Shown in pieces: positions 1-64,000 of a stretch of DNA of 64,000 bases. The notes below the pieces were generated by a model. The model had not been told where the DNA came from. It made no database searches and saw nothing but the letters and a program-made list of their open reading frames with translations. The stretch's first letter is position 1. Each line of letters starts with the position of its first letter. The translations under genes and the position numbers were made by a program. The DNA lies in the NCBI RefSeq assembly GCF_011764425.1, contig NZ_BLPF01000002.1:62001-126000 (forward strand), written 5' to 3'. The DNA comes from Phytohabitans houttuyneae (lineage in GTDB: Bacteria > Actinomycetota > Actinomycetes > Mycobacteriales > Micromonosporaceae).

Positions 1-1
1 C

Positions 2-3000
2 ACCGCCCTGCTGGCCGACGGTCATCGGGTCTTCATCGAGTGCAGCCCGCATCCGGTCCTGTTGCCCAGTGTCCAGGAAGCGGACGAGCAGGCCGTCGCC
101 GTGCCGACGCTTCGCCGTGACCAGGGTGACCTGCGGCAGCTGACCCGTGCTGCCGGCGACGCGTACACCGCCGGTGTCCCCATCGACTGGCGGCGCTGGT
201 ATCCCAGCGACCCCACCCCGGCCGTCGTCGACCTGCCCACCTACCCCTTCCAACACCAGCGCTACTGGCTCGCGGCCACCGCCAGGAGCGGCGACGTTTC
301 CGCCGCCGGTCTCGACGCACTCGGCCACCCCGTCCTCGCCGCCGGCGCCTCACTGCCCGACGGCGGCATCCTGCTCACCGGGCGAATCTCGCTCGCCAGC
401 GCCGGCTGGCTCACCGACCACACCGTCGGCGGCGTCGTGCTCGTGCCGGGCGCCGCACTCGCCGAGTGGGCGGTACGCGCCGGTGACGAGGCCGGCTGCC
501 CCCTCGTCGAGGAGCTCACCCTGCGCACCCCGCTCATCGTGCCCGCCACCGGGGCGCTGAAGATCCAGGTAGCGGTCGACCCACCCGGCGACGACGGCCG
601 GCGCGCCATCCGGATCCACTCCCGCCCCGACGAGGCCGGCGCGGGATGGACCAGCCACGCCGAGGGCACGCTCGCCCCTGCGCCGACTGCCGTCGACGCC
701 CCCGCCGAAGGGATCTGGCCGCCGGCCGGTGCCGAGCCGCTTGACCTGACCGGCTGCTACGAGCGTGCCGCCGAGGCCGGCTACGGCTACGGCCCGGCCT
801 TCCAGGGCCTGCGTGCCGCCTGGCGCGACGGCACCGACATTGTCGCCGAGGTCAGCCTCCCCGAAGCGGCCGGAGACACCGACGGGTACGGCATCCACCC
901 CGCCCTCCTCGACGCCGTACTGCACCCGGCTCTGCTCCTGCACACCGGCGCCGCCCCGCGGCTCAGGCTCCCGTTCTCCTGGAACGGGTTGGCCCTACTC
1001 GCCTCCGGCGCCCGCGGCGTACGGGTGCGCCTGGCGGTCAGCGGCGAGGACACGCTCCGGCTGATCGTGACGGACCCCGCCGGCGCCCCCGTGCTGAGCG
1101 TCGACGCGCTCGTCACCCGGCCCACCACTGTGGAGCGGCTGCGGGCCGCGACGGCACGCCAGGACGCGGTGCCGGGACTGTTCACACTCGACTGGGTGCC
1201 GCTGGCCGCCGATCCCGCCGCCACGCCAGGCACCTGGGCGGCCTTGCGCGGTGCACCCGCCGCGTGGGGCCTGCCGGTCGTCGACGACCTGGACGCCGTC
1301 GCGGCCGCCGCGGTACCGGACGTCCTGCTGCTCGACCTGACCGCACCGCCCGGCCCGGACCCCTCCGGCCGCGCACTAGCCACAGTGGAGTCCACGCTCG
1401 CGCTGGTCCAGGACTGGCTGTCGCGTCCCGCCTTCGCCGCCGCACGCCTGGCCCTCGTCACCCGTGGCGCCGTCACGGTAAGCGGTGACGCGACCACCGA
1501 TCCCGCGGCGGCGGCGGCTTGGGGCCTCGTGCGCAGCGCACAGACCGAAAACCCCGGCCGGCTGCTGCTCGTCGACCTCGACCCGGCCACCGGGGAGCCC
1601 GACGCCCTGACCGCCGCGGTCACCGCCGCACTCGCCGAAGACGAACCGCAGGTGGCGGTCCGGGGCGGCACCGTGCTCGCCGGCCGGCTGGCACCGGCGA
1701 CCGAGCCGGGGCTGCGCGGGCTCGGTACCGAGGGGTGGCGGCTGGACACCGGTGTGATGTCCACTGTCGACGGCGTGATGGCGATCCCGGCGCCGGGAGC
1801 CTGGGCACCGCTGGCGCCCGGCGAGGTTCGCGTCGAGGTGCACGCCTGCGGCGTGAACTTCCGGGACGTCGTGGTCTGCCTCGGCCTGGTGGAAGGGCAG
1901 GCCGGGATAGGCGGCGAGGCGGCCGGTGTGGTGCTCGACGTGGGCGCCGACGTCACGCACCTGGCGCCCGGCGACCGGGTCATGGGAGTCTTCGCGGGCG
2001 CGTTCGCCCCGGTGGTGGTCGGAGACGCGCGGATGGTGGCGCCGATACCCGCCGGGCTGGACTTCGCGGAGGCGGCCGGTGTGCCGATCGCGTTCCTGAC
2101 CGCCTGGTACGGGCTGCGTCACGTCGCCGAGCTGCGGGCCGGCGAGTCGGTGCTGGTGCACGCGGGCACCGGCGGGGTCGGCATGGCGGCGATCCAGATC
2201 GCCCGGCATCTTGGTGCGGAGGTGTACGCGACAGCGTCGCCGGGCAAGCATCCGGTGCTCGCCGGGATGGGGATCGACGAGCGGCACCGGGCGTCCTCAC
2301 GGGACGGCTCGTTCGAACCGGCCATCCGGGACGCGACCGGTGGACGGGGCGTCGACGTGGTACTCGACAGTCTCGCCGGTGAGCTGGTCGACGCCTCACT
2401 GCGCCTCGTCGCGGCCGGTGGGCGCTTCGTCGAGCTCGGCAAGACCGACATCCGCGTTCCGGAGCAGGTGGCCGCGGACCATCCCGGCGTCCGCTACCGC
2501 GCGTTCGATCTCGTCTCCGATGCCGGCCCGGAGCGGGTCGGTGAGATGTTCGGCGAGCTGAGCGCGCTGTTCGCCGGCGGGACGCTGAGGGCGCTGCCGA
2601 CCACCGCGCGGCCGCTGGCGCAGGCCCGGACGGCGTTGCGGTCCATGTCACAGGCCCGGCACGTCGGCAAGGTCGTGCTGCTCCCGCCCGCTCCGGTGCG
2701 CCCCGACGGCACGGTCGTGATCACCGGGGGGACCGGCGTGCTCGGCGGGCACGTCGCCGCGCACCTCGCCCACCACTGGGGTGTCCGGAGGCTGGTGCTG
2801 GCCTCCCGGCGCGGCCCGGACGCCCCGGGTGCCGCGGCGCTGGTGGAGCGGCTCACCGCCGCCGGAGCGGAGGTGCGGCTCACCCGGGTCGACGTCACCG
2901 ACGCCGCCGCCGTCGAACGGCTCATCGCCGGCATCGATCCGGAACACCCGGTGACCGGTGTCGTGCACGCCTCCGGGGTACTTGACGACGCGCTGGTCAC

Positions 3001-4027
3001 CGCGATGACGCCAGAGCGGCTACGGCCGGTCTGGGCGGCCAAGGCGACCGGCCTGGCCAACCTGGTCGCCGCGACCGCGCACCTGCGGCTGGGCTTCCTG
3101 GTGGTGTTCTCGTCGCTGACCGGTCTGGCCGGCACACCCGGGCAGGCCGGCTACGCGGCCGCGAACGCCTTCTGCGACGCGCTCGTCGCGAGCCGGCAGG
3201 ACGGGCTGAGCATCGGCTGGGGACTGTGGGCGGACGCGTCCGGCATGACCGGGCACCTCGGCGACGCGGACCTGGCCAGGATGGCCCGGCTCGGTGTCCG
3301 GCCGCTCAGCACCCCGCACGGCCTCCGGCTGCTCGACGCGGCGGCCCGACATGGAGCGTCCTATGTGGTCGCGGCCGACGTGGGGGCCCGCCCGGGTGAC
3401 GGGCTGCCGGCGGTCTTCCGCGCGGTCGCCGCGGCTGCGGGGCACGCCCCGCGGGCGGCCGCGGGTACCGCATCCGCGCCGGTCGACTGGGCCGGGCGGC
3501 TGGCCGGACTCACCGCGCCCGAGCAGGAGCGGCTGCTGCTCGACCTGGTACGGGCGAGCGCGGCAACCGTCCTCGGGCACGCCGACCCGCGAGCGGTACG
3601 CGCCGACGCGCCGTTCAAGGACCTGGGCTTCGACTCGCTGACCTCGGTGGAGCTGCGCAACCGGCTGAACGCCGCGACCGGCCTGCGGCTGCCGGCCACG
3701 CTGGTGTTCCGCTACCCGACGCCCGCCGCGGTGGCCGGGCACCTCCGCGCGGAACTCGGGCCGGAGCCGGGAAGCGGCGATCCAGTCGGGCAGGTGGCGA
3801 CCGGCCTGGGCGGCCCGCTGCTGACCCCGCTGGCCCGGCTCGAACAGGCGCTCAGCGCCGACCTGCCCGACGGCGACGCCCGCGGCGAGCTGGCCCGGCG
3901 GCTGGAGGCGCTGCTGTCGCGGGTCAACGACGGCACGAGCACCACAACGGCGGTCGACGCGACGGTGCTCGCGTCGGCGTCGGACGAGGAGATGTTCGCG
4001 CTAATCGACCGCGAGTTGTCGGCGTGA
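2..4027 (+). CDS. Type I modular PKS, C-terminal part: (AT)-DH-ER-KR-ACP (5' partial)
   Basis: The frame is open at the left edge, so the start lies outside the window. Domains in order: the last part of an AT (to about base 190, ending in the usual PTYPFQ linker), DH (about 320-1150; catalytic His in [12 protein letters not shown] near 420 and Asp in [10 protein letters not shown] near 915), ER (about 1750-2660; NFRDVVV, NADPH motif GTGGVGMAA near 2165), KR (about 2700-3330; [11 protein letters not shown] motif of a B-type ketoreductase, Tyr in GYAAANAF near 3155), ACP (LGFDSL near 3630) and a C-terminal docking tail. All reductive domains look intact, so this module should fully reduce the beta-carbon to methylene. 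At the ER position linked to methyl stereochemistry there is Val, not Tyr (LGLVEG), which in known families goes with a 2R methyl. The stop overlaps the next PKS start (ATGA-type). The AT specificity motif is outside the window. Confidence 0.95.
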
Positions 4028-7000
4028 CCGGGGAGGCGAGTGTGACCACGCAGGCGGACACCGAGGAGCGGCTGCGCAGCTACCTGAAGCGGGTGACCCT
4101 CGACCTGAGCCAGACCCGGCGGCGGCTGCGCGACCTGGAGGAGCGCCAGCAGGAACCGATCGCGATCGTCGCCATGGCCTGCCGGTACCCGGGTGGGATC
4201 ACCTCCCCGGAAGGGCTGTGGGACGCGGTCGTCGAGGGCCGGGACGCGATCGGCCCCTTCCCGGCCGACCGGGGCTGGCCGGGTGAGGCGTTCTACCATC
4301 CCGACCCGGACCACCCTGGCACCTCGTACGTGCGGGACGGCGGCTTCATCCACGACGCGCACAGCTTCGACGCCGCGTTCTTCGGCATCAGCCCGCGCGA
4401 GGCGACCGCGATGGACCCGCAGCAGCGGCTGCTCCTCGAGGTGGCGTGGGAACTGCTGGAACGGGCCGGGCTCGACCCGGCCGTCCTGCGCGGCTCGCGC
4501 ACAGGGGTCTTCGCCGGCATCTCCAGTCAGGACTACCTGAGCCGGCTGCCGGCGATCCCCGAGGGGTACGAGGGGTACTCCACCACCGGCACGCTGACCA
4601 GTGTGGCCTCCGGTCGGGTGGCGTACACGTTCGGCTTCGAGGGCCCGGCGGTCACCGTCGACACCGCCTGTTCGTCCTCGCTCGTCGCCATGCACCTGGC
4701 CGCGCAGGCGCTGCGGCAGGGCGACTGTGCACTTGCGGTCGCCGGCGGCGCCACGGTGCTGACCACTCCGACCGCGTTCGCGGAGTTTTCCCGCCAGCGC
4801 GGGCTGGCCCCGGACGGTCGCTGCCGGTCCTTCGCGGCCAGCGCCGACGGTACCGGCTTCTCCGAGGGCGTCGGCCTCGTCCTGCTCGAACGCCTCGAGG
4901 ACGCGCGTCGAAACGGCCACCGTGTGCTGGGACTGCTGCGCGGCTCGGCGATCAACCAGGATGGCGCCTCCAACGGGCTGACCGCCCCGAACGGCGAGGC
5001 CCAGGAGCGGGTGATCCACCAGGCCCTCGCCAGCGCTGGACTCAAGCCGTCCGATGTGGACACGGTGGAGGCGCACGGCACGGGCACCACGCTCGGCGAC
5101 CCGATCGAGGCGCAGGCCATCATCGCCACCTACGGGCAGGGCCGCCCTGACGACCATCCACTGTGGCTCGGATCGGTGAAGTCGAACCTGGGCCACACCC
5201 AGGCCGCCGCTGGCGTCGCCGGGGTGATCAAGATGGTGATGGCGATGCGGCACGGCCAGTTGCCGGCGACCCTGCACCTGGACAAGCCGTCGCCGCACGT
5301 GGACTGGGACTCCGGTGCGGTGCGCCTGCTCACCGAGACGACCGGGTGGCCGCCGCGCGAGGACGGTCCGCGCCGCGCCGGCGTCTCGTCCTTCGGCATC
5401 TCCGGCACGAACGCCCATGTCATCGTCGAGGAGCCGCCGCCCGCACGCCCGGAGCCCGAGCGGGTCGAGCAGGTGCCGGTGGTGCCGTGGGTGCTGTCGG
5501 CCCGCGACGAGAACGCCCTGCACGCGCTGGCCGGACGGCTGGCCGGGTGGGCGGCCGACCGCGACCCGGTCGAGGTGGGCTGGTCGCTGGCCACCACCAG
5601 GGCGGCGCTGGAGCACCGGGCCGTCGTGGTCGGTGCCGACCGGGAGGAGTTGCTGGCCTCGCTGGAGTCGCTGGCGGCGGGGGTGGCCGCTCCGCTGGGT
5701 GCGGGTCCGGTGTTCGTGTTTCCGGGTCAGGGTTCGCAGTGGCTGGGAATGGGCGTGGAGCTGCTCGACTGGTCACCCGTGTTCGCCGCGCGGATGGCCG
5801 AGTGCGAACGTGCCCTGTCTTCCTATGTGGACTGGTCGCTGATCGACGTGCTGCGTGGCGGCGAACGGCTGGACCGGGTGGACGTGGTGCAGCCCGTGTT
5901 GTGGGCGGTCATGGTGTCTCTGGCGGAGGTGTGGCATTCGTACGGCGTGACGCCCGGTGCGGTGGTCGGCCATTCGCAGGGGGAGATCGCGGCGGCGTGT
6001 GTGGCCGGTGCGCTGTCCCTGGACGACGGGGCGAAGGTCGTCGCGTTGCGCAGCCGGGCGCTGCGGGCGCTCGCGGGAAGTGGGGCGATGGCGTCCCTGG
6101 CGGTGCCGGCCGGCGAGGTGCCGTCGTGGTTGGACGGTCATCCCGAGGTCGGTGTGGCGGCGGTGAACGGGCCGATGTCCACAGTGGTCTCCGGCCCGCC
6201 GGAGCAGGTGGCGGCGGTGGTGGCGGCGGTCGAGGCCGCGGGGCGGCGGGCCCGGCTGATCGACGTCGACTACGCCTCCCACGGGCCGCAGGTGGAGCGG
6301 ATCCGCGAGCGGCTGTCGGCCGACCTCGCGGGCGTGTCTCCGGCCGCGTCCCGGGTCGCGTTCTACTCCTCGGTCACCGCCGCGCGCATCGACGCCAGCG
6401 GCCTGGACGGCGGCTACTGGTACACCAACCTGCGGCAGCCGGTCCAGTTCGCCGACACCGTGACGGCGCTGCTCGCCGACGGGTACCGGACGTTCGTCGA
6501 GTGCAGCCCGCACCCGGTCCTGCTGCCCAGCGTCCAGGAGACGGACGAACAGGCGCTCGTGGTACCCACCCTGCGCCGCGACCACGGCGGCCCGGCCCAG
6601 GTGGCGCGGGCACTCGGCGAGGCGCACGTGGCCGGGCTGGCCGTGGACTGGGGAGCGTGGTTTCCGGCCGACCCGCGCCCGCGCACCGTCGACCTGCCCA
6701 CGTACCCGTTCCAGCGGCAGCGCTACTGGCTGCCCGACCTCGTCACCCCGCCCGCCCCACCGGCCGGCGACACCGAAGGAGCGCACTACCGCGTCGAGTG
6801 GCGGCCAGCGCCGGCCGTCGTGCCTGGCGAAGCCGAGCCGGCCGGTCCCTGGCTGGTGGTGTGCTCGCCGGACACCCCAGAGCCGTGGGTGGAGGCCTGC
6901 GCCGATGCCCTCGGCGGCGCGCGGGCGATGGCGATCGCCAGCGGCGAGGAGGCCGACGCCTTCCGGCGCCGCCCGGACGAGCTCGGCGCCGCCCGCGGGG

Positions 7001-8550
7001 TGCTGTCGCTGCTGCCGCTCGCCGGCACGCTGTGCCTGATCCAGGCGCTGGCCGAGGCCGCCGGCGACACTCGGCTCTGGTGCGCCACCCGCGCCGCGAT
7101 GCCGGCCGGGCCGGGCGAGGTGCCGGCCGACGCGCCGCAGCAGGCCGAGCTGTGGGGCTTCGGGCGGGTGGCCGCACTGGAGTACCCCGAAACCTGGGGC
7201 GGCCTCGTCGACCTGCCGGCGCACCCCGACGACCTGGACGCCGACCTGCTGCGGGCCACCCTCGCCGGCCGGATCGAGGACCAGGTGGCGCTGCGTCCCG
7301 GCGGTGCCCTGGTGCCCCGGCTGGTGCCCGCGGCGGCCCCGGACGGGCCGGGCTGGCACCCCGCGGGCACGGTCCTGGTCACCGGCCCCGTCCACGGGCA
7401 GGCCGGCCCGGTGGCGCGATGGCTGGCCCAGAGGGACGGCGTGCGGGTGCTGCTGCTGGACAACGCCGCGACCAGAGCCGACACGGAGGAGCTGCGCACC
7501 GCCGGCGTCAGCGTGGTCGACTCTGCGCCGGACGGGCCGATCAGTACGGTCATCCACACCACCGCCGCCGGCGACCTGGCGCCGCTGGCGGAGCTGACCC
7601 TGGACACCCTGACCGCGTCGGTGGCCGCCACGCTCGGCCTGGCGGGCGACGTCGACGCCGACGAGACCGTCTACTTCTCCTCGGTGACCGCGACCTGGGG
7701 CAGCCGCGACCACGGAGCGTTCGCCGCCGCCAACGCCCACCTCGAGGCGCTCGCCCGCCTGCGCCGCGCCCAGGGACGGCGCGCGACCGCGGTGAGCTGG
7801 GGTCTCTGGCACCTGCCCGAGGCCCTCGGCGACCGCGAAGCCGGCGCCCGCCGGCAGGGCCTGCTGCCGCTGGCACCGGCCGCCGCACTCGCCGCGCTGG
7901 AGCGGGTACTGTCCACAGGGGACGACCACGCGGTGGTGGTGAACGCGGACTGGCACCGGTTTCTGCCGCTCTTCACCGCCGCACGACCCGTCCCACTCTT
8001 CGACGACCTCCGCCTCGCGGTCGAGGAGCCGGTCGAGGCGGGCCCGTCCGAGTCGCCGCTGCGGCGGGAGCTCGCCGCGCTCGACCCGGAGGGCCGCGCC
8101 GCCCGCCTGGTCACTCTGGTCCGCACTCACGCCGCCGCGGTACTGCGCCACCCGACCCCGGCCGCGGTCGCCCCGCACCGGCCGTTCAAGGAGCTCGGCT
8201 TCGACTCGATCGCCGGCGTGGAGCTGCGCAACCGGCTGCGCGCGGCGACCGGGCTCGCGCTGCCCAGCACGCTGGTGTTCGACTTCCCCACCCCGGACGC
8301 CGCGGCCGGGTACCTGCTCAGCCAGCTCGGCGGTGACGGCGCACCCGCGTTCGGCGACCTGGCCGGCTTGGAGGCGGTGCTGGCGGCGCTCTCCCCGGGC
8401 GACGCGGCGCGGACCCGGCTGGTGCGGGAGCTGCAGGCGCTGGTCTGGAAGTACGGCGGCGACCCGGGACCGGCCGAGGAGAAAGAAGACCTCGGCGATG
8501 CCAGCGCCGAGGAGATGTTCGCACTCATCGACAGGGAACTGGGAGGCTGA
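4024..8550 (+). CDS. Type I modular PKS: KS-AT(methylmalonyl)-KR(inactive)-ACP
   Basis: A 1508-residue single module. An N-terminal coiled-coil docking segment (residues 10-40) precedes a KS with Cys in DTACSSSL (about residue 216), EAHGTGT and SNLGHTQ. The AT has GQGSQ, nucleophile GHSQGE (about 649) and YASH (about 751), the signature of methylmalonyl-CoA selection. The reductive region (bases 6780-7960) is a degenerate ketoreductase: the glycine motif is TGPVHGQAG, the catalytic Lys is gone and the active Tyr is Phe (HGAFAAANA), though the Ser (YFSS) remains. It should leave a beta-keto group. The ACP carries GFDSI (about residue 1395), followed by a C-terminal docking tail. No thioesterase domain is present. 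It lies 3 bp upstream of the O-methyltransferase and is probably co-transcribed with it. Confidence 0.95.
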
Positions 8551-8553
8551 GTC

Positions 8554-9219
8554 ATGGCGAGTCAGGTCGAAGCGTCACCGGATCTGCTCGGCTACGTGCG
8601 CGACGTCTCGCTCCGCGACGACGACGTGCTGCGGGAGCTGCGCGAGGTCACCGCGGCGCTGCCCGCCGGCCGCGCCATGCAGGTGATGGCCGAGGAGGGG
8701 CAGCTGCTCGCGCTGCTGGTCGGGCTGACCGGGGCGCGGACGGTGCTGGAGGTCGGGACGTTCACCGGGTACAGCACGCTGTGCATGGCCCGCGCGCTGC
8801 CCCCGGACGGCCAGGTGATCACCTGCGACATCACCGACCGGTGGCCCGCGATCGGCGCCGACTACTGGCGCCGGGCTGGCGTCGAGGAGCGGATCCGGCT
8901 GCGGGTCGGCGACGCCACCGTGACCCTCCCCGCGCTCGAAGACGAGCTGGGCGCCGGCGGGGTCGACCTCACCTTCATCGACGCGGACAAGCGCAACTAC
9001 CGCGCCTACTACGAGGCGGCGCTCACGCTGACCCGTCCGGGTGGGCTGATCGTGCTGGACAACACCCTGTTCTTCGGCCGTGTCGTCGACCCCGCCGCGC
9101 AGGACCCCGACACGGTCGCCATCCGGGAGCTGAACGCGTTTCTCCACGGCGACGAGCGGGTGGAGATCTCCCTGCTGGTCATGGCCGACGGCATCACGCT
9201 GGCCCGCAGGCGCGGATGA
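8554..9219 (+). CDS. fkbG: FkbG-type O-methyltransferase (methoxymalonyl-ACP pathway)
   Basis: 221 residues, class I SAM-dependent methyltransferase of the caffeoyl-CoA OMT family. SAM motif I is [13 protein letters not shown] and the metal/substrate segment is FIDADKRNY, followed by the family's [16 protein letters not shown]. In FK506/FK520-type pathways FkbG methylates hydroxymalonyl-ACP to methoxymalonyl-ACP. The other four genes of that pathway lie just downstream on the opposite strand (9254-12624), which supports this role over post-PKS tailoring. It follows the PKS by 3 bp and converges on the fkbH homologue with only 34 bp between stops. A role as a late tailoring OMT acting on the finished polyether cannot be excluded. 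Confidence 0.85.
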
Positions 9220-9253
9220 TCGCCGGGGCCACCGTGCGGCGCCCGCGCGGGGC

Positions 9254-10336
9254 TCACCGCACGGCGGCCGCGCCGGCGAGATCGACGGCGTCGAGGCTCA
9301 TGGTCGTCAGGGCGGGCTGCCGCACCGGAAGCAGGTGCAGGCGCTGCACGTTCTCGCCGGCCGGGGCGAGGTCGGCCCGGCAGTCGCACGGGTCGTCGGT
9401 GTAGCCGGCGAACCGGTACGCGATCTCCATCATGCGGTTGCGGGCGGTGGGGCGGAAGTCGGCGAGCAGGTGCTTGCCGGCCTGGGCAGCCTGGTCGGTG
9501 AGCCAGTTGACGATGGCCGCGCCGGCGCCGAACGACAGGACGCGACACGAGGTGAGCAGCAGCTTGAGGTGCCAGACGGAGGTGTGGCGGGCCAGCAGCA
9601 GGACACCGACCGCGCCGTGCGGGCCGAAGCGGTCGGCCATCGTCGCGACGAGGACCTCGTGGTCGGGGTCGTCAAGCAGGGCACGCAGGACGCTGTCCGG
9701 GTAGTGGACGCCGGTGGCGTTCATCTGGCTGGTACGCAGGGTCAGCTCCTCGACGCGGGTCAGCTCGTCGCCGGTGGCCCGGCCGATCCGCATCCGCAGC
9801 CCCAGGGAGCGCAGAAACTCCTCGTCCGGTCCGTCGAACTCGCTTTGCGCCGCCTCGCGCTGGAAGCTGGCCTGGTACATCTGGCGGCGTCGCCGGGCGT
9901 CCACCGTGACCGTGCGAGGGCTGAACTCGGGCAGGCGCAGCAGCGTGCCGAGCTGCTCGGGCGTGTAGCAGCGCACCTGCGGTGCGTGGTAGAGGACCTC
10001 GGCGCGCTCGGCCGGCTGGTCGTCGATGAAGGCGATCGTGCCCTCGGCGAACTGCAACCGCTCGGCGATCCGCCGTACCGCGTCGGACTTGCGGCCCCAG
10101 CCGATCTGCGGCACGACGAAGTAGTCGGCCAGCCCCAGCTCCACCAGGCGGTCCCAGGCCGGCTCGTGGTCGTTCTTGCTGGACACGGACTGGAGGATGC
10201 CGCGCGCGTCGAGCTCGGCGACGACGGCGAGCACATCGTCGCGCAGCCTCACCTCGGGGTCCTCGGACAGGGTGCCGTGCCACAGGGTGTTGTCCAGATC
10301 CCAAATCAGGCACTTCACCATGGTGGGGTCGGCCAT
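9254..10336 (-). CDS. fkbH: FkbH-like HAD-family glyceryl-ACP forming enzyme
   Basis: 360 residues, the normal FkbH length. The HAD motif WDLDNTLWHGTL is at residues 12-23, followed by SVSSKND and FIDDQPAERAEV; a Cys (TSCRVLSFG) lies in the C-terminal GNAT-like part. FkbH enzymes take 1,3-bisphosphoglycerate and load a glyceryl group onto a discrete ACP, here the adjacent FkbJ homologue. I chose ATG 10336 (MADPTMVKCLIWD), with GGAAGGA about 10 nt upstream; ATG 10321 is the alternative. It is the last gene of a minus-strand run. FkbH homologues also occur in tetronate pathways, but the adjacent dehydrogenases and OMT point to methoxymalonyl-ACP. Confidence 0.9.
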   Translation of the reverse strand: MADPTMVKCLIWDLDNTLWHGTLSEDPEVRLRDDVLAVVAELDARGILQSVSSKNDHEPAWDRLVELGLADYFVVPQIGWGRKSDAVRRIAERLQFAEGTIAFIDDQPAERAEVLYHAPQVRCYTPEQLGTLLRLPEFSPRTVTVDARRRRQMYQASFQREAAQSEFDGPDEEFLRSLGLRMRIGRATGDELTRVEELTLRTSQMNATGVHYPDSVLRALLDDPDHEVLVATMADRFGPHGAVGVLLLARHTSVWHLKLLLTSCRVLSFGAGAAIVNWLTDQAAQAGKHLLADFRPTARNRMMEIAYRFAGYTDDPCDCRADLAPAGENVQRLHLLPVRQPALTTMSLDAVDLAGAAAVR

Positions 10337-10356
10337 CGGAGCGCGGTCCTTCCGGT

Positions 10357-11481
10357 CTAGGCACCCGCCGCGGCGCTCGCCACGGCGTGTCGGGCGATGA
10401 TGAGCTGGCAGATCTCGGAACTGCCCTCGATGATCTCCATGAGCTTGGCGTCCCGGTACGCCCGCGCGACAACGTGTCCGTCCTGGGAGCCGGCCGAGGC
10501 CAGCACCTGCACCGCGGTGGCGGCACCGGCGGCGGCGTGGGTGGAGGCGGTGTACTTGGCCAGCACGGTCGCGGTCACCGACTCCGGGGAGCCGGCGTCC
10601 CAGCAGCGGCTGGCGTGCTCGCAGGCGCGGGTGGCGGCCTGCTCGGCGGTGTACAGCTCGGCCAGGTGGCGGGCCACGAGCTGGTGCTCGGCGAGGGGCC
10701 GGCCGAACTGGGTACGCGTCGCGGCGTGGCCGGCCGCCGCGGCGAGGCAGGCGCGCAGGATGCCCACGCAGCCCCAGGCCACCGACATCCGGCCGTACGC
10801 GAGCGCGATCGTGACCGGCAGCGACAGCGGCTGCCCCGGGCCGCCGAGCAGGGCCGTGGCGGGCAGCCGGACCCCGTCCAGATGGACGGTGGCGTGGCCG
10901 GCCGCGCGGCAGCCCATCGGCTCGGGCACCGGCTCCACGCGTACCCCGGGCGCGTCCACGGGCACGAGCGCGGCGGCGCCGCCGTCGCCGTACCGGCCGA
11001 AGACGACGAGGACGTCGGCGTACGCGGCCGCGGTCATCCAGACCTTCACCCCGTCGAGCCTGACGCCGTCCCCGTCCGGCGCGATCCGGGTGTCCATCGT
11101 GGACAGGTCGCTGCCGGCGCCCGGCTCGCTGAAGCCGACCGCGGCGAGCCGTTCGCCCCGGGCCAGCGCGGGCAGCCAGGTTGCCCGCTGCGGCGCGGAG
11201 CCGAGCCGCTGGATCGCCCACGCGGCCATCCCCTGAGAGGTCATCACGCTGCGCAGGGAGCTGTCGCGGCTGCCGGCGTGCGCGGTCAGCTCGCCGTTGG
11301 CGAGGCTGGTCAGGCCGCGCCCGCCGTGGCGGGCGGGTACCTGCGCGCACAGCAGACCGGCGGCGCCCAGCTTGCGCAGCACCGGCTCGGGCAGCGCGCC
11401 GGCGCTGTCCCAGGCTCCGGCCTGGTCGCCGACGAGCTCGTCGACGAGTGCCGTCGCCTCGGCCAGGTACTGGTCAGGCAC
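10357..11481 (-). CDS. fkbI: FkbI-like acyl-CoA (acyl-ACP) dehydrogenase
   Basis: 374 residues of the flavin-dependent acyl-CoA dehydrogenase family: GFSEPGAGSDLSTMDTRI in the middle domain and the C-terminal catalytic segment IIEGSSEICQLIIARH. In the methoxymalonyl-ACP route FkbI takes part in oxidising the glyceryl-ACP carbon skeleton toward hydroxymalonyl-ACP together with FkbK. The GTG start (11481) overlaps the end of the ACP gene by 8 bp, indicating tight translational coupling. A gap of 20 bp separates it from fkbH. Confidence 0.9.
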   Translation of the reverse strand: MPDQYLAEATALVDELVGDQAGAWDSAGALPEPVLRKLGAAGLLCAQVPARHGGRGLTSLANGELTAHAGSRDSSLRSVMTSQGMAAWAIQRLGSAPQRATWLPALARGERLAAVGFSEPGAGSDLSTMDTRIAPDGDGVRLDGVKVWMTAAAYADVLVVFGRYGDGGAAALVPVDAPGVRVEPVPEPMGCRAAGHATVHLDGVRLPATALLGGPGQPLSLPVTIALAYGRMSVAWGCVGILRACLAAAAGHAATRTQFGRPLAEHQLVARHLAELYTAEQAATRACEHASRCWDAGSPESVTATVLAKYTASTHAAAGAATAVQVLASAGSQDGHVVARAYRDAKLMEIIEGSSEICQLIIARHAVASAAAGA

Positions 11482-11758
11482 CGCTGGCCACCGGTTCCTC
11501 GCGCAGTCGCAGCACCAGGTCGGTCATCCGGCGCACCGAGCGGAAGTTGTCCAGCACCAGGTCGGGGCCGGCGATCACGATGTCGTGTTCCCGTTCCAGA
11601 TGGACCACCAGCTCCATGGCGAACATCGAGGAGACCAGCCCGGCGGCGAACAGGTCCTGCTCCGGATCCGGGGTGACCTTGACGCGCTCGTGCAGGAACG
11701 CGGTCACCCCGGCTGCGATCTGGTCCGCGCCCGGCCGCTCGGACGGTGTGTCGGTCAC
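11474..11758 (-). CDS. fkbJ: FkbJ-like discrete acyl carrier protein
   Basis: 94 residues from a GTG start that overlaps the fkbK stop (GTGA). It is a stand-alone carrier protein: the phosphopantetheine Ser is about residue 44 in AGLVSSMFAMELV, which matches the atypical FkbJ-type site rather than the DSL of module ACPs. It should carry the glyceryl, hydroxymalonyl and finally methoxymalonyl groups and present the extender to an AT. Its position between the two dehydrogenase genes is the usual cassette order. Confidence 0.88.
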   Translation of the reverse strand: MTDTPSERPGADQIAAGVTAFLHERVKVTPDPEQDLFAAGLVSSMFAMELVVHLEREHDIVIAGPDLVLDNFRSVRRMTDLVLRLREEPVASGA

Positions 11759-12624
11759 GGCAAAGCCCTCCCGTAGTCGTCGTAGAAGCCCCGGCCGGAC
11801 TTGCGGCCGAGGTGGCCGTCGCGCACTTTGCGCAGCAGCAGCTCGGCGGGCTGGCAGCCGGGGTCGGCGGTGCGCTCGTACAGCACCCGCAGCGAGTCGG
11901 CGAGGTTGTCCAGCCCGATCAGGTCGGCGGTGCGCAGCGGGCCGGTGGGGTGGCCCAGGCATCCGCGCATCAACGCGTCCACGTCCTCGACGCCGGCGGT
12001 ACCTTCCTGCACCACGCGTACCGCGTCGTTGATCATCGGGTGCAGCAGGCGGCTGGTGACGAAGCCGGGCGCGTCGCGGACGACGGTCGGTGCCCGGCCG
12101 ATCGAGGTGAGCAGCGCGGTCACCGCAGCCATCGCCGGCTCGCCGGTCCGCGACCCGCGGATCACCTCGACCGCCTTGATGAGGTAGGCGGGGTTCATGA
12201 AGTGGGTGCCGACGAGGGACGTGGGGTCGGGCAGCGCGCCGGCCAGCTCGTCCACCGGGATCGACGAGGTGTTGGTGACCAGCGGGGTGCCGGCGGCGAC
12301 CACCGCGGCCACCTCGGCGAGGAGCTTTGCCTTCAGCCCGCTGTCCTCGGTGACCGCCTCGATCACGACCGTGCTGCCCGCCGCGTCGGTGACCGAGACG
12401 CCGGTGGCCAGATCCCCGGCGGGCCGGTCCGGCGGCAGTACGCCCATGAGCTGGGCGTGCCTGAGCTGCCCGGCGATGCCGGTGCGCGCCCGGGCGGCCC
12501 GCTCCCGGTCCACCTCGATCAGCGTGACCGGGACACCGTGCCCGACCAGCAGCGTGCCGATGCCCACGCCCATCACGCCGCCGCCGAACACCGCGACCCG
12601 GCGGGCCGTCTCCCGCTCGTTCAT
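11755..12624 (-). CDS. fkbK: FkbK-like 3-hydroxyacyl-CoA dehydrogenase
   Basis: 289 residues with an N-terminal Rossmann NAD site (VAVFGGGVMGVGIGTLL, residues about 10-26) and the 3-hydroxybutyryl-CoA dehydrogenase fold (GTHFMNP, GFVTSRLL). FkbK oxidises the hydroxyl of the glyceryl-ACP intermediate in methoxymalonyl-ACP synthesis. The ATG start has GGAGG 7-11 nt upstream, inside the 13-bp gap after the upstream PKS gene, so it is part of the same transcript. It overlaps fkbJ by 4 bp. Confidence 0.9.
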   Translation of the reverse strand: MNERETARRVAVFGGGVMGVGIGTLLVGHGVPVTLIEVDRERAARARTGIAGQLRHAQLMGVLPPDRPAGDLATGVSVTDAAGSTVVIEAVTEDSGLKAKLLAEVAAVVAAGTPLVTNTSSIPVDELAGALPDPTSLVGTHFMNPAYLIKAVEVIRGSRTGEPAMAAVTALLTSIGRAPTVVRDAPGFVTSRLLHPMINDAVRVVQEGTAGVEDVDALMRGCLGHPTGPLRTADLIGLDNLADSLRVLYERTADPGCQPAELLLRKVRDGHLGRKSGRGFYDDYGRALP

Positions 12625-12637
12625 GCGCGCCTCCGTC

Positions 12638-15600
12638 TCAGGCCGGGCTCAGGGCGCCGGCCGGCCGTACGCCCCGGTGCGGTGGCAGCAGGGTGGTCAG
12701 GTGCGCGGCGAGCTCGTTGGTGGTGGGTTTGTCGACGATGGCAATGAGGGGTATGTCGAGGGCGGTGGCGTCGGTGAGGCGGCGGGTGAGTTCGAGGGCG
12801 GTCAGTGAGGTGAGGCCGTTTTCGAGGTAGTTGGCGTGGTCGTCGACGGGGTGTCCGAGGACGTCGGTGACCTCGGCGCGGATCAGTTCGCGGAGCAGGT
12901 GCTCGCGCTCGTCGCCCGGCGCGGCCGCCAGCCGCTCGGGCAGCGGCACCGCATCCGGCGGCGGCGGTGGCAGCAGGGTGGTCAGGTGCGCGGCGAGCTC
13001 GTTGGTGGTGGGTTTGTCGACGATGGCGATCAGGGGTATGTCGAGGGCGGTGGCGTCGGTGAGGCGGCGGGTGAGTTCGAGGGCGGTCAGTGAGGTGAGG
13101 CCGTTTTCGAGGTAGTTGGCGTGGTCGTCGACGGGGTGTCCGAGGACGTCGGTGACCTCGGCGCGGATCAGCTCGCGGAGCAGGTGCTCGCGCTCGTGCG
13201 CCGGCGACGCGACCAGCCGCTCCGGCAACGGGGCGCCGCTTGCCGTGTCCGGGCCGGTGGTACGGGAGCCGGGTGCGGCGTCGGGGAGCGCCGCGAAGAG
13301 GCGGCCGCCGCCCAGCTCGGTGGCTTTGACGACGCGTTCCCAGTCCACGTCCGCGACGACTGTGATCGGGGTACCGGCGCCGACCGCCGCGGCGACGATG
13401 GGGGGCAGCGCCGCGACGGGCAGCGGCCGCAGGCCCGACTCGGCCGGCTCGCCGTCGCCGACTGGACCGACCAGTATGGACACCGCCGGCACGCCGAGCC
13501 CTCGGCACCGCTCGGCCAGCGCGGCCAGGCGTGCGGCGCTCGCCGCTCCCGGGCCGCCGAACGCGCCGGCCGCGTCGGCGATGATCACCAGCGTGGGTAG
13601 GCCGGCGTCGACCGCCAGCGCGCAGAGCCGTTCGGCGGCGGGCAGTGGATCGTCCGGGCCGGCCACGTGCACCACCGCGGACACGCCGGACAGCTCGGTG
13701 GGGTCGTCGGCACGGATCACCCGAGCGGCGCCGGACTCGGCGACCCAGTCGGCCAACCGGGCGCCCAGGGCGGTACCGGAACCGCTGACCAGGACGGTGC
13801 CCGACGGGCGCCAGGGCGTTGCCGCTCCGGTCGCGAAGCCGCGCAGCAGCCGCCGCGCGTGTACGCCGTCCGGGCGTACCGCGGCCTGGTCCTCGCCGGC
13901 GCCGGCGAGCAGGCCAGCCAGGCGGCGGCCGGTGTGCTCGTTCAGCGCCTCCGGCAGGTCCACGAGCCCGCCCCAGCAGTGCGCGTGCGCGGCGGCCAGC
14001 TCGCCGCCCATGCCCCACAGGCCGGCCGCGTACGGGTCGGTCACCGGGTCGGCGCCGCCGACCGCCACCGCACCGCGGGTCACCGTCCACACCGGAGCGA
14101 CGAGCCCGGCGTCGTCGAGGTGGCGCAGCAGTGTGACGGTGCCGGCGGTGTCGAGCAGGTTGAGCACGCCCGCGGCGGCGTTCGTGGTGACCGCTTCGGC
14201 CACCGCCTCCGGGGCGGCACCGGTCACCTCGACGACCTCGGCGCCGTGCGCGCGCAACACCGCCGCCTCGGCCGCCGCGCCGCCCGGCGAGACGACAACC
14301 CAGCCGCCGGCCAGCCGGGGCGCGACGGGGTCGGGCAGCTGCTGCCACGCGATCCGGTACCGCCAGCCGAGGCCCCGCCGGTAGCGGGCCAGCGCGGCGG
14401 CGGTGGGTGCCAGCAGCGCCGCCTCGTCCGGGTCGGCGCCGATCGCGCGGGCCAGGACGCCGGCGTCGCCGGTGGCCACAGCGTCCCAGAACTCGGCGTC
14501 GCCGTCGCCGGGCGCGGCGGCCGGGGCGGGCAGGTCCAGCCAGAGCCGGTCACGCTGGAACGGGTACGTCGGCAGGCCGATCACCGGCGGCGTCGCCTCG
14601 GCGGTGAACCAGGCCCGCCAGTCGACGTCCACGCCGGTGGTGTGCAGCCGGGCCAGGGCCAGCGCCAGCGCGCGCGGCTCGGCCTGCAGGTGGTTGATCA
14701 GGGCGAGCACCGGGGGCGCGGTGCGGCCCAGCGCCTCCTTCGCCGCGGCGGCCACGACCGGGTCCGGGCCCAGCTCCAGGTAGGCGACGGCGCTCCCGGC
14801 GGTCGCCGCCACCGCCGCGCCGAACGCGACCGGCTCGCGTACCTGCTGGACCCAGTAGCCGGGCGTGGCGATCGACTCGCCGGCCGGCGCTCCGGTGCGG
14901 GTACTGACCACGGTGGTGTGCGGGGTCCGGTAGCCGAGGTCGGCGATGGCCTCGGCGAAGGCGGACAGCGCCGGCTCGACCAGCGGGGAGTGCGCCAGCT
15001 GGGCCTGCGGCAGGTGTCGAACCCTGCGCCCGCGACCGGCCCAGGCGGTCGTGATGCGGGTCATCGCCTCGGCGTCGCCGGTGAGCCTGGTGACGCGAGG
15101 CGCGTCGACCGCGCACACCGCCACCGCGCCACCGCCGCGGGCCACGTCGGGGGCGAGTTCGGCGGCGCTGGCCTCGATGACCGCGGTCGCGCCGCCCGCC
15201 GGCAGTGACCGCAGCAGCGCCAGCCGAGCGGTGAGCAGCCGGCAGGCGTCGGGCAGGTCGAGCACGCCGGCCACGTGCGCGGCGGCGAGCTCACCGGCCG
15301 AGTGCCCCACCACGGCGGACGGGTGCAGGCCGAACGTCGCCAGCAGCCGGGCCAGCGCCACCTGGAGCGCGAACAGCTCGGCGGCCGGCTCCAGCGCGGC
15401 GCCGTCCGGGGCACTGCTGGCCGCGCCCGCTTCGCTCGCCGCGGCGAGCAAGCCGCGTACCTCGTCGTGGGCGGCCGCGAACGCGGGGAACGCCGCGCGT
15501 AGCGCGGTGCCGGCGCCTTCCCGGTGCCCGTCCTCGCCGGTGAACAGCCAGACCGCGCCGCCCTCGGTCACCGCCGCGCCCGGGTCGATGACCGCCGGGT

Positions 15601-17251
15601 GCGGCTGGCCGGTCGCCAGCGCCTCGAGCCCGGCGCGGATGTCGGCGGCGTTCTCGCCGACCACCACCGCGCGGTGTTCGAAGGAGGGTCGGGTGGTCAC
15701 GGCGGACCAGGCCATGGCGGCCGGGTCCGCTTCGGGCAGCGCGGCGACCGCGCCGGCGAGCGCGCGCAGGGCGGCCGAGGCGCGGGCGGAAAGCGGTACC
15801 AGCGCGACCTGGCCGGGCAGCGGCGCGGCGGGTCGGGCCGGCTCGGGCGGCGGTGCCTGCTCCAGGATCAGGTGGGCGTTGGTACCGCTGATGCTGAACG
15901 AGGAGACGCCGGCGCGCCGGGGGCGGGCCGGGTCGGGTGTCCAGGGCAGCGGCGCGGTCAGCAGCCGCACCGCCCCGGCGGACCAGTCGACATGCGGGGT
16001 CGGGTCGGCGGCGTGCAGGGTCGGCGGGAGCGTGTCGTGGCGCAGCGCCTGCACCATCTTCACGATCCCGGCGACGCCGGCGGCGGCCTGGGTGTGTCCG
16101 AGGTTCGACTTGACCGAGCCGAGCCACAGTGGACGGTCGGGGTCCCGCCCCTGCCCGTAGGTGCTTTGGAGCGCCTTGACCTCGATCTGGTCGCCGAGCG
16201 GCGTACCGGTGCCGTGCGCCTCGACAGCGTCCACATCGGACGGCCCGAGGCCGGCGTCGGCGAGCGCGGCGCGGATCACCCGCTGCTGCGCCGGTCCGTT
16301 CGGGGCGGCCAGGCCGGTGCTGGCGCCGTCCTGGTTGACCGCCGTGCCGCGGATGAGCGCGTACACGGGATGCCCGTGCCGCCTGGCGTCGGAGAGCCGC
16401 TCGAGCACCAGCATGCCGGCGCCCTCGCCCCAGCCGATGCCGTCGGCGTCCGCGGCGAACGACTTGCACCGCCCGTCGGCGGCAAGGCCGCGCTGGCCGG
16501 CGGAGGAGAGGAACGTGGCGGGTGTGCGCATGACCGCGACGCCGCCGGCCAGGGCGAGCGCGGTGGTGCCGCGGCGCAGCGCCTGGGCGGCCAGGTGCGC
16601 CGCGACGAGCGCGGAGGAGCAGGCGGTGTCCAGGGTGACGGCGGCGCCCTGCAGTCCCAACACGTACGCGATGCGGCCGGAGGCGATGCTGCCGGCGTTG
16701 CCGTGCTCCAGGTACCCCTCCAGGCCTTCCGGCGCCTCGTCCAGCCGGGCGGCGTAGTCGTGGTACATCAGCCCGGCGTACACGTCGGTGCTGGTGCCGC
16801 GCAGCGAGCGCGGGTCGATGCCGGCGTTCTCCACCGCCTCCCAGGCCACCTCGAGCAGCAGCCGCTGCTGCGGGTCGGTCACCAGCGCCTCGCGCGCGCT
16901 CATCCCGAAGAAGGCCGCGTCGAACGCCGCCGGATCCTCCAGGAAGCCACCCTCCCGGCTGTACGTGGTGCCGCGGTGCGCGGGGTCCGGGTGGTAGATC
17001 CGGTCCAGGTCCCAACCGCGGTCGGTGGGGAAGGCGCCGATCGCGTCGCCCCCGCCGCGTACCAGGTCCCACAGCGTGTCCGGGCTGTTCACCCCGCCCG
17101 GGTAGCGGCAGGCCATCCCCACGATGGCGACCGGCTCCGCCGCGGACCCGTTGCCGGCTCCGGACTCCAGCTCGGCGATCCGCTGCTGTGCCCGGGCCAG
17201 CTCGGACGACGTCCAGCGCAGGTACTCGACCAGCTTCTCTTCATTGCTCAT
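12638..17251 (-). CDS. Type I PKS module with atypical AT, inactive KR and tandem ACPs: KS-AT*-KR0-ACP-ACP
   Basis: 1537 residues from ATG 17251 ([21 protein letters not shown] upstream). A docking coiled coil leads into a KS with an intact Cys (DTACSSAL), AHGTGT and SNLGHTQ. The AT (about 15560-14700) keeps the nucleophile GHSAGE but has GEDGH where other ATs have GQGSQ, and QLAH where others have HAFH or YASH. The KR-like region (14350-13350) has SGSGTALG for its cofactor site and no catalytic Tyr or Ser, so it should be inactive. Two ACPs close the protein, near-identical at protein and DNA level, with NGLTSL instead of GFDSL and [13 protein letters not shown] after helix III, unlike every other ACP here. 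The gene sits between the epoxidase and the methoxymalonyl genes. The AT may select methoxymalonyl-ACP, or the module may hold the polyene during oxidative cyclisation; both are inferences. Confidence 0.93.
12681..12913 (-). repeat. Tandem ACP repeat, copy 2 (C-terminal ACP)
   Basis: About 233 bp, nearly identical to 12966-13198 (offset 285 bp, 95 codons); I see only about three differing bases (for example near 12741-12744 and 12887). Both copies use unusual codons and read G/T-rich on the plus strand. This suggests a recent in-frame duplication or active gene conversion. Confidence 0.9.
12966..13198 (-). repeat. Tandem ACP repeat, copy 1 (first ACP)
   Basis: Partner of 12681-12913. The two copies are joined by a short Pro-rich linker ([14 protein letters not shown]). 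The phosphopantetheine segment [11 protein letters not shown] is the same in both. Confidence 0.9.
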
Positions 17252-17277
17252 CGCAGCGGCCTTCCTTACCGGCACGG

Positions 17278-18702
17278 TCACAGACGCGGTGCGGCGGCGA
17301 CGGCGCCGCGCGGGACAAGGTTCACCAAGGCGAGCTCGTCGCGGTCCAGCGGCGGGCCGGTCAGCTCCGGCAGCAGCGGGTCCTGTTGCATCAACGTCAG
17401 GAAGCGGGAGGTGCCGAGCTCCGCCTGCGGCACCGCGAGGCTGGTCACGTCGGTGACCACTTCGGACACCCGGGGTGCTCGGATCGCCTTGACCGCCAGC
17501 GCCTCGGTGAACCGCTGGCGGGACAGTGCGCCACCGGTGAGGCGGGGGTCCCTGGCGAGGTTGCGGCAGTTGACATAGCAGATGTCCCGGGAGGTCGCCA
17601 TGATCCAGGCGTCGTCCACCGCGGTGCTGACCGCGCGCTGTACGTCCCGGATGCGCCACTCGCCCCGGCGCAGGTGGCCGTCGAGCACGGCGGCGCCGCG
17701 CGCGGAGGCGCTCAGCCCGTGCCCGTAGATCGGGTTGAACGCGGCCAGCGAGTCGCCGAACGCCAGCAACCCGTCCGGCCACGCCTCCAACCGTTCCGGG
17801 TACAGCCGCCGGTTGATGCCGATGCGCGAGGTGAACACGCCGGTCAGCGGCTCGGCCCGCTCCAGCACGTCGGCCACCAGCGGGTCGCGCAGGGAACGGG
17901 CGAACGGCAGGAAGTCCGCGTCGGTGGCGGGCAGCGTGGCGCCGCGGGTGCCGGAGAGGGTCACGATCCAGCGGCCGTCCTCGATCGGGTACACGGCCCC
18001 GTTGCAGCCGGGCTCTCGTACCCGGTAGTCGCCGAGCACGTTCAGCGCGGGAAAGCCGGTGCTCGCACCCTCGGGGGCCTGGAAAATCCTCGTGACGTAG
18101 CCGATGCCGACGTCCACGATGTCCTCGTCGATCGGCGGTACGTCGAGCGCGGCGAGCCAGTGCCGCAGCCGCGAGCCGCGCCCGGTGGCGTCGACGACGA
18201 GGTCGGCGGTCAGCTCCTCGGTGGTGCCGTCGTGCACCGTGCGGACCTCGGCGCCGGTGATCCGGCGGGCGTCGCCGAGCAGCCGTACCGCCTCGACGCC
18301 CTGCCGCAGCAGGACCCGGCCGAGCGCCATGATCTGCTCGCGGATGACGAAGTCGAGCATCGGCCGGCTGACCATCACCGCGTACTGGGCCGCCTCGAAC
18401 CGGTGCTGCCAGCCGTGCGCGGTGAGCGTGACGAGGTCCTTGTGCACACCGATGCGGCGGGCGCCGGCGGCGTCGAGCCGGTCCAACGCGCCGGGCAGCA
18501 GCTCCTCGACGATCCGGGCACCGCCGGACCACAGCAGGTGGCAGTGCCGGGCCTGGGGCAGGCCCTTGCGGTGTTCCGGCCCGTCCGGCAGCGTGTCCCG
18601 TTCCACGACGGTGACGGTGTCCAGGTGCCGGGACAGCGCGTGGGCCGCCAGCATCCCGGCCCAGCCGCCGCCCAGCACGATCGCGTGTGCGGGTCTGCTC
18701 AT
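17278..18702 (-). CDS. monCI: MonCI-like FAD-dependent polyene epoxidase
   Basis: 474 residues. The N-terminal FAD site is [12 protein letters not shown] (about residues 9-20), followed by a conserved stretch resembling MonCI ([20 protein letters not shown]), a GxG-type [15 protein letters not shown], and the second flavin motif [16 protein letters not shown]. MonCI and LasC epoxidise the E-alkenes of the linear polyether precursor so that hydrolases can cyclise it. The two MonB-type epoxide hydrolases lie immediately upstream in the same direction, a classic polyether pairing. A 26-bp gap separates it from the following PKS gene. Only one epoxidase is visible, as in monensin and lasalocid, so it would act iteratively. 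Confidence 0.93.
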
Positions 18703-18807
18703 CGCTTCGCCCTGCCCTCTTCCTCCGGCGGCTCGCGCCGTAGTCGATGCTTGTGGCCGGTTCTTAAGCTGCTCTTGCGCCGCCCTTGCGCGAGCGCCGG
18801 CGCGGGC

Positions 18808-19302
18808 TCACGGGAGGGCGCCGTTGCGCGACGGCGGCGGGCCGGCCGCGCCGAAACGCTCGGTGCTCAGCCGCGCCAGGCTCGCGGTGACCTCCATGAA
18901 CTCGGCCACCCCGGTCGGTTTGGAACCGTCGCCGACCGTGGTGTCGGTCAGCCCCCAGAAGGCCCGCGCGCGGTGCACCAGATCGTCGTCGCCGACCTCG
19001 ATCACGCTGACGATGCGGAACGCCAGCCGGGTCGGGATCTGTACGGTCACCACCATCGGCAGGGACACCTGGCGGTCGTCCATGGCACACACCGGCCGGC
19101 CCGGGGTCTCGTGCACCTTGAACGCGATCGACCAGGCGATGTGGTGGCGTACCGCCTCCCGGCCGACGATCGGGGTGATGCCGACCGGGTCCTCGAAGAC
19201 GATGTCGTCGGCGAACAGCTCCAGGACCCGGTCGACGTCGCCGGCGTTCATCCGGGCGGCGTACTCCAGCACGATCCGTTTGCGGGTCTCCTCGTCAGGC
19301 AT
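18808..19302 (-). CDS. monBII: MonBII-like polyether epoxide hydrolase/cyclase
   Basis: 164 residues, SnoaL/NTF2 (ketosteroid isomerase) fold. The N-terminus (MPDEETRKRIVLEYAARMNA) and FEDPVG resemble MonBII and the N-terminal half of Lsd19. The catalytic acid pair known from Lsd19 (Asp38, Glu65) falls at exactly residues 38 (FEDPVG) and 65 (KVHETPG). It should open epoxides regioselectively to build ether rings. It overlaps the upstream MonBI-like gene by 8 bp. The 105 bp between it and the epoxidase hold no gene. Confidence 0.92.
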   Translation of the reverse strand: MPDEETRKRIVLEYAARMNAGDVDRVLELFADDIVFEDPVGITPIVGREAVRHHIAWSIAFKVHETPGRPVCAMDDRQVSLPMVVTVQIPTRLAFRIVSVIEVGDDDLVHRARAFWGLTDTTVGDGSKPTGVAEFMEVTASLARLSTERFGAAGPPPSRNGALP

Positions 19303-19750
19303 CGCCGGCCTCCGCGTCCAGCACGGTGATGTCGGACCGGCCCCAGTACGCGCGCATCGACCTGATCAGCCCGCCCGGTCCGGTCTGGATCATGAGCATG
19401 TACTCGCAGCGCAGCCGCTGCCGGTCCGGCTCTTCCGGTGGCGCCAGCCAGCCCCGCCGGGCGTACCCAGGGCCACGCGGCGCGTAGTCCATCACGGCGG
19501 TCACCGGTACCAGCGCGTGCCGGCCGTCCTGCCCGGCCACGGGTTCGCCGGCGGTCTCCCGGACCCCGGCGGCCACCGCCTCGGCCAGGTGCGCCCGCAG
19601 CGCCTCCCGCCCGGTACGCGTACCCGCGCCGACCGGGTCCTCGAACGTGACGTCATCCCCGTAGAGCCGCATCAGCCCGTCGAGGTCTCCCGCGCTGAGT
19701 AGGCGGGAGTGCTCCAGGGCCAGCTTCTTGCGGGCGTACTCGTCGATCAC
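19295..19750 (-). CDS. monBI: MonBI-like polyether epoxide hydrolase/cyclase
   Basis: 151 residues, NTF2 fold. The N-terminus (DEYARKKLALEHSR) and internal EPVAGQDGRHALVP closely follow MonBI. The Asp38 (FEDPVG) and Glu65 (VRETAG) positions of the Lsd19 acid pair are both present. The GTG start overlaps the stop of the upstream PKS (GTGA), so translation is coupled. With the MonBII-like neighbour it gives two hydrolases. In monensin the pair acts together on three epoxides; in lasalocid one fused protein does both steps. Confidence 0.92.
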   Translation of the reverse strand: MIDEYARKKLALEHSRLLSAGDLDGLMRLYGDDVTFEDPVGAGTRTGREALRAHLAEAVAAGVRETAGEPVAGQDGRHALVPVTAVMDYAPRGPGYARRGWLAPPEEPDRQRLRCEYMLMIQTGPGGLIRSMRAYWGRSDITVLDAEAGDA

Positions 19751-22700
19751 GCGGCGCCTCCCACCTGCTGTCTGCCGAGGTTCCGGTCGATGAACGCGAA
19801 GATCTCTTCGGTGCTGGCGGTACGCAGCTCGGCCACCGGGTCCGGTACGGCCGCCGCGGGCGCCGGCAGCAGCTGGTCGCGCAGGTGGTCGGCGAGCGCG
19901 GCCGGGTTGGGATGGTCGAAGATCAGCGTGTTGGTCAGCCGCAGCCCGGTCGCCGCTCCGAGGGTGTTGCGCAGGTCGATCGCGGTGAGCGAGTCGAAGC
20001 CCAGCTCCAGGAAGCCGCGGTCGGCGGCGACGCGGGCGGCGTCCCGGTGCCCGAGCACCGCCGCCGCATGGGTGCGGACCAGCTCGAGCAGGACGCGGTG
20101 GCGCTCCGCCTCGGGCAGCGCGGCGAGGCGGGCGGCCCAGTCGGTCGGCGGCGTCGCGGTGGTGGCCGCGGCACGCCGAGCCGGGCGGGCGGTGCCCGCG
20201 AGGCCGCGCAGCGGCGCCGGTACCGCTTCGGTCGGGAGACCGGCCAGCGCTTTCGGGTCGAACGCGGCGGCGACAAGGTGAGCGGCGGGATGGCGGCAGG
20301 CGGCGTCGAGCAGGGCCAGGCCCTCGCGGGGGCGAGCGGGATCACCCCGGCCCGCCGCATCCGCGCCCGGTCGGCGTCCCCGAGCCCCGCGGTCATGCCG
20401 CCGGCGGTGGCCCAGGCACCCCAGCCGATCGCGAGGCCGGGCAGCCCGGCCGCGCGCCGCTTCGCGGCGAGGGCCTCGCAGTAGGCGTTCGCGGCGGCGT
20501 AGTTCGCCTGGCCCAGCGAGCCGAGGGTGGCCGCCGCCGAGGAGAACAGCAGGAACATGCCCAGGTCGAGCCCGGCGGTCGCGGCGTGCAGTGCGGCCGC
20601 GCCGCCGGCTTTGGCGCGCCACACGGTCGCCAGCCGCCGCTCGTCCTGCGCGTCGAGCATCGCGTCGTCGACCGCGCCGGCCGCGTGCACCACCCCGGTC
20701 AGCGGGTGCGCCGGGTCGATGCCGGCGACGAGCCGGACCACCGCGTCCTCGTCGCCGATGTCCACCGCCGCCAAGGTCGCCTCCGCGCCGGCGGCGGCGA
20801 GCCTCTCCCGGAGGCGGTTGGCGCCGGGTGCCGCCGGGCCCTGCCGACTGGCGAGCAGGAGGTGCTTGACGCCCCATTCGCGGGCCAGGTGCTCGGCGGC
20901 CAGCGCGCCGAGCGCACCCGTGCCGCCGGTGACGAGGACCGTGCCGTCCGGGTCCAGGCGCGGCGGCTCCTGCTCGCGGGCGCCGGTGGCCGGGTGGAGC
21001 CGGATCCGGTACGGCTGGCCACGCCGGATCGCGAGCTGCGGCTCGCCGGTCGCGACGGCGCCGGCCACGGCTCGCTCGTCGCCGTCGTCGCCGATGTCGA
21101 CGAGCACGAGGCGCCCCGGGTGCTCGGACTGGGCGCTGCGCAGGACGCCCCACGCGCCGGCGGCGGCCGGGTCCGCGCCCGCGCCGTCGACCGGTACCGC
21201 ACCGCGGGTGAGCAGCACGAGCCGCCCGTCGCCGTCCGGGTGCGCGGCGAGCCAGTCGCGTACCAGGCGCAGGGCCTGCGCGGCAGGGGCGGGGCCGCTG
21301 CCGGGGGCGACGCGCGCCACCTCGACGGCGACCGGTCCGGCCGGGGCGATCGGCTCGTAGTCCACTGTGTACAGATGCGGGTGCGCGGGCAGCCGGCTGG
21401 GTGCGGCGGGGCGCATCATCAGGGAGTCCACGGTGAGTACCGGCGCGCCGGCGGTGTCGGACAGCTCCACCCGCAGCGCCTTGCGGTCGGTGTGCGGGGA
21501 CAGCCGGGCGCGTACCGTGGCGGCCCCGGTGGCCCACAGGCGCACGCCGTTCCACGCGAACGGCAGCCACACCCGGCCGTCGCCGGTGTCCCGGATCAGC
21601 AGCGCCGGGTGCAGCGCGGCGTCCAGCAGCGCCGGGTGCACGCCGAAGCCCGCCGGGTCGCCGGCCTCCTCGGGCAGGCACACCTCGGCCAGCAGGTCGG
21701 CGCCGAGTCGCCAGGCGGCCCGCAGCCCTTGGAAGGCCGGCCCGTACCCGTAGCCGGCGCCGGTCGCCTCGGCGTAGAACGTGGACAGGTCGACCGGCTC
21801 GGCGCCGGCCGGCGGCCAGGTCACCCGGTCGTCGGGTGGAGGCGCTTCGGTCTGTGCGGCGAGCACGCCGTCCGCGTGCCGGGTCCAGCCGCTGGCGCCG
21901 TCGGGCTGGGAGTGGATCGACACGTCGCGCCGGCCGGTCGGATCCGCCGGACCGACCGAGATCCGCACCCGGGTGCCGCCGTCCGCGTGGAGGGAGAGCG
22001 GCTCCTGGAGGGTCAGCTCCTCCACGGTTGGCGCACCGACCTCGTCGCCGGCGCGGATCGCCCACTCGGCCAGCGCGGCGCCGGGTACGAGCACCTGGCC
22101 GCCGACGGTGTGGTCGCCCAGCCAGCCGCCGGCCGCGGGTAGCTGCCCGGTCGCCACCAGGCCGCCGTCCGGCAGGGGTACCGCGGCTGCCAGCAGCGGG
22201 TGGCCGAGCGGGTCCTGCCCGGCGGCGCGGACGTCCGTGCCGGCCGTGCCCGGTCCGCTGATCCAGTACCGCTCCCGTTGGTACGGGTACGTCGGCAGCG
22301 GCGCCGCGCGCGGCTTCGGGTCGGGGTACCAGCTCGCCCAGTCGACCGGGACGCCGGCCACGTGCAGCTGGGCCAGGGACCGGGTGAACGCCTCCACGTC
22401 GGGTCGCTTGCCGGTCAGGGTGGTGGTGATCAGCGCGTCGCCGTCCGGCGGCAGGGTGTGTCCGGCGGCGGTGGCGAGCGTGGCGACCGGGCCGATCTCG
22501 AGCCAGCTGCCGGGCCGGTATGCCTGGTGGGCGTGGGCGACGGCCGGGTGGAAGAGCACCGGCTGGCGGATCTGCGCCGTCCAGTAGTCGGCGTCCAGGA
22601 CGGCGGCGGGCTCTCCGGTGAGGCCACTGACCAGCGGTACGCGCGGCGCGGTGAAGTCCAGCCCGGCGATCGCCGCCCGGAACGGGTCGAGGATGGGCTC

Positions 22701-24955
22701 GGCCGCGGGGGAGTGGAACGCGTGGCTGACCGCCAGCCGCCGGGCCCGCCGCCCGCGTGCGCGCCACCCGTCGACGAGCCGGTCGACCTGCTCGGCCGGT
22801 CCGGACAGCACGGTGGTACCGGGGTGTTGCGGGCCGCGACCACGACCGCCGGGTGCGCGGCGAGGTCCTCGGCGAGCTCGTCCTCGGTGGCGTGGACGGT
22901 CGCCATCGCGCCGCCGGCCGGCATCCGCCCCATCAGCGTCGCGCGGGCGGCGACGAGTCGGCACGCGTCCGGAAGGCTGAGCGCACCGGCCACGTGCGCG
23001 GCGGCCAGCTCGCCGATCGAGTGACCGATCACCACGTCCGGGCGCGGTCCGAAGCTGCCCAGCAGCCGGGCCAGCGCCACCTGCAGGGTGAACAGTCCGG
23101 CCTGCGCCCAGGTGGTGTGGTGGACGTCGGCGCCGGTGACATCGCGCAGCTTCCGGCCCAGGTGCGGCTCGATCAGCGCGCACACCTCGTCGTACGCGGC
23201 GGCGAAGGCGGGGAAGCGGGTGTACAGGTCGGCGCCCATGCCCGCCCGCTGCGAGCCCTGCCCGCTGAACATCCAGACGCTCTTGCCGGTGCTGGCCGGT
23301 GCCACGCCGCGTACCACGTCGAGATGCGGTTCGCCCGCGGCGAGCGCGGCGAGGCCCTCCTCACCGAGCACGACCGACCGGTGCGCGAAGGTGGAGCGGG
23401 TGGTGGCCAGCGCGTACCCGATCCGGGCCGGGCTCGCCGTGGCGGTCACCGCCAGCAGCCCGGCGGCCTGGGCACGCAGCGCCGCGTCGCCGTGCGCGGA
23501 CAGCGGCCACGGCACCGGACCGGCCGGCTCGACCGGTTCGGCCGCACCGGGTTCGACCTCCTCGGGTGGCGCTTCCTCCAGGATCATGTGGCAGTTGGTG
23601 CCGGAGATGCCGAACGAGGACACCCCGGCGCGGCGGGGGCGCCGCGGCGACGCGGGCCACGGCACCGGATCGGTCAGCAGCCGTACCGCGCCCGCGTCCC
23701 AGTCCACGTACGGGGTCGGCTCGTCGACGTGCAGGGTGGCCGGGAGCATGCCGTGGCGCAGGGCCAGCACCATCTTGATCACCGCGGCGGCGCCGGCGGC
23801 GGCCTGCGTGTGCCCGAGGTTGGACTTCACCGAACCGAGCCACAGTGGACGGTCGGCGGCCGGCCTGTCCTGCCCGTACGTGGCGATCAGCGCCTGCGCC
23901 TCGATCGGGTCGCCGAGCCGGGTGCCGGTGCCGTGTGCCTCGACGGCGTCCACCTCGGCCGCCACCAGGCCGGCGGCGGCCAGCGCGCGGCGGATCACCC
24001 GCTGCTGGGCCGGGCCGTTCGGTGCGGTGATGCCGCTCGAGGCACCGTCCTGGTTGACCGCGGAGCCCCGGATCACCGCCAGCACCGGATGACCGTCGCG
24101 GCGGGCGTCGCTGAGGCGTTCCAGCAGCAGCATCGCGGCACCCTCGCTCCACGACGTGCCGTCCGCCTCGGCCGCGAACGCCTTGCACCGCCCGTCCCGG
24201 GCCAGCCCGCGCTGGCGGGAGAACTCGATGAACCCGCCCGGTGTGGACATCACCGTGGCGCCGCCGGCCAGCGCCAGCGAGCACTCCCCGGCACGCAGCG
24301 CCTGTACCGCCATGTGCAGGGCCACGAGCGAGGAGGAGCAGGCGGTGTCCACAGTGACCGCCGGTCCTTCCAGGCCGAACGTGTACGCCACCCGGCCCGA
24401 CGCCACGCTGCCCAGATTGCCGGTGGCCACGTGCCCGCCGGCGTCCGCGCCGGAGGCGTTGATCAGCGTCAGGTAGTCCTGCACGGCGACACCTGCGTAG
24501 ACGCCGATGTCCCGCCCGTGCACCGCCTCGCGGGTCAGCCCGGCGCTCTCCAGCGTCTCCGACGCGGTCTCCAGCAGCAGCCGGTGCTGCGGGTCCATGG
24601 CGACCGCCTCGCGCGGGCTGATGCCGAAGAACTCCGGGTCGAAGTCGGCGACCCCCGCGAGGAAACCGCCCTGGGTGGCGTAGCTGGTACCGCGGCTGTC
24701 GGGGTCGGGGTCGAACAGCGCGCTCAGGTCCCAACCGCGGTCGGTGGGGAAGTCGCCGATCGCGTCGCCGCCGGCCGCCAGCAGTTCCCACAGCTGCGCG
24801 GGGCTGCGCACGCCGCCGGGGAAGCGGCAGGCCATGGCGACGATGGCGACCGGTTCACGGTGCCGCTCGGCAAGGTCGCGCAGCTCGCGCCGGGCCTGCC
24901 GCAGGTCGGTGGTGGCCCGCTTGAGGTAGCTGCGCAGCTTCTGTTCGTCTTCCAT
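19747..24955 (-). CDS. Type I PKS module KS-AT(malonyl)-DH-KR-ACP (two apparent frameshifts)
   Basis: ATG 24955 ([18 protein letters not shown] docking helix) to stop 19747. Two frame breaks interrupt it: near 22819 in the AT (one base missing from a CCC run; adding it restores [11 protein letters not shown]) and near 20328-20332 after the KR (one G missing from a G run; adding it restores [14 protein letters not shown]). With both repaired the length is an exact 1736 residues. [10 protein letters not shown] near 24338. AT: GQGSQ, GHSIGE and HAFH near 22720, the malonyl signature. [14 protein letters not shown] near 22110 and [23 protein letters not shown] in place of LDD (B-type), Tyr in NYAAANAY near 20500. 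ACP: LGFDSL near 19988. No ER, so it should leave an alkene, as polyether epoxidation needs. Probably functional with consensus errors rather than a pseudogene. Confidence 0.9.
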
Positions 24956-24958
24956 CGC

Positions 24959-27900
24959 TCACCCCCGGCCCGGGCGGGCCTCGTCGGCGTCGCTCAGCTC
25001 GTTGTCAAGGACCTCGAACAGCTCCTCGTCGGTGGCCGTGTCCAGGTCGTCGTCGACCTGCTCGGCGCGCGGGGTCAGCAGGCGCAGCACGCCCTGGAGC
25101 CGCAGGGCGAGGGTGGCCTGGTCGTCGGCGCCGGGTGGGGCGGCGGCGAGGGCGCTCTCCAGCCGGTGCAGGACGGCAAGCGGCGACTCGGCCGGCGGCG
25201 CGGCGGCGGTCGGGGCGAGGCTCTCGGCGAGCAGCCGGGCCACCGCCTCCGGTGTGGGGTGGTCGAACGCCATCGTGGCCGGCAGCCGCAGCCCGGTCGC
25301 GGTGCTGAGCCGGTTGCGCAGCTCCACCGCGATGAGCGAGTCGAAGCCCAGGTCCCGGAAGCGGCCGGTCGGGGCGATCTCGCGCGGTGAGTCGTGCCCG
25401 AGCACGGTGGCCGCGTGCGCGCGAACCAGCTCCAGCAGCGCGGCGTGCCGCTCCTCCGGGGGCAGCCCGGCGAGGGGGGTGCCGAGGTTTACGGTCGCGG
25501 CGGCCGCCACCGGCTTTGCCGCGCTCCCCACCAGCCCGCGCAGCAGCGCCGGGGTGTCACCGGAACGGGCCTGGCGGCGCATCGCGGCCAGGTCCAGCCG
25601 GATCGGCGAGATCAGTGGGTGGCCGGTCTCCAGCGCGGCGTCGTACAGCGCCATGCCTTCGCCGGCGTCCATGCCGAGGATCCCGGAACGGGCCAGGCGG
25701 GCCTGGTCGGCGTCGGTCATCCGCCCGGTCATCCCGGTCGCCTGCCGCCAGTAGCCCCAGGCCAGCGAGGTGCCGGCGAGGCCGGCGCGGCGCCGGTGCC
25801 GGGCCAGCGCGTCAAGGAACGCGTTGGCCGCCGAGTAGTTGGCCTGCCCGGCCGCGCCGGCGAGCCCGGCGAACGCGGAGTACAGCACGAACGCGGTCAG
25901 GTCGCGGTCGCGGGTCAGCTCGTGCAGATGCCAGGCCGAGTCGGCCTTGGCGTGCAGCACCGCGTCAAGCTGCTCGGCGGTGAGGGCGGCGACGGTGGCG
26001 TCGTCGAGGACGCCGGCCGCGTGCACCACCGCGGTCAGCGGGTGGGCGTCCGGGACGGCGTCGAGCAGCCGGGCCAGCGCGTCGCGGTCGCCGGTGTCGC
26101 AGGCCCGTACGCTGACCGTCGCACCCAGCGCGGTCAGCTCGTCGGCGAGCGCGCTCGCGCCGTCGGCCGCCGGGCCGGAGCGGCTTGCCAGCAGCAGATG
26201 GCGTACGCCGTGTGCGGTCACCAGGTGCCGGGCGGTGGCCGCGCCGATCGTGCCGGTACCGCCGGTGATCAGGACCGTGCCGTCCGGGTCCGGCGGAGCG
26301 GGCAGGGTGAGCACCACCTTGCCGATGTGCCGAGCCTGGCTGAAGTAGCGGACCGCGTCGGGGGCGTGGCGTACGTCCCACGCGGTGACCGGCAGCGGCA
26401 GCAGCGTGCCGTCGGCGAACAATGTGGACAGTGCGTGCCACATCCGCGCGATCAGGTCCGGTCCGGCCGCGGTCATCAGGTCGAACGCGTGGTACGAGAC
26501 GCCGGGGTGGGCGGCGGCGACCTCGTCGGGGTCGCGCGGATCGGTCTTGCCCAGCTCGACGAAGCGGCCGCCGGGCCCGAGCATCCGCAGCGACGCGTCC
26601 GTGAACTCGCCGGCCAGCGAGTTGAGCACCACGTCGACCGGCCCGAAGCGGCCCGCGAAGTCAAGGGTGCGGGAGCTGGCGATGCGCGCCTCGTCCACGC
26701 CGCGCCGGCGCAGCTGCGACCACTTGCCGGGGCTGGCCGTGGCGTACACCTCGGCTCCCAGGTGCTTGGCGAGCTGGAGGGCGGCCAGGCCGACGCCACC
26801 GGTCGCGGCGTGCAGCAGCAGCCGTTCGCCGGGGCGCAGCGCGGCGAGCTCGACCAGGCCGTAGTACGCGGTGAGGAACGCCGACGGGGCGGCCGAGGCC
26901 TGGGCGTAGGTCCAGCCGTCCGGTATCCGGGTGACCAGCCGCTGGTCGGTGACGACGACCGGGCCGAGCCCGTTGCACAGCCCCATCACCCGGTCGCCCA
27001 CGGCGAACGTGCAGTCCGGGCCGGCCTCCAGGACGACACCCGCGCCGTCGCCGCCGAGCGGGCGGCTGTCGTCCACCATGCCGAGGGTCACCACGACGTC
27101 GCGGAAGTTGAGGCCGCCGGCCCGCAGGCGTACCCGCAGCTCGCCCGATCCGAGCGGGCGTGCGTTGTCCGGTGCGTCGACGAGCGCGAGGTTGGTGACG
27201 CTGCCGGTGCCGCGCAGGCCGAGACGCCAGGTGTCGGTGCCGGCCGGCGGGGTGAGGCGGCGGCCCGGCTCGTCCGGCGCGAGGCGGGGTACGTGCGCCT
27301 GCCCGTCGCGGAGCGCCGCCTGCGGTTCGTCGGTGGCGAGCAGGGCGGGTACGGCGGCGCGTGAGGCGTCCGAGTCGTCCAGGTCCAGCAGCACGAGCCG
27401 GCCCGGGTTCTCGGTCTGCGCGCTGCGAACCAGTCCCCACACGGCCGCCGCGGCGAGGTGGGGCACGTCCTCGTGGGCCTGTACGGCCACCGCGTTCCGG
27501 GTCACGAGTACCAGCCGGCCGGCGAAGGGCCCGTCCAGCCAGCGCCGGACCAGGTCGAGCGCTCGTGTGGTGGCCTCGCGCAGGCCGGCCACCGGGTCGG
27601 CGCCCGCTGCCGTGCCGCACTCGACGAGGACGGCGTCGGCCGGTGGCGCCCCGGCCGCCACGGCGTCGAACAGGGCGGCCAGGTCAGGGTGGTGCCCGGC
27701 GTCGGGGAGCGCGGCCAGCGGCCCGGTGCCGAGCACCGCGAGCCGTCCGGCAGGTCGCGGGAGCTCGGGCAGGCGTGGCCACGACACCTGGAACAGCGAG
27801 TCGCGGGTGGCGCTGCGGTCCCGGCCGACGCGGTCGGTGGCGACCGGTCGCAGGGTCAGCGTGCCCACGTCGAGTACCGGCGCGCCGGTCGGGTCGGCGG

Positions 27901-30900
27901 CGGTGACGGCGAGCCGCCCCGGGCCGTCCGGGGTGATCCGGACCCGCAGGGCGGTGGCACCGGTGGCGTGCAGGCGGACGTCCGCCCAGGCGAACGGGAG
28001 CAGCACGGTGCCGCCCGCGCCGGCGTCCCCCGTGTCGTCGGTGGCGCCGGCGGCGAGGGTGTGCAGGGCCGCGTCGAACAGCGCCGGGTGCACTCCGTAC
28101 CCTGCCGCGGCCGCGCGTTCCGCCTCCGGGAGGGCGACCTCGCCGTACAGGTCGTCGCCGAGCCGCCAGGCCGCGGTGAGCCCCTGAAACGCCGGCCCGT
28201 ACCCGAAGCCCCGCTCGGCCATGCGCTGGTAGAGCCCGTCCACCGGCAGCGCGGTCGCGCCGGGTGGCGGCCAGGCGCCATCCAGCGGCCGCGGCGGCGG
28301 TCCGGCCGCGGCGGACAGGGCTCCGCTGACGTGCCGGGACCAGGGGGTGTCCGCGGCGCCGGCCGGGCGGGAGTGGATGGCCAGCGGGCGCTGCCCGGCC
28401 TCGTCCGGCGCACCCACGCTCAGCTGCACGTCCACCGCGGCCGCGGGCGGGATCAGCAGCGGCTCCTGCACGGTCAGCTCCACGACGGTGCCGCCGCCGG
28501 TGCGCGTCGCCGCGTGCAGGGCCAGTTCGGCGAAGCCGGTCCCGGGCAGCAGCGCCGCCTCGCCCACCCGGTGGTCGGCGAGCCAGCCCTGTCCGGCGGC
28601 GGAGAGGCGCCCGGTGAGCAGGTAGCCGTCGCCCTCGGCGAGCTCGGTCGCCGCGCCCAGCAGCGGGTGCCCGGCCGGGACGAGGCCGAGGCCGGCGGGG
28701 TCGCCGCCGCGCGCGTCGCGGACCGGGACCCAGTACCGCTGCCGCTGGAAAGGGTAGGTCGGCAGCGGTATCCGCCGTCCCGGCGCCGGGAAGCAGCTCT
28801 CCCACCGGACCGGCACGCCGGCCGTGTAGGCGGCGGCGACGGAGCGCAGCACCTGTGCCAGGTCACCCTGGCCGCGGCGCAGCGTCGGCACCACCACAGC
28901 GCGCTCGGCTGCCTCCTGCACGGGTACGGCCAGCACGGGGTGCGGGCTCGCCTCGATGAAGACCCGGTAGCCGTCGCCGAGCAGCGCCTCCACAGCGGCG
29001 GCGAAACGCACCGGCTGGCGAAGGTTGCGGTACCAGTAGTCGGTGTCCAGCGCTTCGGTGCCGAGCCGGCCAGCGGTCACCGTGGAGTAGAACGCGACCT
29101 GCGCGGCGGCTGGTGTCAGCTCGCCGAGGCCGGCAAGCAGTGGCTCCCGCAACGCGTCGATGTACGGGCTGTGCGAGGCGTAGTTGACGTTCACCCGGCG
29201 CACGTGCCGCCCGTCCGCCGCGCATTCGTCCTCGGCGGCGGTCACCTGGTCGGCCGGGCCGGCCAGGACGGCCGAGCTCGGGCCGTTGACCGCGGCCAGG
29301 TGCAGCCCCGGGTAACGGTCCAGCAGCTCCTCGACCTCGTGCGCGGAGAGCGCGACGGAGGTCATCGCGCCGCCCGGCTCCAGCGCGCTGAGCGCCCGGC
29401 TGCGCAGCGCCACCACCTTCGCCCCGTCCGCCAGCGACAGCACCCCGGCCACGCAGGCGGCGGCGATCTCGCCCTGCGAGTGCCCGACGACAGCGGCCGG
29501 TGTGACCCCGTACGAGCGCCACACCTCGGCGAGCGAGACCATCACCGCCCACAGCGCGGGCTGGGTCATGTCGTCGCGGTCCAGCAGCTCGCCGCGGCGC
29601 AGCACCTCGGTCACCGACCAGTCCAGGTACGGCGCGAGGGCCTGCTCGCACTCGGCCATCCGTTTGCCGAACGCGGGGGAGGTGTCCAGCAGCTCCGCGG
29701 CCATGCCGGCCCACTGCGAGCCCTGCCCGGGGAAGACCATCACCGGTCCGGGCCCGAGCGGGACCACCTCTCCCTGTACCAGCTCGGGGTGGGGTTCGCC
29801 GGCGGCCAGCGCCGCGAGCCCGGCCGTGCCGTCCAGGACCACCGCCCGGTGTTCGAACGCCGACCGCGTCGTCACCAGGGACCAGCCCACGTCGACCGGG
29901 TCGGCACCGTCCACCCACCCGGCCAGCCGCTCCGCTTGGGCGCGCAGGGCGGCGGGGGTACGCGCGCCGAGCACCCAGGGGACCGGGCCCGCGGCACGCG
30001 GCGGGGGCGGCTCGGCGGGAGGCTGCGGCGCCTGCTCCAGGATCACGTGGCAGTTGGTGCCGGAGATGCCGAACGAGGAAACCCCGGCGCGGCGCGGCCC
30101 ATGCTCGCCCGGCCACGGTGTCGCCTCGGTGAGCAGCCGCACCGCGCCGCTGTCCCAGTCGACGTGCGGTGTGGGCGCGCCCACGTGCAGGCTCGCCGGG
30201 AGCAGGCCGTGCCGCATCGCCATCACCATCTTGATGACCCCGGCGGCGCCGGCGGCGGCCTGGGTGTGGCCGATGTTCGACTTGACCGAGCCGAGCCACA
30301 GTGGACGGTCCGTGGGACGGTCCTGCCCGTACGTGGCGAGCAGCGCCTGCGCCTCGATCGGGTCGCCGAGCGTGGTACCGGTGCCGTGCGCCTCCACGAC
30401 GTCCACCCGGTCCGGTGTGAGCCGCGCGTCGGCGAGGGCTTGGCGGATCACGCGCTGCTGGGAAGGTCCGTTCGGGGCGGTCAGGCCGTTGCTGGTGCCA
30501 TCCTGGTTCACCGCCGAGCCGCGGATCACGGCCAGCACCCGGTGTCCGTGCCGCTGGGCGTCGGAGAGCCTTTCCAGTACGACAAGACCCGCGCCCTCGC
30601 CCCAGCCGGTGCCGTCGGCCTCGGCCGCGAAGGGTTTGCAGCGCCCGTCGGCGGCCATCCCACGCTGCCGGGAGAACTCGATGAACGCCCCGGGCGTGGC
30701 CATCACCGTGACCCCGCCGGCCAGCGCCAGCGAGCACTCGCCGCGGCGCAGCGACTGGGCGGCCAGGTGCATCGCCACCAGCGACGACGAGCAGGCGGTG
30801 TCCACGGTGACGGCTGGGCCGCCCAGACCGAACGTGTACGCCACCCGGCCGGAGACGACGCTGCCGAGGTTGCCGGTGCCGACGTACCCTTCCACCTCGC

Positions 30901-31405
30901 TGGTCATGTCGCCGATCACCGACAGGTAGTCGTGGGCGCTGACCCCGGCGAACACCGCGGTGTCGCTGCCGTGCAGCTCGTCGCGGCGCAGCCCGGCGTC
31001 CTCGAACGCCTCCCACGCGGTCTCCAGCAGCATCCGCTGCTGCGGGTCCATCGCGGTCGCCTCGCGCGGGCTGATGCCGAAGAACCCGGCGTCGAAGCCG
31101 GTGGCGTCGGTGACGAACGCGCCCTGGTCGGTGTACGTGGTGCCGGAGGTGTCGGGGTCGGCGTCGAAGAGGCTGGCCAGGTCCCAGCCGCGATCGGTGG
31201 GGAACGGGCCGACCGCGTCACCGCCTGCCGCGACGAGGTGCCAGAGGTCGTCGGCGGAGCGCACGCCGCCGGGCAGCCGGCAGGCGGTACCAATGATCGC
31301 GATCGGCTCCGGAGGCGCCTGGAGCTCGGTGAGCCGTTGCCGGGCCTCGCGCAGCTGCCCGGTGACCCAGCGCAGGTTCTCCAGCAGCTTCTCCTCGTTC
31401 GCCAT
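24959..31405 (-). CDS. Type I PKS module KS-AT(methylmalonyl)-DH-ER-KR-ACP
   Basis: 2148 residues from ATG 31405 ([19 protein letters not shown] about 8 nt upstream, 2 bp after the previous stop). [10 protein letters not shown] near 30793. AT: GQGSQ, GHSQGE, YASH near 29180, so methylmalonyl. DH: His in [12 protein letters not shown] near 28570 and Asp in [37 protein letters not shown] near 26795; the stereo-diagnostic residue is Val. [13 protein letters not shown] motif (B-type), Tyr in NYSAANAF near 25835. ACP: LGFDSL near 25340. All three reductive domains look intact, so this module should add a fully saturated propionate unit. It is followed after 3 bp by the next PKS gene. Confidence 0.95.
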
Positions 31406-31407
31406 CG

Positions 31408-44873
<13,466 letters not shown>

Positions 44874-44926
44874 CCCACACTCCCCTTTCACGACAGGCAC
44901 AGCGGCATCCGGGACGCCGCGGGTTC

Positions 44927-44969
44927 AGCGTCAGGCAGTCGGCTAAAGCCCAGCTAACCCGGGCCTAGC
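44927..44969 (-). promoter_or_regulatory. Predicted SARP operator and promoter of the trimodular PKS operon
   Basis: On the minus strand three heptamers recur at exactly 11 bp: TTTAGCC (44947-44941), GTTAGCT (44958-44952) and GCTAGGC (44969-44963). The promoter-proximal one is exactly 8 bp upstream of a -10-like GACGCT (44932-44927). This is the arrangement known for SARP activators. The PKS GTG start lies 54 nt below the -10. The distal heptamer overlaps the stop of the antiporter gene. Confidence 0.65.
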
Positions 44970-46302
44970 CGGCATGGTGGCGCTCGGCGCGGTCGGAGGC
45001 GTCCTCGATCGCGTACGCGTCGTGGGTGGCCCGCCGGGCCTCCTCCTCGGCGGTCAGCTCGATGCGCCGCACGGACCACTTCAGGATCGGCGGTGCCATC
45101 ACCGAGGTGACGATCGCGACGAGCACGACGATCGTGTACCCGGCGGTCGTCAGCACGCCCAGGCGCAGGCCGACCATGGCCACGATCACTTCGATGACGC
45201 CCCGCGAGTTCATCCCGGCGCCGAGCGCGATCGCCTCCCAGCGGTTGAGCCGGCTCAGCCGGGCGCCCACGTAGGCGCCGGCGAACTTTCCGGCGATCGC
45301 GCACGCGAGCACGATGAGCGCGACCGCCAGCACCGTCGGTCGGGCCAGCTCGGTCAGGTCCATCCGCAGGCCGGCGGTGGCGAAGAACAGCGGCGCCAGC
45401 ACGGACATGACGACCAGCCGCAGTGGTGCGAGCTTGGCCGGGCGTACCCCCGAGCAGGCGCCGATCAGCACGCCGACGACGAACGCGCCGAACACCGCCT
45501 CGAAGTGCATCGCCTGCGTGGCGGCGGAGGCGAGGAAGACCAGCAGCACGGTCAAGGCCACCGCCGGTCCCGCGTTGGGGGTGGTGTCCACCAGCCGGTA
45601 CACGCGGCGGACCACCGGCCGGCCCACGGTCGCGGCGACCGCCACGATGCCCACCAGATAGAGGGCCGACTCGATCACGGTGCCGGCGTGCAGCCCGTTC
45701 GCGGCCATCGCGGCCACGACGGACAGCAGGAACCAGCCGACCGCGTCGTCGACCATGCCGGCGATCAGGGTCAGCTGCCCGACGTTGCGGTGCAGCATCT
45801 TCAGGTCGCTGAGCGTCTTGGCGATCACCGGCAGCGCCGTGACCGACATGGCCACGCCGAGGAAGAGGGCGAACACCGGGCGGTCCACCCGGTCGCCGAC
45901 CATGCCGGCGGGTATCAGCATGCCGACGCCCATTCCGAGCGCGAACGGGATGAGCAGCCCGGCGGCGCTGACGCTCAGCCCTGTCCCGAGGCGGCGCCGC
46001 AGCAGTCCGGTGTCCATGTGGATGCCGGTGATCGCGACCAGCAGCAGCACGCCGAACTGCCCGACCGCGTCGAGCATGTGCACCTGCTCAGACGCCTGCG
46101 GCAGCAGCCAGTCCGAAACGGCCGGAGCCGCCCAGCCCAGCAGTGACGGGCCCAGCAGCAGGCCGACGCTGAGCTCGCCGACCACCGCGGGCATGCCGAG
46201 GCGGGTCGCCAGCCGTCCCAACAGGAACGCCATGCCGAGCAGGGCGCTGACCTGAAGCAGCAGGAGCAACAGAGGGTGGGCGGGGATCGGTGCTACCGGC
46301 AT
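44965..46302 (-). CDS. CPA2-family cation:proton antiporter (probable polyether self-resistance)
   Basis: About 445 residues with roughly a dozen hydrophobic segments from the N-terminus (HPLLLLLLQVSALLGMAFLLG). It has the paired-acid motif of electrogenic Na+/H+ antiporters (AGMVDDAVGWFLLS) and a late GMNSRGVIEVIVA segment. The family exchanges Na+ or K+ for H+ across the membrane. Similar antiporters occur in polyether clusters (for example MonT of monensin), where they are thought to offset ionophore-driven ion leak or export the product. I chose ATG 46302 because GGAG sits about 6 nt upstream; ATG 46314 adds four residues. Its own SARP-like promoter lies just upstream. Confidence 0.88.
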   Translation of the reverse strand: MPVAPIPAHPLLLLLLQVSALLGMAFLLGRLATRLGMPAVVGELSVGLLLGPSLLGWAAPAVSDWLLPQASEQVHMLDAVGQFGVLLLVAITGIHMDTGLLRRRLGTGLSVSAAGLLIPFALGMGVGMLIPAGMVGDRVDRPVFALFLGVAMSVTALPVIAKTLSDLKMLHRNVGQLTLIAGMVDDAVGWFLLSVVAAMAANGLHAGTVIESALYLVGIVAVAATVGRPVVRRVYRLVDTTPNAGPAVALTVLLVFLASAATQAMHFEAVFGAFVVGVLIGACSGVRPAKLAPLRLVVMSVLAPLFFATAGLRMDLTELARPTVLAVALIVLACAIAGKFAGAYVGARLSRLNRWEAIALGAGMNSRGVIEVIVAMVGLRLGVLTTAGYTIVVLVAIVTSVMAPPILKWSVRRIELTAEEEARRATHDAYAIEDASDRAERHHAG

Positions 46303-46350
46303 GGGGGCTCCCATACGTCAACGCGTCGTCAGTCGGCATGGTCTGCGCGC

Positions 46351-46415
46351 ATCATCGGGTCGCTCGCTAAAGCCGGCCCTAAGGGCAATCACGGTGGTGC
46401 CCGCAACCCCCTAAA
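46351..46415 (-). promoter_or_regulatory. Predicted SARP operator and promoter of the antiporter gene
   Basis: On the minus strand, heptamer TTTAGCG (46371-46365) is exactly 8 bp upstream of a -10-like GATGAT (46356-46351). A further TTTAGGG (46415-46409) is 44 bp (4 x 11) away, and TTAGGGC (46382-46376) is in near phase. The antiporter ATG is 48 nt below the -10. The SARP gene runs divergently from the other side of this 282-bp intergenic region. Confidence 0.6.
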
Positions 46416-46584
46416 GACCATCTGGGGTTGACGCCCCTCGATGCTGGCGCTGGTCATGTCAGGGGTTGTCTGGGGTTGTTGGGCGACTGAGAGCGCGCAT
46501 ACGTTGAGGCGGACGGACGTGTGTGGGCCCCGGCGCCTACCAGGGTGTACGTGGCCAGGCCGATGCCAGAAACGGGGGCGGCGT

Positions 46585-47352
46585 ATGCGTTACGAGATGC
46601 TCGGTCCGATCCGGGTGCTCGATGGGGACACAGCCCACGAGGTAAGTGCTCGCAAGATCGAGGTGCTGCTCGCGGTGCTGTTGGTGCGAGCCGGTCAGGT
46701 TGTCGCGCCCGGACAGCTGATGACCGAGATCTGGGGCGAGGATCTGCCCCGCCGCGCCACCGCGGGACTTCACGTGTACATCTCGCAGCTGCGCAAGTTT
46801 CTCGCCAGACCGGGTCAGGCGGACAGCCCGATCGTGACCACGCAGCCCGGTTACGTGCTACGCCTCGGCTCGGACCAGCTGGACGTGCAGGACTTCAAGC
46901 GGCTCGTGGCGGACGGCCGGGCGAGCCGGCGGGCCGGCCTGCCGGAGCAGGCGTTCACGCGGTACCAGGAGGCGCTCGCGCTGTGGCGCGGCCCGGCCCT
47001 GGGCGACCAGCGCAGCGGCCCGGTGCTGACCGCGTTCGCCGGCTGGGCGGAGCTTGCCCGGCTGGAGTGCGCGGAGGAGCTGGTGGAGTGCGCGTTCGAC
47101 CTCGGCCGGCACCGCGAGTACGTCGGCTACCTGTACGCGATGACCACTGAGAACCCGTTTCGAGAGGCGTTCTACCGGCAGCTCATGCTCGCGCTCTACC
47201 GCTCCGGCTGCCAGGCTGAGGCGCTCCAGGTCTACCAGACGGCGCGCTCGGTGCTCAACGACGAGTTCGGACTGGAGCCGTGCCGCACCCTGCGCGACCT
47301 CCAGCGCGCGATCCTGCTGGGCGACCCGCGGCTCGAGGCGGTCGCTGCCTGA
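46585..47352 (+). CDS. SARP-family transcriptional activator
   Basis: 255 residues, the size of a classic short SARP (AfsR/DnrI type). It has an N-terminal OmpR-like winged helix (MRYEMLGPIRVLDG to about residue 95, with the SARP hallmark TAGLHVYISQLRKFL and TTQPGYVLRL) and a bacterial transcriptional activation domain (about 100-245, FREAFYRQLMLALYRSG). I chose ATG 46585 (GGGGGCGG upstream); the open frame runs further upstream without SARP similarity. Three SARP-like operators nearby, before PKS, antiporter and carboxylase genes, are its likely targets. Two GGGGTTGT copies (46462 and 46472) and GGGGTTGAC at 46424 precede the gene and may be control elements; I cannot assign them. Confidence 0.92.
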   Translation: MRYEMLGPIRVLDGDTAHEVSARKIEVLLAVLLVRAGQVVAPGQLMTEIWGEDLPRRATAGLHVYISQLRKFLARPGQADSPIVTTQPGYVLRLGSDQLDVQDFKRLVADGRASRRAGLPEQAFTRYQEALALWRGPALGDQRSGPVLTAFAGWAELARLECAEELVECAFDLGRHREYVGYLYAMTTENPFREAFYRQLMLALYRSGCQAEALQVYQTARSVLNDEFGLEPCRTLRDLQRAILLGDPRLEAVAA

Positions 47353-47372
47353 GCGTCGCCTGTGGACAGTGA

Positions 47373-47396
47373 AGGCCGGCCCGATCGGGCCGGCCT
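47373..47396. terminator. Bidirectional terminator between SARP and thioesterase genes
   Basis: Perfect 24-bp palindrome (AGGCCGGCCCGA and its complement) followed by CATTTTG. It lies 20 bp after the SARP stop and 9 bp before the converging thioesterase stop. Confidence 0.8.
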
Positions 47397-47405
47397 CATT
47401 TTGTC

Positions 47406-48206
47406 CTATGAGGACTTGAGTGCGGCGGACAGCTCGGTGGACACCTCCTGGATGACCGACGCCGCCTGGTCGACCAGATAGAAGTGTCCACCCGGAAAGA
47501 TCCGCAGCCGGTAGCCGCCGGTCGTGTGCGCGGCCCAGGCGCGCGCCTCGTCCTCGTCGACCCGAGGGTCCACGTCGCCGATCAGCGACACCACGGGGCA
47601 GCTGAGGCGCTGCCCGGACGTGTGCCGGTAGCGCTCGATGGCGAGGAAGTCGCTGCGCACCGCCGGCAGGATCATCTGGACCAGCTCCGGGTCGCCGAGG
47701 ACGTCGCCGTTGGTGCCGGACAGCAGGCGCAGCTCGGCGAGGATCGCCTGGTCGTCGCGATCGCTGACGGTCTCGGGCCGGTACCTCGAGGGCGCCCGGC
47801 GGCCCGAGGCGAAGAACCGGACCAGCGGCGGTGCGCCGGCCGCCTCCAGGCGCAGCGCCACCTCGTAGCCGAGGATCGCGCCGAGGCTGTGGCCGAAGAA
47901 CGCCAGCGGGCGGTCGGTCAGCGGGCGCACCACCTCGGTGACGGCGTCAGCCAGCGCGGAGATGCTCTCGACGGGCTGCTCGGCACGGCGGTCCTGGCGG
48001 CCCGGGTACTGCACGGCGTGCACCTCGACGCCCGGCGTGAGGGCCGCGGAGACCGGAAAGTAGAAGCTGGCCGATCCGCCGGCGTGTGGAAAGCACACCA
48101 GCCGGACCCGGCTGTCCGGCGAGGGGTGGTAGCGCCGGATCCACAATGCCGAGTCCATTGTGGACGGTGAATGGTCGGTTGCCTGGCCGGCCGGCATGGT
48201 ACTCAT
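47406..48206 (-). CDS. Type II (editing) thioesterase
   Basis: 266 residues, alpha/beta hydrolase of the TEII family: FPHAGGSASFYFP near the N-terminus, nucleophile GHSLG (Ser about 107), and the late catalytic His in FPGGHFYL. Such enzymes strip stalled or wrong acyl groups from PKS carrier domains, and polyether clusters commonly have one. No TE domain is fused to any PKS here. ATG 48206 fits a leaderless transcript from the promoter at 48214-48242. ATG 48158 (MDSALWIRRY) is the alternative and is nearer the usual family start. Confidence 0.9.
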   Translation of the reverse strand: MSTMPAGQATDHSPSTMDSALWIRRYHPSPDSRVRLVCFPHAGGSASFYFPVSAALTPGVEVHAVQYPGRQDRRAEQPVESISALADAVTEVVRPLTDRPLAFFGHSLGAILGYEVALRLEAAGAPPLVRFFASGRRAPSRYRPETVSDRDDQAILAELRLLSGTNGDVLGDPELVQMILPAVRSDFLAIERYRHTSGQRLSCPVVSLIGDVDPRVDEDEARAWAAHTTGGYRLRIFPGGHFYLVDQAASVIQEVSTELSAALKSS

Positions 48207-48213
48207 GTGCCAG

Positions 48214-48242
48214 ATGCTAATCGGCGTGCGGAAAGCGGCCAA
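48214..48242 (-). promoter_or_regulatory. Sigma70-like promoter of the thioesterase gene, leaderless layout
   Basis: Minus strand: -35 TTGGCC (48242-48237), 17-bp spacer, -10 TAGCAT (48219-48214). The ATG begins 8 nt after the -10, so the transcript would start at or next to the start codon. No ribosome-binding site precedes this ATG, in agreement. Confidence 0.5.
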
Positions 48243-48350
48243 CCCGTAAGCATTGACGTGAACTGGGGATTGTCAGGGGTGTACGACCCACTGGGGGTTG
48301 GATAGCGTGAGTCGTGGAGAGGTGACGTACCCCGGTATGAAGGGACGCCC

Positions 48351-48584
48351 ATGATTGACACTCCTGACGCGATGTCCAATGGCGACGATCGCGTGATCAT
48401 CCAAGTCGTGCTTGAGGGCGGCCCGGCGACACTGCCGTCCGAGCTGCGCACCCATCGTGTCGCCAGCGTCGACGACAAGGTCAAGGTGCCGCACCAGGGT
48501 GGCTACGAGCACTTCGAGTACGAAGGGGCCGCCGGTGACCGGACGGTCTACCGCTGGACCGGGCGCACCCGCGTCGCCGAGTAG
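48351..48584 (+). CDS. Small DUF5988-like protein
   Basis: 77 residues with no signal peptide or membrane segment. The VVLEGGPATLPSELR and KVPHQGGYEHFEY segments and the ending RWTGRTRVAE resemble a family of small actinomycete proteins (DUF5988, as I recall it) of unknown function, often found near biosynthetic clusters. ATG 48351 is preceded by AAGGGACG. It is divergent from the thioesterase and ends at a strong hairpin. It could be a regulator or partner protein; the sequence gives no direct clue. Confidence 0.75.
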   Translation: MIDTPDAMSNGDDRVIIQVVLEGGPATLPSELRTHRVASVDDKVKVPHQGGYEHFEYEGAAGDRTVYRWTGRTRVAE

Positions 48585-48596
48585 ACGTACCACCAC

Positions 48597-48625
48597 ACGC
48601 CGCCGGCTTCCGTGGCCGGCGGCGT
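48597..48625. terminator. Hairpin terminator after the DUF5988-like gene
   Basis: Perfect 11-bp stem (ACGCCGCCGGC and complement) with a 7-nt loop, 13 bp after the stop. It separates this gene from the converging carboxylase gene. Confidence 0.75.
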
Positions 48626-48671
48626 ACGTGTGCGTGCCCCGCCGGCCGGCAGGCGCGGCGGGACAGGAGAG

Positions 48672-50095
48672 TCAGAGCGGCACGTTGCCGTGGTGCCCGC
48701 GCCCGGCCGGCGCCGTGGCGAGCGCCTCGGCCAGCCGCCGGCGGCTCTGCGCCGGCGCCAGGATCTCGTCCACCACGCCCAGCTCCAGGGCCCGGTCGAC
48801 GCTGCCGGCCGTGCGCTCGTACTCGGCGACGAGACAGGCGCGCAGCGCCTCCCGCTCCGCGTCGGGTGCCGCGGCGAGGGCTTTGCGGTGCAGCACACCC
48901 ACCGCCGCCTCGGCGCCCATCACGGCGACCTCCGCTTGCGGCCAGGCGAAGACCCTGGTGGCGCCGAGGGCGCGGGAGTTCATCGCGATGTAGGCACCGC
49001 CGTACGCCTTGCGGGTGATAAGCGTGACCCGCGGGACAACGGCCTCGGCGAAGGCGTAGAGCAGCTTTGCGCCTCGCCGGACGACCCCGTCCCGTTCCTG
49101 TCCCACCCCGGGCAGGTAGCCCGGGACGTCGGCGATCACCACGAGGGCGATGCCAAACGAGTCGCAGAGCCGCACGAAGCGGGCGGCCTTCTCGGCGCTG
49201 AGCGTGTCCAGGCACCCGCCCTTGCGGATCGGGTTGTTGGCGACCACGCCGACCGTACGGCCGGCCAGGCGGCCCAGGCCGATCACGATGTTCGGCGCCC
49301 AGCGGGTTGGAGTTCCTCGAACCCGCCGTCGGCCGGGTCGAGGATTGCCCGGATCAACGGCCGCATGTCGTAGGCGCGCCGCGGCCGGTCGGGCAGGAGC
49401 TGCCCGGGGTCCATGCCGTCCCACGGCTGGGCGAGGTCGAACCGGCCCGGCCGGGCGAACAGGGAGCAGAGGCGGCGGGTGCGCACGTACGCGTCGGCCT
49501 CCGAGTCGGCCATCACGTGTACCACCCCGGAGCGGCCGTGCGCCGCGGCGCCGCCCAGCCCTTCCATGTCGATCATCTCGCCGGTTACCTTGCGCACCAC
49601 GTCCGGCCCGGTGACGAAGACCCGGCCGGCGGGCGCCATGACGAGCAGGTCGGTGAGGGCGGCGCCGTACGCGGCTCCGCCGGCGGCCGGGCCCAGCGCC
49701 ACGGAGATCTGCGGCACCCGGCCGGAGGCGCGGACCATCGCGCTGAACATCGTGCCGATTCCGTGCATCGCCTCGACGCCATCGCCCAGTTTGGCGCCGC
49801 CGGAGTGCCAGAGCCCGACGACCGGCCAGCGCTCGCGGATTCCGCAGTCGATCGCGTCGACGATGCGCCGGCAGCCGTCCTGGCCGATCGCACCGCCCAT
49901 GGTGGTGGCGTCGGTGCAGTAGGCGACGACCTTCTGACCGTCGACCGTGCCGTGTGCGGCCAGGACGCCGCTGGTGTCAGCCGGATGCAGCGGTACGGGT
50001 GCCGCGTCGAACAGCTGCGCCAACCGCACCATCGGCGCCCGCGGATCCTCCTGCCCGGTCCCGGTCAAGGTCACCGCGTCGGCCGTAATGGTCAT
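48672..50095 (-). CDS. Acyl-CoA carboxylase beta (carboxyltransferase) subunit, one apparent frameshift
   Basis: Biotin-dependent carboxyltransferase of the AccD/PccB family: N-terminal half with [30 protein letters not shown] and FVTGPDVVRKVTGE; C-terminal half with GVVANNP, DVPGYLPGVGQE and RKAYGGAYIAMNSR. ATG 50095 has GGAGGG about 8 nt upstream. The frame breaks near 49302-49304, where a G run is one base short; adding it joins FEELQP to RWAPNIV and gives exactly 474 residues. It probably makes malonyl- or methylmalonyl-CoA for the PKS. No alpha or epsilon subunit is present, so those must be shared with housekeeping genes. A SARP-like promoter lies upstream. Confidence 0.88.
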
Positions 50096-50156
50096 CGGAC
50101 ACCCTCCGTATGCGGGCGCGCGGCGACCGGCCGGACCGGCCACCGTGGACCGGCTC

Positions 50157-50199
50157 AGCGTGCGGCAGGTGGCTAACGCCGCGCCTGCCGCGCGCTAAA
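50157..50199 (-). promoter_or_regulatory. Predicted SARP operator and promoter of the carboxylase gene
   Basis: Minus strand: GTTAGCC (50177-50171) lies 8 bp upstream of a -10-like CACGCT (50162-50157), and TTTAGCG (50199-50193) is exactly 22 bp away. The element 50152-50180 matches 44922-44950 upstream of the PKS at 23 of 29 bases, including the TCAGCGT core (plus strand) around the -10. Confidence 0.65.
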
Positions 50200-50205
50200 G
50201 CCTCA

Positions 50206-52920
50206 CTACTGATCACGCAGCAGGCTGACCGTCAGGTCGGTGCGCCGGCGCACGTGCAGCTTTCGGAACACGTTGGTCAGGTGCTGCTCCACCGTGCTCA
50301 CCGTGACGTGCAGCTTGCGGGCGATCTGAAGGTTGGTGTGCCCCTGCACGGCCAGCGCCGCCACCCGCTGTTCGGCGGTGCTCAGCTGCGCGGGGCCCTG
50401 CTCGGCACCTGCTCGGCGCTCCGCCTTGAGCGGCTGCGGCCGGTGCTCGGAGCGGCGCAGGGCGGCCACGAGCGGCTTGCGTTGCGCCTCGGCGGTGCCG
50501 CCGACCGCGCGCCGCGCCTCGTCGAGGGCGGTGACGGCGCGGGCCAGCTCCACCGGGTCGCCACCGGACCGCAGCTCCTCGGCGGCCTCTTCCAGGATGG
50601 CCGCCCGCTCGGCGGGCTCGGCGCCCGCGGCGAGGACCCGCAGCGACAGCCCGCGGGTGCGCCACTGGCTGTCGGCGAGCATGGCCAGCTGATCCTGGGC
50701 CAGCTGCCGGGCGATCTTCGCCTGCCCGAGCCCCAGGTACGCCTCGGCCAGGTCCGTGCGCCACGGCACGACGCCCGGCAGGTCCAGCCGCCAGGGGATC
50801 ATCAGGTCTCTGCACGCCTCGAACTCGGCGATGGCGGACCTGTAGTTTTCCCGGGCGAGGTGGTAGCGGCCGCGCGCACGCACGTACTGAAGCCCGTAGG
50901 GGGTCTGGAACACCGCTTCCGGCAATGGCCAGTGCAGCGCGTCGTGCTCCTGGTCGGTGAGCAGCAGGATCGACAGCGGCAGGCCCACGCGGACGCCCAG
51001 GCCGCGGGTGGAGGAGTAGGAGAGGGCGGCCCGTGCGTGGCGATCGGCGCCGGCGGGGTCGCCGCGCCGATAGCAGATCATCGCGTGTACCGCCGACAGC
51101 TGCGCGCACCAGGTCGGCACCCGGCGCCTGTCCGCCTCTTCCAGCATCGGCGCGCACCATCGTGCGGCGGCCTCGAGCCGGTCGCCGAAGACCAGCATCT
51201 CCAGCGCCGGCATGATCGTCGCGAAGGTGGTGTCGTCGAGCCGGGACTGCTGCAGCACCTCCTCGGCGTCGGCGAGGACCTCGTCGGTGAGCCCGTCGGC
51301 CAGGAGCCGGCCGACCAGCCCGGCCGCCCGCACCGACACGCTCCGGGTGGTGGCGCCGAAGGCCGGCAGTAGCGGCGGCAGGAGGCCACCGGGCACCCGG
51401 TCGGCGAACGCGGGAAAGGTGTATGCGAGCCGCGAGCGCGCGCTGTACAGCGCGGTGGCGGTGTCGAGGTCGGTGGCCGGGGCGGTCTTGGTGAGGTGGT
51501 CCAGCAGCTCGACCGCGTCTGCCGCCCGCCCGTGCCAGAGCAGGTAGTCGGTCAGCTCGACGGCCCGGTTGCCGGCCAGCGTGCCGGCGTGGGCGGCGGC
51601 GACCAGCTCGTCGAGGTTGCGGCTGGCTGTCCGTGTGTCCAACCGCCACTGCACCCGCGTCAGCGCCGCCTTCGTGGTCACCTGCTCCGCTTCGGTGGTA
51701 CTGGCGCGCTGGGCCAGCCGCAGGCACTCCAGCGCGTGGCTGGTGTCGTCGTGCTCCAGCGCGTGGTCGGCCGCCTCGCGTAGCACGGGCGCGGACCAGG
51801 CCGGTCCCACATGGCGGGCGGCGACCTCATGCCGGGCCACGGCGGGGGCCGGTGCGCCGCTCTTGTACAGCTGGTGGGCGGCGCGCGCGTGCAGCACCGA
51901 GCGCTGCTCGGGCGCCATGGCGTCGAGCACGGCCGCCCGTGCACGGCCGTGCCGGAACCAGCCGTCCCTCAGCAGACCCCACTCGGTGGCTGTGTCGATG
52001 GCGCGGGTCGCCGCCGCCGCGTCCACGTCCAGCAGATCGGTGAGCGCCGCGGGGGAGGCCGGCTCGGCCAGGGTCGCCAGCACCCGGGCCAGCCGCAGCA
52101 CGGTGGCGTCGCCGCGGTAGAGGCAGGTCGTGACGGCCTGAGCGAAGGCGTCTCCGGCGACGGGTCCGGGCAGTGACCGCCCGGTGGCTCGGCCGTCCTC
52201 GATCAGGGCGCCAAGCAGCAGCGGGCTGCCGCCGCTGATGTCGTGGTAGGCCGGGGCGATGGCGCGGGCGTCGCGCACGCCGAGCCTCTCGCACAGCACG
52301 GAGGTCACGCCGGGCAGCGTCAGCGGGCGGAGCCGGATGCGGTGACATTGTGGCTGGCTGAGCAGGTCGGCGCGGATGACCGGCCACGGCTGGCGGACCC
52401 AGACAGCCTCGTTGAAGACCATCATCACCGGGGCCCGGGCGGTGCGGTTGATCAGGTAGAGCAGGCAGTGCAGGGATGCCAGGTCGACGAAGTGCAGGTC
52501 GTCGACGCCGATCAGCAACGGTGTCCGCTCGGCGAGGTCCAGCAGAACGCCCGCCATGCCCTGAAGGACCTTCGCGGTGACCCGCTGCGTCGTCTCGGAG
52601 TCGTGGTCGTGCAGCATCGCGCTCATTGCGCCGTCGGACAGCAGCTGGTCTATCCGCTCGCGCTGCGTCGGCGTCAGGTCGGCGCAGGCGAAAAGTTGCT
52701 GCATGACGCCGAGTGGCAGCGTGCGCTCGGTGCGTGAGGCGGTCGCGGTGAGCAGGCTCATCCCGCGATCTGTCGCCGCCGCCGCGAAGCGGCGTAGCAG
52801 CTGGGTCTTACCCGAACCTACCGAGCCCGTCGTCAACACCACGGCACCCGTGCCGTCGAGGCAGCCGTCGAGCAGCCCGCTCAGGACTTGCGACTGCGTC
52901 CCCCGTTCGACAAATGCCAC
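50206..52920 (-). CDS. LAL-type (large ATP-binding LuxR) transcriptional regulator
   Basis: 904 residues. An N-terminal AAA+/NACHT-like ATPase has a Walker A at about residues 32-41 (GSVGSGKTQLL) and a Walker B-like LLIGVDDLHFVD. A long helical middle region follows, then a LuxR helix-turn-helix at the end (LSTAEQRVAALAVQGHTNLQIARKLH, then STVEQHLTNVFRKL). LALs are pathway activators in many polyketide clusters. The GTG start follows GGGGGAGG by about 4 nt. It is the last cluster gene on this side, and its stop lies 111 bp upstream of the carboxylase start. Confidence 0.92.
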   Translation of the reverse strand: MAFVERGTQSQVLSGLLDGCLDGTGAVVLTTGSVGSGKTQLLRRFAAAATDRGMSLLTATASRTERTLPLGVMQQLFACADLTPTQRERIDQLLSDGAMSAMLHDHDSETTQRVTAKVLQGMAGVLLDLAERTPLLIGVDDLHFVDLASLHCLLYLINRTARAPVMMVFNEAVWVRQPWPVIRADLLSQPQCHRIRLRPLTLPGVTSVLCERLGVRDARAIAPAYHDISGGSPLLLGALIEDGRATGRSLPGPVAGDAFAQAVTTCLYRGDATVLRLARVLATLAEPASPAALTDLLDVDAAAATRAIDTATEWGLLRDGWFRHGRARAAVLDAMAPEQRSVLHARAAHQLYKSGAPAPAVARHEVAARHVGPAWSAPVLREAADHALEHDDTSHALECLRLAQRASTTEAEQVTTKAALTRVQWRLDTRTASRNLDELVAAAHAGTLAGNRAVELTDYLLWHGRAADAVELLDHLTKTAPATDLDTATALYSARSRLAYTFPAFADRVPGGLLPPLLPAFGATTRSVSVRAAGLVGRLLADGLTDEVLADAEEVLQQSRLDDTTFATIMPALEMLVFGDRLEAAARWCAPMLEEADRRRVPTWCAQLSAVHAMICYRRGDPAGADRHARAALSYSSTRGLGVRVGLPLSILLLTDQEHDALHWPLPEAVFQTPYGLQYVRARGRYHLARENYRSAIAEFEACRDLMIPWRLDLPGVVPWRTDLAEAYLGLGQAKIARQLAQDQLAMLADSQWRTRGLSLRVLAAGAEPAERAAILEEAAEELRSGGDPVELARAVTALDEARRAVGGTAEAQRKPLVAALRRSEHRPQPLKAERRAGAEQGPAQLSTAEQRVAALAVQGHTNLQIARKLHVTVSTVEQHLTNVFRKLHVRRRTDLTVSLLRDQ

Positions 52921-53697
52921 CCATCCTCCCCCGTGTCATGTGGCGGTGACTTGTGGTCTCGTGGGCAAACCTCATCGTCGGTATGCAGGAACCCCATCGG
53001 TGTCGGCCATCCAGGGGCCGCTGGCGGAACGGCATAGGCGCCGACCGGCCACGGCAAGGATGGCGGGCCAATGCGACTTGGTCCGAGGCGTCAGAAACTC
53101 GAGCCGTCGCCAATGATGCCAGTCATCGCGGGAGGCACACAAGGTCATCGTCCTGTGACCACACGTACACAGATGTTATTTGCCTACACGTTCACCTAGT
53201 CCAAAAGTGTCTGGCCGGGGGATATGTGGCTCCGGCAACGTGTCGGAAACATAAATCGGTGACTCCGGCGCGGAGCTGTACGCGATCTTGGACACTCGAA
53301 CGTGGACAGTTGAACGTGGATTTGATAATTCACGAAAAGAGGGGGCCTGGAGCGTGAACCCCGGCGGTGAAGTCTTGGCGAAACCTTGGATTTCCGCTTG
53401 AGTGGGACGCTCTGTAACCGGCCGACTCACGCGACCGGAATGGTGCGGCGACAAGACTCCACGATGTACTCCCGATCGAATTCCCGTGCCTTATGCCTCT
53501 ACTGAAACGTTGTTTTCATGCAACGGACAGGGACATTGGTCCAACTCATATCGACGGGCTGGTCCGGCCCGCTGAGAGCTTCGCCTGGGTGCCCGGGAGG
53601 TACACATCGGTTCGGCCACATTTCCTGATCAAGTGATCCATGAGCGTCGATGTTGTGTGATGATCGATCCGTTCGGACGGTGCGGGGAGGGGATGTG
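52921..53697. other. Intergenic region, probable right edge of the polyketide cluster
   Basis: 777 bp without a convincing gene; lower in GC than the flanks. It should contain the divergent promoters of the LAL gene and of the iorA-like gene. I see a short direct repeat GAACGTGGA at 53298 and 53312. No tRNA, IS element or att-like repeat is recognisable. Confidence 0.6.
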
Positions 53698-54159
53698 GTG
53701 GGCGGTTACCGGTTGCACGTCAACGGTCGGCGTCAGGTGGTCGATGTCCCCGGCGACACCCCGCTGCTGTGGGCGTTGCGGGACGAGCTCGGGCTGACCG
53801 GACCGAAGTACGGCTGTGGCGTCGGTGCCTGCGGCGCGTGCGTCTCGCTCGTCGACGGCGCCGCCGCGCGGCCGTGCGTCCGGACGGTCGCCGACTCCGC
53901 GCAGGCCCGGATCACCACCATCGAGGGGATCCACGACCATCCGGTGCAGCAGGCCTGGCTGGAACTCGACGTCGCGCAGTGCGGCTACTGCCAGCCCGGC
54001 CAGATCATGACGGCCGTGGCCCTGCTCGCCCGCATCCCGGATCCGACCGACGCGCAGATCGTAGAGGCGTTGCGGGACAACGTCTGCCGGTGTGGGACGT
54101 ACCCGCGCATCCTGGCGGCCGTCCGCCGGGCGGCCGAGATCGCCCGGGGTGACCGGTGA
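53698..54159 (+). CDS. IorA-like [2Fe-2S] subunit of a molybdenum hydroxylase
   Basis: 153 residues from GTG 53698, with GGGGAGGGG about 5 nt upstream. It has the two iron-sulfur domains of the xanthine dehydrogenase small-subunit family: a plant-type ferredoxin loop (YGCGVGACGAC, then a fourth Cys in RPC) and the helical domain with QCGYCQPGQI and CRCGTY. It passes electrons from the molybdopterin subunit encoded next; the genes overlap by 4 bp. It is annotated by homology with isoquinoline 1-oxidoreductase alpha; the real substrate is unknown. Confidence 0.9.
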   Translation: MGGYRLHVNGRRQVVDVPGDTPLLWALRDELGLTGPKYGCGVGACGACVSLVDGAAARPCVRTVADSAQARITTIEGIHDHPVQQAWLELDVAQCGYCQPGQIMTAVALLARIPDPTDAQIVEALRDNVCRCGTYPRILAAVRRAAEIARGDR

Positions 54160-56198
54160 TCACCCGGCGGTCCTTCCTGACGGCGGGCGCGCTGGTGGTG
54201 GCCGTGCCGGTGGCAACGGCGGCGCGCCCCGCGAGTGCCGCACCCGGCGCCGAGCTGCCGGACCTGGCACCGACGGTGTTCGTCCGCGTCGACCGCCACG
54301 GCCGGGTGGTGGCGACGGTTCCGAAGCCGGACACCGGTCAGGGCGTGCGGACCATGGCCGCGGTACTGGTCGCCGAGGAGTTGGCCGTCGAGGTCGCCGA
54401 CGTGACGCTGGAGCAGGCACTCGGCGACACCGCGCGGTACGGCTCCCAGTCGGTCGGCAACTCCATGTCGAGCCGCCACCTCACCCAGCCCTTGCGCACC
54501 GCCGCCGCCACCGCGCGGTGCCTGCTCGTGGCGGCAGCGGCCGCGCGGTGGCAGGTGCCCGTCGCGGAGTGTGTCGCGCGGCGCGGACGGGTCGAGCATC
54601 CGGGCCGGCGGCCGCTGCACTACCGCGAACTGGTCGGTGAGGCAGCCGCGATCGATCCCGCCACCGTGCCGGTCGTCCTCACGCCGCCCGACCAGTGGCG
54701 GCTGATCGGCAGTACCCGCGCCGGAAGGGCCGACGCGCGCGCCATCGTCACCGGCCGCGCCCGCTACGGTGTGGAGTCCGCGCCTCCTGGCGGTCTGATC
54801 GCCGTCGTCGCGCGGCCGTCGTGGATCGGAGCGCAGGTCGACACGGTCGACGATGCCGCCGCGCGGGCCGTGGCCGGCGTGGTCGCGGTCATCCGGCTCA
54901 CCCCGCCGGGAGACGGGCAGGGCGGGGTCGCGGTCGTCGCGACCTCCACCGCCGCGGCGCTGCGCGGCCGGGACGCGCTGCGCGTCACCTGGACCGGCGG
55001 AAACCCGGCGGCCGACAGCCGCGCCTGGTTGGCGGACCTGGAGACGGCGCTGCCGCCCCTCGTGGGGACCCCGGACATGCTGCGCGTGTTCCGCATGCCG
55101 CTGCTCGCACACGCGCCGATGGAGCCGATGAACGCCACGGCCCACGTCACCGCGTCCGAGGTGCGGGTGTGGGCGCCGGTGCAGAACCCAGGCGGGCTGC
55201 GCACCCAACTGGCCGCGCAGCTCGGTCGGCCCGAGGCCGAGGTGACGGTGACACCGACGCTGGCCGGCGGCGCGTTCGGCCGGCGCATCGAAGTCGACCC
55301 GGTGCAGGAGGCGGTGGCCTGCTCGCGGACCGTCGGCCAGTCCGTCACCGTGCGGTGGACGCGTGACGACGACACCCGGCACGACTCGTACCGGCCGATG
55401 TCGGTGCACCGGCTCGGCGCGACACTCGGCCCGGACGGCGTGCCCACCAGCCGCGTCCACCAGGTGGCGACCTGGCCGTTGACCGTATCGCCGCCGTTCA
55501 GCAGCCCGGCGGTGGTCAGAGCCAGCGGCAACCACTTCCCGTACGCGGTGCCCGGCGAGGTGTCGGTGACGCTGCGACCCGCCCCGCTGCGCACCGGCTT
55601 CTGGCGCTCGGTCTACGCCGGTCAGTTCGCCTACGCCGAGGAGTGCTTCCTCGGGGAGATCGCCCGGCGCGGCGGACACGACCAGGTGGACCTCCGGCGC
55701 CGCCTGCTGCCGGCAGCCTCCCGCCTGCACGCGGTGCTCGACGCCGCGGCCCTTCGCGCTCCCGCGCCGGAAGCCGGGCAGAGCCGGGGCGTGGCATGCC
55801 ATCTCGAGTACGACTCGGCCATCGCGGTGATCGTCACCGCCGACCCGGCGGCGAGAAAGGTACTGCGGGTCACGGCGGCCGTCGACGTCGGCGTCCCGAT
55901 CCATCCCTCCGGCGTCGTGGCCCAGGTCGAGGGCACGGTGGTCGACGCACTGTCCACTGTGCTCGGTGCACAGATCACCGTGCGCGACGGCGCGGTCGTC
56001 GAGTCGTCGTTCCGGGACTACGCGTGGGCGCGCATCACCGATTGTCCCGACATCGACGTGGTCACCGTACAGTCGGACGCGCCCATCGGCGGGCTCGGCG
56101 AGCTCGCGTACCCACCGGCCGCGGCGGCGATCGCGATGGCGCTCGCAGGCAACGGCGAGCCGGTCACCGGAATGCCGTACGGCGTCGAGGTCGGCTGA
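54156..56198 (+). CDS. IorB-like molybdopterin-binding aldehyde/N-heterocycle oxidoreductase
   Basis: 680 residues. The N-terminus is a Tat signal (TRRSFLTAGALVVAVPVATA, cleavage probably after ASA near residue 29), so the folded enzyme would be exported. Family segments: PNTGQG-like KPDTGQGVRTM, PMEPMNATAHV, GGAFGRRIEVD and the late GGLGELAYPPAAAAIAMAL that carries the catalytic Glu. IorB proteins are the large single-chain type of the xanthine dehydrogenase family. The GTG start overlaps the iorA stop. No maturation chaperone (XdhC/MocA type) is in the window. Confidence 0.88.
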   Translation: MITRRSFLTAGALVVAVPVATAARPASAAPGAELPDLAPTVFVRVDRHGRVVATVPKPDTGQGVRTMAAVLVAEELAVEVADVTLEQALGDTARYGSQSVGNSMSSRHLTQPLRTAAATARCLLVAAAAARWQVPVAECVARRGRVEHPGRRPLHYRELVGEAAAIDPATVPVVLTPPDQWRLIGSTRAGRADARAIVTGRARYGVESAPPGGLIAVVARPSWIGAQVDTVDDAAARAVAGVVAVIRLTPPGDGQGGVAVVATSTAAALRGRDALRVTWTGGNPAADSRAWLADLETALPPLVGTPDMLRVFRMPLLAHAPMEPMNATAHVTASEVRVWAPVQNPGGLRTQLAAQLGRPEAEVTVTPTLAGGAFGRRIEVDPVQEAVACSRTVGQSVTVRWTRDDDTRHDSYRPMSVHRLGATLGPDGVPTSRVHQVATWPLTVSPPFSSPAVVRASGNHFPYAVPGEVSVTLRPAPLRTGFWRSVYAGQFAYAEECFLGEIARRGGHDQVDLRRRLLPAASRLHAVLDAAALRAPAPEAGQSRGVACHLEYDSAIAVIVTADPAARKVLRVTAAVDVGVPIHPSGVVAQVEGTVVDALSTVLGAQITVRDGAVVESSFRDYAWARITDCPDIDVVTVQSDAPIGGLGELAYPPAAAAIAMALAGNGEPVTGMPYGVEVG

Positions 56199-56794
56199 AC
56201 ACCCCGTCCATCGGCATCTTCGCGCGGAGGCCGAGCGGATTGTCTATACCGAGCGCTGGCTGCGACGTGAGGGGTTCGCGCCCCGCCAGGTCTGGCATCG
56301 CTGAAGAGGCTTCTTCCACAGCCCTGAGCAGACCGCGCGGCTGGTCCCGACGGATGGTCGCTGACGGTAGTAGGGCAGATCGTGGTCGTTTGCTGCCCTC
56401 CAGGGGCAGTAGACGTCCACGATCTGAACGGCAACCGGGGTTGGGCTCGGCCAGCGCGGAGGGTGAGGCCGCGGGAGCAACGGTCTGGACCACGACGGGC
56501 GTCGCGGTAGCCCCGATCTGTTTCGAATTGGATCTTCTGAGACGGCTCCACGGTCGCGCCGCACCCTGGCGCCGAAAGGTCGCTGGTCCGCGGGTGGCCG
56601 CGCGAGGTCGGTCCTGAAATGTGGACCGCGGGCGTGGCGTAACGGTTGGTCGCCGGCGCGTTCGGGCAGCTCAGACCTGCTGTCGCGAATGGTGGAGGTG
56701 GCGCAGCGCCGATCATCTTCCCAGTATTCCCACCTGGTTTGTAGGGTACGCACGACTGGGTCTGCCGGGCCCGGACGAGCGACCTGGAGGGGCG
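56199..56794. other. Intergenic region without recognisable gene
   Basis: 596 bp. Overlapping open frames exist on both strands, but none has family motifs or a ribosome-binding site. It probably holds the terminator of the iorAB-like pair and the promoter of the GntR operon. It could contain eroded coding sequence, since its GC pattern is between coding and non-coding. Confidence 0.5.
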
Positions 56795-57544
56795 ATGGGC
56801 CTGACGCTGAGCGAGGCGCGCCGGCGCCGTGCCGACGGCGCCCGCCAGGTCGCGGACGTGCTGCGCCACCAGGTGCTCGGCGGCGCGTTCGCGACCGGGC
56901 ACCTGCCCAAGGAGGATCAGTTGTGCCGGGAGTTCGGCGTCTCGCGCAACACGGTCCGCGAGGCGCTCGCCCTCCTGGTCGGTGAGGGGCTTGTCGAGCG
57001 GGTGCCGGGGATCGGCACGACCGTCGTCACCGGGAAGTACCCGCACGGGCTGCACCGCTTGATGGGGCTGGCCGAGACGCTGCACGAGCATGGTGAGATC
57101 AGCAACGAGGTGCGGACGGTGGCGCTGATCCGGGCGCCGTCGGCCGTCGCGCGGCGGCTACGGCTCGCGCCCGAGGAGCCGGTCGTCTACGTCGAGCGGG
57201 TCCGGCACCTCGACGGGCTGCCGCTCTCACTCGACCTGACCTACCTGCCGCGGGACATCGGCGAGCCGCTCATGGACGCGGACCTCGCCCGCCGCGACAT
57301 TTTCGTCCTCATCGAACAGACGGCCGGTCAGCCGCTCGGACGGGCCGACATCTCCGTGGAGGCGGTCAACGCGGACCGGCACACGGCCGCGCTTCTGGAC
57401 ACAGTGGACCGTGCCGCGCTGCTCATGGTGGAACGCCTCACCCACCTCGCCGACGGCCGCCCCGTCGACCTGGAGTGGGTCCGCTTCCGCGGCGACCGGG
57501 TCACCATGCGCGGCGAACTGCGCCGCGACTCCGATACGGCCTGA
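56795..57544 (+). CDS. GntR/HutC-family regulator with UTRA domain
   Basis: 249 residues from ATG 56795 (GGAGGGG 4-5 nt upstream). A GntR winged helix (residues about 15-80: LPKEDQLCREFGVSRNTVREAL, GLVERVPGIGTTV) is followed by a UTRA ligand domain (residues about 100-245: EEPVVYVERVRHLDGLPLSL, DIFVLIEQ). Such proteins normally repress their own operon until a small ligand binds. It lies 12 bp upstream of the ferredoxin gene and heads the transport/redox operon, so its ligand is probably the imported compound or a product of it. Confidence 0.92.
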   Translation: MGLTLSEARRRRADGARQVADVLRHQVLGGAFATGHLPKEDQLCREFGVSRNTVREALALLVGEGLVERVPGIGTTVVTGKYPHGLHRLMGLAETLHEHGEISNEVRTVALIRAPSAVARRLRLAPEEPVVYVERVRHLDGLPLSLDLTYLPRDIGEPLMDADLARRDIFVLIEQTAGQPLGRADISVEAVNADRHTAALLDTVDRAALLMVERLTHLADGRPVDLEWVRFRGDRVTMRGELRRDSDTA

Positions 57545-57556
57545 GGAGGCCCACCC

Positions 57557-57784
57557 ATGGCATTGGTGAACCAGCGACTCGACGTGCCTGTGACCATCGA
57601 CGAGAGCCTCTGCGTCGACGGCTGCACCCTCTGCGTGGACGTCTGCCCGCTCGACTCGCTCGCCATCGACCCGCAGACCAACAAGGCCTACATGCACGTC
57701 GACGAGTGCTGGTACTGCGGACCCTGCGCCGCCCGCTGCCCGACCGGCGCCGTGACCGTCAACATGCCCTACCTGCTGAGGTGA
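57557..57784 (+). CDS. AprB-like 2x[4Fe-4S] ferredoxin
   Basis: 75 residues; GAGGAGG precedes the ATG. Two clusters: Cys19-23-26-30 (CVDGCTLCVDVCP) and Cys51-54-57-61 (ECWYCGPCAARCP). The second motif and its spacing resemble the beta subunit of dissimilatory adenylylsulfate reductase (AprB), but without AprB's C-terminal tail. The flavoprotein at the end of the operon resembles AprA, so the two probably form an electron-transfer pair in the cytoplasm. Confidence 0.9.
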   Translation: MALVNQRLDVPVTIDESLCVDGCTLCVDVCPLDSLAIDPQTNKAYMHVDECWYCGPCAARCPTGAVTVNMPYLLR

Positions 57785-57789
57785 GAGGA

Positions 57790-59211
57790 ATGCATCGCGT
57801 GCGCGCCTTCGCGAGCCTGACCGCCGTACTCCTGGTCGTCCCGGCCGGCTGCTCGGTCGCGGGCGCCACCGCCGACGGCGCGGCCGAACAGGTCGTCGTC
57901 GGATACCAGTCGAAGACCATCAACACCGTCACCGCCGGCACGCTCCTGCGCGCGCAGGGATACTTCGAGAAGCGGCTGGAGGACCTGGGCCGCGAGACCG
58001 GCAAGCGGTACGCCGTCACGTGGCAGGACTACGACACCGGCGCGCCCATCACCGCGCAGATGATGGCCGGGAAGATAGACATCGGCTCGATGGGCGACTA
58101 CCCCTTGCTCATCAACGCCGCCCGCGGCCAGCAGAACGCGCAGACGCACACCAAGCTCGTGGCCGTCACCGGCTACAACGTGCGGGGCGCGCTCAACAGC
58201 GTCGTCGTGGCGCCCGGCTCGCCGGTCCGCTCGCTGGCCGACCTGAAGGGACGCACGGTCTCCACCAGCGTCGGATCGGCCGGGCACGGCCTGCTGGTGC
58301 AGGCCGCCCGCAAGGCCGGCGTCGACCCCGAGCGCGACTTCAAGACGGAAAACCAGCAGCCCCAGGTCGGCGCCTCGGCCCTGGAGTCGGGGGCGGTGGC
58401 GGCGCTGTCCCAGTTCGTGGCGTGGCCCGGCCTGCTCGTCCACCGTGGACAAGCCAGGCTGCTCTACGACGGCGGCGCGCTGGGCGTGCCGACGCTGCAC
58501 GGTACGGTCGTCCGCGAGCGGTTCGCGACCGACCACGGCGACGTGGTGCGCGCGTTCCTGCGGGCCCAGCTCGACGCCACGAAGTACCTGCACGAGCAGC
58601 CGCTGGCCGCCGCGCGGATCGTCGCCGAGGCCACCGGCCTGCCGCCCGAGGTCGTCTACCTCTACAACGGAGCGAACGGTGTCGCCACCTTCGACCTGAC
58701 CCTCAAGCCGGTGCTGCGCGCGGCGCTGGAGCAGGACATCCCGTTCCTCACGTCGATCGGCGTCCTCCAGAAGGTCGACCTGGCCGCCTTTGTCGACGAC
58801 AGCCACCTGCGCGCCGTCTACGGCGCCGACCTCGACCGAGATACGGCCAGCACGGTCAACCCCGCCGCCATCACCGGTACCGACAAGGCGTGCGGCCGCC
58901 CCGTGACCGACCCGGCGCTGGCCAGCGAGGTCTGGCCGGCCGGCGGCGAGGCGACCCAGCCGGCGGCCACCCCCACCTGCGCCCTGCGGGCGGTGCGGGC
59001 CCTCGGCGCCGCCCCGCGCGCGGTGTACGTGCCGGACGCCACCACCGGCACCCGCTGGTTCGCGGACAAGTCGGTGTGGGTGCGCGACCCGAAGGCGCCG
59101 GAGGGGGAGCGGCTCAAGCCCTTCGCCGCGCCCTCGACCGCCGCGTCCTACGTGGACTCCCACCCGGGCGCCGCGGTCGTACCGTACGACGAGGCGGTGC
59201 GGTCGGCATGA
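57790..59211 (+). CDS. ABC transporter substrate-binding lipoprotein with NosL-like C-terminal extension
   Basis: 473 residues. A lipoprotein signal ends in VPAGC (Cys about 21). The central region (about 35-350) is a periplasmic-binding protein of the SsuA/TauA/NrtA class: VVVGYQSKTINT, GKIDIGSMGDYPLL, LKGRTVSTSVGSAGH. The extra C-terminal 100 residues contain ACGRPVTDPALASEVWP, TPTC, WFADKSVWVRDPK and AASYVDSHPG, which resembles NosL, a copper-binding lipoprotein family; such a fusion is unusual. ATG 57790 is 5 bp after the ferredoxin stop; GTG 57799 is possible. The last codons overlap the permease start (ATGA). Confidence 0.88.
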   Translation: MHRVRAFASLTAVLLVVPAGCSVAGATADGAAEQVVVGYQSKTINTVTAGTLLRAQGYFEKRLEDLGRETGKRYAVTWQDYDTGAPITAQMMAGKIDIGSMGDYPLLINAARGQQNAQTHTKLVAVTGYNVRGALNSVVVAPGSPVRSLADLKGRTVSTSVGSAGHGLLVQAARKAGVDPERDFKTENQQPQVGASALESGAVAALSQFVAWPGLLVHRGQARLLYDGGALGVPTLHGTVVRERFATDHGDVVRAFLRAQLDATKYLHEQPLAAARIVAEATGLPPEVVYLYNGANGVATFDLTLKPVLRAALEQDIPFLTSIGVLQKVDLAAFVDDSHLRAVYGADLDRDTASTVNPAAITGTDKACGRPVTDPALASEVWPAGGEATQPAATPTCALRAVRALGAAPRAVYVPDATTGTRWFADKSVWVRDPKAPEGERLKPFAAPSTAASYVDSHPGAAVVPYDEAVRSA

Positions 59212-60068
59212 GCACCCTCACGCTCGCCGGCACCGCCGAGGACGCGCCCAGCCGCCCGGCATCCGCACCGGCCCGGCGGCGCTACCCGACCTGGCTGCGG
59301 TGGGTGGTGCGGGGCGGGTCACTGGCGGCGGCGCTCGCCCTGTGGCAGTGGGTCACCGCCGCGGACATCAACCTCGGCGTCCGCTTCGACCGGCTGCCCA
59401 CGCTCGTCGAGCTCGCCGACTCGCTGCGCCACCATCTCGCGAGTGGACAGTACTACCTGGACATCCTGCAGAGCCTCATCCGCATCCTGTCCGGCTTCGC
59501 CCTTGCGGCCGTCGCCGGGGTCGCGGCCGGCATCGCCGTGGCCCGCTCGCGGGTGCTGGCCGACCTGGCACAGCCGCTGTTCGAGGTGCTCCGACCGATC
59601 CCGGCGATCGCGCTGGTACCGGTGGCGATCCTGCTCTTTCCCACAAACGAGCAGGGCATCGTGTTCATCACGTTCACCGCCGCCTTCTACCCGATCCTGG
59701 TCAGCACCCGGCACGCCGTGCGCGCGCTGCCGACCGTCTGGGAGGACGCGGTGCGCACGATGGGCGGCGGCCGCGGCCGGGTACTTTTCAACGTGGTGCT
59801 GCCGGGCATCCTGCCCGGCGTCTTCGGCGGCCTCTCGGTCGGCATGGGCGTGGCCTGGATCTGCGTCATCTCCGCCGAGATGATCTCTGGTGACTTCGGC
59901 ATCGGCTACCGCACCTGGCAGTCGTACACGATCGTCGACTACCCCGGCGTCCTGGTCGGCATGGCCACCATCGGTGTGCTCGGCTGGGCCACCGCCGGTC
60001 TCGTCGAGCTCGCCGGGCGGCGGGCCACCCGCTGGCTGCCGGCGCGTGACCGGGGACGGGCGCGATGA
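59208..60068 (+). CDS. ABC transporter permease (SsuC/TauC class)
   Basis: 286 residues, about six membrane segments, the first near residue 35. The EAA loop that docks the ATPase is EDAVRTMGGGRGRVLFNVVLPGILPGVFGGL-like (about residues 180-210). The family imports sulfonates, taurine, nitrate or other small anions and pyrimidine-like compounds. Overlaps by 4 bp with both neighbours. Confidence 0.92.
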   Translation: MSTLTLAGTAEDAPSRPASAPARRRYPTWLRWVVRGGSLAAALALWQWVTAADINLGVRFDRLPTLVELADSLRHHLASGQYYLDILQSLIRILSGFALAAVAGVAAGIAVARSRVLADLAQPLFEVLRPIPAIALVPVAILLFPTNEQGIVFITFTAAFYPILVSTRHAVRALPTVWEDAVRTMGGGRGRVLFNVVLPGILPGVFGGLSVGMGVAWICVISAEMISGDFGIGYRTWQSYTIVDYPGVLVGMATIGVLGWATAGLVELAGRRATRWLPARDRGRAR

Positions 60069-60790
60069 TCCCGCTCCGGATGGACGCCGTCGACCTCGGC
60101 TACGACGGCGGACCGGTCGTGCGCGGGCTCGACCTCGACGTCAAGCCCGGCGAAGTGCTCGCCATCGCGGGGGCGTCCGGCTGCGGCAAGTCCACCGTGC
60201 TGCGCGCGCTCGCCGGCCTCCTGCCGCCGCGGGCCGGCACGATCCTCGCCGACGGCGTACCGGTGCGCGGCCCGTCACCCGACCGGGCGCTGGTGTTCCA
60301 GGACGACGCGCTGCTGCCGTGGCGCACCGCGCGGCGCAACGTCGAGCTGCCGCTGGCGATCCGCGGCACATCTCGGGCCGAGCGCCGCGCCCGCGCCGAC
60401 GACTGGCTCGCCCGGGTCGGCCTCGCCGGCCAGGAACGGCGGCTGCCCGGCCAGCTCTCCGGCGGCATGCGGCAGCGCGTCCAGCTCGCCCGCACGCTCG
60501 CCGGCTCGCCCCGGGTGGTGCTGATGGACGAGCCGTTCGGCGCGCTCGACGCGCAGACCCGAGCCGCGATGCAGCGGCTGCTTGTCGGCGTGCTCGCCAC
60601 CACCCCGGCCACCGTCGTCTTCGTCACCCACGACGTCGACGAGGCGGTGCTACTCGGCGACCGGGTGGCCGTGCTCGCGCCGGACGGCGTGTGCGAGCTC
60701 GTCGACGTCCCGTACCCGCGTGAAATGGGCCTCCGCGACGCGCCGGAGGTTGCGGCGGCGCGCGGCCGCGTCCTTTCCGCACTGTCCTGA
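60065..60790 (+). CDS. ABC transporter ATP-binding protein (SsuB/TauB class)
   Basis: 241 residues: Walker A GASGCGKST, Q-loop VFQDDALLPW, signature LSGGMRQRVQLAR, Walker B VVLMDEPFGALD and H-loop FVTHDVDEAV. All catalytic elements are present. It powers import through the preceding permease; start and stop are coupled (ATGA at the 5' end). Confidence 0.95.
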   Translation: MIPLRMDAVDLGYDGGPVVRGLDLDVKPGEVLAIAGASGCGKSTVLRALAGLLPPRAGTILADGVPVRGPSPDRALVFQDDALLPWRTARRNVELPLAIRGTSRAERRARADDWLARVGLAGQERRLPGQLSGGMRQRVQLARTLAGSPRVVLMDEPFGALDAQTRAAMQRLLVGVLATTPATVVFVTHDVDEAVLLGDRVAVLAPDGVCELVDVPYPREMGLRDAPEVAAARGRVLSALS

Positions 60791-60793
60791 AGG

Positions 60794-63481
60794 GTGTGTC
60801 CATTGTTGACTCCGTCGCTGATCGACCGGCTGGAGATGAGCTGCGACGTGCTCGTCGTGGGCGGCGGAACGGCCGGCACGATGGCGGCCATCGCCGCCGC
60901 GGAGGCCGGCGCGCGTGTGCTGCTGCTGGAGAAGGCGCACGTGCGTCACTCCGGGGCGCTGGCGATGGGCATGGACGGCGTCAACAACGCCGTGATACCC
61001 GGCAAGGCCACGCCGGAGGACTACGTCGCGGAGATAACCCGCGCGAACGACGGCATCGTCAACCAGCGCACCGTCCACCAGACCGCGACGCGCGGGTACG
61101 ACATGGTGCGCCGGCTGGAGCGGTACGGCGTCAAGTTCGAGAAGGACGAGTACGGCGAGTACGCCGTCCGCCGCGTACACCGCTCCGGCAGCTACGTGCT
61201 GCCCATGCCGGAGGGACGGGACATCAAGAAGGTCCTCTACCGGGTGCTGCGTGAGCGGAGTATGCGCGAGCGGGTCCGGATCGAGAACCGCGTCATGCCC
61301 GTGCGCGTCCTGACCCGGGACGGCCGAGCGGTGGGCGTGGCCGGCCTGCACACCCGAACGGGCGAGTTCGTGACGGTGGCCGCGGGTGCGGTGATCCTGG
61401 CGACCGGCGCGTGTGGGCGGTTGGGCCTTCCGGCCAGCGGCTACCTCTACGGCACCTACGAGAACCCGACAAACGCCGGCGACGGCTACGCGATGGCGTA
61501 CCACGCCGGGGCCGAGCTGTCCGGCATCGAGTGCTTCCAGATCAACCCCCTCATCAAGGACTACAACGGACCGGCGTGTGCCTACGTGGCCAACCCGTTC
61601 GGCGGTTACCAGGTCAACAACCGGGGCGAGCGGTTCGTCGACTGCGACTACTGGTCCGGGCAGATGATGGCCGAGGTCGCGCGGGAGATCGCTTCGGCAC
61701 GCGGCCCCATCTACCTCAAGCTCACCCACCTGCCGGACGAGACGATCACCGCGCTGGAAAACATCCTGCACACCACCGAGCGTCCCACCCGCGGAACGTT
61801 CCACAGTGGACGTGGGCACGACTACCGTACCCACGACGTGGAGATGCACATCTCGGAGATCGGCCTGTGCGGCGGCCATTCCGCCTCGGGCGTGTGGGTC
61901 GACGAGCACGGTGCCACGACGGTGCCGGGCCTGTACGCGGCCGGCGACCTCGCCTGCGTGCCACACAACTACATGATCGGCGCCTTCGTCTTCGGCGAGC
62001 TGGCCGGCACGCACGCCGCGGGCGCTTTCGAGCCGCCGGGCGAGCTGCCCGCCGACCAGATAGCCGAAGCGCACGAGCTCGTCTACCGTCCACTGTCCAA
62101 CCCGGACGGCCTGCCGCAGCAGCAGGTGGAGTACAAGCTTCGCCGCTTCGTCAACGACTACGTCGCACCGGCCAAGACAGCGGCCAAGCTGCACATCGCC
62201 ATCGAGTCGTTCGAGCGGATGCGAGGGGAGATCGCTGCCCTCGGCGCGCGTACGCCGCACGAGCTGATGCGCTGCGTCGAGGTCTCGTTCATCCGCGACT
62301 GCGCCGAGATGGCCGCCCGGGCGTCGCTGGTACGCGCGGAGAGCCGGTGGGGCCTCTACCACGACCGGTCCGACCTGCCGGAGCGCGACGACGCCGAATG
62401 GTTCTGCCACCTCAACCTTCGCCGCGACGCGGCCGGCGAGATGGAGTTCCTGCGGCGGCCGGTGGCACCCTACGTGGTACCGGTCCCGGAGTTCGCGCAT
62501 CCGCCGGCGTTCGAGCCACACGTGGTAGCGCAGCCAGCGCTCGTCCCGGTCGCCGCCGCCACCGCCGCGAGCGCGGCGAGCGCGTCACGGCCGGTCGAGA
62601 CCGGGCGGCTGCTCTCGGTCCTGCGCCTGGCCGAGGAGCAGCCGAGCCTGGCCGACGTGACGCCCTACCTGTCCGACCCGGACCCCGGCGTGCGGCGCGC
62701 CGCCGTCACCGTGCTGACCGAGTCCACGCCGGACGGCGCCGCGCGGGCGCTGATCGACGTGCTCGCCGACGCCTCCGCCAGCGTGCGCTCGGCCGCCGTC
62801 GCCGCGTTGCGGGAGCTGGCCGACGTGCTGCCCGACGAGCTGGCGCCGGCGTTGCGCGCGCATCGGGCAAGCACCGACCCGGCGGTCCGTGCCGTCGTCC
62901 TCGAACTGCTGCGGGTGACCGGCGCCGGCCTCGTGGACGACTTCGCCGCCGGCCTCGCCGACACCGACCCCGCCGTGCGCCTCACCGCGATCAGCGGGCT
63001 GGTCCGGCTCGACGCGGCGGACGCCCTCGCGCGCGCGGCCGCCGACCCGTCACGCGAGGTACGCGTCGGTGTGGCGCACGGGCTCGGGCGCATCGGATCG
63101 CCCGGCGGCGGTTCCGTCCTCGTGGAGCTGGCCCACGACCCCGACCCGCTCGTGCGCGCGGCCGCCCTCACCGCCGCCGGCGCGGTCGGCTGCGCGGGCG
63201 CGCTGGCCGAGGTGGCTGTGGCCGCGCTCGATGACCCGGCGTGGCAGGTCCGCGCGGGAGCCGCGGCCGGCCTGGCCGCGGCGGACCCCGCCGTCGCGGT
63301 GACAGCGCTGCTGCGGGCGGCCGCGGACCGCAACCACGACGTGCGGCGAGCGGCGGTAAAGGCACTGGCGCGATGGGCCGACAGGGTCGACGTGACGGCG
63401 GCGTTGCGCGCGGCCGCCAGCGACGACGGCGACGCGGATGTACGCGCGTACGCCCGGCGCGCACTGACCGTGCCGGCCTGA
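60794..63481 (+). CDS. AprA/FrdA-family FAD flavoprotein fused to HEAT repeats
   Basis: 895 residues. Residues 1-560 form a flavoprotein of the fumarate reductase/succinate dehydrogenase/AprA superfamily: FAD site DVLVVGGGTAGTMAA (18-32), EKAHVRHSGALAMGMDGVNN, ILATGACGRLG and the closing PGLYAAGDLACVPHNYMIG. The RSG and GVNN segments follow AprA more than SdhA. From about residue 590 to the end are eight or nine HEAT/PBS-lyase-type repeats (pattern DPxxxVRxAAxxAL), a scaffold not found in AprA. GTG 60794 is weakly placed; TTG 60803, 8 nt after AAGGG, may be the real start. It lies 3 bp after the ATPase gene, so it is the last gene of the operon. The substrate is unknown; a sulfur oxyanion or organosulfur compound is a reasonable guess. 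Confidence 0.88.
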   Translation: MCPLLTPSLIDRLEMSCDVLVVGGGTAGTMAAIAAAEAGARVLLLEKAHVRHSGALAMGMDGVNNAVIPGKATPEDYVAEITRANDGIVNQRTVHQTATRGYDMVRRLERYGVKFEKDEYGEYAVRRVHRSGSYVLPMPEGRDIKKVLYRVLRERSMRERVRIENRVMPVRVLTRDGRAVGVAGLHTRTGEFVTVAAGAVILATGACGRLGLPASGYLYGTYENPTNAGDGYAMAYHAGAELSGIECFQINPLIKDYNGPACAYVANPFGGYQVNNRGERFVDCDYWSGQMMAEVAREIASARGPIYLKLTHLPDETITALENILHTTERPTRGTFHSGRGHDYRTHDVEMHISEIGLCGGHSASGVWVDEHGATTVPGLYAAGDLACVPHNYMIGAFVFGELAGTHAAGAFEPPGELPADQIAEAHELVYRPLSNPDGLPQQQVEYKLRRFVNDYVAPAKTAAKLHIAIESFERMRGEIAALGARTPHELMRCVEVSFIRDCAEMAARASLVRAESRWGLYHDRSDLPERDDAEWFCHLNLRRDAAGEMEFLRRPVAPYVVPVPEFAHPPAFEPHVVAQPALVPVAAATAASAASASRPVETGRLLSVLRLAEEQPSLADVTPYLSDPDPGVRRAAVTVLTESTPDGAARALIDVLADASASVRSAAVAALRELADVLPDELAPALRAHRASTDPAVRAVVLELLRVTGAGLVDDFAAGLADTDPAVRLTAISGLVRLDAADALARAAADPSREVRVGVAHGLGRIGSPGGGSVLVELAHDPDPLVRAAALTAAGAVGCAGALAEVAVAALDDPAWQVRAGAAAGLAAADPAVAVTALLRAAADRNHDVRRAAVKALARWADRVDVTAALRAAASDDGDADVRAYARRALTVPA

Positions 63482-63584
63482 CAGCAAACCTCCGGGGACG
63501 GCCGTCTGGAGATTATCCAGATTGCTGAAATGCCGAGGTGGGCTCTGGTATCGGCGGAGAATTTGGGGTTGGGAGGTGGAAGCC

Positions 63585-64000
63585 ATGGGACAGGCACGCG
63601 ATGCCTTGGACAAGCTGACCAAGGCGGGCCGTGGAGGCGCACAGCGTCGATTTGGTGATGAGCATGTACTCCGACGACGCCGTGTTGTCGACGCCGGACG
63701 CCGGAGAGATCAAGGACCGGAACCAGATCGCCGCCTACTGGGGGCAGTTCATCGAGGGCTTCCCGGACGCCAGCTACCGATACCTGAGCAAGATCGAAGC
63801 GGGCGGTAAGGCCGTGGACGAGGGCTGGTTCGAAGGCACCAACACCGAGCCGGTCAAGCTGCCCTCGGGCGAGACGATGCCGCCGACGGGCAAGCACATC
63901 AAGATGCGGTCCTGCGATGTCGCGACCGTCGAGGACGGCAAGGTTGTCGAGCACCATCTCTACTTCGACGAGCTGGACTTCCAGCGCCAGATGGGGCTGA
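63585..64000 (+). CDS. SnoaL-like (NTF2-fold) protein, 3' partial, with apparent frameshift
   Basis: ATG 63585 has a strong GGGAGGTGG 8 nt upstream (MGQARDALDKLTKA). The frame then shifts near 63626, where GGG appears in place of GG; removing one G gives LTKAAVEAHSVDLVMSMYSDD, which continues in frame to the window end with YWGQFIEGFPDASYRY and HHLYFDELDFQRQMGL. This is a SnoaL-like ester-cyclase or limonene-epoxide-hydrolase-type fold. Without the repair a GTG start at 63631 would be possible but has no ribosome-binding site. Function unknown; it is not close to the MonB proteins. Confidence 0.75.

Follow-up and report, generated by a model that had tools for sequence, protein, structure and literature searches.

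To our knowledge, the monensin and nigericin clusters hold neither a methoxymalonyl cassette nor a ChlB-type aryl cassette. The ChlB-type chloro-6-methylsalicyl set consists of a 6-MSAS-type PKS, an ACP, a ChlB3/B6-type KASIII protein and a ChlB4-type halogenase. According to the accessible part of its description, the tetromadurin mad cluster carries genes for methoxymalonyl-ACP (mad11–15) together with MadC/MadB, and one methoxymalonyl extender is predicted (PMC7489565). As far as that part of the 2020 description goes, the pairing of polyether genes with a methoxymalonyl cassette is already known, and the hint in an earlier note on this DNA that it was new for polyethers is not supported. 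Two further clusters are in print under other names: t1pks-6 of the soil bacterium Phytohabitans houttuyneae NBRC 108639T, which is the cluster studied here and was labeled 'deschlorothricin-like' (PMC7692728), and pks/nrps-12 of P. suffuscus NBRC 105367 (AP022871, ~16–130 kb), published as 'likely polyene with Leu'.

The whole P. houttuyneae cluster occupies 8.8–114.9 kb of contig C2 and has a loading module and 12 extension modules that follow nigericin/monensin logic. Its left half lies outside the window (the 64-kb stretch of DNA under analysis) and holds an AT with a distinctive signature, a MonE-like methyltransferase candidate and a chlorinated-aryl cassette. Judging from gene content and motifs, we think it likely that the product is a carboxylic polyether of the nigericin/monensin type, with one methoxy group set during chain assembly and a chlorinated 6-methylsalicyl-type acyl group attached. 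The window contains the following features, with identities to the P. suffuscus counterparts in brackets:

2..4027, plus strand: 3' part of PKS-C, module 6 from within the AT (YASH) through DH-ER-KR-ACP (Pfam, motifs)
4024..8550, plus strand: PKS-D, module 7, docking-KS-AT(YASH)-inactive KR-ACP (Pfam)
8554..9219, plus strand: FkbG-type O-methyltransferase, converging on the cassette (Methyltransf_3, 1.1e-65; 75% in P. suffuscus)
9254..10336, minus strand: FkbH-type glyceryl-ACP-forming protein (TIGR01686, 325 bits against a cut-off of 147 bits; DLDNT motif; 74% in P. suffuscus)
10357..11481, minus strand: FkbI-type acyl-CoA dehydrogenase (71% in P. suffuscus)
11474..11758, minus strand: FkbJ-type ACP (53% in P. 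suffuscus)
11755..12624, minus strand: FkbK-type 3-hydroxyacyl-CoA dehydrogenase (68% in P. suffuscus)
12638..17251, minus strand: KS-AT*-ACP-ACP protein (Pfam: weak AT, two ACP stretches; GHSAGE/AQLAHS; near-identical tandem ACPs)
17278..18702, minus strand: MonCI-type flavin epoxidase (best PDB match MonCI, 1e-177, then Lsd18/LasC)
18808..19302, minus strand: MonBII-type epoxide hydrolase/cyclase (best match the MonBII half of PDB 9kw8; Asp38 and Glu65)
19295..19750, minus strand: MonBI-type epoxide hydrolase/cyclase (best match the MonBI half of PDB 9kw8; Asp38 and Glu65)
19747..24955, minus strand: PKS module 12, KS-AT(HAFH)-DH-KR-ACP, in three frames, with one break at ~22.8 kb within the AT and another at ~20.0 kb ahead of the ACP
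24959..31405, minus strand: PKS module 11, KS-AT(YASH)-DH-ER-KR-ACP (domain and motif scans)
31408..38514, minus strand: PKS, end of module 9 (rest of AT, KR, ACP) and module 10, KS-AT(YASH)-KR(no LDD)-ACP
38238..44900, minus strand: PKS, module 8, KS-AT(HAFH)-KR(no LDD)-ACP, and module 9, KS-AT(part)
44965..46302, minus strand: Na+/H+ exchanger (70% in P. suffuscus)
46585..47352, plus strand: SARP-type regulator (65% in P. suffuscus)
47406..48158, minus strand: type II thioesterase (61% in P. suffuscus)
48672..50095, minus strand: two carboxyltransferase halves (76% and 62% in P. suffuscus)
50206..52920, minus strand: LuxR-family (LAL-type) regulator, right edge of the conserved cluster (45–46% in P. 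suffuscus)

Every part that the earlier note had named for a polyether cluster with a complete methoxymalonyl-ACP cassette was recovered in place by Pfam, TIGRFAM and PDB matches, and between 8554 and 24955 of the window fkbG on the plus strand does converge on a minus-strand run of fkbH-I-J-K, the MonCI-type epoxidase, MonBII/MonBI and a PKS module. All five fkbG-H-I-J-K genes lie together at the locus, and their predicted product is methoxymalonyl-ACP. There is one FkbH among the cluster genes scanned; the other genome copy at E ≤ 1e-70 is at C3:694577. In P. suffuscus the eight genes fkbG–K, monCI, monBI and monBII stay together at 49–75% identity with fkbG again convergent, and given this conservation their grouping in the P. 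houttuyneae window is more than chance.

The epoxidase shares 61% identity with MonCI in the alignment and by this measure belongs to the MonCI type, within which identities of 49–60% have been reported. It keeps the fixed positions of RKGX1PQX2RHX3HX4LWSX5GA, with X1=L and X3=C outside the residues listed (PMC10560226), and fits AFNPX1X2GHGMSX3X4A except at one fixed position, where Leu replaces a Met conserved in all five epoxidases compared (PMC10560226). The MonBI/MonBII-type pair are two SnoaL-like proteins, and a direct count on the translations bore out the claim that both conserve Asp38 and Glu65. These residues are reportedly catalytic in MonB/Lsd19-type hydrolases, according to work on Lsd19.

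Domain and motif scans agreed with the earlier reading of the minus-strand modules, except that its 'ketone module', at 12638–17251, is probably no extension module: this protein is most likely a KSX/ACPX-like chain-transfer protein, not extension module 13. Its AT adjoins fkbK and was considered as the methoxymalonyl AT, a role that we rejected because the P. suffuscus counterpart is without the active-site serine pattern (GQGQGE replacing GHSxGE) and because it groups with malonyl-type ATs on a long branch in the AT tree. The reductive domains read alkene-reduced-alkene-reduced-alkene-reduced-ketone. The last of these, a predicted C13 ketone, would be left by module 7, whose KR matched only at profile positions 63–179 and has neither the GxGxxG pattern nor the catalytic Tyr. 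PKS-C starts at C2:54493. The module 9 AT is interrupted by a further frame break at ~38.5 kb. Such breaks affect several PKS genes in P. houttuyneae as well as in P. suffuscus, and both assemblies are PacBio-only. Among the accessory genes, the Na+/H+ exchanger could possibly serve self-protection and the carboxyltransferase halves may supply extender units.

The AT of module 2 carries the signature GVDF[AST]AHS. Each Phytohabitans cluster has one such AT (in the form GVDF[ST]AHS), and the other modular ATs of both clusters, counted apart from the terminal protein, have YASH, FASH or HAFH; the same AT was marked as unusual ('ATe') in the published table of the genome paper. Coded as a pattern, the signature occurred in 3 of 394 class genomes. 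Nine of the genomes have a close FkbH (at least 61% identity); the three belong to this group, and the other six members are without the signature. Signature ATs lay 33 kb from the fkb genes in P. houttuyneae, 5 kb in genome G015, 49 kb in P. suffuscus and 11 kb in S. olivoreticuli, and in genome G486 the distance to a second fkbIJK set was 24 kb, placing 5/5 less than 50 kb from methoxymalonyl genes. These five formed one clade among 55 ATs (support 99/91; 0 of 500 shuffles as low). Since the signature ATs are a single clade, each close to methoxymalonyl genes, we predict a methoxy carbon at C22, and we infer that the module 2 AT takes up a methoxymalonyl unit. With a dedicated AT present, the in-chain incorporation that the earlier note had proposed becomes likely. 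When the whole C-terminal AT piece was used as a search marker it matched 97/394 genomes and so does not separate substrates; the short pattern did separate, and may help to predict methoxymalonyl use.

All five signature ATs have a hydrophobic-Arg-Trp stretch ([WLM]RW) ahead of the signature. In methoxymalonyl ATs the motif MXW(X)5YASH is reported to replace RXR(X)5YASH (Haydock 2005, as quoted in PMC4207774). Compared with this motif, the hydrophobic-X-Trp is present but six residues, not five, separate Trp from FxAH, so that the exact RXR positions are mostly Arg. The module 2 AT, which is frameshifted in the assembly, reads GHSQGE, whereas the FK520 methoxymalonyl ATs are without Gln in GHSxG. 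The signature ATs of P. suffuscus and G015 are unbroken in their assemblies. In the bafilomycin paper, methoxymalonyl ATs were not clearly distinguishable from methylmalonyl ATs.

Other genomes were considered as carriers of the same combination. S. olivoreticuli was rejected as a third methoxymalonyl polyether producer: its fkb cassette and signature AT lie at 1650–1666 kb and its polyether genes at 1727–1790 kb, with other PKS and non-PKS DNA between them (examined to 1790 kb), and 10/10 ATs found on the polyether side were without the signature. D. roseum has a partial fkbH match (31%), and the signature was absent from six full ATs in 80 kb and from the genome. Two further candidates were a 460-contig assembly (G008), with monCI and a 59% FkbH on separate contigs, and S. 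atriruber, with FkbH matches of 44% and 32% on other contigs; the signature was absent from both.

The aryl cassette comprises a 6-MSAS-like PKS (its type assigned from the KS-AT-DH-KR-ACP order alone), two halogenases, three KASIII-like proteins and two small ACPs, one with no Pfam match, and the whole ChlB-type set of 6-MSAS-type PKS, ACP, KASIII and halogenase is present in the cluster. The iterative PKS is 58% identical to its P. suffuscus counterpart. The one halogenase tested best matched ChlB4 (PDB 7fco, 760 bits) and the one KASIII tested of three best matched ChlB3 (7eqi, 421 bits), with DpsC and CerJ among its other matches. A methyltransferase at C2:27471–28280 (62% in P. suffuscus; relatives at 33% next to monCI in A. 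fibrosa and D. roseum) is a candidate that could be MonE-like and act in late O-methylation, so some methoxy groups may be added late. Together with a MonCII-like hydrolase candidate, it may correspond to enzymes of the monensin and nigericin clusters.

In the pathway that we propose, with its predicted order of modules and steps, the module 2 AT would load the methoxymalonyl unit and the OMe would fall on C22; under collinear reading the two Phytohabitans clusters agree on this position despite a difference of one module at the starter end. The PKS would build a triene ketone with alkenes at C16–17, C20–21 and C24–25, the ketone at C13, hydroxyls at C7, C9 and C11, an enoate at C2–C3 and the C22-OMe. 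This chain would be transferred to the KS-AT*-ACP-ACP protein (12638–17251), after which the MonCI homologue would epoxidise the alkenes and the MonBI/BII homologues would turn the epoxides into rings. In a separate branch, the 6-MSAS-like PKS, ChlB4-like halogenases and KASIII-like acyltransferases would make the aryl group and transfer it to the presumed acylation site.

A deschlorothricin-like spirotetronate would be expected to come with tetronate and sugar genes and without an epoxidase/hydrolase pair. Here, the cluster encodes a MonCI-type epoxidase together with paired MonB-type hydrolases and has a single FkbH, and no glycosyltransferase or sugar genes were seen among the Pfam-scanned cluster genes. 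The published t1pks-6 label (PMC7692728) and an aryl cassette closest to chlorothricin ChlB4 and ChlB3 speak for such a product, but the main text of that paper has no match for 'epoxid', 'polyether', 'halogen' or 'methoxymalonyl', and we regard the genome paper's prediction as extremely improbable. Very improbable, too, is a tetromadurin-related polyether tetronate, in which glyceryl-ACP from the cassette would feed a tetronate ring instead of, or besides, methoxymalonate: fkbI, fkbK and fkbG would then be needless, no second glyceryl-ACP system was found (one FkbH among scanned cluster genes, at E ≤ 1e-70) and no Pfam match among these genes suggests an Agg4/Agg5-like pair. Tetromadurin does combine both features, as far as its description is accessible, and KASIII-like proteins are present here, but the one tested of three best matches ChlB3 and also DpsC and CerJ.

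Late O-methylation might instead account for all methoxy groups, with the fkb cassette inherited but idle, as the possibly MonE-like methyltransferase and the frameshift in the module 2 AT would allow. Idle genes are rarely kept through much divergence, however. Between the two species the cluster proteins are down to ~45–78% identity, and that both still retain the five fkb genes and the signature AT counts against this reading; frame breaks, moreover, affect several PKS genes of both species in PacBio-only assemblies. We judge an idle cassette quite improbable. It is also unlikely that the aryl and halogenase genes form a separate neighboring pathway and leave the polyether undecorated. They do sit at the cluster edge (on both sides of the PKS in P. 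suffuscus), and the 80 kb examined from D. roseum contain a halogenase and KASIII without a 6-MSAS-like PKS; yet in two rearranged clusters the aryl and halogenase genes have remained alongside the polyether genes, the D. roseum halogenase, ACP and KASIII lie between two monCI homologues, and aromatic polyethers are known (cationomycin; CP-54,883, whose aromatic ring bears two chlorines).

For the preferred acylated polyether, one published ion is of interest: m/z 812.44, reported in 2020 as P. houttuyneae-specific and unexplained. It fits C42H63ClO12 as [M+NH4]+, the predicted 812.4346 (which would round to 812.43) being 6.6 ppm off. This match was found post hoc, with 1 of 32 predicted P. 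houttuyneae values within 0.012; a random ion (500–1000, defect 0.25–0.60) came within 0.006 of one of 32 values in ~0.2% of trials. An alternative skeleton with the terminal protein extending the chain gave 0/32 matches to 812.44, and the P. suffuscus ion 505.40 matched 0/32 predicted P. suffuscus values. We treat m/z 812.44 as a lead only. Tentatively, and with more doubt than confidence, the product could be C42H63ClO12 itself, a nigericin-type carboxylic polyether that is esterified with a chloro-6-methylsalicyl group and bears a PKS-set C22-OMe within a cascade-formed ring, seen as this [M+NH4]+ ion. The P. suffuscus compound, and perhaps CP-54,883, would then belong to the same family. 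If so, we know of no earlier non-tetronate polyether that receives a methoxy group on the assembly line. In the literature searched, we found no description of a carboxylate polyether that combines a chlorinated aryl ester with a C22-OMe placed by the PKS, nor a gene cluster for CP-54,883 or cationomycin.

Finally, we compared the cluster with its relatives. P. suffuscus shares monCI, monBI/BII, five fkb genes with convergent fkbG, the signature AT, the iterative PKS, two halogenases, KASIII, the methyltransferase, transporter and regulators; in our reading, the reductive steps from C21 down to C1 also come in the same order. It differs in having 11 extension modules, a starter of the propionate type, its methoxymalonyl AT in module 1, two KASIII matches rather than three and a rearranged gene order. 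The labels 'deschlorothricin-like' and 'polyene with Leu' are corrected here to polyethers of one shared design. With monensin and nigericin the P. houttuyneae cluster shares MonCI, MonBI and MonBII homologues and the triene-ketone logic. Compared with the chlorothricin chlB cassette, its version adjoins a polyether PKS and has two halogenases, three KASIII-like proteins and two small ACPs. A predicted in-chain methoxy is combined here with aryl-chlorination genes of a kind known from spirotetronates. In the accessible parts of their descriptions, CP-54,883 (Actinomadura routienii) and cationomycin are polyethers with an aromatic side group, dichlorinated in CP-54,883 (PMC9144361, PMC3613094). 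Tetromadurin (Actinomadura verrucosospora) shares MonCI/MonB-type enzymes and a five-gene methoxymalonyl-ACP cassette but differs in its tetronate release, second FkbH, FabH-like and Agg4/5 genes, and C4-OMe, set by module 13 with a predicted methoxymalonyl AT bearing YASH; no chlorinated aryl cassette was found in the accessible part of the mad description (PMC7489565). The P. houttuyneae cluster offers a second, different predicted assembly-line methoxy in a polyether, at the opposite chain end from that of tetromadurin.

The locus holds a genuine orphan polyether cluster with complete gene content, although its assembly contains frame breaks; it has already been deposited and listed, but misfiled. 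The genome totals 11,342,817 bases in five contigs, with the window at positions 62001-126000 of contig C2; judged by the genes kept in Phytohabitans suffuscus, the cluster spans C2:8751 to C2:114920. For P. houttuyneae NBRC 108639T, Table 5 of PMC7692728 lists twelve t1pks-6 proteins, from which a 'deschlorothricin-like polyketide' was deduced. Six of the twelve protein sizes (3493, 1347, 3825, 1537, 841 and 2148 aa) exactly equal PKS frames found here, and the others differ through start choice. The terms polyether, methoxymalonyl, halogen, epoxid and methylsalicylic are all absent from the main text of that paper.

Principal features of the cluster
C2:8751-18831 and 24125-25762, outside the window: aryl cassette (iterative KS-AT-DH-KR-ACP PKS, two halogenases, three KASIII-like proteins, two small ACPs)
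Mostly left of the window, plus strand: KSQ loading module and modules 1-7
Window 8554-12624: methoxymalonyl-ACP cassette fkbG-H-I-J-K
Window 12638-17251, minus strand: terminal KS-AT-ACP-ACP protein
Minus strand: modules 8-12

Several PKS genes change frame without loss of profile continuity (near C2 38.55 kb, 55.4-56.4 kb, 82.0 kb, 84.8 kb and 100.5 kb); the module 12 AT, for example, matches its profile up to position 155 in one frame and resumes at 154 in the next. Sequencing was by PacBio only, and the authors were unable to separate artefacts from real gene splits (PMC7692728). Splits of the same kind occur in the PKS genes of P. suffuscus.

The earlier note had read a polyether cluster with a full methoxymalonyl cassette, and Pfam and NCBIfam searches recovered every part it named where it had placed them. 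Among solved structures the epoxidase best matches MonCI, followed by Lsd18/LasC, and two SnoaL-like proteins best match the hydrolases MonBI and MonBII, each with Asp38 and Glu65 by residue count. All five fkb-type genes are present, fkbG converging on the other four. At C3:692400-696300 a complete fkbK-J-I-H set and a convergent fkbG occur once more (53-71% identical to the copies described here); the sole AT match in the vicinity is weak, and this locus is probably the published pks/nrps-6.

The two halogenases of the aryl cassette share 68% identity; one of the small ACPs has no Pfam match and was recognised by its resemblance to the second. ChlB4 and ChlB3 of chlorothricin are the best matches of the one halogenase and the one KASIII compared, and a ChlB-like aryl cassette would explain the published 'deschlorothricin-like' label.

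AT motif and reductive state of the PKS modules
Loading: HAFH
Module 1: HAFH; alkene
Module 2: FSAH; fully reduced
Module 3: YASH; alkene
Module 4: HAFH; fully reduced
Module 5: YASH; alkene
Module 6: YASH; fully reduced
Module 7: YASH; ketone (KR lacking both the cofactor motif and the catalytic Tyr)
Module 8: HAFH; hydroxyl (KR without LDD motif)
Module 9: HAFH; hydroxyl (KR without LDD motif)
Module 10: YASH; hydroxyl (KR without LDD motif)
Module 11: YASH; fully reduced
Module 12: HAFH; alkene

Read collinearly with module 12 last, these modules predict a chain with a C13 ketone, alkenes at C16-17, C20-21 and C24-25, a C2-C3 enoate and a C7-OH, in positions that we take to follow nigericin numbering; ring A could close from the enoate and the C7-OH. 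The terminal protein has a weak AT match, and the AT of its P. suffuscus counterpart reads GQGQGE. We infer that the terminal protein plays the KSX/ACPX part; the substrate of MonCI is a chain held on MonACPX (PMC10560226). If the protein instead extends the chain, the skeleton would gain two carbons and a C3 ketone. At its C-terminus (window 12638-13400) are two near-identical ACPs in tandem. Over the motif region, the KRs of modules 9 and 8 (C2:98559-99074 and 103034-103549; window 36559-37074 and 41034-41549) are near-identical, and modules 5 and 6 give identical rows in the AT tree for their C-terminal AT pieces; these likenesses suggest recent duplication or gene conversion.

The core predicted by collinearity, C33H56O10, becomes C42H63ClO12 on addition of a single chloro-6-methylsalicyl ester and an extra methyl, with a calculated [M+NH4]+ of 812.4346. 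An unassigned ion of m/z 812.44 was reported in P. houttuyneae only (PMC7692728), and its assignment to this adduct, matched post hoc, is only a lead. Tetromadurin was likewise observed as [M+NH4]+.

Methoxymalonyl is the likely substrate of the module 2 AT, whose motif region reads WRWRIPGVDFSAHS and which the table of PMC7692728 marks as 'ATe'. A search of coded DNA for GVDF[AST]AHS found the pattern in three of 394 class genomes, all among the nine with FkbH at 61% identity or more (21 at E<=1e-70); the other six lack it. With the own genome left out, the chance of both pattern genomes falling among eight in 393 is ~4e-4 by simple arithmetic. Of eleven sequence sets searched afterwards, including four from among the 394, two yielded the pattern: S. 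olivoreticuli and P. suffuscus, the latter with exactly one such AT, LRWRIPGVDFTAHS. Distances from signature AT to fkb genes are ~33 kb here, 5 kb in a second class genome (G015), 49 kb in P. suffuscus and 11 kb in S. olivoreticuli; in the third class genome (G486), 24 kb separate the AT from an additional fkbIJK set, with fkbH 1.18 Mb away. A tree of 55 ATs, taken from seven sets of DNA stretches, places all five signature ATs in one clade (99/91). For ATs of ACP-linked extenders the reported signature is MXW(X)5YASH, in which further hydrophobic residues are tolerated (Haydock 2005, quoted in PMC4207774); the five ATs resemble it in that all carry hydrophobic-Arg-Trp, but one residue further off. 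Counting against this reading, methoxymalonyl and methylmalonyl ATs were not clearly different in a bafilomycin study (PMC3679948), and the tetromadurin AT has YASH. At 6.53-6.57 Mb, G486 has a modular PKS with fkbI-J-K and no fkbH within the 80 kb examined; because the single strong fkbH of this genome belongs to a different cassette at a distance of 1.18 Mb, it may serve two pathways.

The P. suffuscus cluster (AP022871, ~16-130 kb), published as strain-specific and 'likely polyene with Leu' (PMC7692728), is a sister of the present one. By tblastn, identities were 49% for monBI, 58% for monBII, 63% for monCI, 68% for fkbK, 53% for fkbJ, 71% for fkbI, 74% for fkbH, 75% for fkbG (again convergent), 62% for the methyltransferase, 58% for the iterative PKS, 78% and 75% for the halogenases (the second split), 57% and 60% for KASIII, 70% for the Na/H exchanger, 65% for SARP, 61% for TEII and 46% for LuxR. 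An M28-type peptidase (C2:22299-23621) is also kept (59%), directly before fkbK in P. suffuscus. With PKS protein order assumed by analogy, the steps from C21 to C1 read the same; the starter end of P. suffuscus is shorter by one module, and there the signature AT belongs to module 1 rather than module 2, so that OMe on C22 is predicted for both. Right of the cluster, window 53695-63481 holds molybdenum hydroxylase subunits, a GntR regulator, an NMT1-type ABC transporter and an FAD-binding protein fused to HEAT repeats; none of these matched the P. suffuscus sequence compared (140 kb).

Besides the present genome, seven others that encode close MonCI homologues were searched for FkbH: P. suffuscus, S. 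aurantiacus, S. olivoreticuli, S. atriruber, A. fibrosa, D. roseum and a genome in 460 contigs (G008). The methoxymalonyl cassette could be placed within the polyether cluster in P. suffuscus only; S. atriruber and G008 were left unplaced because their contigs are too short. D. roseum has a probable polyether cluster at 2.99-3.05 Mb, where a ChlB4-like halogenase, an ACP and a KASIII lie between two different monCI homologues (58% and 60%), but no methoxymalonyl cassette in that stretch. In the literature covered, with subscription journals mostly outside its scope, no carboxylic polyether is described with a methoxymalonyl or ChlB-type cassette. Aromatic polyethers are known, CP-54,883 bearing two chlorines (PMC9144361), and tetromadurin already combines MonC/MonB-type enzymes with a five-gene methoxymalonyl cassette.
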